This document shows positions 1 to 64,000 of a stretch of 64,000 bases of DNA, piece by piece (position 1 is the stretch's first letter; each line of letters starts with the position of its first letter). A program made the translations under genes and the position numbers. The notes under the pieces are model-generated. The model did no database searches. It saw only the letters and a list, made by a program, of their open reading frames with translations, and was not told where the DNA came from. The DNA is from an uncultured Lewinella sp. (lineage in GTDB: Bacteria > Bacteroidota > Bacteroidia > Chitinophagales > Saprospiraceae): NCBI GenBank assembly GCA_913057785.1, contig CAJXPD010000015.1, positions 1 through 64,000 of the forward strand, written 5' to 3'.

Positions 1-1263
1 GGTGAAGGTACATTGATTGGCATCCGTGACCGTATAGCCGTAGGTGCCAGCGACAAGATTCTCTCGATCGGTGCCGGTAGTACCATCTGACCAAAGCACG
101 CTGTAGGGCGGTAAGCCACCGCTAATCGACAAACTTAGGCTGCCAGTGGCATCTCCATTGCAAAGCACATCCACTTGCGTTATTTCTACGGATAAAGCGG
201 AGGGCTCATTGACGGTAAAGCTTTCGATCTGTTCACAGTCGTTCGCATCCGTGACTGTGACCGTATAAGTACCACCACTTACACCAATTAGGTCTTTTGT
301 GTTAACTCCAGTAGACCAGGCATAGGTATAATCGGGTGTACCCCCAGTAACGCTTAGGATAATGGCACCATCTGGCGACGTAGCACACGAAGTAGCATCC
401 GTAACTTCTCCAGTAACAACAAGATCATCTGGTTGATCTACCTCCACCGGCTCACTAATCCAGGCACAACCATTCGCATCGGTAAGGGTTAAAACATATT
501 GTCCCGCTGGTAGATCCTCAATGGTACTAGCATCTTGCAAACCATTAGACCAGCTATAATTATACGGAGGGGTGCCCCCAGATGGCACCACAGATACACT
601 ACCATTGGATTCTCCAAAACAAATCACATTTGTAGCGTTGAGGGTACCTTCCAATACAGGGGGCTCAGACACACTAGCCTCACCGGAAATTGTGCAACCA
701 AAGGCATCCGTTACTACCACTGAAAAGGTGACTCCCGCAGGGATATTCTGTAAGACAGAATCGGCGCTCTGATCTGACCAAAGGAAACTATAAGGGCCTG
801 TCCCGCCGGTAAGAATGGGGGTTATACTACCAGTGCTAGCCCCATTGCAATCTGCATCAGTAGGAATTAGTTCTAGATTTAATTCTTGGATATCGGTTAG
901 CGTGAAACTGGCTGTAATGATACAGTCATTTTGATCCGTTATCGTGACGGAATAATTTCCAGCATTTAGGTCCGTTCGAGATCCTGTGGTTGCAAGGAGA
1001 TCGTCGGACCAAGCAAAATTGTAAGGCGGAGTTCCTCCACTTGGCACCACATCAATACTACCGTTGGGCACGGTCCCGCATATGGGATCTACCACTATAG
1101 TATCCAAGGAGAGTTCATCCGGCTGCATAATATCTACGCTATCGATTTGGGTGCATTGTCTGGCGTCTGTTATCGTCAGTATATAACGACCAGGCAGCAG
1201 CCCTGTTAAGTCCGGTGATTGTGACCCAGTATTCCAGACATAGGCATAAGGAGGCGTTCCTCC
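1..1263 (-). pseudogene. Out-of-frame continuation of the same adhesin: six SprB-like repeats, open through the window edge
   Basis: Reverse-complement translation in the frame of positions 1-3 is open and gives GGTPPYAYVWNTGSQSPDLTG, GGTPPYNFAWSDD, GGTGPYSFLWSDQ, GGTPPYNYSWSNG, GGTPDYTYAWSTG, GGLPPYSVLWSDG, each followed by G.Y..T.TDA..C. Confidence 0.8.
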
Positions 1264-1264
1264 T

Positions 1265-4200
1265 GATACTTCCGTCGGAGAACCCGAAACAGCTGACGTC
1301 AGCTGGCGTCATGTTAATATTTATGGGGTCTGCAATATCAACCGTCACAGTATCTCTATCTCTACATCCATTGACATCCGTTCCTTCCACCCAGTAAATA
1401 CCACTGGACGAAACCGTAATGTTGTCCCCCGTTTCACCTGTACTCCAACTATAGGTATCTGCACCAGTTGCCGTCAGGATGGTAGTTTCCGAAGCACAGA
1501 GAATGGTATCTCCCAGGATTTCGACCACTGGCAAAGGATTAATGATCAAGGTGACGGCTGTTCTAGTTGTGCTTACACAGCCGCTCAGAATATCTTCATA
1601 TTCCACATAGTAGGTACCAGCCTGTGGCGGAATGAAGCTAAAGGTAGAAGCCAAGAATTGACCATCTACAGGAGCATCATACCAATTGGCATTGAAACCA
1701 TCTATGGCTTGAACAGTGAGGGCGGGGATAGCATCTCCGAGGCAAATTTCTTGATCTCCGTCACTAACTGGAGGTGGAATATCTGGACAAGGACATAGCG
1801 GGGAGATGACGGTTTCGATGTTGAAACAGTCTGTATTAGGGTCTACAACCGTGATAACCACATCTTGGCCTGTAGTGATGCCAGAGACAGCAAACAAGCC
1901 GCTGCCCAAATCTTGGACTTGCCCTTGATCAGCACTCACCAAGTTGCCAGGAGTTGTAAAGAACTCCACCCGGTAGGTCAGGAGGTCTGGTGAACATATG
2001 GTATCAATATTGTCTATCGGAGGTTTCGGGATTACCGTAATCTCGGTAGAATCTATAGTTTGACAGCCGTTGATATCCGTTACCGTGAGATAGAAAGTAG
2101 TAGTTTCGATAGGTTTAGCAAAGACGGAAGAGGTAGAGCCGAGGCCGTCACTCCAGGTGTAGGCATAGGGAGGTTTGCCTCCATTGATTTGTGATTGCAA
2201 TAGGGTGCTGTCACCTTCACAAATAATATTGACCGTGGTTCCTACCTGAACCACCAAGTTATTTTTCTCTCCGATCGTCACTTCACCAACGGTTTGGCAT
2301 CCGCTATCATTAGTAACTGTGACGGAATAGGTGCCAGGTGCCACACCATTGATGGACTGAGTTGTTGCACCATTACTCCATTCGTAAGTAGGTAGGATTC
2401 CTCTCGCAATTATATATCCGGGATCGATGTAAACCGTAGCACTACCATTATTAGCACCGCAATCCGCATCTGTCCATGCAAAGTAGATATCAAAACTACA
2501 ATCTGGATCCTCACAATCTACCAAACCATCTTGGTCATTATCCAAGCCATCATCACAGATCTCAGGGCTAGGTAATGGGCATTCAAAAATTAACTCACAA
2601 TTGGTCAATTGCTCTGCTAAATCATTGTTGATCCCACTGGTACCGCCGTAGGTGAATAGTAGTTCGCCGACGCAATTGTATACTCTACCTTCTCCAAAAG
2701 TACAGAGGTACGGATTGTCTCTTAGATTTATTACTGGTTGTCCTTGATAACGGCAAGCAAACACCTGCAGCCCACAGCTCGCATTATCACAATCGATTAG
2801 GGCTTGTAACCAAGGTAAGGTTAGTGGATCTGTAGTACCACAGTCTTCGGGTGGGCATGCCTCAAAAACAAGGCTACATTGGCGCCAGCATTCGCATGAT
2901 GCTTGATAATATTCGACCGTCACCACATAGGTTGGGCAGGAGCTTGAGGCGGGTAAAAGATCCGAGGTATAGCCCGTACCTAAGGGCGCCATGTTTGGCG
3001 CATCTATTCTCCAGCTCACATTGCTGTAATCATCTTCTTGCGGAATGTTGAATTGGAAACTGGATTCTGAGTCAAGGTACTGCCAATCAATAATTGTGCA
3101 ATCAAAGGGATCACATAAGTAAATCCTTCGGCAGCAACTGTACCAGCTGTAGGTGTAGTAGTCAAAATAGCGAATGCAGATTGTCCGAATCTCGCACGGT
3201 AAAGCGCTAGGATAAGATACTCCCAAGCCCTGTCCCTGGCCGAACTCTAGACCTGTTTCCAATTCGCTCCAAGTCACTGTCGATGGATCAGTCGTGTTCG
3301 GCAAATCGAAGTCGAACACGAAGGTATCCCCATCATACTTATAGTTGATATTGCCTGCACCACAATCCTCTGGTGGACATAGCCAAACTGTTCGGCTACA
3401 CAAGAACCAGGCATCAAATTGCGGGTCAAAATAACTAACACTAACCGTAGCAGATTCACAAGAAGTAGGAAAATCTAGAATATTTGAAAGTGGACCTGTT
3501 CCTAAGGGTGAGTCCGTATCTACCCAGGTCCAAGAAATGGTCTGATAATTGGATCCATTATTGAGTGTAAAACGATAGCCTTGGTTTGTTACCAGTTCAT
3601 AGTCAATCGTAGTCTCTCCACAGTTAAAGGGGGGCTGTACATAGATGGTTTTGCAACACTGAATTACGCAATCCGCTCCGGGAACTTTCAGATACATACA
3701 AATAGTATGCAGTCCCTCCTCCAGTGTGTAGAATAAAACATCTAAATTCTCAGTTCCTGGAACTTCTACACCGTCAATTTCCCATTTGCAAATTTCCATT
3801 CCCGATATGTTCTCAAAGCGGTAAGTCAGGGAACCATAGCCTGAGTAAATATCGTAATTGTCTTCGATCGTGTAGATTAAGTTATTGCAGTTGGTATCGC
3901 AACAATTCTCCGCACAGAGGTTATCGCAGGTATTTACCGGGGCGCAAGTTGGGTGCTGAATCTCGAGGGTAAAATTCCCAACGCTACCATCCCAGCCTTC
4001 AATCACCAAATAATAGGTCTGTCCAGCAGTTACATTTAGGTTTACTAGTTCATCTTGGCCAGCGGGATTTTTCCCGTAGCCCAGGCAGTTGGCGGCTTGA
4101 TCACAGGCATCCAGGATTAACAGATCTAAATCAACCTGTGTCTCTAGTCCGCTTAGACTTACGTTAACTATGCCATCAAAAGTTGCCTCATAGGTATAGA

Positions 4201-7200
4201 CTCGTTCAGGGCCCGTATATCCTCCTCTCCGATCGATTGGTTGACAGCTGTAAGCACTAACGTTATTAGGTTGTCCATCTGTCGAGGCAGAGCTGGGTTG
4301 TCCACAGACAATACTACTGCCATCACAGAAAAGATCTCCCTCCGTTGCGGTAAGCCGGAATGGTCCTTGCTGCCCTTGATTATACCCATCTACTATCAGA
4401 TAATAGGTTCCCGCCGGAAAATCAGGCAAGTGGATCGCGTCAAAATTGCGGTTGAAATAGGGCTGTCCGAAAGGATTGAGGCTTTGTCCTAAACAAGTAG
4501 CGGGCAATAAACAATCATCCAAAAGGAAAATATCCAGGTCTAGCGGTAGCCCACCAAGCCCCTCGTTGATCAAAGTAATCGTAAGGTCTCCCTCATTGCT
4601 TGTCTTTGTGATTTCATATATTTTATCTGGAGCCGAAAAGGTGGATTGGCCGTCATAGCAGTCGTAGTCTGGGGCTACAAACTGGCTGCTCCCGCCAGTA
4701 TTATCTCCAAGGGTTTGCAAGCCCATTGTGAGCACTTCGACCCCAGCGCAAACGTCCTGGATAGCGACTGTCCAACAATGGCAAATTCGCGTGCAGCCAT
4801 TGTAGTATGTGACACAGATTCGGTAGTGGCCAGCCGCAGCAAAATCGATCACTGGGCTTGGAGTGGTGGCATCGGTACCATTGGCGAAAGTGGCACCGGC
4901 GGGTAATTGCCATTGGTGATTATTCCAAAGTCCTCCCTCTGGCATTCCTATAAAGCTTACTTGTTGACCATTGATCTGCGGCCTTACTAAGGGCGCGGCC
5001 TCCGGGATCTCTGTACAGCCGTCAACGCTACAGAACTCCTGACAAATGGAGGAAAGTCCACACGCATTATTGACGATTAAGCAAATATCAGCGCATTGAT
5101 TATCAGGGAAGAAAGCCCAAACTGCTTGTCCCCCAGGGACATAAACCGTCTCGACATCGGCCGGTATATCCCAAGTAAAGTTGCTTGCTCCTTGACTGCT
5201 GGAAGCATCAAAATAATACCAGCCGGTCTCTTGATCAATGTTCCAGGTAAAATGCGCTATAGGTGGGGCGAAGCAAGGTGTTTCCGTCAAATTTATGGTT
5301 TGACAACAGCTAAATAGCTGCACAGGGATACTACCGACATCACTAAATATCTGTATACAAGCCTCATATTGACCAGGACCAGGGAAATCTACGACAGGAT
5401 TGGCGTCCGTTTCGCTGGTTCCATCTAGATAAATAACATTTGCAGGTTGTCCCGTAGCCACTTCGATGAAGAGCCATTGATAGGTTAAGGTAAGCGGGTT
5501 GCCGAATTCATCTGTTGCCTCACAATAGTTATCGTAAAAACTTACGGTATAATCATTAACTGTTCGGGTATCATAAAAGAAGCAATCTACGCAGTCATCA
5601 CATCCTGCTACCTCTTCGCATAATTCTACTGTTAGACAGCAAATCTTCCAACACCCACTGATATCATCGTAATATCGAACGCAGATATCTACCACCGGAC
5701 AGTTACTATCAAAGAGCACCAATTGAGAGATCGGTTCCGTACCAATTTCAGTCACTTCGCCACTTTCCGTACGCATCGTCCAAGTAATCTGCGAAACGGC
5801 AGTCTCCAGTAAGGTAAACTGAAAGCCTTCTCCAGGGAAAGAGTCCTTTTGAATATTGATCAGTCCACAGGCGTACGGGTCTTCAATGCAATATTGATTG
5901 CAACAGCCTACCTGACAACCCGTTGTGTTATCAATATAATCATAGCAAACTTCATAAGTTCCGGGGCCCGTAAATTCATAATTTAATCCGGTAGTAACTA
6001 TATCACTCGCATCCTGGCCATCTACTACCCAGATCCAACCATCGGTAAACTGCTCCCAATCGGGTAGATCGGCTGAGAAATTAAAATTCAGAGCAGAACC
6101 AGTGAACGCGTAACTAATATTGTCACAGTTTTCAAAAAGTTGATCGTTGCAGCAATTGACCGCCAAAGTAAAGTTTGACTCTTGGCTAGCATCGACGCCA
6201 TCCACCACAATGCGATACTTCCCGGCCGTTACATCCAGTTCTATCAACTCGTCTCCGTTACCTGTACTGGTACTTGCACCGACACAGGTCGTATTGCCAC
6301 CTGTACAATTGAAAACGAAGAGGTCTAGGTTTGCCGCTAATCCGGTCAGAGCAACCTCGATAAAATTCACATCTGTTGGTACTACCAATTCATAAACTCG
6401 ATCCCTGGCGTCATAGGGTTGTGTTGGCGCGCCGCAGGAGGTGAATACAGATGTATCAAAATTATCTTCACTACTAAAGTTGTTGCTATTGATCGTTTGA
6501 TTACAATCGATCAAATTAGCTGTAGTTTGGCAGGGGTCATCCTCATATTCGCAATCGGCGGAGAGGCGGAAGCTACTCGTTATATTGGCTGTTCGTGCAT
6601 CGACAATCAGGTAATAGGTGCCAAACGGATTATTTATCGTTATACTTTCATCCCCAGAACCACTCCTTGTACTCCTATCTATACAACCTCCGAGCCCGCT
6701 ACAATTGTATACAAAAAGGTCAAGATTGTTACTCATGTTCGTCAAGTTGAAGGTCACTGAGGTAACATCCTGAGGAGTGGAGTAGCGGAAGAGGCGGTCA
6801 TTGCCAGAATAAGGATTTGAGGTGGTAAAACAATCTTCATACAGATCTGCGAAGAAATTGCTTCCTCCTGAGTTGTTATTGAAAAGACCAGAGTTCTGGT
6901 TACAAAGCAAGTCCATAGCCGTGCTGGTACAAGGGTCTTCGCTGCTCTGACACTCTATGGATAAGGTATAGGTCGATTGTGAATTGGGATCTACCCCATC
7001 AACAACAAAATAGTAATCTGTCCCTGGAATGGGATTGTCAATGGTAATTTGCTCATCACTCGTACCACTTCCCCTACTTTGATCAATACAAGTGGTAGAA
7101 CTGGTACAATCAAATAGAAACATATCCAGGTTCGCATTCAGGTCTGTCATTCTGATGGTAATGGGTAATGGACTGGTAGCTGTGATGCGATAGAGCCGAT

Positions 7201-8407
7201 CATCCCCATCATAATCTGCCCCATTGGTTACGCTACAACCATCATAAGCATCCGCAAAGAAGAAGCTTTCCGTATTGATGTTGTCTTCCTGGTAGGTCTC
7301 GTTGCATTGCAACTGATCAAATTCACTATTACAAGGATCATCACTGACATTACCTCCATCGCAAACCACCTCTAAGGTGAAGCCGCCTACATGAGATAAC
7401 CCATCCGTATCTTCCCCGTCAATGATCACGTAATAGGTTCCGGAGGGATTATTGATCACCACATTTTCGAACGAGAAACCAGATTTGACATTGTGTCCTA
7501 CACATTCTCCGGAAGGACTACAATCGTAGATAAACATGTCCAAATCTGCTGTCAGGCCAGTGAGTAAGAATTCCAGTTGGGTAGCGCCCTGCGGGGTTTG
7601 GAACTCATACATGATATCCTGGTTGTCATAAGGCCAAGTACTCAAGAAGCAATCTCTATATAATTCAACTTGAAAATCGTCCCCTTGTCCGGATGTATTC
7701 CCGCTTATCGGTTGATTACAAACGATTGGGATAGAAGCTGTGTTATTCGCACAGGGGTCATCGCTTGTGCCACAGTAAGCCCAAACCGTGTAACTCGAGA
7801 CTATATTGTCAGTTCTCCCATCTACAATTACATAGTATTCCCCTGGAGGAGGTGCCGGGTCAAGCATAACTACCTCATTAGTGGTTCCGGTTCTAGTCCC
7901 ACTAGCAATACAGGATCCGGTGCTGCAACTGTACAGGAATATATCCAGATTCGCTGTCATACTAGTGAATTGAGTGGGCTTGCCGAAGGGATTCAGTCTG
8001 GGACCTGTGAGGCGAAGTTCAAGGAAGTCCAGACCTGTGGGAACAGTGAGTTCATAGATCTGATCTCTTCCACTATAATCGAAATTGCTGCTAATACAGC
8101 TAGTGTAGGTTGAAATATCAAAATTGTTGGACTGCTGAGAAAGGTTGGTACTCTCTCTTGGAATTCCGCAACGAAGGATAAGATTACTCCCCACCTCACA
8201 GGGGTTATCTGCTAGAAGAAAAGGCAAAGCAAATTCTGTACGCTCTTCCTCAAAGTCTTCTACCGGGGATTGCAATTCTTCATACAGAAAGTAGATCCAA
8301 TCAGCTCTTTGAAAAGCATAGTTATCTTTTGTTTCACTAGTGCTCCATCCCGAGATGGGATTTAATAGAAGGCAAAGGATGAGAATGGTGTATGACGGTT
8401 TTTTCAT
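1265..8407 (-). CDS. Giant secreted adhesin-like protein: signal peptide, N-terminal PPC-like repeats, PKD-like/Cys-rich modules, SprB-type repeats; frame lost at ~1264
   Basis: ORF 1139..8518. The internal Met at 8407 (MKKPSYTILILCLLLNPISGWS) gives a better signal peptide than the ORF start. Repeated DDPC...YxVxVDG(x) PPC-like units; CDDGLDNDQDGLVDCEDPDC motif; GGKPPYAYTWSDG SprB-like units. The C-terminal ~42 aa of the listed ORF (RRNASLCLCLEYW...) do not resemble the repeats. Confidence 0.85.
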
Positions 8408-9064
8408 GATACGGGGTATATAGGTATAAGATCTATTGGCCGTGCCCCTACCGCTAAATAGTAGAAACAAGCGCTTAATTTGCAGAATCATCAATATCGG
8501 GGTCCTATCAGGTAGCACTTTAATACTTACATAAAGGCATCAAGGCCCAAGGCATTAATCATTTAATACTAGGAGACGTGGAATTGAGATAGGAACCGTT
8601 TTGCAGGTTCCACAGTCAAGGAGAAGTATAATTTTGGCGTTGAGTATTTGCCCTTGAGTACACGAAGATCAAGGGTGAATGTACAGCAAAAATTTGTAAA
8701 AAAATTATATTCTCAAAGAAATTCTGAAGGGATGTGACAAGTTCGAAATGCAACCACATGATCATGTTGGGCAAACGGCTAAATGCGGGAGAAGGCCTCT
8801 TCTTCCACTACATTAGCCAAGCTAAGATTATCACTCTATTCTTCATGTGGCATCCTGTAGACTTGACGATGCTTACCTTAGTTGAAGCCCGACAAAAACA
8901 GATGCAACTCTACCTTAATGAGATATTTGGTTTCTAATTAAAAGAAACTCCATTGACTTAAGCATCTTCTCAAAATTCAGTAATTTTAACAAGAGCAAGT
9001 ACAACTACTGAAGATGTCAATACCCGGCTGGTGGGAATTATTTTGCCACTGATAACACATCTAT

Positions 9065-10342
9065 ATGCTTTCAAAACGAAGAACCTTCATTAAGAATTCA
9101 CTCCTCGGTGTAGCAGGAACGATACTTCCTACCTACGGTTGCCAGAACCTGGAGCAAGCAAAAGATCCTGCTTCCGGTAAACCCATCGACTATTCAAGCC
9201 TGGATAATGCCTTTGCTGAAAATGTTCTGAATATCTCCACGCTGAAGGATCCCGTTCTCATTGAATCCTTAGCATTACTTCGATACAAAAACAATTTCAT
9301 TTGCCGAGTTCGCTCGAAGGATGGAGCAGAAGGTTTTTCGGTAGCCAACAACGCACAAATGCGATCCCTCTATCCCATTTTTCTGAATCGTTTACAAAGC
9401 TTCTTTATTGGTCAGGATGCTAGAAAACTGGAATCCTTATTGGAGGAGGTATACGTCTATCGAAGTAATTACAAACTCCAAAACCTGGCGCTGTGGGTAC
9501 CGCTTGCCACCATCGAATTTGCTATTCTCGACCTATTGGGTCAAATAAGTGACCAATCTATTGGTACACTCCTAGGTGGGGTAAAGAATCCTGCTATTGC
9601 TGTATATCGTGCCAACAACTATCGGGGAGAAACGGCCACAGCTTCCATTGAAAAAATCAAAGCTACAGTGGCAGAAACGCAAGCGAAAGCCGTCAAATTC
9701 AAGATCGGGGGGCGAATGAGCAAAAACAAAGACTACCCTCCCGGTCGGACGGAAGCACTCATCCCATTAGTGCGAGAGGCCTTTGGCCCAGAGATGACCA
9801 TCTACGCTGACTCCAACGGTTCATATGATGTGAAAGAATCCATTCGGGTTGGAAGGATTCTAGAGGAATACCAGATCGACTTTTATGAAGAACCTACCCC
9901 TTTTGATTGGTATGAAGAAACCAAGGCTGTTGCCGACGCTCTGAGCGTACCCATCGCCGGGGGGGAACAGGAGCCTAGCATGCGCAACTTTCGTTGGTTG
10001 ATTGGCAATGATGCCTTAGATATTGTACAACCGGATATCTTCTACTTTGGCGGTATGATTCGTTCTATGCGCGTCGCTCGAATGGCTCACACCAAAAACA
10101 AGCTGTGCGTACCTCATATTTCCGGTTCGGGTCTAGGCTATCTGTATATGATGCATTTTGTTTCTGCTTTGCCAAACGCTGGCCCATATCATGAATTCAA
10201 AGGCTTCAATACTAGTATACCCATTGAATGTCCAACAGCGGATTTAGTGAGTAGAGCAGGTGTGATCGAGGTGCCAACAGGGCCAGGAGCAGGAATTCTG
10301 ATTGATCCCGATTTTATTGCCAAGCATGAGGTAGTTCAGTAA
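9065..10342 (+). CDS. Mandelate racemase/muconate lactonizing enzyme (enolase superfamily) protein with Tat-like leader
   Basis: MLSKRRTFIKNSLLGVAG leader; KFKIGG, YADSNGSYD, YEEPTPFDWY, AGGEQEP, QPDIFYFGG motifs in enolase-superfamily order. Confidence 0.85.
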   Translation: MLSKRRTFIKNSLLGVAGTILPTYGCQNLEQAKDPASGKPIDYSSLDNAFAENVLNISTLKDPVLIESLALLRYKNNFICRVRSKDGAEGFSVANNAQMRSLYPIFLNRLQSFFIGQDARKLESLLEEVYVYRSNYKLQNLALWVPLATIEFAILDLLGQISDQSIGTLLGGVKNPAIAVYRANNYRGETATASIEKIKATVAETQAKAVKFKIGGRMSKNKDYPPGRTEALIPLVREAFGPEMTIYADSNGSYDVKESIRVGRILEEYQIDFYEEPTPFDWYEETKAVADALSVPIAGGEQEPSMRNFRWLIGNDALDIVQPDIFYFGGMIRSMRVARMAHTKNKLCVPHISGSGLGYLYMMHFVSALPNAGPYHEFKGFNTSIPIECPTADLVSRAGVIEVPTGPGAGILIDPDFIAKHEVVQ

Positions 10343-10373
10343 ATCACCCTGAAATCAAATAGCTTTCCTACTC

Positions 10374-12881
10374 TTATTGATCCGTCATAATTTGAAATTC
10401 AACTAACTCTTGAGAAGGGCACGGTATGCTAATTAGCTTCCCGGCTTCCCGCTGATTAAAGCGCGCTTGATAACCTTCACTACTGATTATCCGGTACGTT
10501 CCTGGTGTTAGTTGCCACAAGCGCAACTCTGCCGCATGGGTCTCATGAGAATGATTAAAAATAGAGAACTTAAGCGAATGCCCAGATTGCTCCTCCAACA
10601 AAGCCGTAAATCCTGCAAAGGTTTTCTCCCAGGTGACTGCTAGATAAGGCGAAGTGCTAGATATAACCACATCTCCCGTGAGCATGGCCTTTATGGCCTC
10701 GCTATCAAGCCGAGCCCCATAGCGCTGGTTGGTAGCTAAAAGGCGATCGGTGAAAATGACTTCGCTAGTCAGCATCTCTTTATTGTAGGCCGTTGTTTCT
10801 AGAAATTGATCGAGTCCTTCAGACAGAAAATCCAGTTCCCCTGTAATCTGGTACCGTACGTAAAAGGGAGCATATTGCAAAAGTAGGTTATCAAAGCGCG
10901 TATCGGCAGTCAGTAAGCGCCACTGCCCCGCCACGCCCCAGAAGGAACGATTCTGCACCATTTTCATTGCCGCCCAAGCCGCGGAGCCCTCTGGCGCATC
11001 TTTACTTTCTGAAATATGATCCTGAACCAACTGAAGGGAAGCAACGATGGGCTCCAGTAAGGTCGAGTCCTGGGTGTGTTGCCAGATAAAAAGCAATTGA
11101 TCCAACATTTGGCCATCTCCCCGATAATCATAATAGTCCCAGAGCATATTGGCTTTATACCAAGTAGGTTCGTCGCCATTGATGGCACCGTCTTCTGATC
11201 GGATGGAAGGCGGCAGGATCCCTTTGGGTTTACCTTTTGCGGTACTTGCAGCAATAGTAGCCCAGGCCATGCTCCAGTCATATAGAGCATCTCGAACCTG
11301 CTTATCTTCTGGGTATCGCCACAGCCAATACCGGAGCGGTTGCATCGCACGGGCATTGTATTGAACATCTCTATTCTTTGGTGGCTTCTCTTCGATCTCA
11401 GTGGCGCTATACCAAGCCGATTTAAATAAGCGGTGTCCATCGGAAGATACACGCGTCCATCTTTCCAAAAAGTGTTTCAGCGTGAATAGGGTTCGGCGAT
11501 GATAGGCGGTGTCTTCAGAAGCCACCAACAATAAGGGCGCAGTATCTGAAACAAACTCCGAAGCATGTTCTACATCATCTACATAACGAGCGTAGCCCTG
11601 GTGCACCTGCTGACTATGCCAAACACCATCTGCCAACTTAATCCAGCCCCTTCGAGCAATCGTATCCCCCGTGTAAATCAAAGGGTGCCAAAATCGTAAG
11701 GCCTCCACATCGTCTCCTAGTTTTCCACCTAACTCTCCATTGCTGGCTTGCCGCTCCTCCACCCAATAATGTACCAAAGAACGGAGTCGCTGCATGGCTA
11801 GCAATTGCTTCCTTGACCAAGCCGGGGCACTAGGGGAAGGAACTAGATCTTCCTTGCTCCCCCACTCTGCCGGCAATTGCTCACCAGTATACATTCTAAG
11901 CAATCGATCAGTGGGATGCGTCTTCCTCAGTAATTGAAAATCAGCTTCAGCGCGCGCTGCCTCTCCTGGATACCGGTACTCCAGATCTAGATGGTGTAAA
12001 AATCTAGCCCTCAGCCAGCGGGCCCGTTCTTCTAGCGGATGGCCGGGTTCACGCAATAATGGATCCAATAGCATACCGCCCTGCTGATGACGGCGGATCA
12101 TACTCATTCTGGTCTTACGTTTGGCCCATTCCCAACCGCGCATATCTCGGATTTCCTCTGCTCTTGCCAACAGATCGAGATATTGCCATTGCTGATAGCA
12201 CCAGTTTCGGTCTGTATTCTTTTGACTCTCAAACCACAATTCTTCCAATAAGGGTTTAATGGATTTATCACGACCTTTCCAAGCACCCAGTTCATGAATC
12301 TGCTCTGCTAGCCATTGCTCTTTAGCTGTCTCGGGTTCACCCGTCGCCACCAGTTCTAGGCTGAGTAATCGAACAGAATCCCGCTCACTGCTAAGTTTAA
12401 AGTGCAGCTGCCCACTAGATGTATTGATATTCCCTAACCAAAGTCGAAAGTGTTCGATGGGGTTTGTCAATGGTTCGGCGGGGGGGCGGAAGCCATGCCA
12501 GCCTAGATTTTGAGCTTGCTGATTGATCTGTAAAGATAAGCTGGATATATATTCCGTTCCTGCATCTGCCGCCAAGCGAATCTGCCAGTTGCCTGGAGAG
12601 ACATCAATCGAAAACTCCAAAGACTTGCCCACCACCCCATCAAGCCATTCCGGTGCTCGAATGGCCTCAAATTTGGGCCTATAGAAATGATCTTGCGGCG
12701 GAACTGCCCAGGAAAAGTTGGAAGCGTGTTTTTCAGCAGTAACCTGAAGGTAGGAGGAGTGAGAACTTGGTCCACGCTGGCCAAAATCCAGTAAAAGACG
12801 ATTTTGGGCATTCCCGCTCGGCAAATGCACGATCAGGAGCATGCCCAGGCAAAGCCATAGGATTGTCCAGTGGTTTTTCAT
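10374..12881 (-). CDS. Secreted protein of unknown function (835 aa), possibly helical-barrel glycoside-active enzyme
   Basis: Signal peptide MKNHWTILWLCLGMLLIVHLPSGNAQ; long single ORF; Trp/Arg-rich helical central region; N-terminal beta-rich segment. No family recognised. Confidence 0.7.
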   Translation of the reverse strand: MKNHWTILWLCLGMLLIVHLPSGNAQNRLLLDFGQRGPSSHSSYLQVTAEKHASNFSWAVPPQDHFYRPKFEAIRAPEWLDGVVGKSLEFSIDVSPGNWQIRLAADAGTEYISSLSLQINQQAQNLGWHGFRPPAEPLTNPIEHFRLWLGNINTSSGQLHFKLSSERDSVRLLSLELVATGEPETAKEQWLAEQIHELGAWKGRDKSIKPLLEELWFESQKNTDRNWCYQQWQYLDLLARAEEIRDMRGWEWAKRKTRMSMIRRHQQGGMLLDPLLREPGHPLEERARWLRARFLHHLDLEYRYPGEAARAEADFQLLRKTHPTDRLLRMYTGEQLPAEWGSKEDLVPSPSAPAWSRKQLLAMQRLRSLVHYWVEERQASNGELGGKLGDDVEALRFWHPLIYTGDTIARRGWIKLADGVWHSQQVHQGYARYVDDVEHASEFVSDTAPLLLVASEDTAYHRRTLFTLKHFLERWTRVSSDGHRLFKSAWYSATEIEEKPPKNRDVQYNARAMQPLRYWLWRYPEDKQVRDALYDWSMAWATIAASTAKGKPKGILPPSIRSEDGAINGDEPTWYKANMLWDYYDYRGDGQMLDQLLFIWQHTQDSTLLEPIVASLQLVQDHISESKDAPEGSAAWAAMKMVQNRSFWGVAGQWRLLTADTRFDNLLLQYAPFYVRYQITGELDFLSEGLDQFLETTAYNKEMLTSEVIFTDRLLATNQRYGARLDSEAIKAMLTGDVVISSTSPYLAVTWEKTFAGFTALLEEQSGHSLKFSIFNHSHETHAAELRLWQLTPGTYRIISSEGYQARFNQREAGKLISIPCPSQELVEFQIMTDQ

Positions 12882-13099
12882 TTTCGTTTTGTCTTGATTC
12901 AGGATTTCAATTTACATAAAAAAGAAAAGATTATAGCTTGGCAGCAATTGAATTCCCCGAGACACCTGCAGGTAATTTATCTCGGGAAAACTATTTTTGG
13001 TCCTTCTCCCTTGGCAGATAATACCTACATTTGGGCTTCTGCCGAAACCTTAGCAGAAAGAGTAATTAAAATCAAAACGATTACGAAAACTTAAGCAAG

Positions 13100-13993
13100 A
13101 TGAAAAAACTTCTAATTCCTTTTTGTCTCCTCATCAGCTTACCCCTGATCGCCCAGGAAATCCAAAAATCCACCCATCTTTATGCAGAAAAGGACGGACA
13201 AAGGTTGGAATTGGACGTCTATCAAACCGCCAATCCAAAGGGAGTAGCGCGTCCGGTGTTGATTTGGGTGCATGGCGGAGGATTTTCAGGAGGACAGCGG
13301 GACAATAAAATGGAAGTCCGTTTAATGGAAGCGGTAGCGAGTCAAGGATATGTGGGCGTATCGATCACTTATCGTCTGCTTCGAAAAGGTGAAGACACGG
13401 GTTTTAGTTGTGATTGCCCGAGGAGTGAAAAGGTCAAGGTGTTTCAAGAAAGTGCCTACGATACCTGGGATGCAATTCATTATATACACCAAGAAAAAGA
13501 GAAGTTTCAAATTGATCCAGAGAAGATCATTGTAGGAGGAAGCAGTGCTGGAGCGGAAGCCATCCTAAATGCGGTGTATTTGAAAGATTGGTTATTTGAA
13601 TCCGAAAGCAAATATGATGATATCCAGATAGCGGGCGTTTGGTCGCAAGCGGGAGCCATAGTGGACGAAAGATATATAGGATCCCATAATGCGGTACCCG
13701 GCGTCTTTTTCCATGGCACAAAGGATAACCTGGTCCCATATGCCACTGCTCCGCACCATTACTGCGCGCCCGAACGTGCTGGCTACATCTGGCTAGATGG
13801 ATCAGCCACCATCACCGCAAAGCTGAAAGAACACCAAGGTTCCTACCTGATGTACACTTACATTGGAGCAAAACATGAAATTGCCGGTGTACAATTCGAG
13901 GAACTGCCTGCCGTCTTTGATTTTTTTGCGCAAATCTTTGATGGTCAAAAACAGATACAGCAAGAAGTGATCATTGACAAGACGAAAAACTAA
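13100..13993 (+). CDS. Secreted alpha/beta hydrolase (carboxylesterase/BD-FAE-like)
   Basis: Signal peptide MKKLLIPFCLLISLPLIAQ; HGGGFSGG oxyanion motif; GGSSAGAEA nucleophile elbow; HEIAG near C-terminus. Confidence 0.85.
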   Translation: MKKLLIPFCLLISLPLIAQEIQKSTHLYAEKDGQRLELDVYQTANPKGVARPVLIWVHGGGFSGGQRDNKMEVRLMEAVASQGYVGVSITYRLLRKGEDTGFSCDCPRSEKVKVFQESAYDTWDAIHYIHQEKEKFQIDPEKIIVGGSSAGAEAILNAVYLKDWLFESESKYDDIQIAGVWSQAGAIVDERYIGSHNAVPGVFFHGTKDNLVPYATAPHHYCAPERAGYIWLDGSATITAKLKEHQGSYLMYTYIGAKHEIAGVQFEELPAVFDFFAQIFDGQKQIQQEVIIDKTKN

Positions 13994-14028
13994 GGCATAG
14001 AATGCTCTAACTAATATAAATACCAGAT

Positions 14029-14628
14029 ATGAAACAACCACTTGTATCTCCATTGGACAGAAATGCCAATAAAGAGGCTGAGGAAATGGCCCGTTTTTAT
14101 GAAGAGACCCTAGGTTTTACCCCCAATAGTCTTTTCACAATGATGCATCGTCCGCGCATCGCTACTGCTTTCCTAGAAATGAATCAAGCAGTGATGGAAA
14201 ATAAAGGACGCGTAACCAGTGCCCTGAAACGGCTGATAGCTTATCTATCCAGCATGACTACTGGCTGCCGCTATTGTGAAGCACATGCCATTAGAGCCGC
14301 CGTTCGCTATGGTTCGGAGGAAGATAAATTGCAAAATATCTGGGATTATAAAACCTACCCAGCATTCTCTGACGCAGAAAGAGCCGCCTTTGATCTAGCC
14401 ATAGCGGCCTCCTCCGTACCGAATGCTGTGGATGATGAAATCTCAGAGAATATGCGGGCCCATTGGGATCAGGGTGAGATTGTAGAAATCATGGGTGTGA
14501 TTGCCTTATTCGGATACCTCAATCGTTGGAATGACAGTATGGGAACCCAGTTGGAAGAGCCTGCTGCTGAAGATGGAAACAACTTGCTGTCCGGGCATGG
14601 ATGGTCTCGTGGGAAGCATCAGTATTAA
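14029..14628 (+). CDS. Carboxymuconolactone decarboxylase/AhpD-like protein
   Basis: TTGCRYCEAHAIRAA CxxC...H motif typical of AhpD/CMD family; 199 aa helical protein. Confidence 0.85.
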   Translation: MKQPLVSPLDRNANKEAEEMARFYEETLGFTPNSLFTMMHRPRIATAFLEMNQAVMENKGRVTSALKRLIAYLSSMTTGCRYCEAHAIRAAVRYGSEEDKLQNIWDYKTYPAFSDAERAAFDLAIAASSVPNAVDDEISENMRAHWDQGEIVEIMGVIALFGYLNRWNDSMGTQLEEPAAEDGNNLLSGHGWSRGKHQY

Positions 14629-15181
14629 TACGCTACAACTAGACGACCCGAAAATTAAATGCATGCAAAAAGACTCCCCTGCCATCCGCGTACACTAAGC
14701 AAAATCGCGAATGACAGAAGGAGCTAACATGTATTTAGTTGTTGGGCCTCCCAACCCGAATCTTTTGGTGCCAGCAGCATTTGAAGTAGAACGTGAAATC
14801 CCTCAAGACAACATCAAGTAGCAAAGTCCTGTTGATCGAGAGGAACTCAAAAAAGCATAGCTTCACGGCACCAGGTATCCGTTTACCCCTTCAAACGGAG
14901 CCAATCTTTGTGTCGTCCAAGATAAAGTTTAGCTCCAGGATACTGATTCGGGCTTGGGAACTCTTGTCGCAATAACGAATTTGATAGTAGGCGTTGGATC
15001 TAATCGTTTTGGGTCTATAAGGTGCTTTTATGAGAGTAACTGGCGGCTCCGTAGGAATACCGCCAGTGGGCACGGTGGGGTATGTTCAATTTCGGCTAAG
15101 TGTTACTGGAGATTACTGAATAACTTACTTTTCCTTAGCAGGAATACTTAAAAATTTAGATTCAAAGCTGTCCCCTCTTCT

Positions 15182-15490
15182 TTATGGACGGTATTTGGAT
15201 AGTAAAGAAGATTCTTTTTTCTGTTTTTCAACTGAAAAATAAGCCGTACAACTACGCTGACACTTTGCCAATCTCCGGTTGTAGGCCGCCAACTTGTCTG
15301 CATCTTGATCCGCCAAAAAAGTTACTTTTTCTTCAAGAAGGTTTAGACAACTGCTACAAGTAATAGGATCGTCGGACGTAACAACTGGCGTAGCTGATGT
15401 CTGATCCGAAGTCCAAGTCTCCAAACAAATTGACCTTGTTACAATCCAAAGCATTGTTAGGCCAAAGAAAACCAACCAGGTTCTTAGCAT
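15182..15490 (-). CDS. Small membrane-anchored/secreted Cys-containing protein, unknown
   Basis: 102 aa; hydrophobic N-terminus (LVFFGLTMLWIV); CSSC and CQRSC cysteine pairs. Confidence 0.45.
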   Translation of the reverse strand: MLRTWLVFFGLTMLWIVTRSICLETWTSDQTSATPVVTSDDPITCSSCLNLLEEKVTFLADQDADKLAAYNRRLAKCQRSCTAYFSVEKQKKESSLLSKYRP

Positions 15491-15625
15491 AAGTAATAGG
15501 ATATTCTGGTTAACAGAAAAAAGTACAGGTAATATGGAGTCTGGCTTTTGCTATTCATGCCCGTGGAATTACAGGCAGTCCAACTGCTCTTTCTTTCTCT
15601 TTAAGCTTTGTGAACCAGTTCCTCC

Positions 15626-16942
15626 TTATTGGCTAAAGTCATACTGTAGGCCTAATCGTAAACTCCAGTAGTTCAGTTGGAAAAATTCGAGTTCCTGCGT
15701 TTCAAAAGCATGCTGGTACTGCAGTTCCGGGTTAAAACTCAACCTTCTATTGAGCTGTATCTGGCCTTCCAATCCCAATCTGAGATTTCTAAGCGAGAAG
15801 GGAGCTGTCGGCTCGTTGCTGAATAGTTTATATTCTCCCAGCCCATTCAAATATTCATATTCCAAGCGATGTCTCACTGGTTTAACAGCCACCATGCCCA
15901 CCTTTAGAGCTGTGTTCCAAGTTTTCCGTTCAAAGAGTTGCTGGCGCAGACTCACGGGAATCTGCAAATACGAAAAATAGCCTTTCAATTCATGTAAAAC
16001 ATCGGAGGGATCTTCAGGATCTAAAATTGGAAATGGTTCGAATTGCTCGGGGTTCTTTAGATCAAAATTCATAGATAGCCAATCCGCTCCGATTACCAAG
16101 CTGCGTTCTTGCGGCAGTTTAATGGCTAACTCTCCTCCGAAAGAGAAGGAAGAGCCGCCCAATTCATGTGAAGGCAAAACCAAGGGTGTAAAGCTTCCTT
16201 GTACCGCTGCCCCAACTGGCGTAAAGTAATACAATGGGCTAATGGTAGATTTTTTATAGGGTACAATTGGCAAGCCTGGACCCTCCACAGATGCTTTCAC
16301 CCAAGACGGTTGGGTACGTAGGTACTTTAATCTACCACTTCTGACCGAAGCTGCCGGTGTAGCCCAAAAGTCTTCTTCTCCCTGCGTTTCCAAAGCTAGG
16401 CTATCCGTAGCAAAAAAACCGGAGCTTGGACTACGCTCAAGCAAGGAATAACGATTTTCATCCAAACTCCAGCTGTACATTCCTTGATCAAAGACCGGTT
16501 GACCACTAAGAGACCTTGCTATTCCGGGCTGGCTAAGCAACCTAGGGGACGCAGGTCGATAAAGGCTTGGAAAACTGGCCAAAGCCTCCTCAACCGGTAA
16601 ATATTTCTCTCTATAAATAATTGTATAAATGGTATCGTACTGCTGAATAATTTGCTGGTGAATAATAGTATCGTTAGTAGTCTGAGCCGTGGTTAACTGA
16701 TTTTCTAGGTGATCTAACTTTGATTGCATATTGGATAATCGCTGCAACAAGAACCCTCCACCGGTCAAAAGCAGTAGCAATACGGAAGACAAGATCCAAG
16801 GGACCCAAGCGATACCTGAAGCTCCTCCCCCACGGCCGCGAAGCCGCTTCTGCATGTCTTGTAAAGCCAAGGTATCCGGTTCGTACTCAGGGGGAGATTC
16901 CAGGATATCTTTTAACTTTTCATCAAAGTAGTTATCACCCAT
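15626..16942 (-). CDS. Anti-sigma-like cytoplasmic segment + TM helix + periplasmic linker + C-terminal outer-membrane beta-barrel-like protein
   Basis: N-terminal FDEKLKDILESPPEYEP; TM WVPWILSSVLLLLLTGGGFLL; coiled-coil; C-terminal amphipathic beta strands ending LRLGLQYDFSQ; start overlaps the upstream sigma factor stop. Confidence 0.75.
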   Translation of the reverse strand: MGDNYFDEKLKDILESPPEYEPDTLALQDMQKRLRGRGGGASGIAWVPWILSSVLLLLLTGGGFLLQRLSNMQSKLDHLENQLTTAQTTNDTIIHQQIIQQYDTIYTIIYREKYLPVEEALASFPSLYRPASPRLLSQPGIARSLSGQPVFDQGMYSWSLDENRYSLLERSPSSGFFATDSLALETQGEEDFWATPAASVRSGRLKYLRTQPSWVKASVEGPGLPIVPYKKSTISPLYYFTPVGAAVQGSFTPLVLPSHELGGSSFSFGGELAIKLPQERSLVIGADWLSMNFDLKNPEQFEPFPILDPEDPSDVLHELKGYFSYLQIPVSLRQQLFERKTWNTALKVGMVAVKPVRHRLEYEYLNGLGEYKLFSNEPTAPFSLRNLRLGLEGQIQLNRRLSFNPELQYQHAFETQELEFFQLNYWSLRLGLQYDFSQ

Positions 16943-17501
16943 ATTTTTTGGTTTTAGAAGAAAAACCCTTGTTGGCGCTCAACTGCTCCTTAATCTTTAA
17001 TCGGGCTTTGGCTAAATTGGATTTCGAGGTTCCTATTGATATATTCAGCTGTTTAGCAATTTCTGCGTGAGTATGTCCCTCCACAACGTACAGATTGAAA
17101 ACCATCCGATAGGCTGGTGGCAGGACCTGCATTATTTCTAGCAAGTCTTCAAATGCCAAATTGTCTAAGGCTTCATTATAGGATGTTCCGGCTGGCCGGA
17201 CGGCAGGTGCTTCTTCTTCTTGATCTCGCTTGTACTTGCGGTAGTGGTCGATCGCTGCATTAACCAATATTCTTCGTAACCAGGGTCTAAAGGCATGCTT
17301 GGCGTCGTACTGCTCTATTTTGGTAAATACTTTTAGAAAGCCATCATTCAGCATTTCAACCGCTAATTCTCGCTTACGAGCATAACGGAGACAAATCCCC
17401 ATCCCATAGCTGTAGTATTGGCGATACAGTTCCATCTGACTGCGCTCTTCTCCTTTAATACAACCTTCGATTAAAAAAGCTAATTGCTTATTTTCAGTCA
17501 T
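16935..17501 (-). CDS. ECF-type RNA polymerase sigma factor
   Basis: 188 aa; sigma-70 region 2 (YARKRELAVEMLNDGFLKVF) and region 4 (LPPAYRMVFNLYVVEGHTHAEIAKQLNISIGTSKSNLAKAR). Confidence 0.93.
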   Translation of the reverse strand: MTENKQLAFLIEGCIKGEERSQMELYRQYYSYGMGICLRYARKRELAVEMLNDGFLKVFTKIEQYDAKHAFRPWLRRILVNAAIDHYRKYKRDQEEEAPAVRPAGTSYNEALDNLAFEDLLEIMQVLPPAYRMVFNLYVVEGHTHAEIAKQLNISIGTSKSNLAKARLKIKEQLSANKGFSSKTKKYG

Positions 17502-17784
17502 GCTCCTTGCTTGCTTACATAGACCTTACGGGTGCGACTTGGGGGTGGGTTGCCTCATTTCAAAAATTTCCTACTTTTTTTTCGCTTTTTTATCTAGTTC
17601 CGTGCAAATCTGGTCGGAAGGCTGCATATTTTTTGGTGTTTGCACCTTGGGTGCTCAATAAAAGCAGGTGACAATCATCATCTTTTGATGCACTTGATTC
17701 CTCTATCTTGGAGATCTATTACCTAGTGGTGACCAGGCGTAGTTACTGAATTGCCTCTTTACCACTCAAAATCTTGATAATTGT

Positions 17785-18516
17785 ATGGTTCACAATGAAG
17801 AAGAATTGCATCATCAATCCCATAGCTTTTCCCGCTATCAAAACTACTTAGGAGAATTTGTCTACGGTGGAATAGATGGCAGTGTAACGACCTTTGCGGT
17901 GGTAGCGGGATCGGTAGGTGCTGGGTTAGATAGTGCCATTATTATAATTCTAGGATTTGCTAATCTATTTGCTGATGGCTTTGCCATGTCCATCGGTGCC
18001 TACCTTTCCACCCGATCGGAGCAGGACAATTATGAAAAACACAAAAGAGTAGAATATCATGAGGTGGAAGCTTTCCCAGAGGCCGAGCGGAAAGAAGTAG
18101 AGGACATCTATCGGGAGAAAGGATTTGAAGGTGAATTGCTTCAACAGGTAGTAGATGTCATAACAGCGGACAAGGACAGATGGGTGGATGTGATGATGAA
18201 AGAGGAATTGAAGATGATGAAGGAAAGCAAATCTGCTTTTATGGTGGGATTCGTGACTTATGTATCCTTTATTTTCATCGGTCTAATCCCACTCAGCCTG
18301 TATGTTTGGGATTATGTGTGGGGTTATCCGGGAAATCTCTTCCTAGGCACGAGTATTTTGACTTCTCTTGGCTTTATCATAGTTGGTTTTCTAAAGACTT
18401 ATGTAACGGAAACCAACCGGCTGAAGGGTATTGGGGAAACACTGCTCTTAGGGGTACTGGCTGCCTTGGTTTCCTATTATGTGGGGGATTTTCTAGAGCA
18501 ACTGATTCGCCAATAA
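17785..18516 (+). CDS. VIT1/CCC1-family Fe2+/Mn2+ transporter-like membrane protein
   Basis: [46 protein letters not shown]-terminal TM helices: VIT1/CCC1 hallmarks. Confidence 0.92.
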
Positions 18517-18555
18517 GCAGGAGCAAGACAAGGTCAGACATTTCCATTCTGGTGT

Positions 18556-18592
18556 AAAAAAAAGGAGGCCGTTGCATTACTGCAGCGGCCTC
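18556..18592 (-). terminator. Rho-independent terminator downstream of the 3897-aa gene
   Basis: Minus strand reads GAGGCCGCTGCA-GTAA-TGCAACGGCCTC followed by CTTTTTTTT: 12-bp stem with one wobble pair, 4-nt loop, 8-T tract. Confidence 0.85.
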
Positions 18593-18629
18593 TCCAATAT
18601 AATTCAGTAAGTTATAGCCGAAATTTCAA

Positions 18630-21600
18630 TCAGTTCCTGGCGACGACAAACTTGCGTGTCCGTTTGCCTTCAGGAGTGATTAGGTGCAACAGGTAAATGC
18701 CCGCTGGATAGCGTTCTACGGCAATTCTCTGTTCTAAGGTACCTCTGGCATTCAACAGGCGTTCCATGCCAATTCTTCTTCCTTGTAGATCCGTCACTAC
18801 TAAAGTGACATCCGTAAGTTCTGGCAAACTGAATCTTACCGTCAATTGATCCGCAACAGGGTTCGGGAATAACTGAAGATCAGTTGGTGCCGTTTCTTGA
18901 TCTCTCTCCACTTCTAATGCACCGAATGTACTCACCGCTTTTTTGGCTGTCTTGGTCTCCCTTTCAGGACCTGCAATCAAGCCATTAAGGTCGAAGCAAC
19001 CAGAGATGGCAACATTATCGATGTATACCCGATCGGTATTACCAGAAGCATCGCAACGGAAACGCAACAAGGTATTTTCTGTAAATGGACCTGCAATGGT
19101 GACAGCATCGAAATAGCGAATACCATTTTGGAATTCATCTCCTAGATTCCACTCTTCAACAGTAGTGAAGGAAGCACCTCCATCCAAGGATACTTGCAAC
19201 CAGAAGTCCTCCAGTTCATTATCCAAACTAATCGTCAGGTAAGTGAAATCAACCGTCAACTCAGTGTAAGCGGTCAAATCTAGAGGATCAGTCGTCATGA
19301 CGGAACTAATGGTATTGTCGCGCAAGCGAACAGGGCGCCCCGTGCCGCCGAAGGCAAATGCCGCATCATTCGCACTACGACGACAGTCAATACCACCGTC
19401 ATTCCAAATACCCCATGTGTTATCGAAGTTGTTGAAGTCGATCAGTTGCTGGCTACAGCCGTCACAAACGCCGTCTTCATCCACAAAGCCATCACAATCG
19501 TTGTCTATACCATCACAAATTTCGATTGCGCCATTGTTGACATCTTCATCGAAATCATTGCAATCAATGGTATTGTCAAATCCGTCACCATCCGCATCAT
19601 CGTCACACACATCTCCAATACCATCATTATCTAAGTCTGCTTGGTTTGGATTGGGTGTGTTTGGACAGTTATCTACATCATCGGCAACGCCATCGTCATC
19701 CGCATCATCATCCACGGCGGGGGATACTACAATGACAGTACTAGCTGTATTGCTCGTTGCTCCTTCATTATCCGTGACTACCAAAGTCACTACGTAGGTA
19801 CCTGGATCTGTGAAAGTGAATTGTGTCAATGGACTATTATCTGATCCACCAACCGGACCGAAGTCCCAGGTGTAGATTTCAACCGTACCATCAGGATCAG
19901 AAGAAGCACTAGCATTGAAGTTAACCGTCAGTGGTGCCGTACCAGAGGTTGGTGTAGCAAAGAAGGAGGCTACAGGAGGCTGATTGGTAGAAATGTCGCA
20001 ATCAGGAGCAGTACCACCTACACCATCAGGGAATTGCAACTCAGTGCTTACCATGATCTTATCTAGCAAGGTGCCATCCTCACGGTAGGCAAATTCGATT
20101 GTGTTCGATCCTGCCTGTAGACTAAATGGACTCTGAACTACTTCTCTCCAATCGAATTCGTTTCCAGTAAACAATCCTTGCCACCACTGAATCCAGCCAC
20201 CACCATTCACTCTGACCCAAAAAGAGTCATCGCTATTGCTTGGTGCTTGGATTCTAGCTACGATGTAGAAGTCTCCAGCCTGCTGAAGATCTACTGTGAA
20301 TTTCACAATGTTCGCAGGGTTGTCCGCTGGTGGTGCGAAAAGCGAGTTGAAGCCAGATTGAATAGATACATAGGTATCATTCGAGGCTCCACTGCTTGGA
20401 TCAACAGTAGTATCCCAATTGCTTCCTACTTCTGCACACTCGGCTTCTAACCAAATCGTTACTTCAGTGGTAGTAGCATCTTGGCCATCACAATCTTCAT
20501 CGATATCATTGTCTGGAATATCGAATGCGTCAGGATTGATAGCCGCATTGAAGTCATCACAATCTTCACCTGCGTCGAAGCCATCACCATCGGCATCATC
20601 ATCACAGACGTCACCAATGCCATCGTTATCCAGATCATCTTGATCCGGGTTCGGCGTGTTTATACAGTTGTCATCCGCATCAGGAATTCCATCTTCATCC
20701 GCATCAGGCACAACTACTTCGTCCACAACAATAGTTACCGTGGCTGTATTCAAACTAGCAGCACCATCATTGTCTACTACGGTCAGCGTCACCACATAGG
20801 TACCTGGCTGCGTATAGGTGAAGCTAGAAATTGGATCATCATCCGTATCCGTACTTGGACCAAAGTCCCAGTTATAAGTAACTACAGTACCATCCGCATC
20901 ACTGGAAGTACTCGCGTCGAAGCTGACAGTTAGCGGCGCAGTACCAGATAGTGGATCAGCCGTAAAGGCAGCTACCGGTGGGATATTTGGCGTACAATTT
21001 ACACCTTCGGGTCCGATCGAAGTAGGTATCTCAGGATCTCCACTTAGATAGATCTTATCGAGTAAGGTCCCATCTTCGCGATACGCAAACTCAATGGTGT
21101 TCGCACCTGCCACCAAAGCAAACGGACTGTTCAGTACTTCTCTCCAATCAAATCCACCAAAGGTATTTAGACCTTGCCACCATTGAATCCAGTCACCACC
21201 ATTAACACGTACCCAGAAAGAGTTGTCGTCATTCGATGGCGCTTCAATACGCGCAAATAAGTGGTAGTCACCTACTTGTCCTGCGGACAAATTGACAACA
21301 AACTCAACTTGATTTGCCGGCACATCAGCTGGTGGGACGGGTAGAGAATTGTTTCCGCTCGCTGGCGTTACATATTCTCCATTAGAAGCATCGCCATCCG
21401 TAATTGTAATCCAATTACTTCCTACGATAGCACATTCAGCTTCCAACCAGAAGGTACCCGATCCACTATTCGTAGCATCTTGACCGTCACAGTTTTCATC
21501 AATACTATTATCTGGAATGTCAATAGCATCTGGATTGATAGCGGCATCTAGATCATCGCAATCCTCACCTGCTTCAAATCCATCACCATCTGCATCTGTA

Positions 21601-24600
21601 TCACAAACATCACCAATACCATCGTTATCCAAGTCCGCTTGGTCAGGGTTGGCTGTATCTGGGCAGTTATCCGTATTATCCAACACGTAGCCTGCAAGTT
21701 GACCACAAGAGACTTGGCTAGCATTTGGATCACCAAAACCGTCCTCGTCGGCGTCCGCATAGTAGGTTTGCTCTATGGCAAGCGCGGCATCCAATGGCGC
21801 ACAATCTTCTTCATTGATCGTACCATCGCCATCAATATCAGGATCGCAAACATCACCAATGCCATCAAGATCTAGGTCTTCTTGACCTGGGTTGGCATCA
21901 TTAGGACAGTTGTCATCCGCATCTGGGATTCCATCCTCATCCGCATCTGGAGCATTTTCAGCAGTAATCGTAGCCGTGGCAGTATTAGTGCTAATTGCCC
22001 CATCATTATCTACCACTGTCAAGCTTACCGTGTAAATACCTGGCGTAGTGAAGTCAAAGCTACTTAGTGGGGTATCCTCATTGAAGGAAGCAGATACCGG
22101 TCCAGTAATCACCCACTGGTAAGATACGATAGTACCATCTGCATCGCTTGAAGCAGAAGCATCCAAGCTTACCGATAGCGGTACAATACCACTTAATGGA
22201 TCCGCAGTGAAAGCTGCGATCGGTGCTTCGTTTGGCAAACAGTTCACGCCTTCTGGTCCAGTAGTTGTAGGAGATCCTGCTTCGGCACTCAAGTAAATCT
22301 TATCTAGTAGTGTACCATCTTCGCGATAAGCGAATTCGATCGTATTCTCTCCTTCAGCTAGGCTAAACGGACTATTCAGCACCTCTCTCCATTCAAAACC
22401 TCCATCCGTATCCAATCCTTGCCACCACTGAATCCAACTCCCGCCATTTACGCGTACCCAGAAAGAGTTGTCGTCACCAGTTGGGGCGTTCACTAAACCA
22501 AATAGGTAATAATCTGCTCCCTCTCCAGTACCTAGTTCAAAACTGAACTTCACCTGGTTGGCGGGGACATCAGCTGGCGGACTAGGAAGTGAGTTATTGC
22601 CAGGTACTGGTGTTACGTATTCTCCATTAGAAGCTCCTGCATCCACAACCGTCACCCAGTTTTCACCTACTTCAGCACATTCAGCCTCTAGCCACAAGGT
22701 GACATCTGGTGGTTGAACTGAACAGGCTTCCGGCGCCGTTCCTGCATCTGCGTTGGCAAAAGTACAGGCTATATCTTCCGAGAAGGTAGCCGTTAAACTG
22801 ATGGTAGCTCCGTCTGCTGGCATTTGCACCCCTACAAAAGTGTAAGAAGTTCCAGTCAAATCATTTACATCGACAGAAGCCGTAGCACTACCTGACAGAT
22901 CAAGTGTGCCCGTTGCAGGTATATTTTCGAAAGTCACCGTTACATCTGCTGTGAAGATATCATCAGTTAGATCTGGTGTCTCTAGATCATTACAGGCAGA
23001 AATATTATCTACTGTCAGTGCGCTAATCGCACATACAGGTTCTACAATTTGTAGTCTTACAATATTTGAAACGTCACAGGCTCCTTGTCCGCAGTCATCT
23101 GCTTCAGGAATGATCGTTGCAACGATATAGTATATCTGTTGATCGGAAGTACCCGTAAGATCAATAGCTATCTGGCCTGTTCCTATTCCGTTCAAACTGG
23201 TTGTGAAAGCCGCGATAGATTGCGCCTTGTTCATTTCCAATGGATCAGTGGGTAGACCATTTACTCCAACATCTTCGATCGTTGTTCCGAACACCAATAC
23301 TTCCACATCAGCATTATCAAGACCTGAGATCGATGCTATCTGAGCAGTCTCCGTCACTTGACCATCTGCCGTGATTCCTCCAACTGACAATTCTGGTGCT
23401 GTACAGGTTGGAGTAGCTGGGCTAAAGAAGTTCTCAGCGTTCACCTGGCTATTTCCAACTTGCCACAATTGGCGGGTTGCCGTAGCACCATTCGAGTACG
23501 TTACTGTCACCGTAGCACCAATCAATTCCGATCCTGCAATCGCGCCTGCATTTCCGGCAGAGTTAAACCCTTCAATACTGCGAGGATCAACATCCACCGC
23601 CACATTCACTGTCTCCCCTGGCTCGAATTCCGTGAAGTCCAAGGTCATAGTATTGTATCCTCCCGGTCCATTTGGATCAGAGAATGGATCTACACAGTCT
23701 GGATCGGTTCCTGTACCGTTGTTACCAGGTATGGTCAATCCAACATTTCCATTACCGCCAGTCTGTGAAACCAAAGTCACACATTGTGCCGTGGCATCAC
23801 CCGCTGTCCCTACTGGATCAAACACCATGTTCGGGAATACTGCTGTGCTAAGATCAATGGAAACAGAGGTGATATTAACCGCTCCACTAGAATTATTGCT
23901 TATAAATAGTCCCCCACCAAAAGTACTAGAACCTGCCAATCCGCCGCCGGTATCAAAGGCTACCCGAGCACACGGATCCACAGAGCAACCTGCAGGTGCT
24001 GGACCCGCATCTTCATTGGTGAAAATACAAGCTGTATCGTCACTGAAAGCTGCCGTCAAGCTGATCGCCGATCCATCAGCAGCCATCACCACGCCTTCAA
24101 AAGTATAAGACAGTTGATCAACTAGTTCGCTAACATCAACTGATCCTGTACCATCACCAGACAAGTCTAGCGTTCCAATGGTAGGAATGTTCTCAAAGCT
24201 CACGGTAATATCAGCGGTAAAGAAGTCATCTTCAAACTCAGGTGAGCCAGCATCGTCACAAAGAGAAACATTAGAAACCGAAATATCCGTAACCGTACAA
24301 ACCAGTTCAATGATCTGTAGACGTACTACATTCGAAATATCACAGGCACTTTGACCGCAGTTGTCCGCCACTGGTAGGACGGTAGCTACGATGTAGTATA
24401 TCTGCTGATCCGATGTCCCAGTAAGATCAAGGTTTACATCAGCCGTACCATTGACATCCAATGTCGTAGTGATAGATTGGATAGATTGTGCTTTGTTCAT
24501 CTCCAAAGGATCAGAAGGCGCATTTCCAGCTACGTCTTCAAGCGTAGTACCATAAACTAGTATTTCAACTTCGGCATTTGCTGGGCCAGTAATGGTCGCA

Positions 24601-27600
24601 GTTTGAGCCGTTTCTGTTACTTGAGCGTCTCCTGTCACACCCCCAACTTCAAGCGTTGGAGCTGCACAAGCCTCAGCAGTTCCATTGAAGAAGTTCTCAG
24701 AATTCACCTGGCTATTCCCTACCTGCCACAGTTGGCGAGTAGAAGTGGCGCCATTGGAGTAATTTACGGTAACCGTTGCACCGATCAATTCGGCGCCTGC
24801 ATTCCCAGCTGAGTTAAAGCCTTCAATACTACGTGGATCTACATCCACCGCAATATTCACCGTCTCGCCTGGCTCGAACTCTGTGAAGTCTAAGGTCATC
24901 ACATTATAACCACCCGGGCCATTGGGATCAGAGAATGGGGCTACACAATCGGGATCCGTTCCCGTTCCATTATTACCAGGAATGGTCAACCCTACATTCG
25001 AGTTCCCTCCTGTTTGAGCAACAAGCGTCACACACTGTGCCGTAGCGTCACCTGCAGTACCTACAGGGTCAAAGACCATGTTAGGGAAGACTGCTGTGCT
25101 AAGGTCAATAGAGACTGAGGAGATATTGACTGCTCCAATTGAATTGTTAGTGATGAATAAGCCACCACCAAAAGTACTAGAGCCAGCTAATCCACCGCCT
25201 GTTTCAAAAGCAACACGAGAACAAGGATCTACTGAGCAATCCGCGGGAGCTGTTCCCGCATCCTCATTTGCAAATGTACAAGCTAGATCATCAGAGAAGG
25301 TTGCCGTTAGACTAATAGGACCACCATCAGCACTCATTTCTACACCAACAAAAGTATGCGTCGTACCTACTAAAGTAGATACATCCACTGATGCTGTACC
25401 ATCTCCGGTCAGATCTAGGGTACCAGCTGCTGGAGCACTGGCAAAAGTGACCGTCACATCGGCAGTGAAAGTATCATCACCTGCATCGGAGGTCGTCTGA
25501 TCGTTACAAGCAGAAATATTGTTCACCTCGATGGCACTAATGCTACATGGCGCCACAGAACAAGGTTCAGGAGCGTTACCCAAATCATCGTTTGTCACCG
25601 AACATCCAGGAATCCCTATGATGCTGGCAGTATAGGAAATAGGAGCACCATCCGCAGGAACCTCAATGTTAAATTGAATATTGGTCAGCGGGGCACTCAG
25701 AAGGCTTAAATCAAGCGTAAAGGATGCTGAGCCAGTAACCTCTAAAGTTCCAAAGGCAGGCGCATTATTCAAGGTAACGGTAAGCGATTGAAAGAAAGTA
25801 TCATCAGAGGGATCTTCAGGAGTACCTTTATCGTTACACGGACCAGTAGCCAGTACAACAATATCAATTAGTTGGCAGGGCACCACGGAACAAGCTTCCG
25901 GAGCTGTCCCTGCATTGATATTCGTCAATTCACAAGTAGGCTCGTCGGAGAATGCTGCAGATACGATAATAGTTGTACCATCTGCGGTCATCGTTACACC
26001 AGTAAAAGTATAGGAATTCCCTGTAATGTCACCCACTGGAATGCTACCCGTCGCTTCCTCTCCTAATACCAAGTTTCCAGTGGTAGGCGCACTCTCATTG
26101 AACGTCACTGTAATATCTGCAGTAAAGGTATCATCCTCAAGGTTAGCATCAGTTCCATTATCATTACAAGCTGAAATGTTATCGACCTGAATAGCGGTAA
26201 TAGCGCACGGTACTGGGGGTTCAACTACCACCTGAACCGTTTCGGTGGTTTCTATACCACAGGCGTCCGTTACAGAAGCCGTGATGGTATGCGTTCCTTC
26301 AACGGTAAGTATTGGATTAAGCGTAAGGCCGGTACCAAGCTCACCATTATTAGCTGTTTCTAGATCAGAAGACCAAATCACAACCAAACTGTTATCATCC
26401 TCTTCATCATCAGTAGCGGTCGTCGATAAGGATACGCCTCCACCGACCGTGATGACGGTAGGATTGGCTACGATTGGTGAAAGACTTGGCGGTGTGTTCT
26501 CCAGGACATTAACGGTGATGCTTTCCACTGTGGTAGCAGGAGTAGCATCTGTTACTTCTGCGGTGAAGGTCGCTGTTCCGGTAAAGCCGATCAAGTCTAA
26601 AGTTCCTCCGGTCCCCACCTGGGCATTACTTGCATCCTTCCAGACGATCAAAGTGGTGAAGTCCCCTTCTTGTTCTGCATCGGCCGCGCTTGCCGTCAAA
26701 GTGATGTCTTCTCCATCGCCTTCGCAATCAATCACATCCTCTTGCGCAAGAATATCTACAGTTGGAGCGGTGTTGGCCACAAAGTCCGCTGTAGGTGTGA
26801 TACAGAAGCCATTCAACTTACCGTTATCAACGGAAGCATCTATATCGATGTTCAAGATACCATCCGTTACGGTTACATTGAAGGTTTTGGTAGCAGCGAC
26901 TAATGGACCGTATTCAACAAATAGATCAATCCCATTTTCGGTAACTCCCTCGACATCAATATCAAAGAGTCGGTCTCCTGCTCCAAGTCCAGAGCCACCA
27001 CCTGGAGAGCCGATATATAATTCTGTTAGGTAAAGTTCTACCGTAAAATCTCCATTTCCGGTTGGTACAGCATACTGAAGGAGGGTCGCAAACTTTTCTG
27101 ACTGGTATACTTGTTCCTCTCCACTGCCAGGGAAGGTACCTGAAATCGCAGCAGCTAGGTTATTGAAGTTATTTGCTGAACCGACCAAGTACTGCTCAGG
27201 GCTAAAGGTACGCCCGAACGCGGTAATTGGGTTAGGCGCATTGCCACAGTTAACACAAAGTGGTAGATCAGCTGCCACTTCCACCGTCCAACTAAATGCT
27301 TCAGTATTAGATTCTGGTTCATCGTCCGTAGCCGTAATTACAACTGCATAAGGACTACCATTGGAAGCACCTACAGAGATAGTTCCACTGATGACCCCCG
27401 TATTCGGATCAATACTTAATCCAGGAGGTAGTGTACCATTATCGGAGTAGGTAACGGCACCGCCATCTGGATCAAATGCTGCAGCCGTTGGACCCGTTGG
27501 TGAATCTCCTTCCAAACTGAACTGATCTGGGATATTTGATGTAAAAACTGGAGGTAGTGTACTAGTAGTTTGCGTAAACTCAAACTCATTGATATTCATA

Positions 27601-30323
27601 CCTCCACCAAAATCAAATCGCAAGCGTTGTAGGCCAGTACTTGTAAAAATAACAGTGGTGGTATAGTCAGAGAAATTAGTCCATCCGTTATTTTGGATAC
27701 CTAAAGTTCCAATCGATGAAAATCCACCTCCTGATTCCTCTGAAACCGTTAAAGTTGCTGGATTGCCGCCAGCGTTATTACCTTTCGAGGCATTAACTCT
27801 TAGGTCATAGGCACCTGGAGCAGGTACATCAATAAGATATTCCGCAAACTCACCTGAGTCAATCCAACCAATATTACCTGCCGGTTCAATAGCAAATTGC
27901 CCGCCGGGTGGATTACCTCCGTAAAAAGGAGTAACCGGGGTGGAGAAAGTTCTAGCCAAGATTACATCAATAATATCTTGGGCAACGTTAATTTGGAACA
28001 CCTCCTGCGCTACGGGATTAATCCCATCATCAGCCGTTACACGAGCTTCGTAAGACTTACCATCAGTGTTAGCAGTTGGCCAATCCAGAATATAGTTACC
28101 AGAATTAGCAGGGCTCTCTGTAAAGGTATATGCAGAAGCAGGTACGGTGGCTGCTGGAGTAAACGGATTATTCGTTCCTCCAGGGGCACTCTTATCATAA
28201 ATAACGATTCCCACAGTATTGGGAGCATCGCCACCACTTACCGTTATAGGTATATTGAGCGTAGTTCCTTCATCTATCTCTTGATCATCAACGGCGGTAA
28301 TAAGAGGTGCCGTACTAACTGAAAATTCAAAGTAGTCGATATTGAATTGGAAAGCAGTAGCACCTACCCAATCAAAACGTAAAGTCTGAGGACCAGCGGG
28401 CAGCGCGACTGTCACGCTTTGGATCTGATAAGAGCCAAAACCTCCGGTAGAGGTCGGGGTGAATGTAGTCAAGAGATTTCCATTAGAGGAAATTTCCATG
28501 CCTTTGTTCGCTCCACCAGGGACCCCCACAAACAGATCTAATTTGTAGTTCCCGGCCGTTTCAACATCTATTTCATATTCTGCAAAATCACCCGCATTGG
28601 TGAATCCAATATTGGTAAAACCAGCATCGATTTCTACCCCTATACCGTTATTATCACTGGTATTTCCAGGTGAGGTGTTATCTGGGCCTTGCTCATCAAA
28701 AGATTCTGCCTCAATCCTAGTAGTTCCGATCTCAGTTACTACTTGATCCACATCGTTAACAGTTAAGTCTAAGGTTTCGGTGATGGTGTTACCATCTTCG
28801 TCTGATACCTCTACTGTAATTGTATAGACGGCATTCCCATCGCCATTGGATCCACCGTCACCGAAGGTGGGGGTGAAATCTAGGCTTGAGCTATAGGAAC
28901 CGGCAGCCGATGAAATAGAAGACTCAGTTAAAAATCCACCAGCCGTGGTTGGGAATGGATCTACTTGCTTACCACTATTGGCAGATTGTAGATCTTCAGG
29001 TTCATTTGAGATAGAAGTGATGGTAACTGTGAGATTGTCCCCATCAGCATCTGCTACACTAAGTGGTACGCTAACAATTCCACCTTCATTTACACTTGCG
29101 GTGGGGTCAATGGTAATCACTGGTGCCGTATTGCCTTGTGTCACCGTGAAGTTCACAATCGCTTTGGCTCCTACACAAGTAAATTCCGTATGGTTGGCGG
29201 CCGCAGCTACTACTACGATAGTATTAGCACCAAGCTGGATTCCATTGCCGTTCCCATCAAAGGCCAAGCTTCCACTATTCTCATCGAAGGTAAAGCTTGT
29301 TTGAGATCCATTACTGGCCGTAGAGATTCGTTTTGCCTGATCCAGGTTATTCACATCTGGAGGGTTGATGAAGAAGTGCATGTGCTCATTTGGCGCTTGT
29401 TCCGTACCAAATAGAAGATCCGTAACATTGACTTCCACATCGACCGTAGTTCCTTCTATGCTTCCCCCCTCTGTGGGAGCAACAAAGGTGATCGTAGGAC
29501 AGGATACATTAACAGTAATTTCGTCAGTCCCCGGTAAACCTCCAGCATCCGTCACCGAAGCCGTAATCGTCTGAGGGCCTGGCTCTAGCAACTGATCCGC
29601 AATAGAAGTACCTAGTTGACTTCCGGAAAAAGCCACATCACTAGAAGACCAAGCCAGATCATCTCCTAGATTGGGTTCTTGGCCATCTACTACGGTAGCC
29701 GTCAAATTGAAGTTTTGCCCACGGGTAATATCGGCCCCATCGGTAGGCGCCGTAATAGTAACTACCGGTGCCGTATTATCACTGCCTATCGTGACAGACA
29801 GTGGCGTGGTACCCGCCAAGATATTAGGGCCATCTAAGGATACTTTAGAAGGTAAAGTGCCATCAAAATCTACCGTAGTGGTAGTTCCTACCCCAATCAC
29901 CTCAAACTCAATGGTCAAGAAATCAAAGCCAGCAGGTACGTCTGTTGAAAACAAGACTGCTGCATAATCTATTGTACCCAAGGTGTTGTCAAAGGTTGGG
30001 GCCACGATGGGGGTTGGCAAGGACGAACCTGCCGTAAGGCCAGCAGCTTTAACCTGCAACACAGTTGGATCAAAGGTGAGATGAATTTCTGCTGCATCCA
30101 CCAAACCAGTTCCATTTACTTGAACCACGGTCGTAAACTCTGTACTAATAGTCGGGTCTACTGTAACATTTGCGGGATTAAACTCCAGCGTGGGCTGTGC
30201 CCAGGCTGACACCGCAAAAGCGAAAAATAAAGCCAGTACACTTAGGTACCGTTTCAGGTCACCTTCGCTTTGCGGAGGTGCGCCTGGGTGGCTTTTGATT
30301 TTTGATATAAATGCTAAGTGCAT
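18630..30323 (-). CDS. Giant mosaic secreted protein (3897 aa): cohesin/cadherin-like, CBM6/malectin-like, PKD, thrombospondin type-3 repeats, T9SS type A C-terminal sorting domain
   Basis: Signal-like YLSVLALFFAFAVSAWAQ; FTADPLSGTAPLTVSFDAS PKD units; DADEDGIPDADDNC TSP3 units; three WLEAECAxVGxNW carbohydrate-binding-like units; C-terminal LQLFPNPVADQLTVRFSL...GIYLLHL...RKFVVARN T9SS CTD. Confidence 0.9.
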   Translation of the reverse strand: MHLAFISKIKSHPGAPPQSEGDLKRYLSVLALFFAFAVSAWAQPTLEFNPANVTVDPTISTEFTTVVQVNGTGLVDAAEIHLTFDPTVLQVKAAGLTAGSSLPTPIVAPTFDNTLGTIDYAAVLFSTDVPAGFDFLTIEFEVIGVGTTTTVDFDGTLPSKVSLDGPNILAGTTPLSVTIGSDNTAPVVTITAPTDGADITRGQNFNLTATVVDGQEPNLGDDLAWSSSDVAFSGSQLGTSIADQLLEPGPQTITASVTDAGGLPGTDEITVNVSCPTITFVAPTEGGSIEGTTVDVEVNVTDLLFGTEQAPNEHMHFFINPPDVNNLDQAKRISTASNGSQTSFTFDENSGSLAFDGNGNGIQLGANTIVVVAAAANHTEFTCVGAKAIVNFTVTQGNTAPVITIDPTASVNEGGIVSVPLSVADADGDNLTVTITSISNEPEDLQSANSGKQVDPFPTTAGGFLTESSISSAAGSYSSSLDFTPTFGDGGSNGDGNAVYTITVEVSDEDGNTITETLDLTVNDVDQVVTEIGTTRIEAESFDEQGPDNTSPGNTSDNNGIGVEIDAGFTNIGFTNAGDFAEYEIDVETAGNYKLDLFVGVPGGANKGMEISSNGNLLTTFTPTSTGGFGSYQIQSVTVALPAGPQTLRFDWVGATAFQFNIDYFEFSVSTAPLITAVDDQEIDEGTTLNIPITVSGGDAPNTVGIVIYDKSAPGGTNNPFTPAATVPASAYTFTESPANSGNYILDWPTANTDGKSYEARVTADDGINPVAQEVFQINVAQDIIDVILARTFSTPVTPFYGGNPPGGQFAIEPAGNIGWIDSGEFAEYLIDVPAPGAYDLRVNASKGNNAGGNPATLTVSEESGGGFSSIGTLGIQNNGWTNFSDYTTTVIFTSTGLQRLRFDFGGGMNINEFEFTQTTSTLPPVFTSNIPDQFSLEGDSPTGPTAAAFDPDGGAVTYSDNGTLPPGLSIDPNTGVISGTISVGASNGSPYAVVITATDDEPESNTEAFSWTVEVAADLPLCVNCGNAPNPITAFGRTFSPEQYLVGSANNFNNLAAAISGTFPGSGEEQVYQSEKFATLLQYAVPTGNGDFTVELYLTELYIGSPGGGSGLGAGDRLFDIDVEGVTENGIDLFVEYGPLVAATKTFNVTVTDGILNIDIDASVDNGKLNGFCITPTADFVANTAPTVDILAQEDVIDCEGDGEDITLTASAADAEQEGDFTTLIVWKDASNAQVGTGGTLDLIGFTGTATFTAEVTDATPATTVESITVNVLENTPPSLSPIVANPTVITVGGGVSLSTTATDDEEDDNSLVVIWSSDLETANNGELGTGLTLNPILTVEGTHTITASVTDACGIETTETVQVVVEPPVPCAITAIQVDNISACNDNGTDANLEDDTFTADITVTFNESAPTTGNLVLGEEATGSIPVGDITGNSYTFTGVTMTADGTTIIVSAAFSDEPTCELTNINAGTAPEACSVVPCQLIDIVVLATGPCNDKGTPEDPSDDTFFQSLTVTLNNAPAFGTLEVTGSASFTLDLSLLSAPLTNIQFNIEVPADGAPISYTASIIGIPGCSVTNDDLGNAPEPCSVAPCSISAIEVNNISACNDQTTSDAGDDTFTADVTVTFASAPAAGTLDLTGDGTASVDVSTLVGTTHTFVGVEMSADGGPISLTATFSDDLACTFANEDAGTAPADCSVDPCSRVAFETGGGLAGSSTFGGGLFITNNSIGAVNISSVSIDLSTAVFPNMVFDPVGTAGDATAQCVTLVAQTGGNSNVGLTIPGNNGTGTDPDCVAPFSDPNGPGGYNVMTLDFTEFEPGETVNIAVDVDPRSIEGFNSAGNAGAELIGATVTVNYSNGATSTRQLWQVGNSQVNSENFFNGTAEACAAPTLEVGGVTGDAQVTETAQTATITGPANAEVEILVYGTTLEDVAGNAPSDPLEMNKAQSIQSITTTLDVNGTADVNLDLTGTSDQQIYYIVATVLPVADNCGQSACDISNVVRLQIIELVCTVTDISVSNVSLCDDAGSPEFEDDFFTADITVSFENIPTIGTLDLSGDGTGSVDVSELVDQLSYTFEGVVMAADGSAISLTAAFSDDTACIFTNEDAGPAPAGCSVDPCARVAFDTGGGLAGSSTFGGGLFISNNSSGAVNITSVSIDLSTAVFPNMVFDPVGTAGDATAQCVTLVSQTGGNGNVGLTIPGNNGTGTDPDCVDPFSDPNGPGGYNTMTLDFTEFEPGETVNVAVDVDPRSIEGFNSAGNAGAIAGSELIGATVTVTYSNGATATRQLWQVGNSQVNAENFFSPATPTCTAPELSVGGITADGQVTETAQIASISGLDNADVEVLVFGTTIEDVGVNGLPTDPLEMNKAQSIAAFTTSLNGIGTGQIAIDLTGTSDQQIYYIVATIIPEADDCGQGACDVSNIVRLQIVEPVCAISALTVDNISACNDLETPDLTDDIFTADVTVTFENIPATGTLDLSGSATASVDVNDLTGTSYTFVGVQMPADGATISLTATFSEDIACTFANADAGTAPEACSVQPPDVTLWLEAECAEVGENWVTVVDAGASNGEYVTPVPGNNSLPSPPADVPANQVKFSFELGTGEGADYYLFGLVNAPTGDDNSFWVRVNGGSWIQWWQGLDTDGGFEWREVLNSPFSLAEGENTIEFAYREDGTLLDKIYLSAEAGSPTTTGPEGVNCLPNEAPIAAFTADPLSGIVPLSVSLDASASSDADGTIVSYQWVITGPVSASFNEDTPLSSFDFTTPGIYTVSLTVVDNDGAISTNTATATITAENAPDADEDGIPDADDNCPNDANPGQEDLDLDGIGDVCDPDIDGDGTINEEDCAPLDAALAIEQTYYADADEDGFGDPNASQVSCGQLAGYVLDNTDNCPDTANPDQADLDNDGIGDVCDTDADGDGFEAGEDCDDLDAAINPDAIDIPDNSIDENCDGQDATNSGSGTFWLEAECAIVGSNWITITDGDASNGEYVTPASGNNSLPVPPADVPANQVEFVVNLSAGQVGDYHLFARIEAPSNDDNSFWVRVNGGDWIQWWQGLNTFGGFDWREVLNSPFALVAGANTIEFAYREDGTLLDKIYLSGDPEIPTSIGPEGVNCTPNIPPVAAFTADPLSGTAPLTVSFDASTSSDADGTVVTYNWDFGPSTDTDDDPISSFTYTQPGTYVVTLTVVDNDGAASLNTATVTIVVDEVVVPDADEDGIPDADDNCINTPNPDQDDLDNDGIGDVCDDDADGDGFDAGEDCDDFNAAINPDAFDIPDNDIDEDCDGQDATTTEVTIWLEAECAEVGSNWDTTVDPSSGASNDTYVSIQSGFNSLFAPPADNPANIVKFTVDLQQAGDFYIVARIQAPSNSDDSFWVRVNGGGWIQWWQGLFTGNEFDWREVVQSPFSLQAGSNTIEFAYREDGTLLDKIMVSTELQFPDGVGGTAPDCDISTNQPPVASFFATPTSGTAPLTVNFNASASSDPDGTVEIYTWDFGPVGGSDNSPLTQFTFTDPGTYVVTLVVTDNEGATSNTASTVIVVSPAVDDDADDDGVADDVDNCPNTPNPNQADLDNDGIGDVCDDDADGDGFDNTIDCNDFDEDVNNGAIEICDGIDNDCDGFVDEDGVCDGCSQQLIDFNNFDNTWGIWNDGGIDCRRSANDAAFAFGGTGRPVRLRDNTISSVMTTDPLDLTAYTELTVDFTYLTISLDNELEDFWLQVSLDGGASFTTVEEWNLGDEFQNGIRYFDAVTIAGPFTENTLLRFRCDASGNTDRVYIDNVAISGCFDLNGLIAGPERETKTAKKAVSTFGALEVERDQETAPTDLQLFPNPVADQLTVRFSLPELTDVTLVVTDLQGRRIGMERLLNARGTLEQRIAVERYPAGIYLLHLITPEGKRTRKFVVARN

Positions 30324-30376
30324 AATTATATTTTTAAAAGAATAGGCTATTTAAAAAGAGTGTTCCAGCGTCAGCA

Positions 30377-33300
30377 CTACGGCTGTTCTGTCGGTTCTTC
30401 TCCGTTCACATTGAAGTTGCCTCCTGCTACGGAGAAGTCCTCTAATCCCACTTGGCCATCGCCATTGAAATCAGCATAGTTTGGAGCGCCACCGGGATTC
30501 ACGTTTGAAGTGTTGAAGACACCACCAAGGATGGAGAAATCCTCCAGAAGCACTTTATTGTCCCCATCCACATCACCTGCCAGTAGCTCAGCGATCGTCG
30601 CTGAATTAGCTCCTTCTGTCAAGGTGATTACCTGCACGCGCTGCAAGAACCCAGCACGCTTCACTGCCACTTGGTAAGTTCCAGGAGTGATATCAGGAAT
30701 GGTCATGCTACCAGCAGCATCTGCAGTCGGTGTATAGGAAGCCACAGGGGTCTGGGCATCTGTCAAGCTGAACAAATTCACCGTGTAATCTCCACTGTAG
30801 TCTGGATTACCTGTCCCTAGATCTCTACCTTGGTTGGTGACAGTAAGTGTCAAGTCTGCACCTGCGCCTGCACAAGTAGGATCTAACTTCAGGATTAGGA
30901 TATTGGAAGTTTGACTTACTTGTTGATCTACGGCATAAGGGCCATCAGACAATACTGCGACGATGTGGTTCAATCCACCGTTGGTAGTACCTCCAGGTCC
31001 TGGTGTTTCAAGCAGGGTAACTGGAATTTCTACCGTTCCATCATTTCCAATAACAGCGGTATATAAGGTCTTACCACTCATCGCCTCATTAGCATAGAAG
31101 GTCTCATCAGGAACATTGAAAGGTGGGTTGCCGGACTGGATAAACAAGCGAGAATCCATCAACAATAAGGATACATTGGCACCAGCGGGACCGCTAACTT
31201 CGATCGTCTGATTGGCAGACTCAACACAAGTAATATCATCTTGTCCTACCGCCGTAATACTTGGTGTAGCAGGTGCGTTCTCAGCCACAATAGCTTGGCC
31301 ACCACCTAAACTACCGTCTTCATAGATATTAGAAACCAAAGTACTGCCATCGCTAAACGTGATCGTTACTGTAGCACCGATCAACTCATATCCAGAAACG
31401 GATCCAGCCCCACCTGCCCCGGGCACACCTTGAATGCTATTAGGATCGACATCTACTGTGTGGAACAAGGCCTCATTTGGATCAAAATCCGTGAAGCTGA
31501 TACTCATCACATCAAAACCGCCATTGCGCGGGGCACTGAATGGACTCGAACAAGGATCAGCTGGAGCGATCAAGCCAGTGGCCGTGGCACCACTATTCGC
31601 CGTAAAACAACTCGCCGTAGCATCTCCTCCAGCACCGACGGGATCAAATACCATATCTGGCAAGATTCCAGTGCTCAGATCGAGCGTGAAGCTGGTGATT
31701 TGTAGATTGCCCGTAGAAGTGTTCGTCAACTGGATACTGCTTCCACCAAAGGTGCTTGCACCTAGCGCTCCGTCAGGAGTAATCTCAACCAAAGCCGATG
31801 GGCTTCCAGTTGGTGGGGTTTCAGAAACTACCCATGTGAAGTTGGCACTTGCAAAAGCGGGTGGATCACACGCATCTGCAACCGTTACCGTAACATTATA
31901 TGGACTGCCATCCGCAGCACCTGCTGTACCACCAACTGCCTGTTCAGATTCTGGTCCGTTCAAGGTATTGGTAGGAACGCCAGTCGCCACATCATCTATG
32001 TGGATTAGGGCAAAACGATCTACCTTGTGCCCAGCTGAGCGCTCAGACATATTGATCGTGTAATTACCAGCAGTGGGGAAGTATGCATAGATAGGAAAAC
32101 CGTTATTGTCAATTGTTTTAGAATCCCATTTATTTCCATCAGTCCCACTTCTAAATACTTTGAAATAACCTTTATTGCCAGGATTCTCATTTCCATGGTC
32201 AGGACGGTTTTCCGCATTTCCTGCTGGATAATAGTAGGTTTGACTAGTGCTATTAGGATCCGCGATTTCATTGAGAAAAGCCTGAGTACTACTCACTGTA
32301 CCACCTTGTGAACAGAAGAAATGTACGTCCGTGGTGTTATCAATCTTGAACCAACTGTCATTCTCTTCTGAACCAACGGTACCTGTGATATCACTCTTCA
32401 TGTGGAAGCGATAAACTCCTGGAGTATTGATCTCAATATCGTAGGTTAGTACCTCACCACCGGTGGCATTACCAAAATTATTACCGGTAGCTAGCAAGAA
32501 ATCCACACCTGAATCTGCGAAAGGTTCCCAACCACCTGAAGTATTCACAAAGTCCGTTTCTGCCTCAATAATTAGTACTCCTCCATCTTCAATAAAGGCT
32601 CCTGCCACACCAGATCCAGATCCTGCATCTAAAGTTCCGGTAATCAGTCCGGTATTTTCATCAATACTTAAACTAGGCGGAAGGCCTGTAGCCGAATAGG
32701 TCAAGCCATCGCAAGGATCCGTGTCTGTAGCAGCAATCTGTAAGGAAACAGCACTTCCTTCTACGCCAGATTGCGTTCCTGGATTAATGACCACCGGAGG
32801 ATCGTTATCAGAAGCGGCAACAGTAGAGACCTGAATCCCCTTAATCGCTGGATTTTCTACGCCGTGAATCAGCTCTATATCAATCGTACCATCTGAAGTA
32901 GTGGTAAAGGTTCGAACGAAGGCTCCTTTTGGTCCAGCTACCGCATATGGATCTATATCATCAAATACAGGAGGTATAACCCCGTCAATAGAAATATCAA
33001 AAACGCGTTGTCCAGCTCCCGTGATGTCTTGAAATAGTTCAGCGAACAAAATCGCAATTTCTACTTCTGTACCTTGTGGAACCGGGAATTGCCACAACAT
33101 CTCTGGGGCGCCAGGACCATCCCAACGTTCCGTATTGAATACTTCCGTAGGAATCTCTGGAAAGGCAGCTAAGGATGGATCGGTCGTGATGATCGGTCCT
33201 GGATGAGCGCTGGCACTATTTCCACTGAAGGTACCGCCCGTAGCTGTTGCTGCAATGAGATAAGGCGAATTTCCTGCAGCTCCGAAAGCTCCAGTATCCG

Positions 33301-36300
33301 CACTCCAAACCGGAGAAGATGCATCCGCTGCAGAAAGTTGCGCACCACCTGCATTAACGCGGAATAACGCCTGGGTTTGAGAAGGCGCAAGCACGGTCCA
33401 AGTAAAGCTTGTGCTGACTAAATCATTCGTTTCACCATCACTATCATCCACCGATACAGTGACATTGTATATACCGTCATTATTAGGACCTCCTGCGGAT
33501 GCTCCAACATCTATAGTACCAATGATGTCTCCGTTGGTTGGTTCTACACTTAAGCCTGTAGGTAAGCCACTTGCGGAATAAAGTAAATTGCCATCTCCAC
33601 CAGTCGCCACAATATCAAATGGAGACGGTACCCCCTCCACACTGATTTGATCACTAATCTGACTAAGGTTGATCGGAATATCTCCGGTTGACCCAAAGCC
33701 TAGTACTTCGATAGCTGAGATCTTACCATTGTTCGCGGATGCAGGGAATGAGATACTCAAGGAACCATCACTTACGGTGATATTACCAAACGTCTTGATC
33801 GTTGCAGCTGCGGCTCCGACCTCAGCAAAAATGTCAAAGTTCAAGAGCTTATTTTCGCCTTCAATCACGATATCAAAGACTCGGGAACCCACTCCGCCAC
33901 CACCTGACAAGCCGAAGAACAACTCTGCAAAGTGTAGATTCACTTGGTACGGGCCAGTTCCGGCTACCGGGATTTCGTATTGCAGATTCGCATTGTATCG
34001 CTCCGTTTGGTACAGATCGTCGTCATCCGTATTAGCTATCGCTGCTGTAGATGAAAAGGTCTGACCATTAACAAAGAAATTATCAGCAGCCCATTCTTTA
34101 CCGGCTCCGTCCGTGTAGGCTGGACCACCGGCGTTAACCCGAATTTCTTCAGCGGGTGCTGCGTCAGGGTCGTATTCTACAATGATAATATTTGATAAGT
34201 CACTGGTAGCTCCATCATCATCGACTATTACTGCGGCAAAAATGTTGTAACCCGCTTCATCATCTGAATCTGTTAAGGTCACATTGAAATCCGCGGTGAA
34301 AGAATTACTGATGGTACTAGTTAGCTTAGTGACACCAATCACGCTATTCACTTCCCAGGGATCAATATCATATCCATCTGGGGCATTCGGGCCATTTAAT
34401 CCATCAAGGAATAAGCCCGCCTCCAGTTGTAGTAGGAGTACCTCTCCACTTACGGGACCAGTAACCGTCACCGTATGGTTTGGTGTCACCACCACGGACT
34501 GGCTAGTCACATTATCAATAGAAATAGTAGGTGCATCTGGGAGTGCATTTCGTGCCACGTTCTTGGAATCTCCCTCGCTATCATTTTCGCCACTCATCAA
34601 TTCCACTTCCCATTCTTCACCGGTGTCAAAAGTAACAATGACTTTAGCACCACTAATTTCCAAACCGGACACACTACCGGATTCATTTGGTCCTGGAGAA
34701 CTACCACCTTTTATACTGACCGGATCAATATCCAATCCGAATTCGATGGTCTCTCCACTGGCAAAGTCATTGAAATTTACCTCTAAGGAGTAAAACCCTC
34801 CTTCGTAGGACTTGCCAAAATTGTGGCTTGTATAGCCAGTACCACCATCTGAACCACCATTAAGCGTTAGGTCCTTGGAGGTTGCATCTCCCGCCGTTCC
34901 ATTGGGATCAAAGACAACCTCTGGGATAATCGCAGTAGACAGGTCAATGATAACCTTTGTTATCTGCGAGCCCGTGGATAGGTTTTCTATGAAAAAAGAT
35001 GAATTGCCAAATGTACTTCCATTGATCCCACCGGTATTAACCTCGATCTTCGCTTGTGCATCCGATGGATTCTGGGTCACTTCGAAGTAATCCCAGCTAG
35101 CGGAGAATTCCGGAGCTGGCCCAGTAGAAGTAGCAATCGGGCCAGCAGCTAGTGCCGAGGCTTGCCCATTAATGGTATAAGTACCTTGGATGGCATCCAA
35201 TAAATCTCCGGTAACAGTTACTGGGGTTCCGATATCCGTTCGGGTACCTCCATCAGCAGCATAACTTGCCTGCACTTCACCAGTGGTGGGGTCTACGCTG
35301 ATATAAATAATGATCGTAGAGGCATTTAATATACCAGCCACGTTAACCAACTGTGAGGTGGTAGAGCCGTTATTCTCTAATAATACCTGAAAGGCGGAAG
35401 ATCCACCGTTATTTCTAACGGTCACCTTCAAATAATTCTGCTGATCCCCAGTACCGATAAAGATTCCGTGGGAGGCAAAATTTTGTGGTGATTGATTATC
35501 GAAGAAAGGGCCATTGATTTGCCCTAGCACGGTGAAGGGGCCAGTGCTTGTGCTCACATTTACCGGAAACTGAAAGGCATTCTTTTGGGAGTTTCCTCCT
35601 TCGAAAGCATCACCAGCAGCCACCGATGGATCGGTATATATACCCGCTGTTCCCCCGAATACCAATTCATCTCCACTATCATCGATCAGGCCGAAGTAAT
35701 CTTGAGAACCATTGGTCATGATGCCCGTGAAACCGAGGCTACCAAAGCCATATCCGGTGGAGTTGAAGAGGTCTAAGCGTACTGGAAGATCTCCTAGACC
35801 GCCTTTACCATTAGTTGCGTCAAAACAGAAGGCATCATCCACATCTGGGATACCGTCTTGATCGTCATCCGCATCATTTAAATCTGATCGCTTGAAACCG
35901 TTAAATTCAACTACATCGTCAAAGTCAGCGGGCTTACTCGCCCCTGAGCAAGGATTGGTTCCGTTATCGATTTCATCCGCATTGGTATATCCATCATTGT
36001 CCTCATCTATCGTATCGTCGTCATTGCCTAAGCACTGACCAGGATCATTACCGTCGTAATCAGAAGGTTCAAAAATGGTAATGTTATCTGCCCCGTAGGT
36101 TACTGCCCATACGGTACCTCCGAATGCATCATCATCTCCCTGAGCAATCACATCAAGCGGATTACTTCCAAAACCAGATGCGAAAGAATCACTACAGTTA
36201 TTGGCCGGATTGGAAGGACAATTCGTTGCTACCGTTCCATCCGCATTCAAAAATACCTGATAGATGTTTCCGTTGAAGGCTGCCAATAGAAGCGTCCCCT

Positions 36301-37723
36301 TTAAGGCGTTATTAAAGTTACTAGCCGTGTATTCTGCGATACCGTTGGTGGAAGGGCCGTAATTAGCCATGGCATTGTCATCCACACCGGATTGCTGAAA
36401 ATCACATTCTATAGGATTAGCTGCCGTTACGGGTGGCCAACTTGCTGGCAGATTGTTATTCCCAGGAGCATAAAATGTACCATTGTAATACAAACCAGCG
36501 CCGTCCGGATTACCTCGGATTGGCGTTGGGTGCCCGGCATAATAATCCTTGAAAAACAGGTGCAGGCCGTTTTTATTGTTGACCTGTGGATCCGGGTTTC
36601 CATTACTTGCCACGGTCCCGTTCTGTCCGTCCAATAAGGTAATATTGTTCGGGTAAGTGGAGGGGTCTGGCCCTTGGCCTGTGGAACCCGGTTCACCATT
36701 TATGTAGTTGTTAGTGGCATCATATGATTCTTCATATTCCGGGAAACCTCCCCAGCCTCCATTGGCACCATTATCCACACCGTACATTCTGCCAGATTCT
36801 GTAAGTACGAGGTCATATAGGTTTCGCCAACCGGGTGAAAAGATTTGCACGGGGCCATTCGGATCCAGCATGGCTTGGTTTAAACCATCATCTCCCCCCC
36901 AAGGATCCGGGTGATCATTACCATTGGCCAATAGATCAGCTTTACTCACATTCTGGAGCGTAGGCAAATTGTACTTAAAAGCTGCTCCATCTCCATCGGT
37001 TTGGGTCGGTAAGGCCTCAATCACATCCAAATCTGCCTCTAGTACCGCCGCAGATAAGGCGTATTCTGTTGTAAAAGCAAAGTTGTTGGAAGGTGCACCA
37101 GCATTAGTATGTCCACCTTGGGCAATGTAAAGGATGTTGTTTTGCTCATCCAACTGCATTCCGTTAGTGGCGTGGTTCTCTTCCGACCTTGGTAAACCTC
37201 TAATTAGGTCAACTTTGGTCCAGCCGGTGCATTGGCCAGAGCCATCAATACCACCAGTACAGGTAAGCTTAGAAACGACACCGGAATTGGTATCCAAACC
37301 TGTGTCATTTCCTCCTCCACCGGCTCCAATCCGAGGATCACTAGAACTTACGTAGAGGATCGGATTGGCACCCGTGCCAGTTATTAATATCCCAGTAACC
37401 TGCCGGTTACTATTTCCAGAATTCGATCCATCATCATTGTGATTTTGGATGTTCTTCACCAGGTTGATTGTTTCTGTACTGGTGACTTCATAATCATTCG
37501 GGCCATTTCTTTGGATCGTGTAAGCGTATATGGTTCCATTCTGTTGGGAAACATATAAACGACCGTCAGGCCCGAACTGTAGAGAGGTCGGGTTGTTTGA
37601 GGACTCCCCTACCAATCCACTCGATGTAAAGTTCACTTGTCCAATCACTGACAAGGAACTCAACAGCCACGCTATAAGCAGTATGGCTTTTTGAGGTTGA
37701 AAGTTTTGTAGGAAATAGGTCAT
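30377..37723 (-). CDS. Giant secreted protein (2448 aa): sGDH/sorbosone dehydrogenase-like propeller, malectin-like domains, shared repeat modules, C-terminal dockerin-like EF-hand pair
   Basis: N-terminal FGPDGRLYVSQQNGTIYAY propeller motifs; malectin-like RVNAGGxxYTD...FAELF; C-terminal DVDGDNKVLLEDFSILGG...DFNGDGQVGLEDFSVAGG. Confidence 0.85.
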   Translation of the reverse strand: MTYFLQNFQPQKAILLIAWLLSSLSVIGQVNFTSSGLVGESSNNPTSLQFGPDGRLYVSQQNGTIYAYTIQRNGPNDYEVTSTETINLVKNIQNHNDDGSNSGNSNRQVTGILITGTGANPILYVSSSDPRIGAGGGGNDTGLDTNSGVVSKLTCTGGIDGSGQCTGWTKVDLIRGLPRSEENHATNGMQLDEQNNILYIAQGGHTNAGAPSNNFAFTTEYALSAAVLEADLDVIEALPTQTDGDGAAFKYNLPTLQNVSKADLLANGNDHPDPWGGDDGLNQAMLDPNGPVQIFSPGWRNLYDLVLTESGRMYGVDNGANGGWGGFPEYEESYDATNNYINGEPGSTGQGPDPSTYPNNITLLDGQNGTVASNGNPDPQVNNKNGLHLFFKDYYAGHPTPIRGNPDGAGLYYNGTFYAPGNNNLPASWPPVTAANPIECDFQQSGVDDNAMANYGPSTNGIAEYTASNFNNALKGTLLLAAFNGNIYQVFLNADGTVATNCPSNPANNCSDSFASGFGSNPLDVIAQGDDDAFGGTVWAVTYGADNITIFEPSDYDGNDPGQCLGNDDDTIDEDNDGYTNADEIDNGTNPCSGASKPADFDDVVEFNGFKRSDLNDADDDQDGIPDVDDAFCFDATNGKGGLGDLPVRLDLFNSTGYGFGSLGFTGIMTNGSQDYFGLIDDSGDELVFGGTAGIYTDPSVAAGDAFEGGNSQKNAFQFPVNVSTSTGPFTVLGQINGPFFDNQSPQNFASHGIFIGTGDQQNYLKVTVRNNGGSSAFQVLLENNGSTTSQLVNVAGILNASTIIIYISVDPTTGEVQASYAADGGTRTDIGTPVTVTGDLLDAIQGTYTINGQASALAAGPIATSTGPAPEFSASWDYFEVTQNPSDAQAKIEVNTGGINGSTFGNSSFFIENLSTGSQITKVIIDLSTAIIPEVVFDPNGTAGDATSKDLTLNGGSDGGTGYTSHNFGKSYEGGFYSLEVNFNDFASGETIEFGLDIDPVSIKGGSSPGPNESGSVSGLEISGAKVIVTFDTGEEWEVELMSGENDSEGDSKNVARNALPDAPTISIDNVTSQSVVVTPNHTVTVTGPVSGEVLLLQLEAGLFLDGLNGPNAPDGYDIDPWEVNSVIGVTKLTSTISNSFTADFNVTLTDSDDEAGYNIFAAVIVDDDGATSDLSNIIIVEYDPDAAPAEEIRVNAGGPAYTDGAGKEWAADNFFVNGQTFSSTAAIANTDDDDLYQTERYNANLQYEIPVAGTGPYQVNLHFAELFFGLSGGGGVGSRVFDIVIEGENKLLNFDIFAEVGAAAATIKTFGNITVSDGSLSISFPASANNGKISAIEVLGFGSTGDIPINLSQISDQISVEGVPSPFDIVATGGDGNLLYSASGLPTGLSVEPTNGDIIGTIDVGASAGGPNNDGIYNVTVSVDDSDGETNDLVSTSFTWTVLAPSQTQALFRVNAGGAQLSAADASSPVWSADTGAFGAAGNSPYLIAATATGGTFSGNSASAHPGPIITTDPSLAAFPEIPTEVFNTERWDGPGAPEMLWQFPVPQGTEVEIAILFAELFQDITGAGQRVFDISIDGVIPPVFDDIDPYAVAGPKGAFVRTFTTTSDGTIDIELIHGVENPAIKGIQVSTVAASDNDPPVVINPGTQSGVEGSAVSLQIAATDTDPCDGLTYSATGLPPSLSIDENTGLITGTLDAGSGSGVAGAFIEDGGVLIIEAETDFVNTSGGWEPFADSGVDFLLATGNNFGNATGGEVLTYDIEINTPGVYRFHMKSDITGTVGSEENDSWFKIDNTTDVHFFCSQGGTVSSTQAFLNEIADPNSTSQTYYYPAGNAENRPDHGNENPGNKGYFKVFRSGTDGNKWDSKTIDNNGFPIYAYFPTAGNYTINMSERSAGHKVDRFALIHIDDVATGVPTNTLNGPESEQAVGGTAGAADGSPYNVTVTVADACDPPAFASANFTWVVSETPPTGSPSALVEITPDGALGASTFGGSSIQLTNTSTGNLQITSFTLDLSTGILPDMVFDPVGAGGDATASCFTANSGATATGLIAPADPCSSPFSAPRNGGFDVMSISFTDFDPNEALFHTVDVDPNSIQGVPGAGGAGSVSGYELIGATVTITFSDGSTLVSNIYEDGSLGGGQAIVAENAPATPSITAVGQDDITCVESANQTIEVSGPAGANVSLLLMDSRLFIQSGNPPFNVPDETFYANEAMSGKTLYTAVIGNDGTVEIPVTLLETPGPGGTTNGGLNHIVAVLSDGPYAVDQQVSQTSNILILKLDPTCAGAGADLTLTVTNQGRDLGTGNPDYSGDYTVNLFSLTDAQTPVASYTPTADAAGSMTIPDITPGTYQVAVKRAGFLQRVQVITLTEGANSATIAELLAGDVDGDNKVLLEDFSILGGVFNTSNVNPGGAPNYADFNGDGQVGLEDFSVAGGNFNVNGEEPTEQP

Positions 37724-38990
37724 ATAGCTGAAGTTTATATTGATTGCTTAGGACTTTTAGATTCCATATTCATGCCCTACAGCAAATGCAGTGCAATCGA
37801 CTGCATAAGCAGACGGCATTTTTTCATTACTTAAATCGAAAGGAAAGTGAATGGAGAATTATCCCCATTTAGTAGTGGATTACTATAAGATGCGCCCCCT
37901 CCAGGGAGGTGGTTGTTGTGGTTGGAAAGGTTTAAGCCTTAGATAAGTAGTAGTCCATCCGTAAATCGGATTGGCTTTAGGAAGGAAATGGGGTCTTAGT
38001 GTTAGTCCCGTTTTGGCTATAGCGCAAGGCACTATTTGCTGGTAACCAAAAAACGTCATGTTTGAGCTACTTTTAAGGTCGATGTCTATGAAAATAGAAA
38101 TAGGTTAATATTAACATTAGCCTTCCACCCCTAGTGAGAACACTAAGATGGGAAAAGCGTCTAATGCTAACTAGTCTATACTTAGTTGTTTAGAACGCAT
38201 AAATACATCAGGACTAGCAAAGGCTGTTTAGACTTACTAGTCCACAAAAGGTGATTGGTAGACTATAGACACTACTTAGACAGTCTCAACAGGAATGCAT
38301 ATAGCCTGTTAGGACAGCCATGGCAGTTTTGAGCTATAATTTACCCCAATAGGTGGTTGTTTAAACTGAAACAGTAATTGTACTGAATACTGCGGGTAAT
38401 ATTCACCAAATTTTGGCAATCTTGTTGCTATAACTATTACTATGTACTTACTGAATAAAAGAGTAGATCTTTGACTATCAACTAAATATCCGATGACAAT
38501 AGATCGACGCATCGGCTCGGCCTGAAACAGCTGTAAGATCTCAGAGAGAAAACAGCTATTCAGTGAGATAGCGTACGCTGACATCGGTTTTTTTGTCAGA
38601 CTTTGTGCTGTGCCTATTTTGGTTGCAGTAGTTGTAAGGGTGTTTACTTGTCTATTTGTTTGATCCTATATGTAGTATGGTGGTTGAGTTAAAGCGCGAT
38701 TCGTACCTATAATTACTTAATATTTTAAGCCGATAGGGGGACTATGGCTCGATTGCAAATGCAAAATATAACTTTTCTCTTACATTAGCCATATTTTTAA
38801 TAATAAAAATTCATATTCCCTTCCAACTTAACAAACAAGTTACATGGCTCCTAATATTAATTAGTAACATAAACGAATATAGGACATCAGTAGGCTGATG
38901 GATATGCGGTAAGCATTTGGATTTGACACGGTTGGTATGGAAAGCTACTAATCCCGTCTTTTACAATAGATTAGATATGGGATTGTCGTG

Positions 38991-39869
38991 TTATTTTCTA
39001 AAAGGTGCGGGATGCAGTTTACTTGGTTTAAGTGGAGCTGGCATCCATTCCCCATCAGAAAGTACTGAGATCTGCTCATAACCTGATTCTAATAGTAAGG
39101 AAGTCCCGAACTCAAAGCCTTTGGTGATATTTTCGGGATGATGAGCGTCAGAAGCTAGATGAACTGGAATCCCCATCTGCTTAGATTGGATCAGTATCCG
39201 CCGTCCAGGATAAGGTTCCGCCGTTTCGTTTTTGTAGTAACCTTTTGTATTTACCTCCATAATGGAACCGACTTCCGCAATGGAAACTAGCGTTTTATCT
39301 ATCGCTTCTAGATACCATGGAGATGATTCCGAGAAGAATCGCTCCCCTCTATTCCATTTCTTGATACGATCCAGATGTGCCACAATGGTAGGTCGAAAGT
39401 CTTCGACCATCTCCCTAATCAAAGCATAATATCGCTCCACTGCAGCCTGGATACTACCATTAAAGATTTCAGTCACTCCTCGTTCAAAACACTCTACTGA
39501 CTCCTCAAACCCCCAGGGAGTCCCATCTGCAAATGCATCGACGAAGTGCACCGCTCCGATCACATAATCTAGCTCTGATTCTAGGATATGTGGACTATCC
39601 ATTGCAATTACTCCTGGGATATAGTCTACCTCCAGACTTTTGTAGACTTGAATATCCTCTTCATACATCTGCTTCAGGGTATCTATTTCGGCCAAATATC
39701 GTTCGAGCTCCTCCAAGCTCATCAGCCCCACAGCGGATCCAGGGACTGGAGCATGATCAGAAAAACCATAGGTCTTTAATCCTTGGGCTATGGCCTCTTG
39801 TAAATATTCTCTAGGACTTAGTCTTCCATCGCTGAAGTGCGAGTGGGCATGGTGATTAGCTAATTGCAT
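38991..39869 (-). CDS. PHP-domain histidinol-phosphatase-like protein
   Basis: NHHAHSHFSDGRLSPREYLQEAIAQGLKTYGFSDHAP; GAVHF; AHLDRIKKW; SDAHHPENI: PHP/HisK-type metal-site motifs. Confidence 0.85.
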   Translation of the reverse strand: MQLANHHAHSHFSDGRLSPREYLQEAIAQGLKTYGFSDHAPVPGSAVGLMSLEELERYLAEIDTLKQMYEEDIQVYKSLEVDYIPGVIAMDSPHILESELDYVIGAVHFVDAFADGTPWGFEESVECFERGVTEIFNGSIQAAVERYYALIREMVEDFRPTIVAHLDRIKKWNRGERFFSESSPWYLEAIDKTLVSIAEVGSIMEVNTKGYYKNETAEPYPGRRILIQSKQMGIPVHLASDAHHPENITKGFEFGTSLLLESGYEQISVLSDGEWMPAPLKPSKLHPAPFRK

Positions 39870-40013
39870 GACACAATATAAGCCTACGATGTAAATTCTA
39901 GATTAATCCGAGGTTGTCCCAAAATAAAATTTCAGGGAGATTGCTGATCGTGAAAAGGTATAGTCGCAAACTTCCTGACGGGCACGATAAACTAAGTGCA
40001 ATCTTAATTCAAG

Positions 40014-41144
40014 CTATGGAGCAGTTCTCCACAAGCGAGAGTATAGCTCAGGGGAAGCGTGTATGTATCGCGGATCGGATACTTTACTTTTCCATTTGGC
40101 GCTGATCATTTCGCTCGTCTGTAGTCGAGCATCGACATTTTGGAAGGTGGGATTATCAAACCACATTCGATTGGCCTTCCAGTGACAATTAATATAACTA
40201 ACAGCCTTTACGACATCTTCATTTTCTTCAATCGTCTGGAAGAAGGGTTCAAACCACTGATCCCATGCTTCCGTGGCCTGGTTTGAATTGGAGAGAATCG
40301 TTTCCTTCGTCTTACCATTTGTCTTGACCGTCTCTGTCGATATGGTGGCGGTGGCTTCGGCAATAAATACGGGTTTTCCTCTCTTACGAGCAAACTCAAT
40401 CATTTCTACTTCATCAAAACGGGAAAAGAAGGAATAACCACACCAGTCCACATACTCATCCCCCGGATACCAGCTCTCTAAAACGTTTTGATCCATTCCC
40501 CACCCATGCGACTGCCACACATAGGCCACATTTTCAACTTCCAGGCTATCATACAGATGATGGATTCGTTTAAAGGCGTCTACATACTGTTTACGGTCAT
40601 AGTGATTCCAGGCCCCTCCAAATTCATAGCCAATTCGCAAAAAGACAGGTCTTTGCCCCAAACTCTTGATCCACTCCCCAAGTGCTATGACTAAACTATC
40701 ATGGGTTCCATCGGCAACTTTGGCTTCATGATTGACAAGCTCCAAGCCAATGGCTAAGGCCATATGTTCAAAATCTGGATCAGCGATCTGTCTAGACATA
40801 TTACTAGGCCCATCACCCCAGTCATCCGTTGTGAAGACTCCAGCTAGGCCATCATAGGTAAAGCCAAACTCCTCATCCCCAGGTCGGATCTTTGTATACA
40901 TAGTAAATCCACCCGGACGTTCAAAATGATCCAAGTATCCATCGTTAAATTCCTCCAAACCACCGATAGCTGCTAATTCTTGACCTACAAAAAGGATGCA
41001 TTTGCCATCTTCAGGTTCGAATTTGGCAAGTGTTGAAGTGGGTTCTTGTGCGTTAGCATCGTTTGGTGGGTTAGCTTCGTCAGAAGCATTAGGCGCACAG
41101 GCCTGGAGGGCAATAAGCCCTAAGCCATACAAAAGCGTTCTCAT
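40014..41144 (-). CDS. GH26-like glycoside hydrolase lipoprotein (paralog A)
   Basis: Start at internal Met (MRTLLYGLGLIALQAC lipobox). RPVFLRIGYEFGGAWNHYD acid/base region; WYPGDEYVDWCGYSFF; GKPVFIAEA nucleophile region. Confidence 0.7.
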   Translation of the reverse strand: MRTLLYGLGLIALQACAPNASDEANPPNDANAQEPTSTLAKFEPEDGKCILFVGQELAAIGGLEEFNDGYLDHFERPGGFTMYTKIRPGDEEFGFTYDGLAGVFTTDDWGDGPSNMSRQIADPDFEHMALAIGLELVNHEAKVADGTHDSLVIALGEWIKSLGQRPVFLRIGYEFGGAWNHYDRKQYVDAFKRIHHLYDSLEVENVAYVWQSHGWGMDQNVLESWYPGDEYVDWCGYSFFSRFDEVEMIEFARKRGKPVFIAEATATISTETVKTNGKTKETILSNSNQATEAWDQWFEPFFQTIEENEDVVKAVSYINCHWKANRMWFDNPTFQNVDARLQTSEMISAKWKSKVSDPRYIHASPELYSRLWRTAP

Positions 41145-41255
41145 GTTTTTCTTATTTGGTTCTCCGATGCTTCTGGGCACTGCGCTCACCATTACCATTG
41201 ATATAGCACAGCTCGGACAAGCTGTCCTAGCCACAAAGTCTATCTGAGAGGTATT

Positions 41256-42851
41256 TTATTTTTCTACGTATTCGTACCATTTAAAATCAGCAGCTTTCCG
41301 GTGTCCACTCAAATCCTGACAGCACATCCCGACAAATGTTCCTGTAAAGGCAGGTCGATAACGATCTGTACCTCTGACATAGTCATCTGCTAGGATGGTA
41401 CCATCCAAGACAGGACCAACCGGCATCCATTGATTCTCCTCCAAGGCATAAGAGGCTTCTAGGGCTCCATAATCAAAGGTGAAACGTAGATACACTTCTC
41501 CAGACTTGGGAATCAGTACGGGTTCTGCCAATTTTTCCTGCATATCAAAATTATCACAGTAAATCAGCTGTAGATACCGGTGATTCGCATCCTCTCCTCC
41601 AGATAGATGAAGGTAGACCCAATGCGAGGTATTGTAATAGGCTACCAATCCAGCCATCTCCTGAAAATGAGTAGGTTGAAAATCTAGACAAGCTGAGACT
41701 TCTGCTTGAAAATGTTGAACTCTTCTAGCTACCAAGCTTTGTCGATGAAAGGAGCTTAATGATTCTCGACCGTAGAGACGCAAGTAACCGGGCCGATCCG
41801 TTAATGAAAGCCAACTACCCTCTACAGGAACGCGTAGGCTCTGGAAATGTCGATCTAAGCTTGAATCATTAAAGGTAGTCCGGGCTGGGAACGCAGCAGC
41901 AGGCTGCAGTTCTACTCCTGCTGGAGCGGGAACCTCCAGGCGTGGCACGGCTACACCTTGTTTCAGGTACAGCCAGTTATCTTCTCTCCACTCTACTTGT
42001 TCAATGGCGGTCTCCCGCCCTAAAACACATCTCCCACGCTGGGTAAGTGGTCGACCGACCAGAAAGACCGCATACCATTCCCCATTTGGGGTCTCCACCA
42101 AGTCAGCATGCCCACACTTCTGTAGCGGGGCACTTGGATCTTCACGAACACTAATCACAGGATTGCTCGGATGCAGCTCATAAGGGCCTTCAATTTTTTT
42201 GGAACGAGCCAAACTGACGGCATGACCATACTCTGTACCTCCTTCTGCCGTAATCAGATAATAATATCCATTCCGTTTATATATATGCGGTGCCTCCGTA
42301 ATGCCTAATTCCGAACCGGGAAAAATTTGCACCGCCTTGCCCACGACCTTTTGTTGCACTGGGTCGTACTCTTGCAATAAGGTTCCCCCAAAGAACTTGC
42401 CTTTGCGATGATCACACCACATACTAGTGAACCATTTCCGGCCATCGTCATCATGAAATAGAGAGCCATCAAATCCACTGGAACTCAAAAAGATTGGATC
42501 TGACCAATCTCCCAAAATATCTTGAGTCGTCACCAGAAAGTTGGGTGTATCCTTCCAGATACCATCAAAGGAACGGACATTAGAATACACCAAGTAGAAG
42601 GTACCCTCATAATAGGATAAACAAGGTGCCCAAACGCCACAGGAATCAGGGTTGCCTAGCATGTCCAGCTGTGTGGTCCGGCGTAAAGGATGGGCCACCA
42701 ACTCCCAGTTGACAAGGTCTCTGGAGTGATGGATTTGCACCCCGGGAAACCATTCAAATGTTGAGGTAGCTATATAGTAATCCTCCCCCACCCTAATGAT
42801 AGATGGGTCCGGATTAAAGCCCCTTAGGATGGGGTTTTTAATCAAATTCAT
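41256..42851 (-). CDS. GH43 beta-xylosidase-like enzyme
   Basis: NPILRGFNPDPSIIRVGEDYYIATSTFEWFPGVQIHHSRDLVNW signature; GVWAPCLSYYEG; SGFDGSLFHDDDGRKWF; ITEAPHIYKRNGYYYL; C-terminal concanavalin-like domain. Confidence 0.93.
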   Translation of the reverse strand: MNLIKNPILRGFNPDPSIIRVGEDYYIATSTFEWFPGVQIHHSRDLVNWELVAHPLRRTTQLDMLGNPDSCGVWAPCLSYYEGTFYLVYSNVRSFDGIWKDTPNFLVTTQDILGDWSDPIFLSSSGFDGSLFHDDDGRKWFTSMWCDHRKGKFFGGTLLQEYDPVQQKVVGKAVQIFPGSELGITEAPHIYKRNGYYYLITAEGGTEYGHAVSLARSKKIEGPYELHPSNPVISVREDPSAPLQKCGHADLVETPNGEWYAVFLVGRPLTQRGRCVLGRETAIEQVEWREDNWLYLKQGVAVPRLEVPAPAGVELQPAAAFPARTTFNDSSLDRHFQSLRVPVEGSWLSLTDRPGYLRLYGRESLSSFHRQSLVARRVQHFQAEVSACLDFQPTHFQEMAGLVAYYNTSHWVYLHLSGGEDANHRYLQLIYCDNFDMQEKLAEPVLIPKSGEVYLRFTFDYGALEASYALEENQWMPVGPVLDGTILADDYVRGTDRYRPAFTGTFVGMCCQDLSGHRKAADFKWYEYVEK

Positions 42852-44386
42852 CTAACCAATTCTTTTTCTATCTGTTCTAAAGACTTCCCTTTGGTTTCTG
42901 GCAATATCCTATACAGGATCACAAAGCCTACAATAGCAAATAGCCCATAAATCAAGTAGGTAAAGGCATTGCCCAGGTTTGCCAATTCCCAGGGGAAAAT
43001 AAATTGTACCAGCCAACTAGTGGCAGAATTGATGAAACCGATCACAGAAATGGCCAGGCCTCGAATCCAGTTGGGAAAGAGCTCTGACAGCATCACCCAC
43101 ATAACTGGTCCTAAGGAGATGGCAAAAGACGCTACAAAACCCAGAATTCCTATTAGTATTAGAATGGGATTCATTTGAATCGCTTCTTTCACGATATTTC
43201 CTTCTAATTTGGAAAACTCCACCTCTCCGAGGGCTCCCTTCATGGCGTTTTTAAAGCTGACATCATCTGAATACAGTTGACCGACAACTCCGCCCAGCTG
43301 TTCTTCTTCCAAACCTTCAATCTTGAATACATCATCACTAGTCAATTGGTAGGTGGCTTGCTTGAAACCGTAACTAGTCAAGAACATACTGGCGGCAATG
43401 CCAAAGATTCCAATGAGAAGGAGTGGCTTTCTCCCCATCCGGTCAATCAAACTCATCGCTACTAAAGTGAATACGACGTTAATAATACCGACCCAGACCG
43501 CTTGCGCAAAAGCAGCATTCTGCCCAACGCCTGACTGTTCAAAGATGGTGGTTGCGTAAAAATATATCGCATTCACTCCAGTGATCTGCTGTAAGATACC
43601 AACCGTCAAACCTATAAGTATCACAAACCTTAAGGAAGGATGCAGTAGACTACTAAGTGAGGCCTTACGTGTGGTGCTGGTCTCCTCTATGCTTTCCTTG
43701 ATCTGTTGGTACTCTAGCTCCATCTGCTCTTTACCATGCAGATTGGCCAAAACTTCTCGTCCTTCTTCTTCCCGGTTCTGTACCAAGAGCCACCTTGGAC
43801 TTCGCGGCACGAAAAATAAGGCTATGAAATAAACGATCGCTGGCGCAAATTCAATTCCTAACATCCATCGCCAAACGGTCTGTTCTGTAATATCTCCACC
43901 AGTACCCACTAGTCCTTGTAGATAATAGTTACTGAAATAAGCTGCAGAAAACCCAACAACAATGTTCAACTGTTGAATGGAGACCATTTTCCCTCGGTTG
44001 TCTGCCAAGGAGATCTCAGCGATATAGATGGGAGCCAAAACCAAAGCTGCTCCGAATGCTAAGCCACCGATCATGCGCGCCATCACCAATGATGCAAAAC
44101 CACCAGCCATGGCAGACCATATGGCGGAAATGGCATAAAGAAAGGCAACCACAATTAGCACCTTCTTCCGACCAACGCGGTCACTGATCGTACCTGCCAC
44201 TAACATGGCAAACATGGCGGAGAAAGTCGGAGAACTAACTACCCAGCCTAACTCGAAGTCACTTAAAGCGAATTCTGGTTTGATATACTTGGTTACACCT
44301 GAAATTACGGAAGCATCAAAGCCGAAGAGAAATCCTCCAAGAGATACAAGTGCTGCAATCCAAATCTGGTTTCGTCTGTCTTTCAT
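42848..44386 (-). CDS. MFS sugar porter (xylose:H+ symporter-like)
   Basis: GGFLFGFDASVISGV, DRVGRKKVL, PRSPRWLL, LQQITGVNAIYFYATTIF, DRMGRKPLL, PETKGKSLEQIE sugar-porter motifs; 4-nt overlap with GH43. Confidence 0.95.
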   Translation of the reverse strand: MKDRRNQIWIAALVSLGGFLFGFDASVISGVTKYIKPEFALSDFELGWVVSSPTFSAMFAMLVAGTISDRVGRKKVLIVVAFLYAISAIWSAMAGGFASLVMARMIGGLAFGAALVLAPIYIAEISLADNRGKMVSIQQLNIVVGFSAAYFSNYYLQGLVGTGGDITEQTVWRWMLGIEFAPAIVYFIALFFVPRSPRWLLVQNREEEGREVLANLHGKEQMELEYQQIKESIEETSTTRKASLSSLLHPSLRFVILIGLTVGILQQITGVNAIYFYATTIFEQSGVGQNAAFAQAVWVGIINVVFTLVAMSLIDRMGRKPLLLIGIFGIAASMFLTSYGFKQATYQLTSDDVFKIEGLEEEQLGGVVGQLYSDDVSFKNAMKGALGEVEFSKLEGNIVKEAIQMNPILILIGILGFVASFAISLGPVMWVMLSELFPNWIRGLAISVIGFINSATSWLVQFIFPWELANLGNAFTYLIYGLFAIVGFVILYRILPETKGKSLEQIEKELVR

Positions 44387-44475
44387 CTTGTGTTTACTGT
44401 TTCATACATATTATTGAAAAACTCCCCTACTCCTCTCGGCAGGGAATCTCTCAAATATAGGTAATCTAGAGCGCT

Positions 44476-45177
44476 CTACCGTTCTTCGATCACCTCCTTC
44501 GTGGAAAACTTGTATCGCATATTACGGTAGACCGCTATATCGGTAATATCCTCAGGTGTATCTTTTGGTATGGCCCTGGAGTTCGCAGAGATTCGGTATT
44601 CTCCTTGAACAGGCAAAACACGGTGCCAAAGATGACCATGTAAGATGATCAAATCCCCCCGCTTAGGGCTTAGCACAACCTGCCCTTCTAGATCCTCATG
44701 TGGGTGTCCACTTGGTATCGCTCCACCTCGGTGCGTAGCTGGAAATACGATAGTCTGTCCCCCTGTTTCCTCCGTGATATCATGGGTATAAAACAGTCGA
44801 TTTAGGTTAAACTGCTGTTGATCCTCAGGAGGGCAATCCTGGTGCCAAGCCTGTCCTCTGGTACCTTTCTTCGAAAACATCGCCATAAAATAGAGTTTCT
44901 CCCATCCGTCTCCGAGTATGGCTTTTGTTAGATTCAATAAACGCCGATCCTGTTCGATGACCTCAAAGACATTGTTGCCTTCTCTAAAAGGAAACCACGG
45001 CACAACTTCAGTCGCAGATTTGGCAATAAACTCATTGGTATGTTCCCAAGCAGGTTTCATACCATAATGTTTCAATATGAGGGTATTGAGGGTATCCATC
45101 ATATTGGCATCAAAAAAACCAGGCAAATGAAGGAAGCCTTTTTCCCAGAACTCCTCCGCGTATTTCTTTACATCCAT
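44476..45177 (-). CDS. Phytanoyl-CoA dioxygenase (PhyH)-family Fe(II)/2-oxoglutarate oxygenase
   Basis: AWHQDCPP (HxD) and HGHLWHRVLPVQGEYRISANSR (distal His and Arg). Confidence 0.9.
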   Translation of the reverse strand: MDVKKYAEEFWEKGFLHLPGFFDANMMDTLNTLILKHYGMKPAWEHTNEFIAKSATEVVPWFPFREGNNVFEVIEQDRRLLNLTKAILGDGWEKLYFMAMFSKKGTRGQAWHQDCPPEDQQQFNLNRLFYTHDITEETGGQTIVFPATHRGGAIPSGHPHEDLEGQVVLSPKRGDLIILHGHLWHRVLPVQGEYRISANSRAIPKDTPEDITDIAVYRNMRYKFSTKEVIEER

Positions 45178-45187
45178 GGTAGTAAAA

Positions 45188-46348
45188 TTAGTTGTCGGTG
45201 GTTTTAAGTATATGATCCATCAAGTCCACTGAGGCATTAAGGTATAGATCATTGTTCATTTTCTCTTTCCACTTGGTCATAATTTCAGGGCTTTCCTGTA
45301 TTCGTGCATCCACATCCTGAAAAGTTGGGTTCTCAAACCACATAGGACGCACCTTCCAGTTGCAATTAATGTAGTGGATGGCCTTAATCACATCTCTATT
45401 GTTTTCAATCATATCGAAAAAAGGAACAAACCACTTCTCCCAGGCTTCCGCCGCCTGTTGCGGGTTGCCTAGGAGCGTTTCCTTCGTCTTTCCATCAAAC
45501 TTAGAGGTAGGGCTAGAAATGGTCGCAGAAGCTTCGGCAATGAAGACCGGCTTACCTTTTCGCCTTGCAAAATCCAGCATCTGAACTTCTCTCCAGCGAT
45601 CAAAAAAAGAGAAGGCACACCAATCTACATACGCATCACCAGGATACCATTCCTCCAACTCATAAGGATCCGACACCCACCCCACGGACTGCCAAACGTA
45701 AGCAGTGTTCTTTACCCCCATACTATCTAGCTGATCCTTGATCCGTTTGTAGGCGGTTTTCCAACTCTCCTTGTCGTAGTGATTCCAAGGATGCCCATCA
45801 AATTCATAACCAATTCGCAAAAAGACTGGACGTTCCCCTAAGCTTAATAAAAAAACTCCCAATTTCTTGATGTTCTCATCCAGTTCTCCCGCAGCTACCT
45901 TCTTTTCATTGTTGACCATGGAAAGTCCGATGGCAAGCATGGAGTGCCGAAAAAGTTCTGTCTCCATGAGCAGCTTCATATTGCTTGGGCCATTGCCAGA
46001 ATCCATGGTTTCGTAAATACCTTGAAGTCCGGTTTTATTTTTTCCTCCAAATGAACCATCATTAGGTCCGATTCCAGTGTAAAGCGTCACCCCTGCGGGA
46101 ATCGGAAAATGATCTGCATATCCGTTGTTATATTCGGGTAAACCTCCTATGGATTCCAAGTCTTGCCCAGCAAAGACCAAGACTTTTTCTTCTTTGGGTT
46201 CAAATTTAGCGAGGGTAGCAGGTACTGCGCTTTGGTCCATAGATTCAGCTTCTATAGTAGAACTAGCGTTCCCTTGGGTGCAGCTACTTATGCCGAATAA
46301 GAGAACGGAAGCTACTAATCCAATTAAGATAAAATTGATCCTTTTCAT
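45188..46348 (-). CDS. GH26-like glycoside hydrolase lipoprotein (paralog B)
   Basis: MKRINFILIGLVASVLLFGISSC lipobox; RPVFLRIGYEFDGHPWNHYD; WYPGDAYVDWCAFSFF; GKPVFIAEASATIS; extensive similarity to the 40014-41144 product. Confidence 0.7.
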   Translation of the reverse strand: MKRINFILIGLVASVLLFGISSCTQGNASSTIEAESMDQSAVPATLAKFEPKEEKVLVFAGQDLESIGGLPEYNNGYADHFPIPAGVTLYTGIGPNDGSFGGKNKTGLQGIYETMDSGNGPSNMKLLMETELFRHSMLAIGLSMVNNEKKVAAGELDENIKKLGVFLLSLGERPVFLRIGYEFDGHPWNHYDKESWKTAYKRIKDQLDSMGVKNTAYVWQSVGWVSDPYELEEWYPGDAYVDWCAFSFFDRWREVQMLDFARRKGKPVFIAEASATISSPTSKFDGKTKETLLGNPQQAAEAWEKWFVPFFDMIENNRDVIKAIHYINCNWKVRPMWFENPTFQDVDARIQESPEIMTKWKEKMNNDLYLNASVDLMDHILKTTDN

Positions 46349-46571
46349 GTTGTTATACAATTGGTAGCCAGAGTGGCCAACCCCGGATCTTCCAGGGCGA
46401 CCGTTTAGGCATGTTACTCTGTAAAAAAAATTGGGTGAATGGGACCTTAGTCCTTCTTCAACTTTTGGGGAGTACCTTCGAGCGAAAGCCGCCCCTTCTA
46501 TGCTAATACCTACCCCACTTCAGGCAGGAAATGAGATTTTCATCGGCTACATGCAATCACCAATTGCACAT

Positions 46572-47555
46572 TTATTCAAACGGATATTTCAGTCCTATCT
46601 GTTCTCTAACCGTATCCGTCAGGCTGGTCAGTTCCAAGCTATTTTGGTGGGACCATTTGGAGCTTTCCAATTGGTCTGCCCGAATACACTGCAAACATTC
46701 CTCTATCTCATAGGTAAAGCCTTTTCCTCTAGTGGGCAGCTGCGCCTTTTCAGTTTTATACACCCCATCATTCCCAATTACAAGTTCGTAGCCTTGCGTT
46801 TCGTGCCAATACGGCTGCAAGTACATTCTGCCCTTCGTTCCATATATCTTCGCCACCATATCCGATTGAGATTGGAAACCTGAAAATAGATTGGCTATTC
46901 CTTGCTCCGACTTTAGCAGTATCCCTACCTGCAGATCGGCCCCCGTTTCATGGAAGTGGGCTACGGCCTTAACTTCAGTCGGTTTTCCAAGTAGCATGTA
47001 CGCCAAGAATAAGGGGTAAACACCCAACTCCAAGAGGGAACCGCCAGCATAATCCATATTTAGCATCCTGCTCTCTGGTGGATCATTCCTAAAGAAGGTA
47101 AAATCAGCGTTGATATAGTTCACTACGCCCAGTGCTCCATTTTCTACCAATTCCAGACAATATTCAAAACTTGGATTAAAACGGGTCCAAAAGGCCTCCA
47201 TCAGAAATCGTCGCTGCTTAACTGCAGTTGCGATCATTTCCCGTACTTGCTTCGCATTCACGGCAAAAGGTTTTTCGCACAGCACGTGTTTGCCTGCACG
47301 TAGAGCGTTTATTGTATGCTCGAAATGAAAGTTATGAGGCGTGGCGATATAAACAATATCCACTTGTGGATCTGCTAATAGTTCCGCATAACTTCCATAT
47401 GCCTTCGGAACCTCATACTTGTTGGCAAAGTCTCTCGCCTTATCGACGGTCCTAGAAGCAACGGCATGACAAGCTGTATTTTTCACCAACTGCAAGTCCT
47501 GAATAAACTGATGGGCGATGTTCCCCAATCCGATGATGCCCCATTTGATAGTCAT
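46572..47555 (-). CDS. Gfo/Idh/MocA-family NAD(P)-dependent oxidoreductase
   Basis: KWGIIGLGNIAHQF Rossmann motif; VDIVYIATPHNFHFE; GKHVLCEKPFAVN. Confidence 0.95.
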   Translation of the reverse strand: MTIKWGIIGLGNIAHQFIQDLQLVKNTACHAVASRTVDKARDFANKYEVPKAYGSYAELLADPQVDIVYIATPHNFHFEHTINALRAGKHVLCEKPFAVNAKQVREMIATAVKQRRFLMEAFWTRFNPSFEYCLELVENGALGVVNYINADFTFFRNDPPESRMLNMDYAGGSLLELGVYPLFLAYMLLGKPTEVKAVAHFHETGADLQVGILLKSEQGIANLFSGFQSQSDMVAKIYGTKGRMYLQPYWHETQGYELVIGNDGVYKTEKAQLPTRGKGFTYEIEECLQCIRADQLESSKWSHQNSLELTSLTDTVREQIGLKYPFE

Positions 47556-47563
47556 GTGCTTGT

Positions 47564-48586
47564 CTATTGAAATACGCGAATGTAATCGATGATCAAGGTG
47601 CTAGGGAATTCCGAGGCTATAGGTGCCACTGGGAGATTTCCCCCTACCGACAGATTCATGATTAGGTAAAAGTGGTCATTGAAAGGATAGGGTTGTCCAA
47701 ATTGTGCCGTAGTACTGGGTGTGACCTCATGGTAAACTTCATCATTGATCAGCCACTGTATCCGATCCTTTTCCCAGATAATGGAAAAGACATAAAAGGC
47801 TTTATCAAACGGATGCTGCTGTGTAGTATGATATCCCGACACAAATCGGTGATTAGCGGGAAAATCTGTACCGAAATGTGCTGTTCCAAAGATCTTGCGT
47901 TCTTCTTCACCGAGATACTCCATGATGTCTATCTCCCCTCCGCTAGGCCAGAATTTCGCTGGATCTTGTACTTGATATTCGTGATTTAGCAACCAAAGGG
48001 CTACCCAGGTCCCCGTGGCTGAAGGCATTGCCGCTCGAATATCTATGCGTCCGTAGCGAAATTCAAATTTCCCATCCGTATGTATCCTGGAGGAGCTATA
48101 GTTCTTACCATTTAGGTTTTCCTCCAGAGCAGTGATAAACAAATAGCCTTGGTCCACCTTAATGTTCTCTGGTGCCCCTGTGTAGGTTTGTTGTTCATTA
48201 TTTCCCCAACCACAAAGATTTGGGCAGCCGTCCCCCAGATGGAAGCTCCAGTTGTCCGTCACCAAGTTGCTCCCTTCAAATTCGTCGGACCATACTAGTT
48301 CGTATCCAGGATAGGCATTCGCAGAAACATATCCTCCACCAGGAACTTGTATCTCAGTCTCACAATTTGGGCAGTTGCCACCGCAATCGACGCCTTCTTC
48401 TAATCCATTTTTGATTCCATCCGAACAGGTGATTTCTTGTTCAATGGATGGTTCCTCTTTTTGGCAGGAGGCACATCCCAATACTACTGTAAATGTTAGA
48501 AATAGACTAAGAATCCAAAGGATGTTTCCCCTTGATTGAGGGGAAACATCTGAATTGAATACAATTGATTTATCGCGACTAAACAA
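47564..48586 (-). CDS. GH16 beta-glucanase/laminarinase-like lipoprotein
   Basis: Lipobox VVLGCASC; YELVWSDEFEG; GGEIDIMEYLGEE catalytic motif (ExDxxE); TAHFG; DRIQWLINDEVYHEV. Confidence 0.93.
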   Translation of the reverse strand: MFSRDKSIVFNSDVSPQSRGNILWILSLFLTFTVVLGCASCQKEEPSIEQEITCSDGIKNGLEEGVDCGGNCPNCETEIQVPGGGYVSANAYPGYELVWSDEFEGSNLVTDNWSFHLGDGCPNLCGWGNNEQQTYTGAPENIKVDQGYLFITALEENLNGKNYSSSRIHTDGKFEFRYGRIDIRAAMPSATGTWVALWLLNHEYQVQDPAKFWPSGGEIDIMEYLGEEERKIFGTAHFGTDFPANHRFVSGYHTTQQHPFDKAFYVFSIIWEKDRIQWLINDEVYHEVTPSTTAQFGQPYPFNDHFYLIMNLSVGGNLPVAPIASEFPSTLIIDYIRVFQ

Positions 48587-48613
48587 AATCTTATAATCTG
48601 TTTATGGATTATT

Positions 48614-49981
48614 CTATTCACTAACAGGTCTGAAATCCCTTACATAGAAGGTGGCACCAACCTCATGGCCAAACCCGCCAATACGGAGCGCAATCTGGTC
48701 ATATATGCTGGCAGCAGCCAGATTTTCTCCCCCTTCAAATGTCACAGTGACCCAAGTATCGAATTGGTCAGCAGTAATCTCCTGCTCTAGCACCGTCCAA
48801 GTGGTCCAGAATTCAGGGTTACTTGAATCTAGAAATAGTACCTCTGCCAATGACCTGAAATTCCCTTCATAGTTTTGGTCAGATGGTATATATACATCGA
48901 TCGCAAAGCGGTGAAATTCGGAGAAGTCAATGGGCTCATCAAAAGTAGCAAACTTGAAGTCAGAAAATCCGTCAGAAACTGGGCCTTCCGGGCGCACATA
49001 GCGTCCTACCCCTTGGGTACTGCCTGCTGGATCACTTTGCCCGTAGAACATGGCCACAGAATTATTCCCTGCTCCCTCCAACTTCAAACCTGAAGTCGCC
49101 GCCTCGAAGGTGTGAAAGAAAGGTAAATTCCCAGCACTCAACTCATCAAATCTTGGTGTCCCCTCCTGCACAAAAGAGTTAGAGGGTAAAAAGTCTCTGA
49201 TATAGAAGGTAGCTGGATTCTGATGATTAGATCCACCGATACGAATAGCAATTTGATCATAGATCGCAGCATTCGCTAATGCATCTCCACCATCAAAGCG
49301 AGCCGTCACCCAAGTATCAAACTGGTCAGCTGGAATGGTATAAGATAAAACGGTCCAAGTATTCCAAAATTCTGGATTGTTAGAATCAAAAAGAATGATT
49401 TCAGCTGTGGGGGTGAAAGGGCCATCAAATGGAGTGGATGATGGGATGAATACCGACAACTCAAATTTGTTGTACTCACTGAAGTCAATTGGTGCATCGA
49501 ATCTTTGGAATTTATAATCCGAAAATCCATCCGCAACTAAGCCCTCAGGACGGTTGTACCGAGTAACCAAATCTTCCCCTCCTGCAGGATCAGCAAAGGC
49601 ATAATCCACAGTCACGGAATTACCTTCGATTTCAGGCAAATTCTTATGTGAAAAATCAGTTTCGAAAGTATGATAAAAAGGTAATGAAGAATTGGCTAAA
49701 TCGTCTGCCCTAGGCGTTGCTTCAGGACATGCAAAGCCACAAATTCCACCACAGTCTACTCCCTCTTCATCTTGATTCTGAATCCCATCAAAGCAAGAAG
49801 GGCAAACCACGCCGCTTGACCCTCCACAATCAACGCCTTCCTCATCTAGATTCTGAATCCCATCATGGTGAGATTCCACCAAAGCCAAAGTCACATCCGT
49901 TTCTTTAACGCAGGAACTGATGCTTAGCAGTAGACCAAAGCCTAATAATAGTATAGCACTGAAAGAAAATTTCTTTTCCAT
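48614..49981 (-). CDS. Surface lipoprotein with two tandem ~170-aa CBM-like repeats (putative surface glycan-binding protein)
   Basis: Start at Met 49981 (MEKKFSFSAILLLGFGLLLSISSC lipobox). Duplicated LPF(Y/F)HTFE...DGFSD(Y/F)KF..FD.PIDFSE...NPEFW.TWTVL....ADQFDTWVT; located directly after susD. Confidence 0.8.
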   Translation of the reverse strand: MEKKFSFSAILLLGFGLLLSISSCVKETDVTLALVESHHDGIQNLDEEGVDCGGSSGVVCPSCFDGIQNQDEEGVDCGGICGFACPEATPRADDLANSSLPFYHTFETDFSHKNLPEIEGNSVTVDYAFADPAGGEDLVTRYNRPEGLVADGFSDYKFQRFDAPIDFSEYNKFELSVFIPSSTPFDGPFTPTAEIILFDSNNPEFWNTWTVLSYTIPADQFDTWVTARFDGGDALANAAIYDQIAIRIGGSNHQNPATFYIRDFLPSNSFVQEGTPRFDELSAGNLPFFHTFEAATSGLKLEGAGNNSVAMFYGQSDPAGSTQGVGRYVRPEGPVSDGFSDFKFATFDEPIDFSEFHRFAIDVYIPSDQNYEGNFRSLAEVLFLDSSNPEFWTTWTVLEQEITADQFDTWVTVTFEGGENLAAASIYDQIALRIGGFGHEVGATFYVRDFRPVSE

Positions 49982-50097
49982 TTTATGATAGTTTACCGCT
50001 GAAAAAATGAGGTAGAAGGGAAAACCAGTTCTCAACATGGGCTGTAAGCTTAGTTTCCCCTTTTCCATACTTCAGCTTCTTATAATTTTAGAATTGA

Positions 50098-51621
50098 TTA
50101 GTATCCCGGATTTTGGTCCAGGATGTTTTCCCCTACCAAGTTGATCTCAGATTGTGGAATAGGTAGGTATTCATCCCGGCCAGCCACAAAGTTCTTTCCT
50201 ACCTTACTCATAGCATCCGCTAGATCTCCCCATCGCTTTAGATCGGTAAAACGGTTCCAACCTTCTGTGGCAAATTCTTTTCGACGTTCTAGCTTGATGT
50301 TTTCCAAGGTGTAAGCTACCGTACCACCGAAAGCTCTTTGGGTTACAGCATCAAGAGAAGCTTGGCCATCGCCGCCGCCGCCCATAATAGAGGCTTCTGC
50401 GTGCATCAGGAGCACATCAGAATAACGGAGTACCTTTTCATTTAATGGACTCTGCTGAACGTTTAGTAGTTGATCCAATTCTTCATAAGTAAGAAAGAAC
50501 TTCTTATTCATAGCTTGAGAGCCTACAGCAAAACCGGGATTCCGGATCGGGTCCCAACCAATTGCTTCCAAGCCTGGAGAATTCACGACATCGCCTGGTT
50601 GTAAAAAAGTAGCGGCTTTACGCTGATCATTGTCATCGTAGAGGGCAATCAGTGATTGACGAGGGATCATATTACCCCAGGACAGCCATTTTCCAGCGGC
50701 CCACATGAACATGAACTGCCAAGAACCTGATCCCTCTTGCGCTTCATTGCGTTCGAAGTTGGTTCCCACCAATCCATCTACATAGTTGATCTCAAAAATG
50801 GATTCTTTGCCAAACTCATTGTTGAGTTTGAAGTTGTCTGCATAGTTTTCTTCCAACTGGTACAAACCACTATTGATCACTTGTTCAGTATACTTGATCG
50901 TTTCCGAGTATTCTCCTTGGTACAAGTGAACCTTGGCCAAAAGTGCAGCAGCAGCTCCAGAAGTTGCTCTGAAATTATCAGTCTGTCCTTTACTGGGCAG
51001 TGCTGTTACTGCCGCCCCAAGATCTGCTTCAATCTGCGCATATACATCAGCCTCAGAAGCTCTTGGCAAGAAAATGTCATCGTCAGTGCTAGTTATAGCT
51101 TGCGTAATCAATGGAACACCGCCAAATAGGCGCACCAGCTCGAAGTAGGCAAAGCCGCGGATGAATTTTGCTTCCGCAATGATTCTTTCCTGTAAACCAG
51201 TAGTGGTGAAAGAGAAGTCCTCAGCGGTTAGGATTGCGAAGTTAGCTCTGGCGATAGCCTTATACCATTTTGCCCATACCGATGCTACATTTTGATTGTT
51301 AGGTAGGATCGGGAAGTCATCGTATAGTAGACCTGCAGCCCAGAAGGCAGCTTGTTGTGAGTGATGATCATCTGCTCGGATGGACTGAAACATCTGCGGG
51401 AAACTATGTGCATTGTTATTGAACTGCCACTGGAAAGGATCGTAGGCAGCATTCAAGGCAGATATTACGCTTGCCTCAGATTCAAAAGCTGTTTCATTCG
51501 AAATGGACGAGATGGGATTCTTTTCCAATAATTCATCCCGATCACAGCTGGTGAAGGTCACCCCAGCTAAAAGTAAAACTAAGGACCAAATACGGAATAT
51601 TTTAATGCTTTCGCGATTCAT
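50098..51621 (-). CDS. susD: SusD/RagB-family nutrient-binding outer membrane lipoprotein
   Basis: LAGVTFTSCDRDELLEKNP; AKFIRGFAYFELVRLFGGVPLI; LRYSDVLLMHAEA; RRKEFATEGWNRFTDLKRW. Confidence 0.97.
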   Translation of the reverse strand: MNRESIKIFRIWSLVLLLAGVTFTSCDRDELLEKNPISSISNETAFESEASVISALNAAYDPFQWQFNNNAHSFPQMFQSIRADDHHSQQAAFWAAGLLYDDFPILPNNQNVASVWAKWYKAIARANFAILTAEDFSFTTTGLQERIIAEAKFIRGFAYFELVRLFGGVPLITQAITSTDDDIFLPRASEADVYAQIEADLGAAVTALPSKGQTDNFRATSGAAAALLAKVHLYQGEYSETIKYTEQVINSGLYQLEENYADNFKLNNEFGKESIFEINYVDGLVGTNFERNEAQEGSGSWQFMFMWAAGKWLSWGNMIPRQSLIALYDDNDQRKAATFLQPGDVVNSPGLEAIGWDPIRNPGFAVGSQAMNKKFFLTYEELDQLLNVQQSPLNEKVLRYSDVLLMHAEASIMGGGGDGQASLDAVTQRAFGGTVAYTLENIKLERRKEFATEGWNRFTDLKRWGDLADAMSKVGKNFVAGRDEYLPIPQSEINLVGENILDQNPGY

Positions 51622-51710
51622 TACTCTTATGATTTATTAAATGAGTAAAAAGGGGATCATTTTCCTGCACGCTCTTCCTTCTCCCCTTCTATCTCACTTA
51701 TTAGAATTTA

Positions 51711-51894
51711 AGTATGAGGACACAATTTTCCTAGAAGATATGACGGGCATTTTTCAACCTATACTACGTTGCAAAAATCCTTGGTTAGCTATGGCTATCT
51801 TGCCTGGCGGCCAGACAGGGCCGCGGTTTTTGCGCCTTGCCTAGGTTGAAAACTCCCTTGGTCAAATACTTTAGCCTAATTATATCCTCATACT
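51711..51894. repeat. ~184-bp imperfect inverted repeat between susC and susD
   Basis: Perfect arms AGTATGAGGA (51711-51720)/TCCTCATACT (51885-51894); TTTTCAACCTA (~51750)/TAGGTTGAAAA (~51842), plus matching GCAAAAA/TTTTTGC inside. Confidence 0.7.
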
Positions 51895-51914
51895 GATGAT
51901 TTAAAGCGTCGAAC

Positions 51915-54900
51915 TTAGAAGCCTAATTGGAATCCGAAGATTAAGCTTCGTGGCTGAGGATAGTACCCTCGGTCAATTCCCAAGTCTAGGTTGCTATTCA
52001 GAGCGTTTTCTCCAATCTCAGGATCAGCACCAGTATACTTCGTCCAAATGAAAAGGTTTTGTCCAGCCACGTATACGCGGATGTTTCGCGCACCGATTTT
52101 TTCTAAAACACCAGCTCCGAAATTGTAGCCCAAAGACAAGTTCTTCAGTTTCACAAAAGAACCGTCCTTAACGTGGAAATCAGACACCAACTGTTCCCCA
52201 CTTGAACCAGCCGCGAAAAGATTAGGCGGTGCTCCTGCTTCAGAATAGGCACTAGGACGATTCGAGCCAATGGCATCATAGCGAATCGTAGCGTCGAAGA
52301 TGTCGTTTCCTTGCGAACCATAGAAGTAGGCATTCAAGTCAAAGCCTTTGTATTGCATTCCTAGGTTCAACCCGAAGGTATAGTCTGGTAAAGGTTGGCC
52401 AATGAAAGTTTTATCTTCTTCGTTTGGCGTTGTTTTATCATTACCACTCCCGTCTAGATCGGCAAAGACCATATTTCCTTGCGCATCAATTCCCTCCACT
52501 ACATAGCCATAGAAACTAGAAATCGGTTGGCCAAGGGCAGTCAAGGTAATCGGATCGGCATACAACTGTCCGGTGAAGCCTCCTTGGAGGGCTTGACCAT
52601 TGTCACCTAAACTGGTGATTTCATTTTTGTTGTATCCAACACCAAACAAAGCGTTCCAGCTAAAGTCCTTGTTCACAAATTGTCGATAGGAAAGTAACAA
52701 TTCCACACCTTCGTTCTTAACGGTTCCTACATTGACAAAGGAAGGATTTAGGCCCGTACTCAAAGGCGTATTGGCGCGAAGTAGGATATCGGAGGTCTCT
52801 TTGTTGTAGTAATCGATCGTTACCCCCAGCGCTCCTTTAAACATATTGATATCCAGACCGATATTGGTTTGCTGTAGTTCTTCCCACTTAAGATCGGGAT
52901 TAGCCAACCCAGTCTGGGTAATCCCAGTACTACCGGAGTACTGTGCTGTGGTGGATACCGTCGCCAAGAAGCTGTAGGGCGTGGCTCCATCACTACCATT
53001 AATGCCCCAGCTAGCGCGTAGCTTCAGGAGATCAACTGCGTCACTATTAAAGAAACCTTCTTCTGAGATTAACCAACCCGCAGATACAGATGGGAATAGG
53101 CCCGAGCGATTGTTTTGCCCAAAGTTGGAAGACTGATCATTTCGCAAGGAAGCTCCGATTAGATATCTATCCTTATAGTTATAGTTTACACGTCCAAAGA
53201 AGGAGAGTAATCCGATTTCAGATTCAAGCCCAGGAGTAACAATAGCAGTAGAATTATCACTTGCCAGGGCAAAGTTTACGGACTCAAAGTCATTCACCAG
53301 ATAACTGCTAGCATTGGAGATATTTCCACCAAGGTTAGCGTAAGTTTCAATGACCTCGGTTCCGCCCAGAATAGTCAAGGTCTGCCCATCACCGATGTTA
53401 TCGAAGGTGTATTCGGCAGTCAGGTTGTATTGCGTATTCTCAACATCTGTCGGTGCTTCCGTATAGGAGACATTACCAGAAGTCGTAAATGTCTGTTCTG
53501 GATAGTTGATAAATGGCGTAAAAGAACGGTTCAAGGCGCTCAGATCATAGAAAGAATAAGAAGCCCTTAGATTCAGATTTCTCACCGGTTGATAAGAAAG
53601 AACGCCGGATAGTAAGGTTACATTCTGAACCGCTTCATTATTCGTGATGTCGATACTCCACAAAGGATTAGTAACAGCTCCTAATACATTTAAGGGTACT
53701 CCATTAATTTCCGGATTAGGGCTTTGTCTTCCCATGTTGAACAGCTCACCATTTTCTGCCCGGGCGGGATAAATGGAGGGAATCGCTGTGATGTAGTTCA
53801 TCAAAGCTGTACCTGTACCACCGCTGTTTTCAACCAGGAAGTTGCGGGTAATCTGCGTGTAATCAGCAGAAACGCTAAGCTGCAACTTTTCAGTTAAATC
53901 TGTATTGATGGTTCCGCGTACATTGCGGCGCTCATAATTAGACTTGTCCAGCTCGCCACCCACAAGTCCGTCCTGGTTGAATACACCAGCTCCGATGCTG
54001 TAGTCTGTTCTTGGACCACCATCAGATATAGATAGATGCAAATTACTCATCGGCACATTGTCATCAAAAATGACATCATACCAGTCCGTGTTGGGCAGTG
54101 CAGATCGCTCCTGCTCGGAGAAAGCACCCCTGAAGCCAGTTGGTACATCGAAATTTTGTACAGAGTTGTTGTAATAATCAATGTACTCATTCTTGTCCAT
54201 TAATGCTGGCTTGAATGCCAGGTTCTGCATTCCATAGTAACCACTAAGATTCACTCGGGCTCTATCCTGGATTCGGTCTCCCTTCTTAGTCTGTACTAAT
54301 ACCACACCATTTCCTCCCCTAGAACCATAGATCGCAGCTGAGGCTGCATCTTTCAGCAGGGTAATATTCTCTATGTCATCGGAATTTAGGTATTCCAGAT
54401 TCGGCACTTGTACACCATTTACCAAATACAAAGGTGTGGCCGAGTTTGGAGATCCAACACCACGCATTCGTACTGTTAGGGGAGCTCCGGGAGAGCCGGA
54501 GGTTTGAGTCACTACTACCCCTGGCGCACTCCCTTGCAGTGCAGTCTCAGGACGAGCAGTCCTCAGTTCTGTGATTTGCTTGGAAGAAATATTGGCTACC
54601 GCAGTTGTGGTAGATCTTTTGTTTTGTGTCTGTCCATACCCCAAAACCACGACCTCTCCTAGTAGTTTCACGTCGGTGGTAAGCCTAACATTTAGGCTGG
54701 CACCACTTACCGTAAGTTCTTGAGCCGCATAACCTGTGTAGGAAAACACGAGTACAGCTCCATATTCAGTGTCTACGGAGTAGTTTCCATCCAAATCAGT
54801 AGCGGTGCCCGTGCTGGTACCTTTTACCAGAATATTCACACCGGGAAGTCCAAGGCCACCATCATCAGCAACGGTACCCGAAACCGTAAGGGATTGGGCA

Positions 54901-54998
54901 GATACCGCAGCCGTGAACAGAAGCATGCAAAGCAAGCTCAAGCCCGTCGGCATTAACCGATGAAACCTTTCCATAATTTTGTTGTACAAAAGCTTCAT
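51915..54998 (-). CDS. susC: SusC/RagA-family TonB-dependent outer membrane receptor
   Basis: CarboxypepD_reg-like LTVSGTVADDGGLGLPGVNILVKGTSTGTATDLDGNYSV; plug RGVGSPNSATPLYLVNGVQVPN..NSDDIENITLLKDAASAAIYGSRGGNGVVLVQTKKG. True start probably 54998 or 54974, not the ORF start at 55094. Confidence 0.96.
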   Translation of the reverse strand: MKLLYNKIMERFHRLMPTGLSLLCMLLFTAAVSAQSLTVSGTVADDGGLGLPGVNILVKGTSTGTATDLDGNYSVDTEYGAVLVFSYTGYAAQELTVSGASLNVRLTTDVKLLGEVVVLGYGQTQNKRSTTTAVANISSKQITELRTARPETALQGSAPGVVVTQTSGSPGAPLTVRMRGVGSPNSATPLYLVNGVQVPNLEYLNSDDIENITLLKDAASAAIYGSRGGNGVVLVQTKKGDRIQDRARVNLSGYYGMQNLAFKPALMDKNEYIDYYNNSVQNFDVPTGFRGAFSEQERSALPNTDWYDVIFDDNVPMSNLHLSISDGGPRTDYSIGAGVFNQDGLVGGELDKSNYERRNVRGTINTDLTEKLQLSVSADYTQITRNFLVENSGGTGTALMNYITAIPSIYPARAENGELFNMGRQSPNPEINGVPLNVLGAVTNPLWSIDITNNEAVQNVTLLSGVLSYQPVRNLNLRASYSFYDLSALNRSFTPFINYPEQTFTTSGNVSYTEAPTDVENTQYNLTAEYTFDNIGDGQTLTILGGTEVIETYANLGGNISNASSYLVNDFESVNFALASDNSTAIVTPGLESEIGLLSFFGRVNYNYKDRYLIGASLRNDQSSNFGQNNRSGLFPSVSAGWLISEEGFFNSDAVDLLKLRASWGINGSDGATPYSFLATVSTTAQYSGSTGITQTGLANPDLKWEELQQTNIGLDINMFKGALGVTIDYYNKETSDILLRANTPLSTGLNPSFVNVGTVKNEGVELLLSYRQFVNKDFSWNALFGVGYNKNEITSLGDNGQALQGGFTGQLYADPITLTALGQPISSFYGYVVEGIDAQGNMVFADLDGSGNDKTTPNEEDKTFIGQPLPDYTFGLNLGMQYKGFDLNAYFYGSQGNDIFDATIRYDAIGSNRPSAYSEAGAPPNLFAAGSSGEQLVSDFHVKDGSFVKLKNLSLGYNFGAGVLEKIGARNIRVYVAGQNLFIWTKYTGADPEIGENALNSNLDLGIDRGYYPQPRSLIFGFQLGF

Positions 54999-55355
54999 TG
55001 TTGAAAAGAATTTGATTGTTGTAAATCCTCTGCAGCGGGCATAGATATCCAACCCAAAGCGAGGGATTGCTTTAGTAGTGAGCATAAGGATCAATCGAAA
55101 TTATCCTTAAGTAGGGAGACAATAACTGCCAGCCTACTTGCTAGAAATCCTTGTGAAAAGTGGGTTTGTGTTTATTCCTGGCTAAGACCGAAAGCAATGA
55201 GCATTTGACATTTCCTTCTGATCCACGCCCTGGTTTAATGATTTAATTTAGTAGGTCCAAGAAAGACCCAATCTCGGCGTTTCATGGTCTGATCAGATCC
55301 GTATTATGTTACAATTCTAGTTTGACAAAGTAAGGCAAAGCCTACTCTTTGTACA

Positions 55356-56723
55356 TTAGATATATTGATTGATGATATTTTCAAACAGTTCCTGCTTACC
55401 ACTTTTAGGCTGTGGTTCTCCGTTTTGCCAAGCCAATTCGGCAAGCTCTGGCAAGCCAAGCTGTCCCGCTTCAAATGCTCTTCCTTCGGCAGAATCAAAT
55501 GATTCATATCTTTCCTTTCTCAAAGCCAGATAATCTGATTCATTTAGAATATCGTTGGCAATTAAAAGCGCTCGGGCAAAGGCATCCATGCCACCAATAT
55601 GAGCATAAAAGATATCTTCAAGGTCCGTGGAATTACGTCTAGTTTTTGCATCGAAGTTGATCCCGCCACCGGACAAGCCTCCTGCTTGGAGGATCACTAG
55701 CATAGCTTCTGCCAATTCATTGAGATCATTCGGAAATTGGTCCGTGTCCCAACCATTCTGATAATCTCCACGATTGGCATCGATACTTCCCAGTAGATTG
55801 GCATCTGCTGCTACCTGAAGTTCGTGTTGGAAAGTATGTTGTGCTAAGGTGGCATGATTCACTTCAAGGTTTAGTTTGAAGTCGTCCAGTAGATCATACT
55901 TCTGTAAGAACCCGAAAACAGTAGCCGCGTCAAAATCGTATTGATGCTTTGTCGGTTCAGCGGGTTTGGGTTCAATAAAGAAGGTACCCGTAAAACCTTG
56001 GGCTCTGGCATAATCCCTAGCCATCGTCAGAAACTGAGCCAGATGATCAATTTCTTTTTGCATATCTGTGTTCAAAAGAGATAAATATCCTTCGCGCCCT
56101 CCCCAGAACACATAATTCAATCCATCTAGCTTAATCGTGGCATCTATTGCATTCTTCACCTGATTGGCAGCATAGGCTACAACGGCTAGGTCAGGATTAG
56201 TGGCAGCGCCATTCATGTATCGAGGATGTGAGAATAGGTTCGCGGTCCCCCAAAGCAATTGCACTCCACTCTCTCTTTGCTTGACCAAAGCATAGTCTGT
56301 GATCGCTTCCAGTCTCATTCTCGAGGCTTCTAAAGAATCCCCTTCATCTATTAAATCAAAATCATGAAAACAGTAGAACGGAACACCCAGCTTAGTCATG
56401 AATTCGAAAGCGGCGTCCATTTTATCTTTGGCTTGTTGTAAAGCATCTCCTGCATTCATCCAGGGGAATTGCTTAGTAGCAAGACCAAATGGATCTCCCC
56501 CTGTTCCACAGAAAGTGTGCCAATAGGCTGCAGCGAAGCGTAAGTGTTCCTTCATGCTTTTCCCCGCCACTTGGCGTTCCGCATCATACCATTTAAAGGC
56601 AAATGGATTCCGCGATTTTGGCCCTTCATAAGCGATTCGCCCTATACCTTTAAAATATTCTTCCTGTCCAATAGTAATATTTTGCTGCGTATCAAAAATT
56701 GTCGTCTCTTCCATTATTATCAA
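55356..56723 (-). CDS. xylA: Xylose isomerase
   Basis: [103 protein letters not shown]. Confidence 0.97.
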
Positions 56724-56774
56724 TAATTTGACTTAGATAACAAATAAAATACTATTTCAACCCTCCAAACAATA

Positions 56775-56782
56775 CAAAAGTA
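56775..56782 (-). promoter_or_regulatory. Possible Bacteroidota -7 box for xylA
   Basis: Minus strand TACTTTTG fits TAnnTTTG about 50 bp upstream of the xylA ATG; no clear -33 TTG seen at the expected distance. Confidence 0.3.
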
Positions 56783-56902
56783 TGGCACAGGCTAATAACT
56801 TTGAAATTATATATTACACCACCCTTACTCGCATACTACGCTTTTAGTACGCAAACTGCTATTTTTTACTATCTTAGAGGGACTTAAGGGCAAGACTCAA
56901 TC

Positions 56903-59776
56903 ATGATTTGGACCTTCCGTACTTCAGCCTTGAAAGCTAGCATAACCGGCATTTGCCTTATCTTTTTCCAGCTTTTACTTGGGCAAAACGCCCCTGCAAC
57001 ACCTTTAGGCAGCCCCTTTATCACTAACTACGCTAGTGAGTTTTACTCCATTGCTGGAAAGAACTGGGATATTGGCCAAGGGGAAGACGGTAAGATGTAT
57101 TTTGCTAATAATTATGGTCTGGTGGAATTCAATGGCTATGATTGGCAACGTATTGGGCAGCCCTTAAACCAAAGTGAGCTACGTTCCTTTGCATTGGCGG
57201 GTGAAAGAATTTACATCGGCGGAACCTCCGAGATTGGATATTTCGATAGAAATAGTAGAGGGCAACTACGGTATCATCTTCTCAATGATCTGATTCAAGA
57301 CTCTCTTTTCAACTTCAATGATGTCCGTGCCATCTGTAGTTATCAGGAACGGGTATTCTTCCTAACCGATCAAGGTATCATGATCTATGACGAAGCTGCC
57401 CCATCTATATCCGTTCTAGGAAGAGGCATTCCTTTCAGAGCTTGGACCTCAGGTAGAGATGAGATCGTATTTGCAGCAAATGGGGCCGGTATCTTTGGAT
57501 ACGAGGATGATAAGCTTACCCAGATTTCGGATTATCAGGATTATTCCAATCTACATGTGGAATTTATTCAATCCATCCGTCCTGGCACTTATTTGCTCGG
57601 AACAGATAAATCTGGTGTATTGATTTTTGAAGAAGGGAGCATAAGGCCATGGAACTCTGGTAACCAAGACTACTTCAAGAAGATTTACCTAAATCGGGCT
57701 ACGATCCTTAACAAGGATCAACTCATTTTTGGGTCCTTGCATGAGGGCTTACTCGTCACCGATTACCAAGGGAACATTCACTACAAGATCAACGAAAAAG
57801 ATGGCCTTCCGGATCATAGTATCTTGTCTTTATACAAGGATCACCAAGGAAACATCTGGACTGCAATGGATGAAGGTGTTTCCTACTTGGAACTTAATAG
57901 CCCATTTACCCTTGTTAATAAGAAAAATGGTCTGAGGGGAGAGGTATATTCGATCTTACCAACCGAACAACATCTTTATGTAGGCACTAGCAGGGGGCTA
58001 TTCATTAGCCCCTGGTCAAATAGGGTTTCCAGGCAGCTACAATTTAAGCTCATTCCGAAGACAACCGGAACATGCTGGCAGATCATCGAACATCAAGGCA
58101 ATGTTCTGCTCGCTCACCATAATGGTATATTTCAAGTCGAGGGAGACAAAGCTACCTTTATAGGAGGAGAGGGGCACTGGAACTTTGCTATTCATCCGGA
58201 GCAAACTAACCTACTTTTATCGGGTCATTATAGGGGCGTCCGTGTGGTGGAATACCGAGAGGGACAATACCAGATTCGTAATGATATCGAAGGCTTTAGT
58301 GAAACAAGTAGGGAATTGCTGTTTGATAGAGAAAGGGTCTGGATTTCTCATGGTTATAAGGGTATCTATCAATTGGAATTATCGCAGGACCTTAGTCGAT
58401 TCTCAAAGGTTGAATTATACGACTCTTTGTCTGGTTTGCCTTCCAATTTGTACAACAATCTGATCCCTTCTGCTGATGGCGTACTTTTTGGGACGCAAAA
58501 TGGGGTATTCCAGTACAATGCTGAAACTAACCAGATGGAGCCAGAGCCGGTATTCAGTAAGATTCTTGGCACCGAGACTTTAATCAGAAAGGTCTATTCT
58601 ATGGGTAATGGTAGTTTTCTGGCCATTAAAAACTATTATCGTTCGGATGAGATAGCGATGATAGATCTTTTGGAAGATGGTAGCTTCACACAAACTGAAG
58701 ATCCCTTTCAAAAACTACGAGGGCAATTGATTCCTGCCTTTGAAAGCATAAGTTTCCCGGATCCATCTTTAATACTAATCGGCAGTCGTCGGGGCTTGCT
58801 TATCCTCAACACCGCATTTCGGTCCACTGCCTCAAGACAGCATGATTGCTTCATTAATGAAGTCAATTTACCTTTACGGTCGAAAACGGTCTTCGAGAGT
58901 GGAGCTGGCATCACCAGTAGCCAAAGAATAAGTATCCCTTCGCGTGAAAACGAGTTGTTAGAGTTTACTGTCTCAAGCTCCTTTTTTGAGGCCATCCCAT
59001 ACATTCAATACAGCACTTATCTGGAAGGCTATGATCAGGAATGGCAACCCTGGAGTAGTTCCAATCAACGCCAGTTCGTCGGGCTTCCCTCCGGAGATTA
59101 TACTTTTTGGGCTAAGTCCAGAAATATATATGATGTAGAGGCTGAATCCCCTCCCATCAATTTTACCATTGAGATGCAGGACTATAGCATTTCCGGCTAT
59201 GTTATTTGGGGAATCGCACTAATCATCGTTCTAATGGGTTTATTGCTCTATTTCTTTGCCAATAGCACCTATCAGCGACCATTGATTCGTCAATTAAGTT
59301 CAGAAAAGCACTCTTTGAGCAGCACCATACAGCACTTGGAAGCCCAACAGGAAGAATGGCAGACGGAAAGAGAACACACGAACCTGAACTTATCTGAAGC
59401 CCTATTGAAGGGTGAGATGCAGCAGGTCTTCATTAAGAAGATTGAGCAATTGGCTCACCAGAAAGCGGATATCAAGGAAGTACAAAAGGCACTGCAGCAA
59501 TACGAAAACTCTAGCAAGGGAATTCAGATACAGCTGGATACCCAACAATTAGTGGAAAAGGATGACTTTCTGGTAAAAATCAAAGAGAATTACCCGGATC
59601 TCTCAGCTCGAGAATTGCGCTTATGCAGTTATTTGAAGCTCAATGTCAGCAGCAAAGAAATTGCAGAGTATATGGGCATCTCCATTCGAGGTGTCGAATC
59701 CTTACGATATAGGGTCCGCAAGAAACTCGGCTTAACGACTAGCCAAGATCTCACTGCCTTCATTCTCCAATTATGA
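56903..59776 (+). CDS. Membrane-spanning transcriptional regulator: sensor propeller + Y_Y_Y domain + TM + coiled coil + LuxR-type HTH
   Basis: Propeller repeats (NIWTAMDEGVSYLE, GTSRGLFIS); LEGYDQEWQPWSSSNQRQFVGLPSGDYTFWAKSRN Y_Y_Y; TM VIWGIALIIVLMGLLLYFFA; LSARELRLCSYLKLNVSSKEIAEYMGISIRGVESLRYRVRKKLGL HTH. No histidine kinase or receiver motifs. Confidence 0.9.
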   Translation: MIWTFRTSALKASITGICLIFFQLLLGQNAPATPLGSPFITNYASEFYSIAGKNWDIGQGEDGKMYFANNYGLVEFNGYDWQRIGQPLNQSELRSFALAGERIYIGGTSEIGYFDRNSRGQLRYHLLNDLIQDSLFNFNDVRAICSYQERVFFLTDQGIMIYDEAAPSISVLGRGIPFRAWTSGRDEIVFAANGAGIFGYEDDKLTQISDYQDYSNLHVEFIQSIRPGTYLLGTDKSGVLIFEEGSIRPWNSGNQDYFKKIYLNRATILNKDQLIFGSLHEGLLVTDYQGNIHYKINEKDGLPDHSILSLYKDHQGNIWTAMDEGVSYLELNSPFTLVNKKNGLRGEVYSILPTEQHLYVGTSRGLFISPWSNRVSRQLQFKLIPKTTGTCWQIIEHQGNVLLAHHNGIFQVEGDKATFIGGEGHWNFAIHPEQTNLLLSGHYRGVRVVEYREGQYQIRNDIEGFSETSRELLFDRERVWISHGYKGIYQLELSQDLSRFSKVELYDSLSGLPSNLYNNLIPSADGVLFGTQNGVFQYNAETNQMEPEPVFSKILGTETLIRKVYSMGNGSFLAIKNYYRSDEIAMIDLLEDGSFTQTEDPFQKLRGQLIPAFESISFPDPSLILIGSRRGLLILNTAFRSTASRQHDCFINEVNLPLRSKTVFESGAGITSSQRISIPSRENELLEFTVSSSFFEAIPYIQYSTYLEGYDQEWQPWSSSNQRQFVGLPSGDYTFWAKSRNIYDVEAESPPINFTIEMQDYSISGYVIWGIALIIVLMGLLLYFFANSTYQRPLIRQLSSEKHSLSSTIQHLEAQQEEWQTEREHTNLNLSEALLKGEMQQVFIKKIEQLAHQKADIKEVQKALQQYENSSKGIQIQLDTQQLVEKDDFLVKIKENYPDLSARELRLCSYLKLNVSSKEIAEYMGISIRGVESLRYRVRKKLGLTTSQDLTAFILQL

Positions 59777-59787
59777 TCTACCCTCCC

Positions 59788-60330
59788 TTAGGAAACATCC
59801 TTGTATACCTTACGGTACATCTTTTGTAGACGCTTACGCGCAAAGAAAATTCGGCTTTTGATAGTTCCCACTGGTGTCTTAAGCTCCTTCGCAATTTCTT
59901 CATATTTATACCCCTCATGGGCTAACATAAATGGAATGCGAAAATCGTCCGGCAACCTATCCGTAAGTGAGGTAAGGTCTTGTAACTCCAAATCTCTATC
60001 TCCTTGGTTATTGGTAACCTTATTGTCGATAGCTAGCGATTGGCTGGAGCGGACCTGCTCAAGTAATTGAGACCGACGATGGTGCTTACGGTAATCATTA
60101 ATGAAGATATTCTTCATAATGGTGGCGGCCCAGGCCTTAAAGTTAGTACCAGGCTGAAAGCGTTCTGCTTGTGAAAGAATGCGTAGTAAGGTATTTTGCA
60201 CTAGATCATCTGCCTTGACCTTGTCTCCGGTAAGTTTCAGGGAAAAACGTTCAAGGTCCAGATGAATCACCTTTAGCTGCTGTTCGACGAGGGATCGTCG
60301 GTTTTCTTTAGGATCTTTGTTTTGTTGCAT
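59788..60330 (-). CDS. ECF-type RNA polymerase sigma factor
   Basis: Region 2 DDLVQNTLLRILSQAERFQPGTNFKAWAATIMKNIFINDYRK; region 4 YKYEEIAKELKTPVGTIKSRIFFARKRL. Confidence 0.95.
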   Translation of the reverse strand: MQQNKDPKENRRSLVEQQLKVIHLDLERFSLKLTGDKVKADDLVQNTLLRILSQAERFQPGTNFKAWAATIMKNIFINDYRKHHRRSQLLEQVRSSQSLAIDNKVTNNQGDRDLELQDLTSLTDRLPDDFRIPFMLAHEGYKYEEIAKELKTPVGTIKSRIFFARKRLQKMYRKVYKDVS

Positions 60331-60379
60331 GTAAATCTTATTTGAAGGCCCCGAAGGAGGCGAGTTTATGTAATTTAGA

Positions 60380-63300
60380 TTAGGCAGCGATTGTCGGTTT
60401 GGCTCTAAAAAGTAACTTATATAACACTGGGACGAAGAGTAAGGTAATTACCGTAGCGAAGAGCAATCCAATCATAATAGCAATAGCCATGGGTTCCCAC
60501 ATTTCTCCCCCACCCAGATATAGCGGAATTAGCCCCAAAGTTGTCGTAAATGTGGTGAGCAAGATCGGTCGGAATCGCTGCTGAGCAGCCTCCACTATCG
60601 CTTCGTAGGGCGTTCTATTAAAATCATCTATTTCAATCTGTATTCGATCTAACAATACAATAGCGTTGTTGATCACAATCCCTGCTAAGGAAATCACGCC
60701 CAAGAAAGCCATGAAACCGAAGAAGGACTGGAACATCAATAGACCAAAGATCACCCCGATGATCCCGAGCGGAATCGTTAAAAGGACTATCCCTGTTTTG
60801 CGGAAAGAGTTGAATTGTAAAATCAAAAGTAGTAGAATGATAAAACCAGACAGCGGCAACTTTGCTATTACGGCACCCATAGCCTCGGCGCTTTGCTCAG
60901 ATTCTCCACCCAAACTGTAGGTGTAGCCACTTTTCCAGTTATCTGCTTTTTCACGCAGTAGAGGCGTGATGCTGCTGGTTAATTCAGAAGCCGTAAACCC
61001 AGGCATCGCATCACAACTAATGGTGATGGTTCGGAATAGATTTCTTCTTAGAATCTTGGCATTTTGCCATTGCGGATTGATACTGGCCACCTGCTGCAAG
61101 GGCACATTAGATCCCGAATTTTGAGCGAATAGATTGATGCCATTCAGGTCACGGATATCTAGGTTTTCACTGTCGATAGTTCGCATCATGATCGGGATGT
61201 TTTCATCCCCTTCTCGGTATGATCCGGCGTTAAAGCCATCCAAGGTAGTTTGTAGGGAAATAGCAATGTCTTGGTTACTTAAGCCCGCCCGATTGGCATT
61301 ATCTTGATCAATGTCGATTACAAATTTCTTAATCTGAGGGCCCCAGTTATCCGAAATGCTTCTTGTTCCAGGTACGCCAAGTAGCAGCTGTTTGATCTCT
61401 TCAGAAATCAAGAAAAGTTCCCTTGGAGAATCCCCAGACACCCGAATTTCAACATCCTTTCCACCACCTCCACCACCAGAAAGTGGAGCTACTTGAACTT
61501 CCGCATCTGGCAATTGCTCAAAGCAGTAATCTTGCAGTTGCTCAATCACATGATTATTGTCCGTAAAGGAAGAGGTATTCAATAGGAGGTGCCCGTAGCC
61601 AGAATTCGCCTCACCAGGTTGATATCCCAAATCGTAGGAGGAAGGCCCTTCACCAATGAAGGCAGACCAATCCGTGATTCCCTTATCTCTCCCTTCACCT
61701 ACTAATAGTTCAGCGCGGATAAAATCTTCTATTTGATTCACCGTGCGCTCAGTTTCTTCGATCTTGGTGCCTAGTGGAAGGTTCATATCGAGGGTCACCA
61801 AATTCCGATCACTATCGGGAAAGAAAATGAAAGGTATGCTTCCGAACAGACTAAGGCTACCGAAAAACAAGATCACAATACCCGCCGTAAAAATCCAGGG
61901 ACGCCTCAATACACCGGATAAGATCCCTTTGTACCATGACGTAAGCCGATCAAACATGCCCGGTTTGTTGTTGTCCGCCTCCTTCTTTTCTACCCGTATA
62001 AATCTTGCTCCAAGAAATGGGATCATGGTCATGGCCAAGATCCAAGAGGAAAGCAAGGTGATGGTAATCACTGAAAAGAGTGGGCCCATCATTTCACCCA
62101 TGGTATTTTCCGCAAGAAAGAAAGCCAAGAATGCCGCTGAAGTGGTGAGGGATGATACCAAGAGGGGCGTGAACAGTTCTCCGGATGCATTAATGGCGGC
62201 ATTGAAGGCGGTCTGGCCTTCTTCCATTTTCACCATAATGGACTCGGAAACCACGATAGCATTATCTACTAAGAGCCCCAAGGCCATGATTAAGGCAGCC
62301 AAGGATACCTGATTTAAACCAATATCAAACATGCCCATGATCCAGAGCGTCATAATCATGGCCATCGGAATCAGACTGGCCACCACAATACCCGTACGGA
62401 ACCCAAGGAAAAGTAGCATGACAACCAAAACAATCCCCACCGACTGAAATACATTGCTCAAAAAGTCATTCACTTTTTGATCTACGTATAGATCCTGGCC
62501 AGCCATCCTAGCCACGGAAAGGCCCACGGGTAATTCACGATTGTAGCCAGCTATCTTTTCGTCCACCAACTGTCCCAATTCAATGAGGTTGGCTCCCTCC
62601 TTCAAGGCGATGGCGATGGCAATACCTGGTTCTCCATTGATACGAACGATCTTCTCCGTGGGAGATTTATAGCCTCGAGTTACGTCAGCAATATCCCCCA
62701 ACGGAATAGCATTGCCAGAGGGCATGGTGATCAAGGTTCTTTCCAAGTCCTCTACAGACTCAAAATTTCCACTTGGCTCCAGGGCTATTCGCTTATTTTC
62801 CAGGCCAACCTGCCCACCGGAATACACAATATTCGTCACGGAAAGGATGCTTTGCAGTCGAGAGGCCGTTAGTCCCATTTCAGCCAAACGCGCATTATCA
62901 AACTCTACGTAGATCTGCTCTGGTAATTCTCCTTTAATTTCAACCTCAGCCGCGGCGTCCATTTTCACGAGATCGTCTCGGATATCTTCTGCGTACTCAC
63001 GCATTTCCGCATTGCTAAAACCATCTCCTTCCAATCCTAACATTATTCCATACACAGTGCCAAAACCATCATCGTTGATCCTCGGTGGCCGACTGCCATC
63101 GGGTAGCTCCTTCTGAATCCCTTCAATCTTGCGTCTTAAGCGATCCCATACCACCTGCAAATCTTCCTTTGCAATATCCGGTGTCAAAGAAACGGTAACT
63201 ACGGACAAGCCGGTCCGGCTCTCGCTGGTTACATCATCCAACTCCGGAAGCTCTTGAACCGTCTCCTCTATTTTTTTAGTAATAAGCTGCTCTACCCGAT

Positions 63301-63469
63301 CCGGGGAGGCTCCAGGAAACTGCGTTACCACAGTTGCGATCCGGATGGTGTAGGGCGGCATACTATTCCTCGACAGGGAACCGTAGGTCACCAGGCCCAT
63401 AATGGCGATAACGGCAAGCACCATGATCGTCACCCTGGAATTATCTATAGAAAATTTGGTAATATTCAT
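60380..63469 (-). CDS. RND-family efflux transporter permease (AcrB/HAE1-like)
   Basis: Start likely MNITKFSIDNSRVTIMV. FPGASPDRVEQLITKKIEE; LGLLVDNAIVVSESI in TM4; GIVINNAIVLLDRI and RFRPILLTTFTTTLGLIPL in the C-terminal half. Confidence 0.95.
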   Translation of the reverse strand: MNITKFSIDNSRVTIMVLAVIAIMGLVTYGSLSRNSMPPYTIRIATVVTQFPGASPDRVEQLITKKIEETVQELPELDDVTSESRTGLSVVTVSLTPDIAKEDLQVVWDRLRRKIEGIQKELPDGSRPPRINDDGFGTVYGIMLGLEGDGFSNAEMREYAEDIRDDLVKMDAAAEVEIKGELPEQIYVEFDNARLAEMGLTASRLQSILSVTNIVYSGGQVGLENKRIALEPSGNFESVEDLERTLITMPSGNAIPLGDIADVTRGYKSPTEKIVRINGEPGIAIAIALKEGANLIELGQLVDEKIAGYNRELPVGLSVARMAGQDLYVDQKVNDFLSNVFQSVGIVLVVMLLFLGFRTGIVVASLIPMAMIMTLWIMGMFDIGLNQVSLAALIMALGLLVDNAIVVSESIMVKMEEGQTAFNAAINASGELFTPLLVSSLTTSAAFLAFFLAENTMGEMMGPLFSVITITLLSSWILAMTMIPFLGARFIRVEKKEADNNKPGMFDRLTSWYKGILSGVLRRPWIFTAGIVILFFGSLSLFGSIPFIFFPDSDRNLVTLDMNLPLGTKIEETERTVNQIEDFIRAELLVGEGRDKGITDWSAFIGEGPSSYDLGYQPGEANSGYGHLLLNTSSFTDNNHVIEQLQDYCFEQLPDAEVQVAPLSGGGGGGKDVEIRVSGDSPRELFLISEEIKQLLLGVPGTRSISDNWGPQIKKFVIDIDQDNANRAGLSNQDIAISLQTTLDGFNAGSYREGDENIPIMMRTIDSENLDIRDLNGINLFAQNSGSNVPLQQVASINPQWQNAKILRRNLFRTITISCDAMPGFTASELTSSITPLLREKADNWKSGYTYSLGGESEQSAEAMGAVIAKLPLSGFIILLLLILQFNSFRKTGIVLLTIPLGIIGVIFGLLMFQSFFGFMAFLGVISLAGIVINNAIVLLDRIQIEIDDFNRTPYEAIVEAAQQRFRPILLTTFTTTLGLIPLYLGGGEMWEPMAIAIMIGLLFATVITLLFVPVLYKLLFRAKPTIAA

Positions 63470-63585
63470 ATTGTTGTTTTTATGGGTCGGCAGGCTCTCT
63501 TCCTCTACTTCATGCATCGGTCTCCGCCCGAGTGCTCCAATACCTGCCAGGTACTCATCAAATACTTCGCAATTATTGAATCAGC

Positions 63586-64000
63586 TTAGTTTTCTAGCAA
63601 CCTTACTTTCATACCTACGATCAAAGATTTCAATCCGGATGTCGCTACCAGTTCGGATTCCTTTAATCCATCCTTAACCTCAAAGCCATCTGTACCTAAA
63701 TCTCCAACTTGAATACTCCGACGTTCCACTTGATAGGCTTCACCTGCTGGTTGCAAAGTATAGACAAATCGTCCCTCCTGATCCTGACCAACCGCTGCAA
63801 TGGGAACAAATAGCTGCTCCGCTCCTCCTTGCCCTTCTTCTTGAAATCCGAATTGCACCCGCGCTGCCATACCAGGGCGAATTGCTTCAGAGGGTTTCTC
63901 AATCCGTATCGTGACCGGGTAAGTCGAGCGCCCAGCGTTACTAAAGCCTACCTCTGTTATTCGGCCGGTAAAAGGCTGGCTGTTCAAAGCTGAAAATCCA
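63586..64000 (-). CDS. RND periplasmic adaptor (HlyD/MFP family), C-terminal part; runs off the window
   Basis: PFTGRITEVGFSNAGRSTYPVTIRIEKPSEAIRPGMAARVQF...FVPIAAVGQDQEGRFVYTL...EVKDGLKESELVATSGLKSLIVGMKVRL typical MFP C-terminal domain; directly upstream of RND gene. Confidence 0.9.
   Translation of the reverse strand, partial: GFSALNSQPFTGRITEVGFSNAGRSTYPVTIRIEKPSEAIRPGMAARVQFGFQEEGQGGAEQLFVPIAAVGQDQEGRFVYTLQPAGEAYQVERRSIQVGDLGTDGFEVKDGLKESELVATSGLKSLIVGMKVRLLEN

Follow-up and report, generated by a model that had tools for sequence, protein, structure and literature searches.

The window analysed here, a stretch of 64,000 nucleotides from an uncultured Lewinella sp., a marine bacterium, encodes two giant secreted proteins that share four copies of one protein module. 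This module is an undescribed two-domain unit. We propose that it serves as a Ca2+-dependent glycan- or matrix-binding accessory unit of extracellular complexes that contain a GSDH-type beta-propeller (PQQ sugar-dehydrogenase superfamily) and may oxidise sugars. We consider the chances of this proposal to be about even.

All features of the window described below lie on the minus strand. Two copies of the module were found in the 2448-aa protein P0001: A1 at 34160-35065 (aa 887-1188), consisting of a first domain, D1 (34532-35065), and a second domain, D2 (34160-34531), and A2 at 30872-31798 (aa 1976-2284; D1 31265-31798, D2 30872-31264). The 3897-aa protein P0002 carries B1 at 24294-25223 (aa 1701-2010; D1 24660-25223, D2 24294-24659) and B2 at 23022-23972 (aa 2118-2434; D1 23397-23972, D2 23022-23396). 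The module is about 305 aa long. The preliminary description had located all four, and its coordinates agree with ours within a few bases; the motif line that it reported (STFG, DLST, VFDP.G..GDAT, DxDP.SI.G and E(L/I).GA) was found in every copy. The Ig-like unit that it placed after the first part is real, and nearly all relatives conserve the two together. The span 30878-35070, under which the module had been entered, does hold the two copies of P0001, but only those two, and much unrelated sequence lies in between.

In pairwise BLASTP comparisons, the different copy types showed 31-38% identity over about 310 aa (E 6e-31 to 9e-42), and B1 and B2 were 79-80% identical. These values exclude a chance similarity of the copies. 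Searched with a profile of the four copies, the entire 11.4-Mb genome gave matches at these four places and nowhere else, and this specificity, together with the E-values, also rules out low-complexity likeness. B1 and B2 are the result of a recent duplication, while A1, A2 and the B type are old paralogues.

Sequence searches with the module against Pfam-A, NCBIfam and the PDB gave no family that covers it, and the best E-values of its profile against PDB chains were 0.12 and 0.26. When 46 members were scanned against Pfam and NCBIfam, no family was matched by more than four of them (best E 0.01), and no profile, including those of PKD, malectin, CBM6, cadherin and choice-of-anchor domains, exceeded its curated cut-off. 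The earlier view of the module as an undescribed candidate, not recognised as any of the first four of these domains, is supported. A viral origin was also considered and rejected, since no viral fold was matched.

The AlphaFold2 model of copy A1 is confident (pLDDT 93.7, pTM 0.91) and predicts two tandem Ig-like beta-sandwiches, a D1 of about 175 aa and a D2 of about 125 aa. The Foldseek neighbours of the confident, all-beta module models were Ig- or FnIII-like, with a TM-score on the query never above 0.5. The best match of the whole module was the biofilm scaffold RbmA, at a low TM-score, and that of the D1 model was the Ig-like structure 3esm (E 2e-3, TM 0.39/0.47). The jelly-roll fold suggested in the preliminary description is therefore not supported by the predicted models and their neighbours; a jelly-roll CBM was likewise rejected on the predicted D1 model, which matched CBM3b only at E 0.1. 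Thirteen of the 14 invariant columns of the family fall in D1, among them FDP..GD, DxDP and E..G. D2 is weakly conserved across the family.

The family was found at 38 database loci in at least eight phyla, and the whole module is present in nearly all of them; the loci are not independent, as several come from close Flavobacteriaceae and Lewinella. Its hosts outside the Bacteroidota include Alphaproteobacteria, Chloroflexota, Planctomycetota, Acidobacteriota, Verrucomicrobiota, Fibrobacterota and haloarchaea, and some of the loci are on plasmids. Among the Bacteroidota the module is rare, with 6 positive genomes in a sample of 396. The view that the domain is typical of this lineage is contradicted by this distribution, and a lineage-specific domain was accordingly rejected. 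A protein carries one to three copies, and long arrays were never seen. At five Chloroflexota loci, the module makes up single-module secreted proteins of about 360-390 aa.

A GSDH-type propeller is encoded in the same protein or in a nearby gene at 33 of the 38 loci: in the same ORF at 23, as a directly adjacent GSDH gene at five, and as a nearby propeller gene at five. The directly adjacent arrangement is seen at all five Chloroflexota loci, where the GSDH gene comes immediately after that of the free-standing secreted module protein. The protein at L058 has no propeller, and that at L041 has a Kelch-like one. Pfam GSDH was matched by the propellers of 11 of 19 members; against its cut-off of 25 bits, L045 scored 54.7 (over 9-371), L048 40.2, L049 29.6 and the Chloroflexota GSDH 109. 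The propeller of P0001 itself, at 36014-37639 (aa 29-570), scored 15.9 bits, below the cut-off, but is 43-69% identical to family members that pass it. It carries the invariants of the propeller family, among them the N-H..NG and R-N motifs, which align with sGDH. A phmmer search of the P0001 propeller against the PDB gave nothing useful. The profile-profile comparison between the fused propeller and the Chloroflexota GSDH was weak (34%), and the superfamily was settled instead by single-member comparisons with Pfam and the PDB. These place the propeller that is fused to the module, or encoded beside it, in the GSDH superfamily, that of P0001 being a divergent member that may use PQQ. Since a GSDH-type domain is nearly always alongside, a job on extracellular polysaccharides seems likely for the module. 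The preliminary description mentioned neither this linkage nor the dockerin and cohesin ends described below; that the module is a surface-protein domain appears plausible.

P0001 (30377-37723) consists of the propeller, a LamG/GH43_C2-like region at 35066-35803 (aa 641-886; a weak domain match), A1, malectin and He_PIG domains, a CBM-like region, A2 and a C-terminal dockerin. The LamG/GH43_C2-like region follows the propeller in most relatives. A malectin domain comes directly after A1 at 33722-34144 (aa 1194-1334; E 2e-42 for the whole protein), and the carbohydrate-related neighbour domains of the module comprise malectin, CBM6 and LamG-like domains. The type I dockerin (PF00404, 30434-30580) scored 27.4 and 24.9 bits as a segment against a cut-off of 22.9, and 21.7 in the whole-protein scan. 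P0002 (18630-30323) lies 53 bp downstream of P0001 and contains CBM6, malectin, B1 and B2, PKD and TSP3 domains between an N-terminal cohesin (PF00963, 29856-30131) and a C-terminal T9SS type A sorting domain (TIGR04183, 18642-18872; E 3e-12). The cohesin scored 26.3 and 25.8 bits as a segment against a cut-off of 24.1; it gave no match in the whole-protein scan, and a phmmer search of this region against the PDB returned nothing useful. A dockerin-ended giant beside a cohesin-starting neighbour is also found in Tropicimonas, and a sister MAG has been noted to have cohesin genes (PMC8547425). A literature search on malectin with cohesin or dockerin found nothing. The genome gave 29 cohesin and 15 dockerin matches, at E-value limits that differ between the two, and P0001 may therefore dock elsewhere than on P0002.

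Upstream of P0001, a polysaccharide utilisation locus (PUL) occupies 38991-55094, with genes for SusC, SusD, GH16, two GH26-like proteins, GH43, a sugar transporter, PhyH and PHP. The part of it nearest P0001 shows synteny in two sister species. Other loci of the family lie in clusters of the sulfated-EPS type, with glycosyltransferase, sulfotransferase and polysaccharide-export genes. Some contexts of the module are those of polysaccharide synthesis, not breakdown, which speaks against the proposal.

In the mechanism that we propose, D1 would be the working part, with the invariant acidic loop residues (FDP..GD, DxDP, E..G) probably forming a Ca2+ and ligand site, and D2 would support it. The module would keep the GSDH-type propeller and its malectin and CBM neighbours on the polysaccharide. 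For the dockerin of P0001 we predict binding to a cohesin, of which that of P0002 is one candidate, and P0002 would be fixed at the cell surface by T9SS, alongside the PUL. It is also conceivable that the module is a passive stalk unit, which keeps propeller and malectin domains at a set distance from the cell and has no ligand of its own. Ig-like spacers such as He_PIG and PKD are abundant in such giants, D2 is weakly conserved, and B1 and B2 arose by local duplication. A spacer, however, would not need 13 D1 residues that are invariant across phyla, and neither the stand-alone single-module proteins beside a GSDH gene nor the copy number of one to three fits this role. We regard it as unlikely.

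Somewhat less improbable, but still doubtful, is a role in adhesion, in which D1, as an adhesive domain like the aggregation factor core, would cross-link either adjacent cells or the sulfated exopolysaccharide that the cell itself makes, and the propeller would be a binding platform, not an enzyme. The homology of D1 to proteins annotated as 'aggregation factor core', the loci within exopolysaccharide clusters and the RbmA match, low as its TM-score is, are in line with this role; yet that label is an inherited annotation, the neighbours in the window form a PUL, and the propeller family retains the His and Arg motifs of GSDH. The occurrence of module and propeller as separate adjacent genes in Chloroflexota and as fusions elsewhere is a classical sign of physical interaction, and the ligand of D1-D2 might accordingly be the propeller and not a glycan, with D1-D2 acting as its subunit or chaperone. 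We think this quite improbable, because A2 of P0001 is about 1400 residues away from the propeller, the partner gene carries modules too, and a protein with as many as three copies does not look like a subunit contact of one to one.

The module is a protein family ready to be named: it has about 50 diverse members, a clear signature and a model of high confidence. Its members are at present annotated as 'hypothetical' or only as 'malectin domain-containing'. The recurrent fusion or adjacency to GSDH-type propellers, together with the repeated occurrence of a dockerin and a cohesin on giants encoded side by side, speaks for an extracellular assembly, common to bacteria and archaea, that oxidises or binds sugars. 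In Chloroflexota the pair is minimal, with one module protein and one GSDH, so that two small proteins would suffice for a test of the function.

Among known systems, D1 is an extended version of, and distantly homologous to, the Rhodobacteraceae 'aggregation factor core' family (e.g. QIE43108.1; hhalign 96.9%, E 1.8e-10, 116 columns), and the HMM of each family finds the other. The FD, DxD and E..G positions are retained in that distant family, whose proteins are single short secreted domains without D2, a propeller of their own or the STFG, DP and GD motifs. A literature search on 'Wreath domain' found no paper. It might even be that D1 defines a superfamily which, besides haloarchaea and many bacterial phyla, takes in the core of the sponge aggregation factor, and that the two giants exemplify a surface complex, distinct from the cellulosome, that is exchanged widely, is put together by cohesin and dockerin, binds polysaccharides and oxidises sugars; this is speculation that we think unlikely to hold. 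RbmA of Vibrio (for the whole module) and 3esm (for D1) are the best structural neighbours; they have TM-scores of 0.21-0.47 and no sequence similarity to the module, and these matches are not evidence of membership. The soluble PQQ sugar dehydrogenases and other GSDH proteins (sGDH, Asd, HHIP, CcSDH) belong to the same superfamily as the module-linked propeller, but none of the known ones includes the module; the fungal CcSDH offers a precedent for a GSDH-type propeller with an accessory CBM (PMC4133262). The cohesin on P0002 and the dockerin on its neighbour P0001 resemble cellulosomal scaffoldin/dockerin systems. Unlike in cellulosomes, P0001 has no recognised glycoside hydrolase, P0002 is T9SS-anchored, and the same parts also occur in haloarchaea and Alphaproteobacteria.

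Both giant ORFs claimed in the preliminary description were present as stated; they lie on the minus strand: P0001 at 30377-37723 (2448 aa) and P0002 at 18630-30323 (3897 aa), with a gap of 53 bp. The module that they were said to share in four copies is real. Copies A1 (34160-35065) and A2 (30872-31798) lie in P0001, and copies B1 (24294-25223) and B2 (23022-23972) in P0002, all on the minus strand. Pairwise comparison of the four copies gave identities of 32-38% across ~310 aa, with E-values between 6e-31 and 9e-42, and B1 and B2 showed 79% identity. A profile of the four copies matched nowhere else in the 11.36-Mb genome. The module is also undescribed, as had been proposed: no Pfam-A or NCBIfam family covered it in scans of both giants, the four copies and 46 diverse members, and profile searches of PDB sequences gave a best E of only 0.12. 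A second undescribed repeat of ~100 aa ('...C.I..I.V.NIS.CND...DD.FTADVTVTF...'), without a Pfam match, alternates with B1 and B2 in P0002 (aa ~1381-1700, 2017-2117 and 2439-2538; ~22.7-26.2 kb). Unrelated to the module is a third giant ORF (1139-8518, 2459 aa), in which Ig-like parts occur together with seven or more ~130-aa repeats that resemble one another ('..DLD(I/M)F(L/V)(Y/F)..').

The AlphaFold2 model of A1, based on 46 aligned members, was confident (pLDDT 93.7, pTM 0.91) and showed two all-beta domains, D1 and D2; D1 modelled alone scored 89.5. The Foldseek neighbours were Ig/FnIII-like (RbmA for the whole module, 3esm for D1), none with a query TM >0.5, and viral structures gave no match. 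The module is thus predicted to be two Ig-like domains. Thirteen of the 14 invariant columns are within D1 (N28, F52, D53, P54, G59, D60, G90, F101, D112, D114, P115, E136 and G139 in A1). Since so many conserved acids are located in loops, these columns suggest a putative Ca2+ and ligand site in D1.

The module is tied to propellers of the GSDH type (PQQ sugar-dehydrogenase superfamily). Of the 38 loci, which include non-independent ones from close relatives, 23 encode in the module ORF itself a propeller of the family found at aa 29-570 of P0001, usually with a LamG-like region and malectins C-terminal to it. Pfam GSDH matches (cut-off 25 bits) were obtained for 11 of 19 propeller members, including loci L045 (54.7 bits over the whole length), L048 (40.2) and L049 (29.6); P0001's own propeller, at 15.9 bits, is under the cut-off. 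By these matches, the propeller family of the module proteins is GSDH. When the family is aligned with sGDH, a soluble PQQ sugar dehydrogenase, the H..(S/N)G and G.RNP motifs match up, and the corresponding His and Arg, invariant in the family (H156, R272), occupy the positions of the catalytic His and active-site Arg of sGDH. PMC4133262 also discusses a conserved catalytic His. Five Chloroflexota loci encode the module as a separate secreted protein, ~360-390 aa long, and its gene is immediately followed on the same strand by a GSDH gene, whose product has HHIP and sGDH as its closest PDB relatives. At five further loci (L021, L023, L024, L033 and L035), a propeller gene adjoins the module gene or lies within ~4.5 kb of it. 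The exceptions are L041, where the propeller looks Kelch-like by eye; L058, from a genome with another module gene that starts with the propeller; L025 and L027, judged on the module ORF alone with the neighbouring genes outside the comparison; and L050, a fragment.

P0001 carries a C-terminal dockerin and P0002 an N-terminal cohesin, each over the Pfam cut-off as a segment but not in the whole-giant scan. Pfam and NCBIfam scans of the giants found a T9SS tail on P0002 and none on P0001. A dockerin also terminates the module proteins of Maribacter stanieri, Robiginitalea, Lewinella, Tropicimonas, Halobellus and Halomicroarcula, and in Tropicimonas the gene directly downstream starts with a cohesin (L121), as in the window. 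Cohesins lie within module ORFs of Lewinella, Neolewinella persica and M. stanieri. The window's genome, which is Saprospiraceae-like, has 29 cohesin matches (E up to 1), 18 of them over the cut-off, and 15 dockerin matches, for instance on contigs C219, C121 and C55; in two sister genomes the cohesin matches number 20 and 18, and a sister MAG was reported to carry cohesin genes (PMC8547425). One 1893-aa ORF of the window's genome has five cohesins and is scaffoldin-like. On a Halobellus plasmid (L106, 2683-15804), two adjacent module genes occur with a third gene bearing a dockerin; this cluster is a haloarchaeal counterpart of the window's gene pair.

The module is thinly spread over bacteria and haloarchaea. 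The 38 loci, from a scan of GTDB species genomes, fall in Bacteroidota (Saprospiria, Flavobacteriia), Alphaproteobacteria, Chloroflexota, Planctomycetota, Acidobacteriota, Fibrobacterota, Verrucomicrobiota and haloarchaea. Isolates back Bacteroidota, Alphaproteobacteria (Tropicimonas, Roseivivax) and haloarchaea (Halobellus, Halomicroarcula); the other phyla are known from MAG titles, where misbinned contigs are possible. Prevalence in sampled genomes, centre genomes included, was low: 4/149 near relatives, 6/396 Bacteroidota, 3/247 in the Halobellus phylum, 2/301 Chloroflexota and 3/289 Alphaproteobacteria, one of these three being a distant D1-only relative. Five plasmid records carry the module, including Halobellus, Haloarcula and Parasedimentitalea. 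In the tree, A1 clusters (support 100/99) with copies from M. stanieri, Tropicimonas and an Anaerolineaceae MAG, and A2, from the same protein as A1, with other Bacteroidota copies in a set also holding Alphaproteobacteria. Old paralogues together with horizontal spread fit this pattern best, the tree alone being no proof of transfer. In one sister genome the P0001 orthologue (L021, 2044-9416; the L173 site) is broken into three frames (2044-2583, 2523-4085 and 4089-9416), reflecting either an assembly error or a pseudogene.

Upstream of P0001, a polysaccharide utilisation locus (38991-55094) encodes SusC, SusD, GH16, two GH26-like proteins, GH43 and a sugar transporter; synteny of its P0001-proximal part extends to two sister species, and the product at the SusE/F position (48614-50068) is without a Pfam match. 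Its substrate may be mannan or xylan. At other loci, the module gene is clustered with genes for glycosyltransferases, sugar epimerases, sulfotransferases and the export of polysaccharide. Both settings bear on extracellular polysaccharide, in opposite senses, breakdown versus synthesis. On a 30-kb Roseivivax contig, a defence-type prokaryotic STING-domain protein (L114, 4291-5397) lies ~7 kb upstream of the module gene. The most likely job of the module, to which we give even chances, is glycan or matrix binding for GSDH-type propeller proteins. Its rivals are that the module is an adhesion or matrix cross-linker, that it binds a partner directly, or that it is a passive spacer.

A 181-aa alphaproteobacterial secreted protein also matches D1. 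Members of its protein family occur in 22 of 150 sampled genomes of the same bacterial family, and on a Rhodobacteraceae plasmid the protein family carries the label 'aggregation factor core'. Comparison with D1 by hhalign gave 96.9% (E 1.8e-10 for one comparison), and the matches listed in reciprocal HMM searches were module-bearing ORFs, one of them (L005) being a P0001 fragment. By these two comparisons the distant homology of D1 to this family holds, and FD, DxD and E..G are kept in both. The label refers to the sponge aggregation factor.
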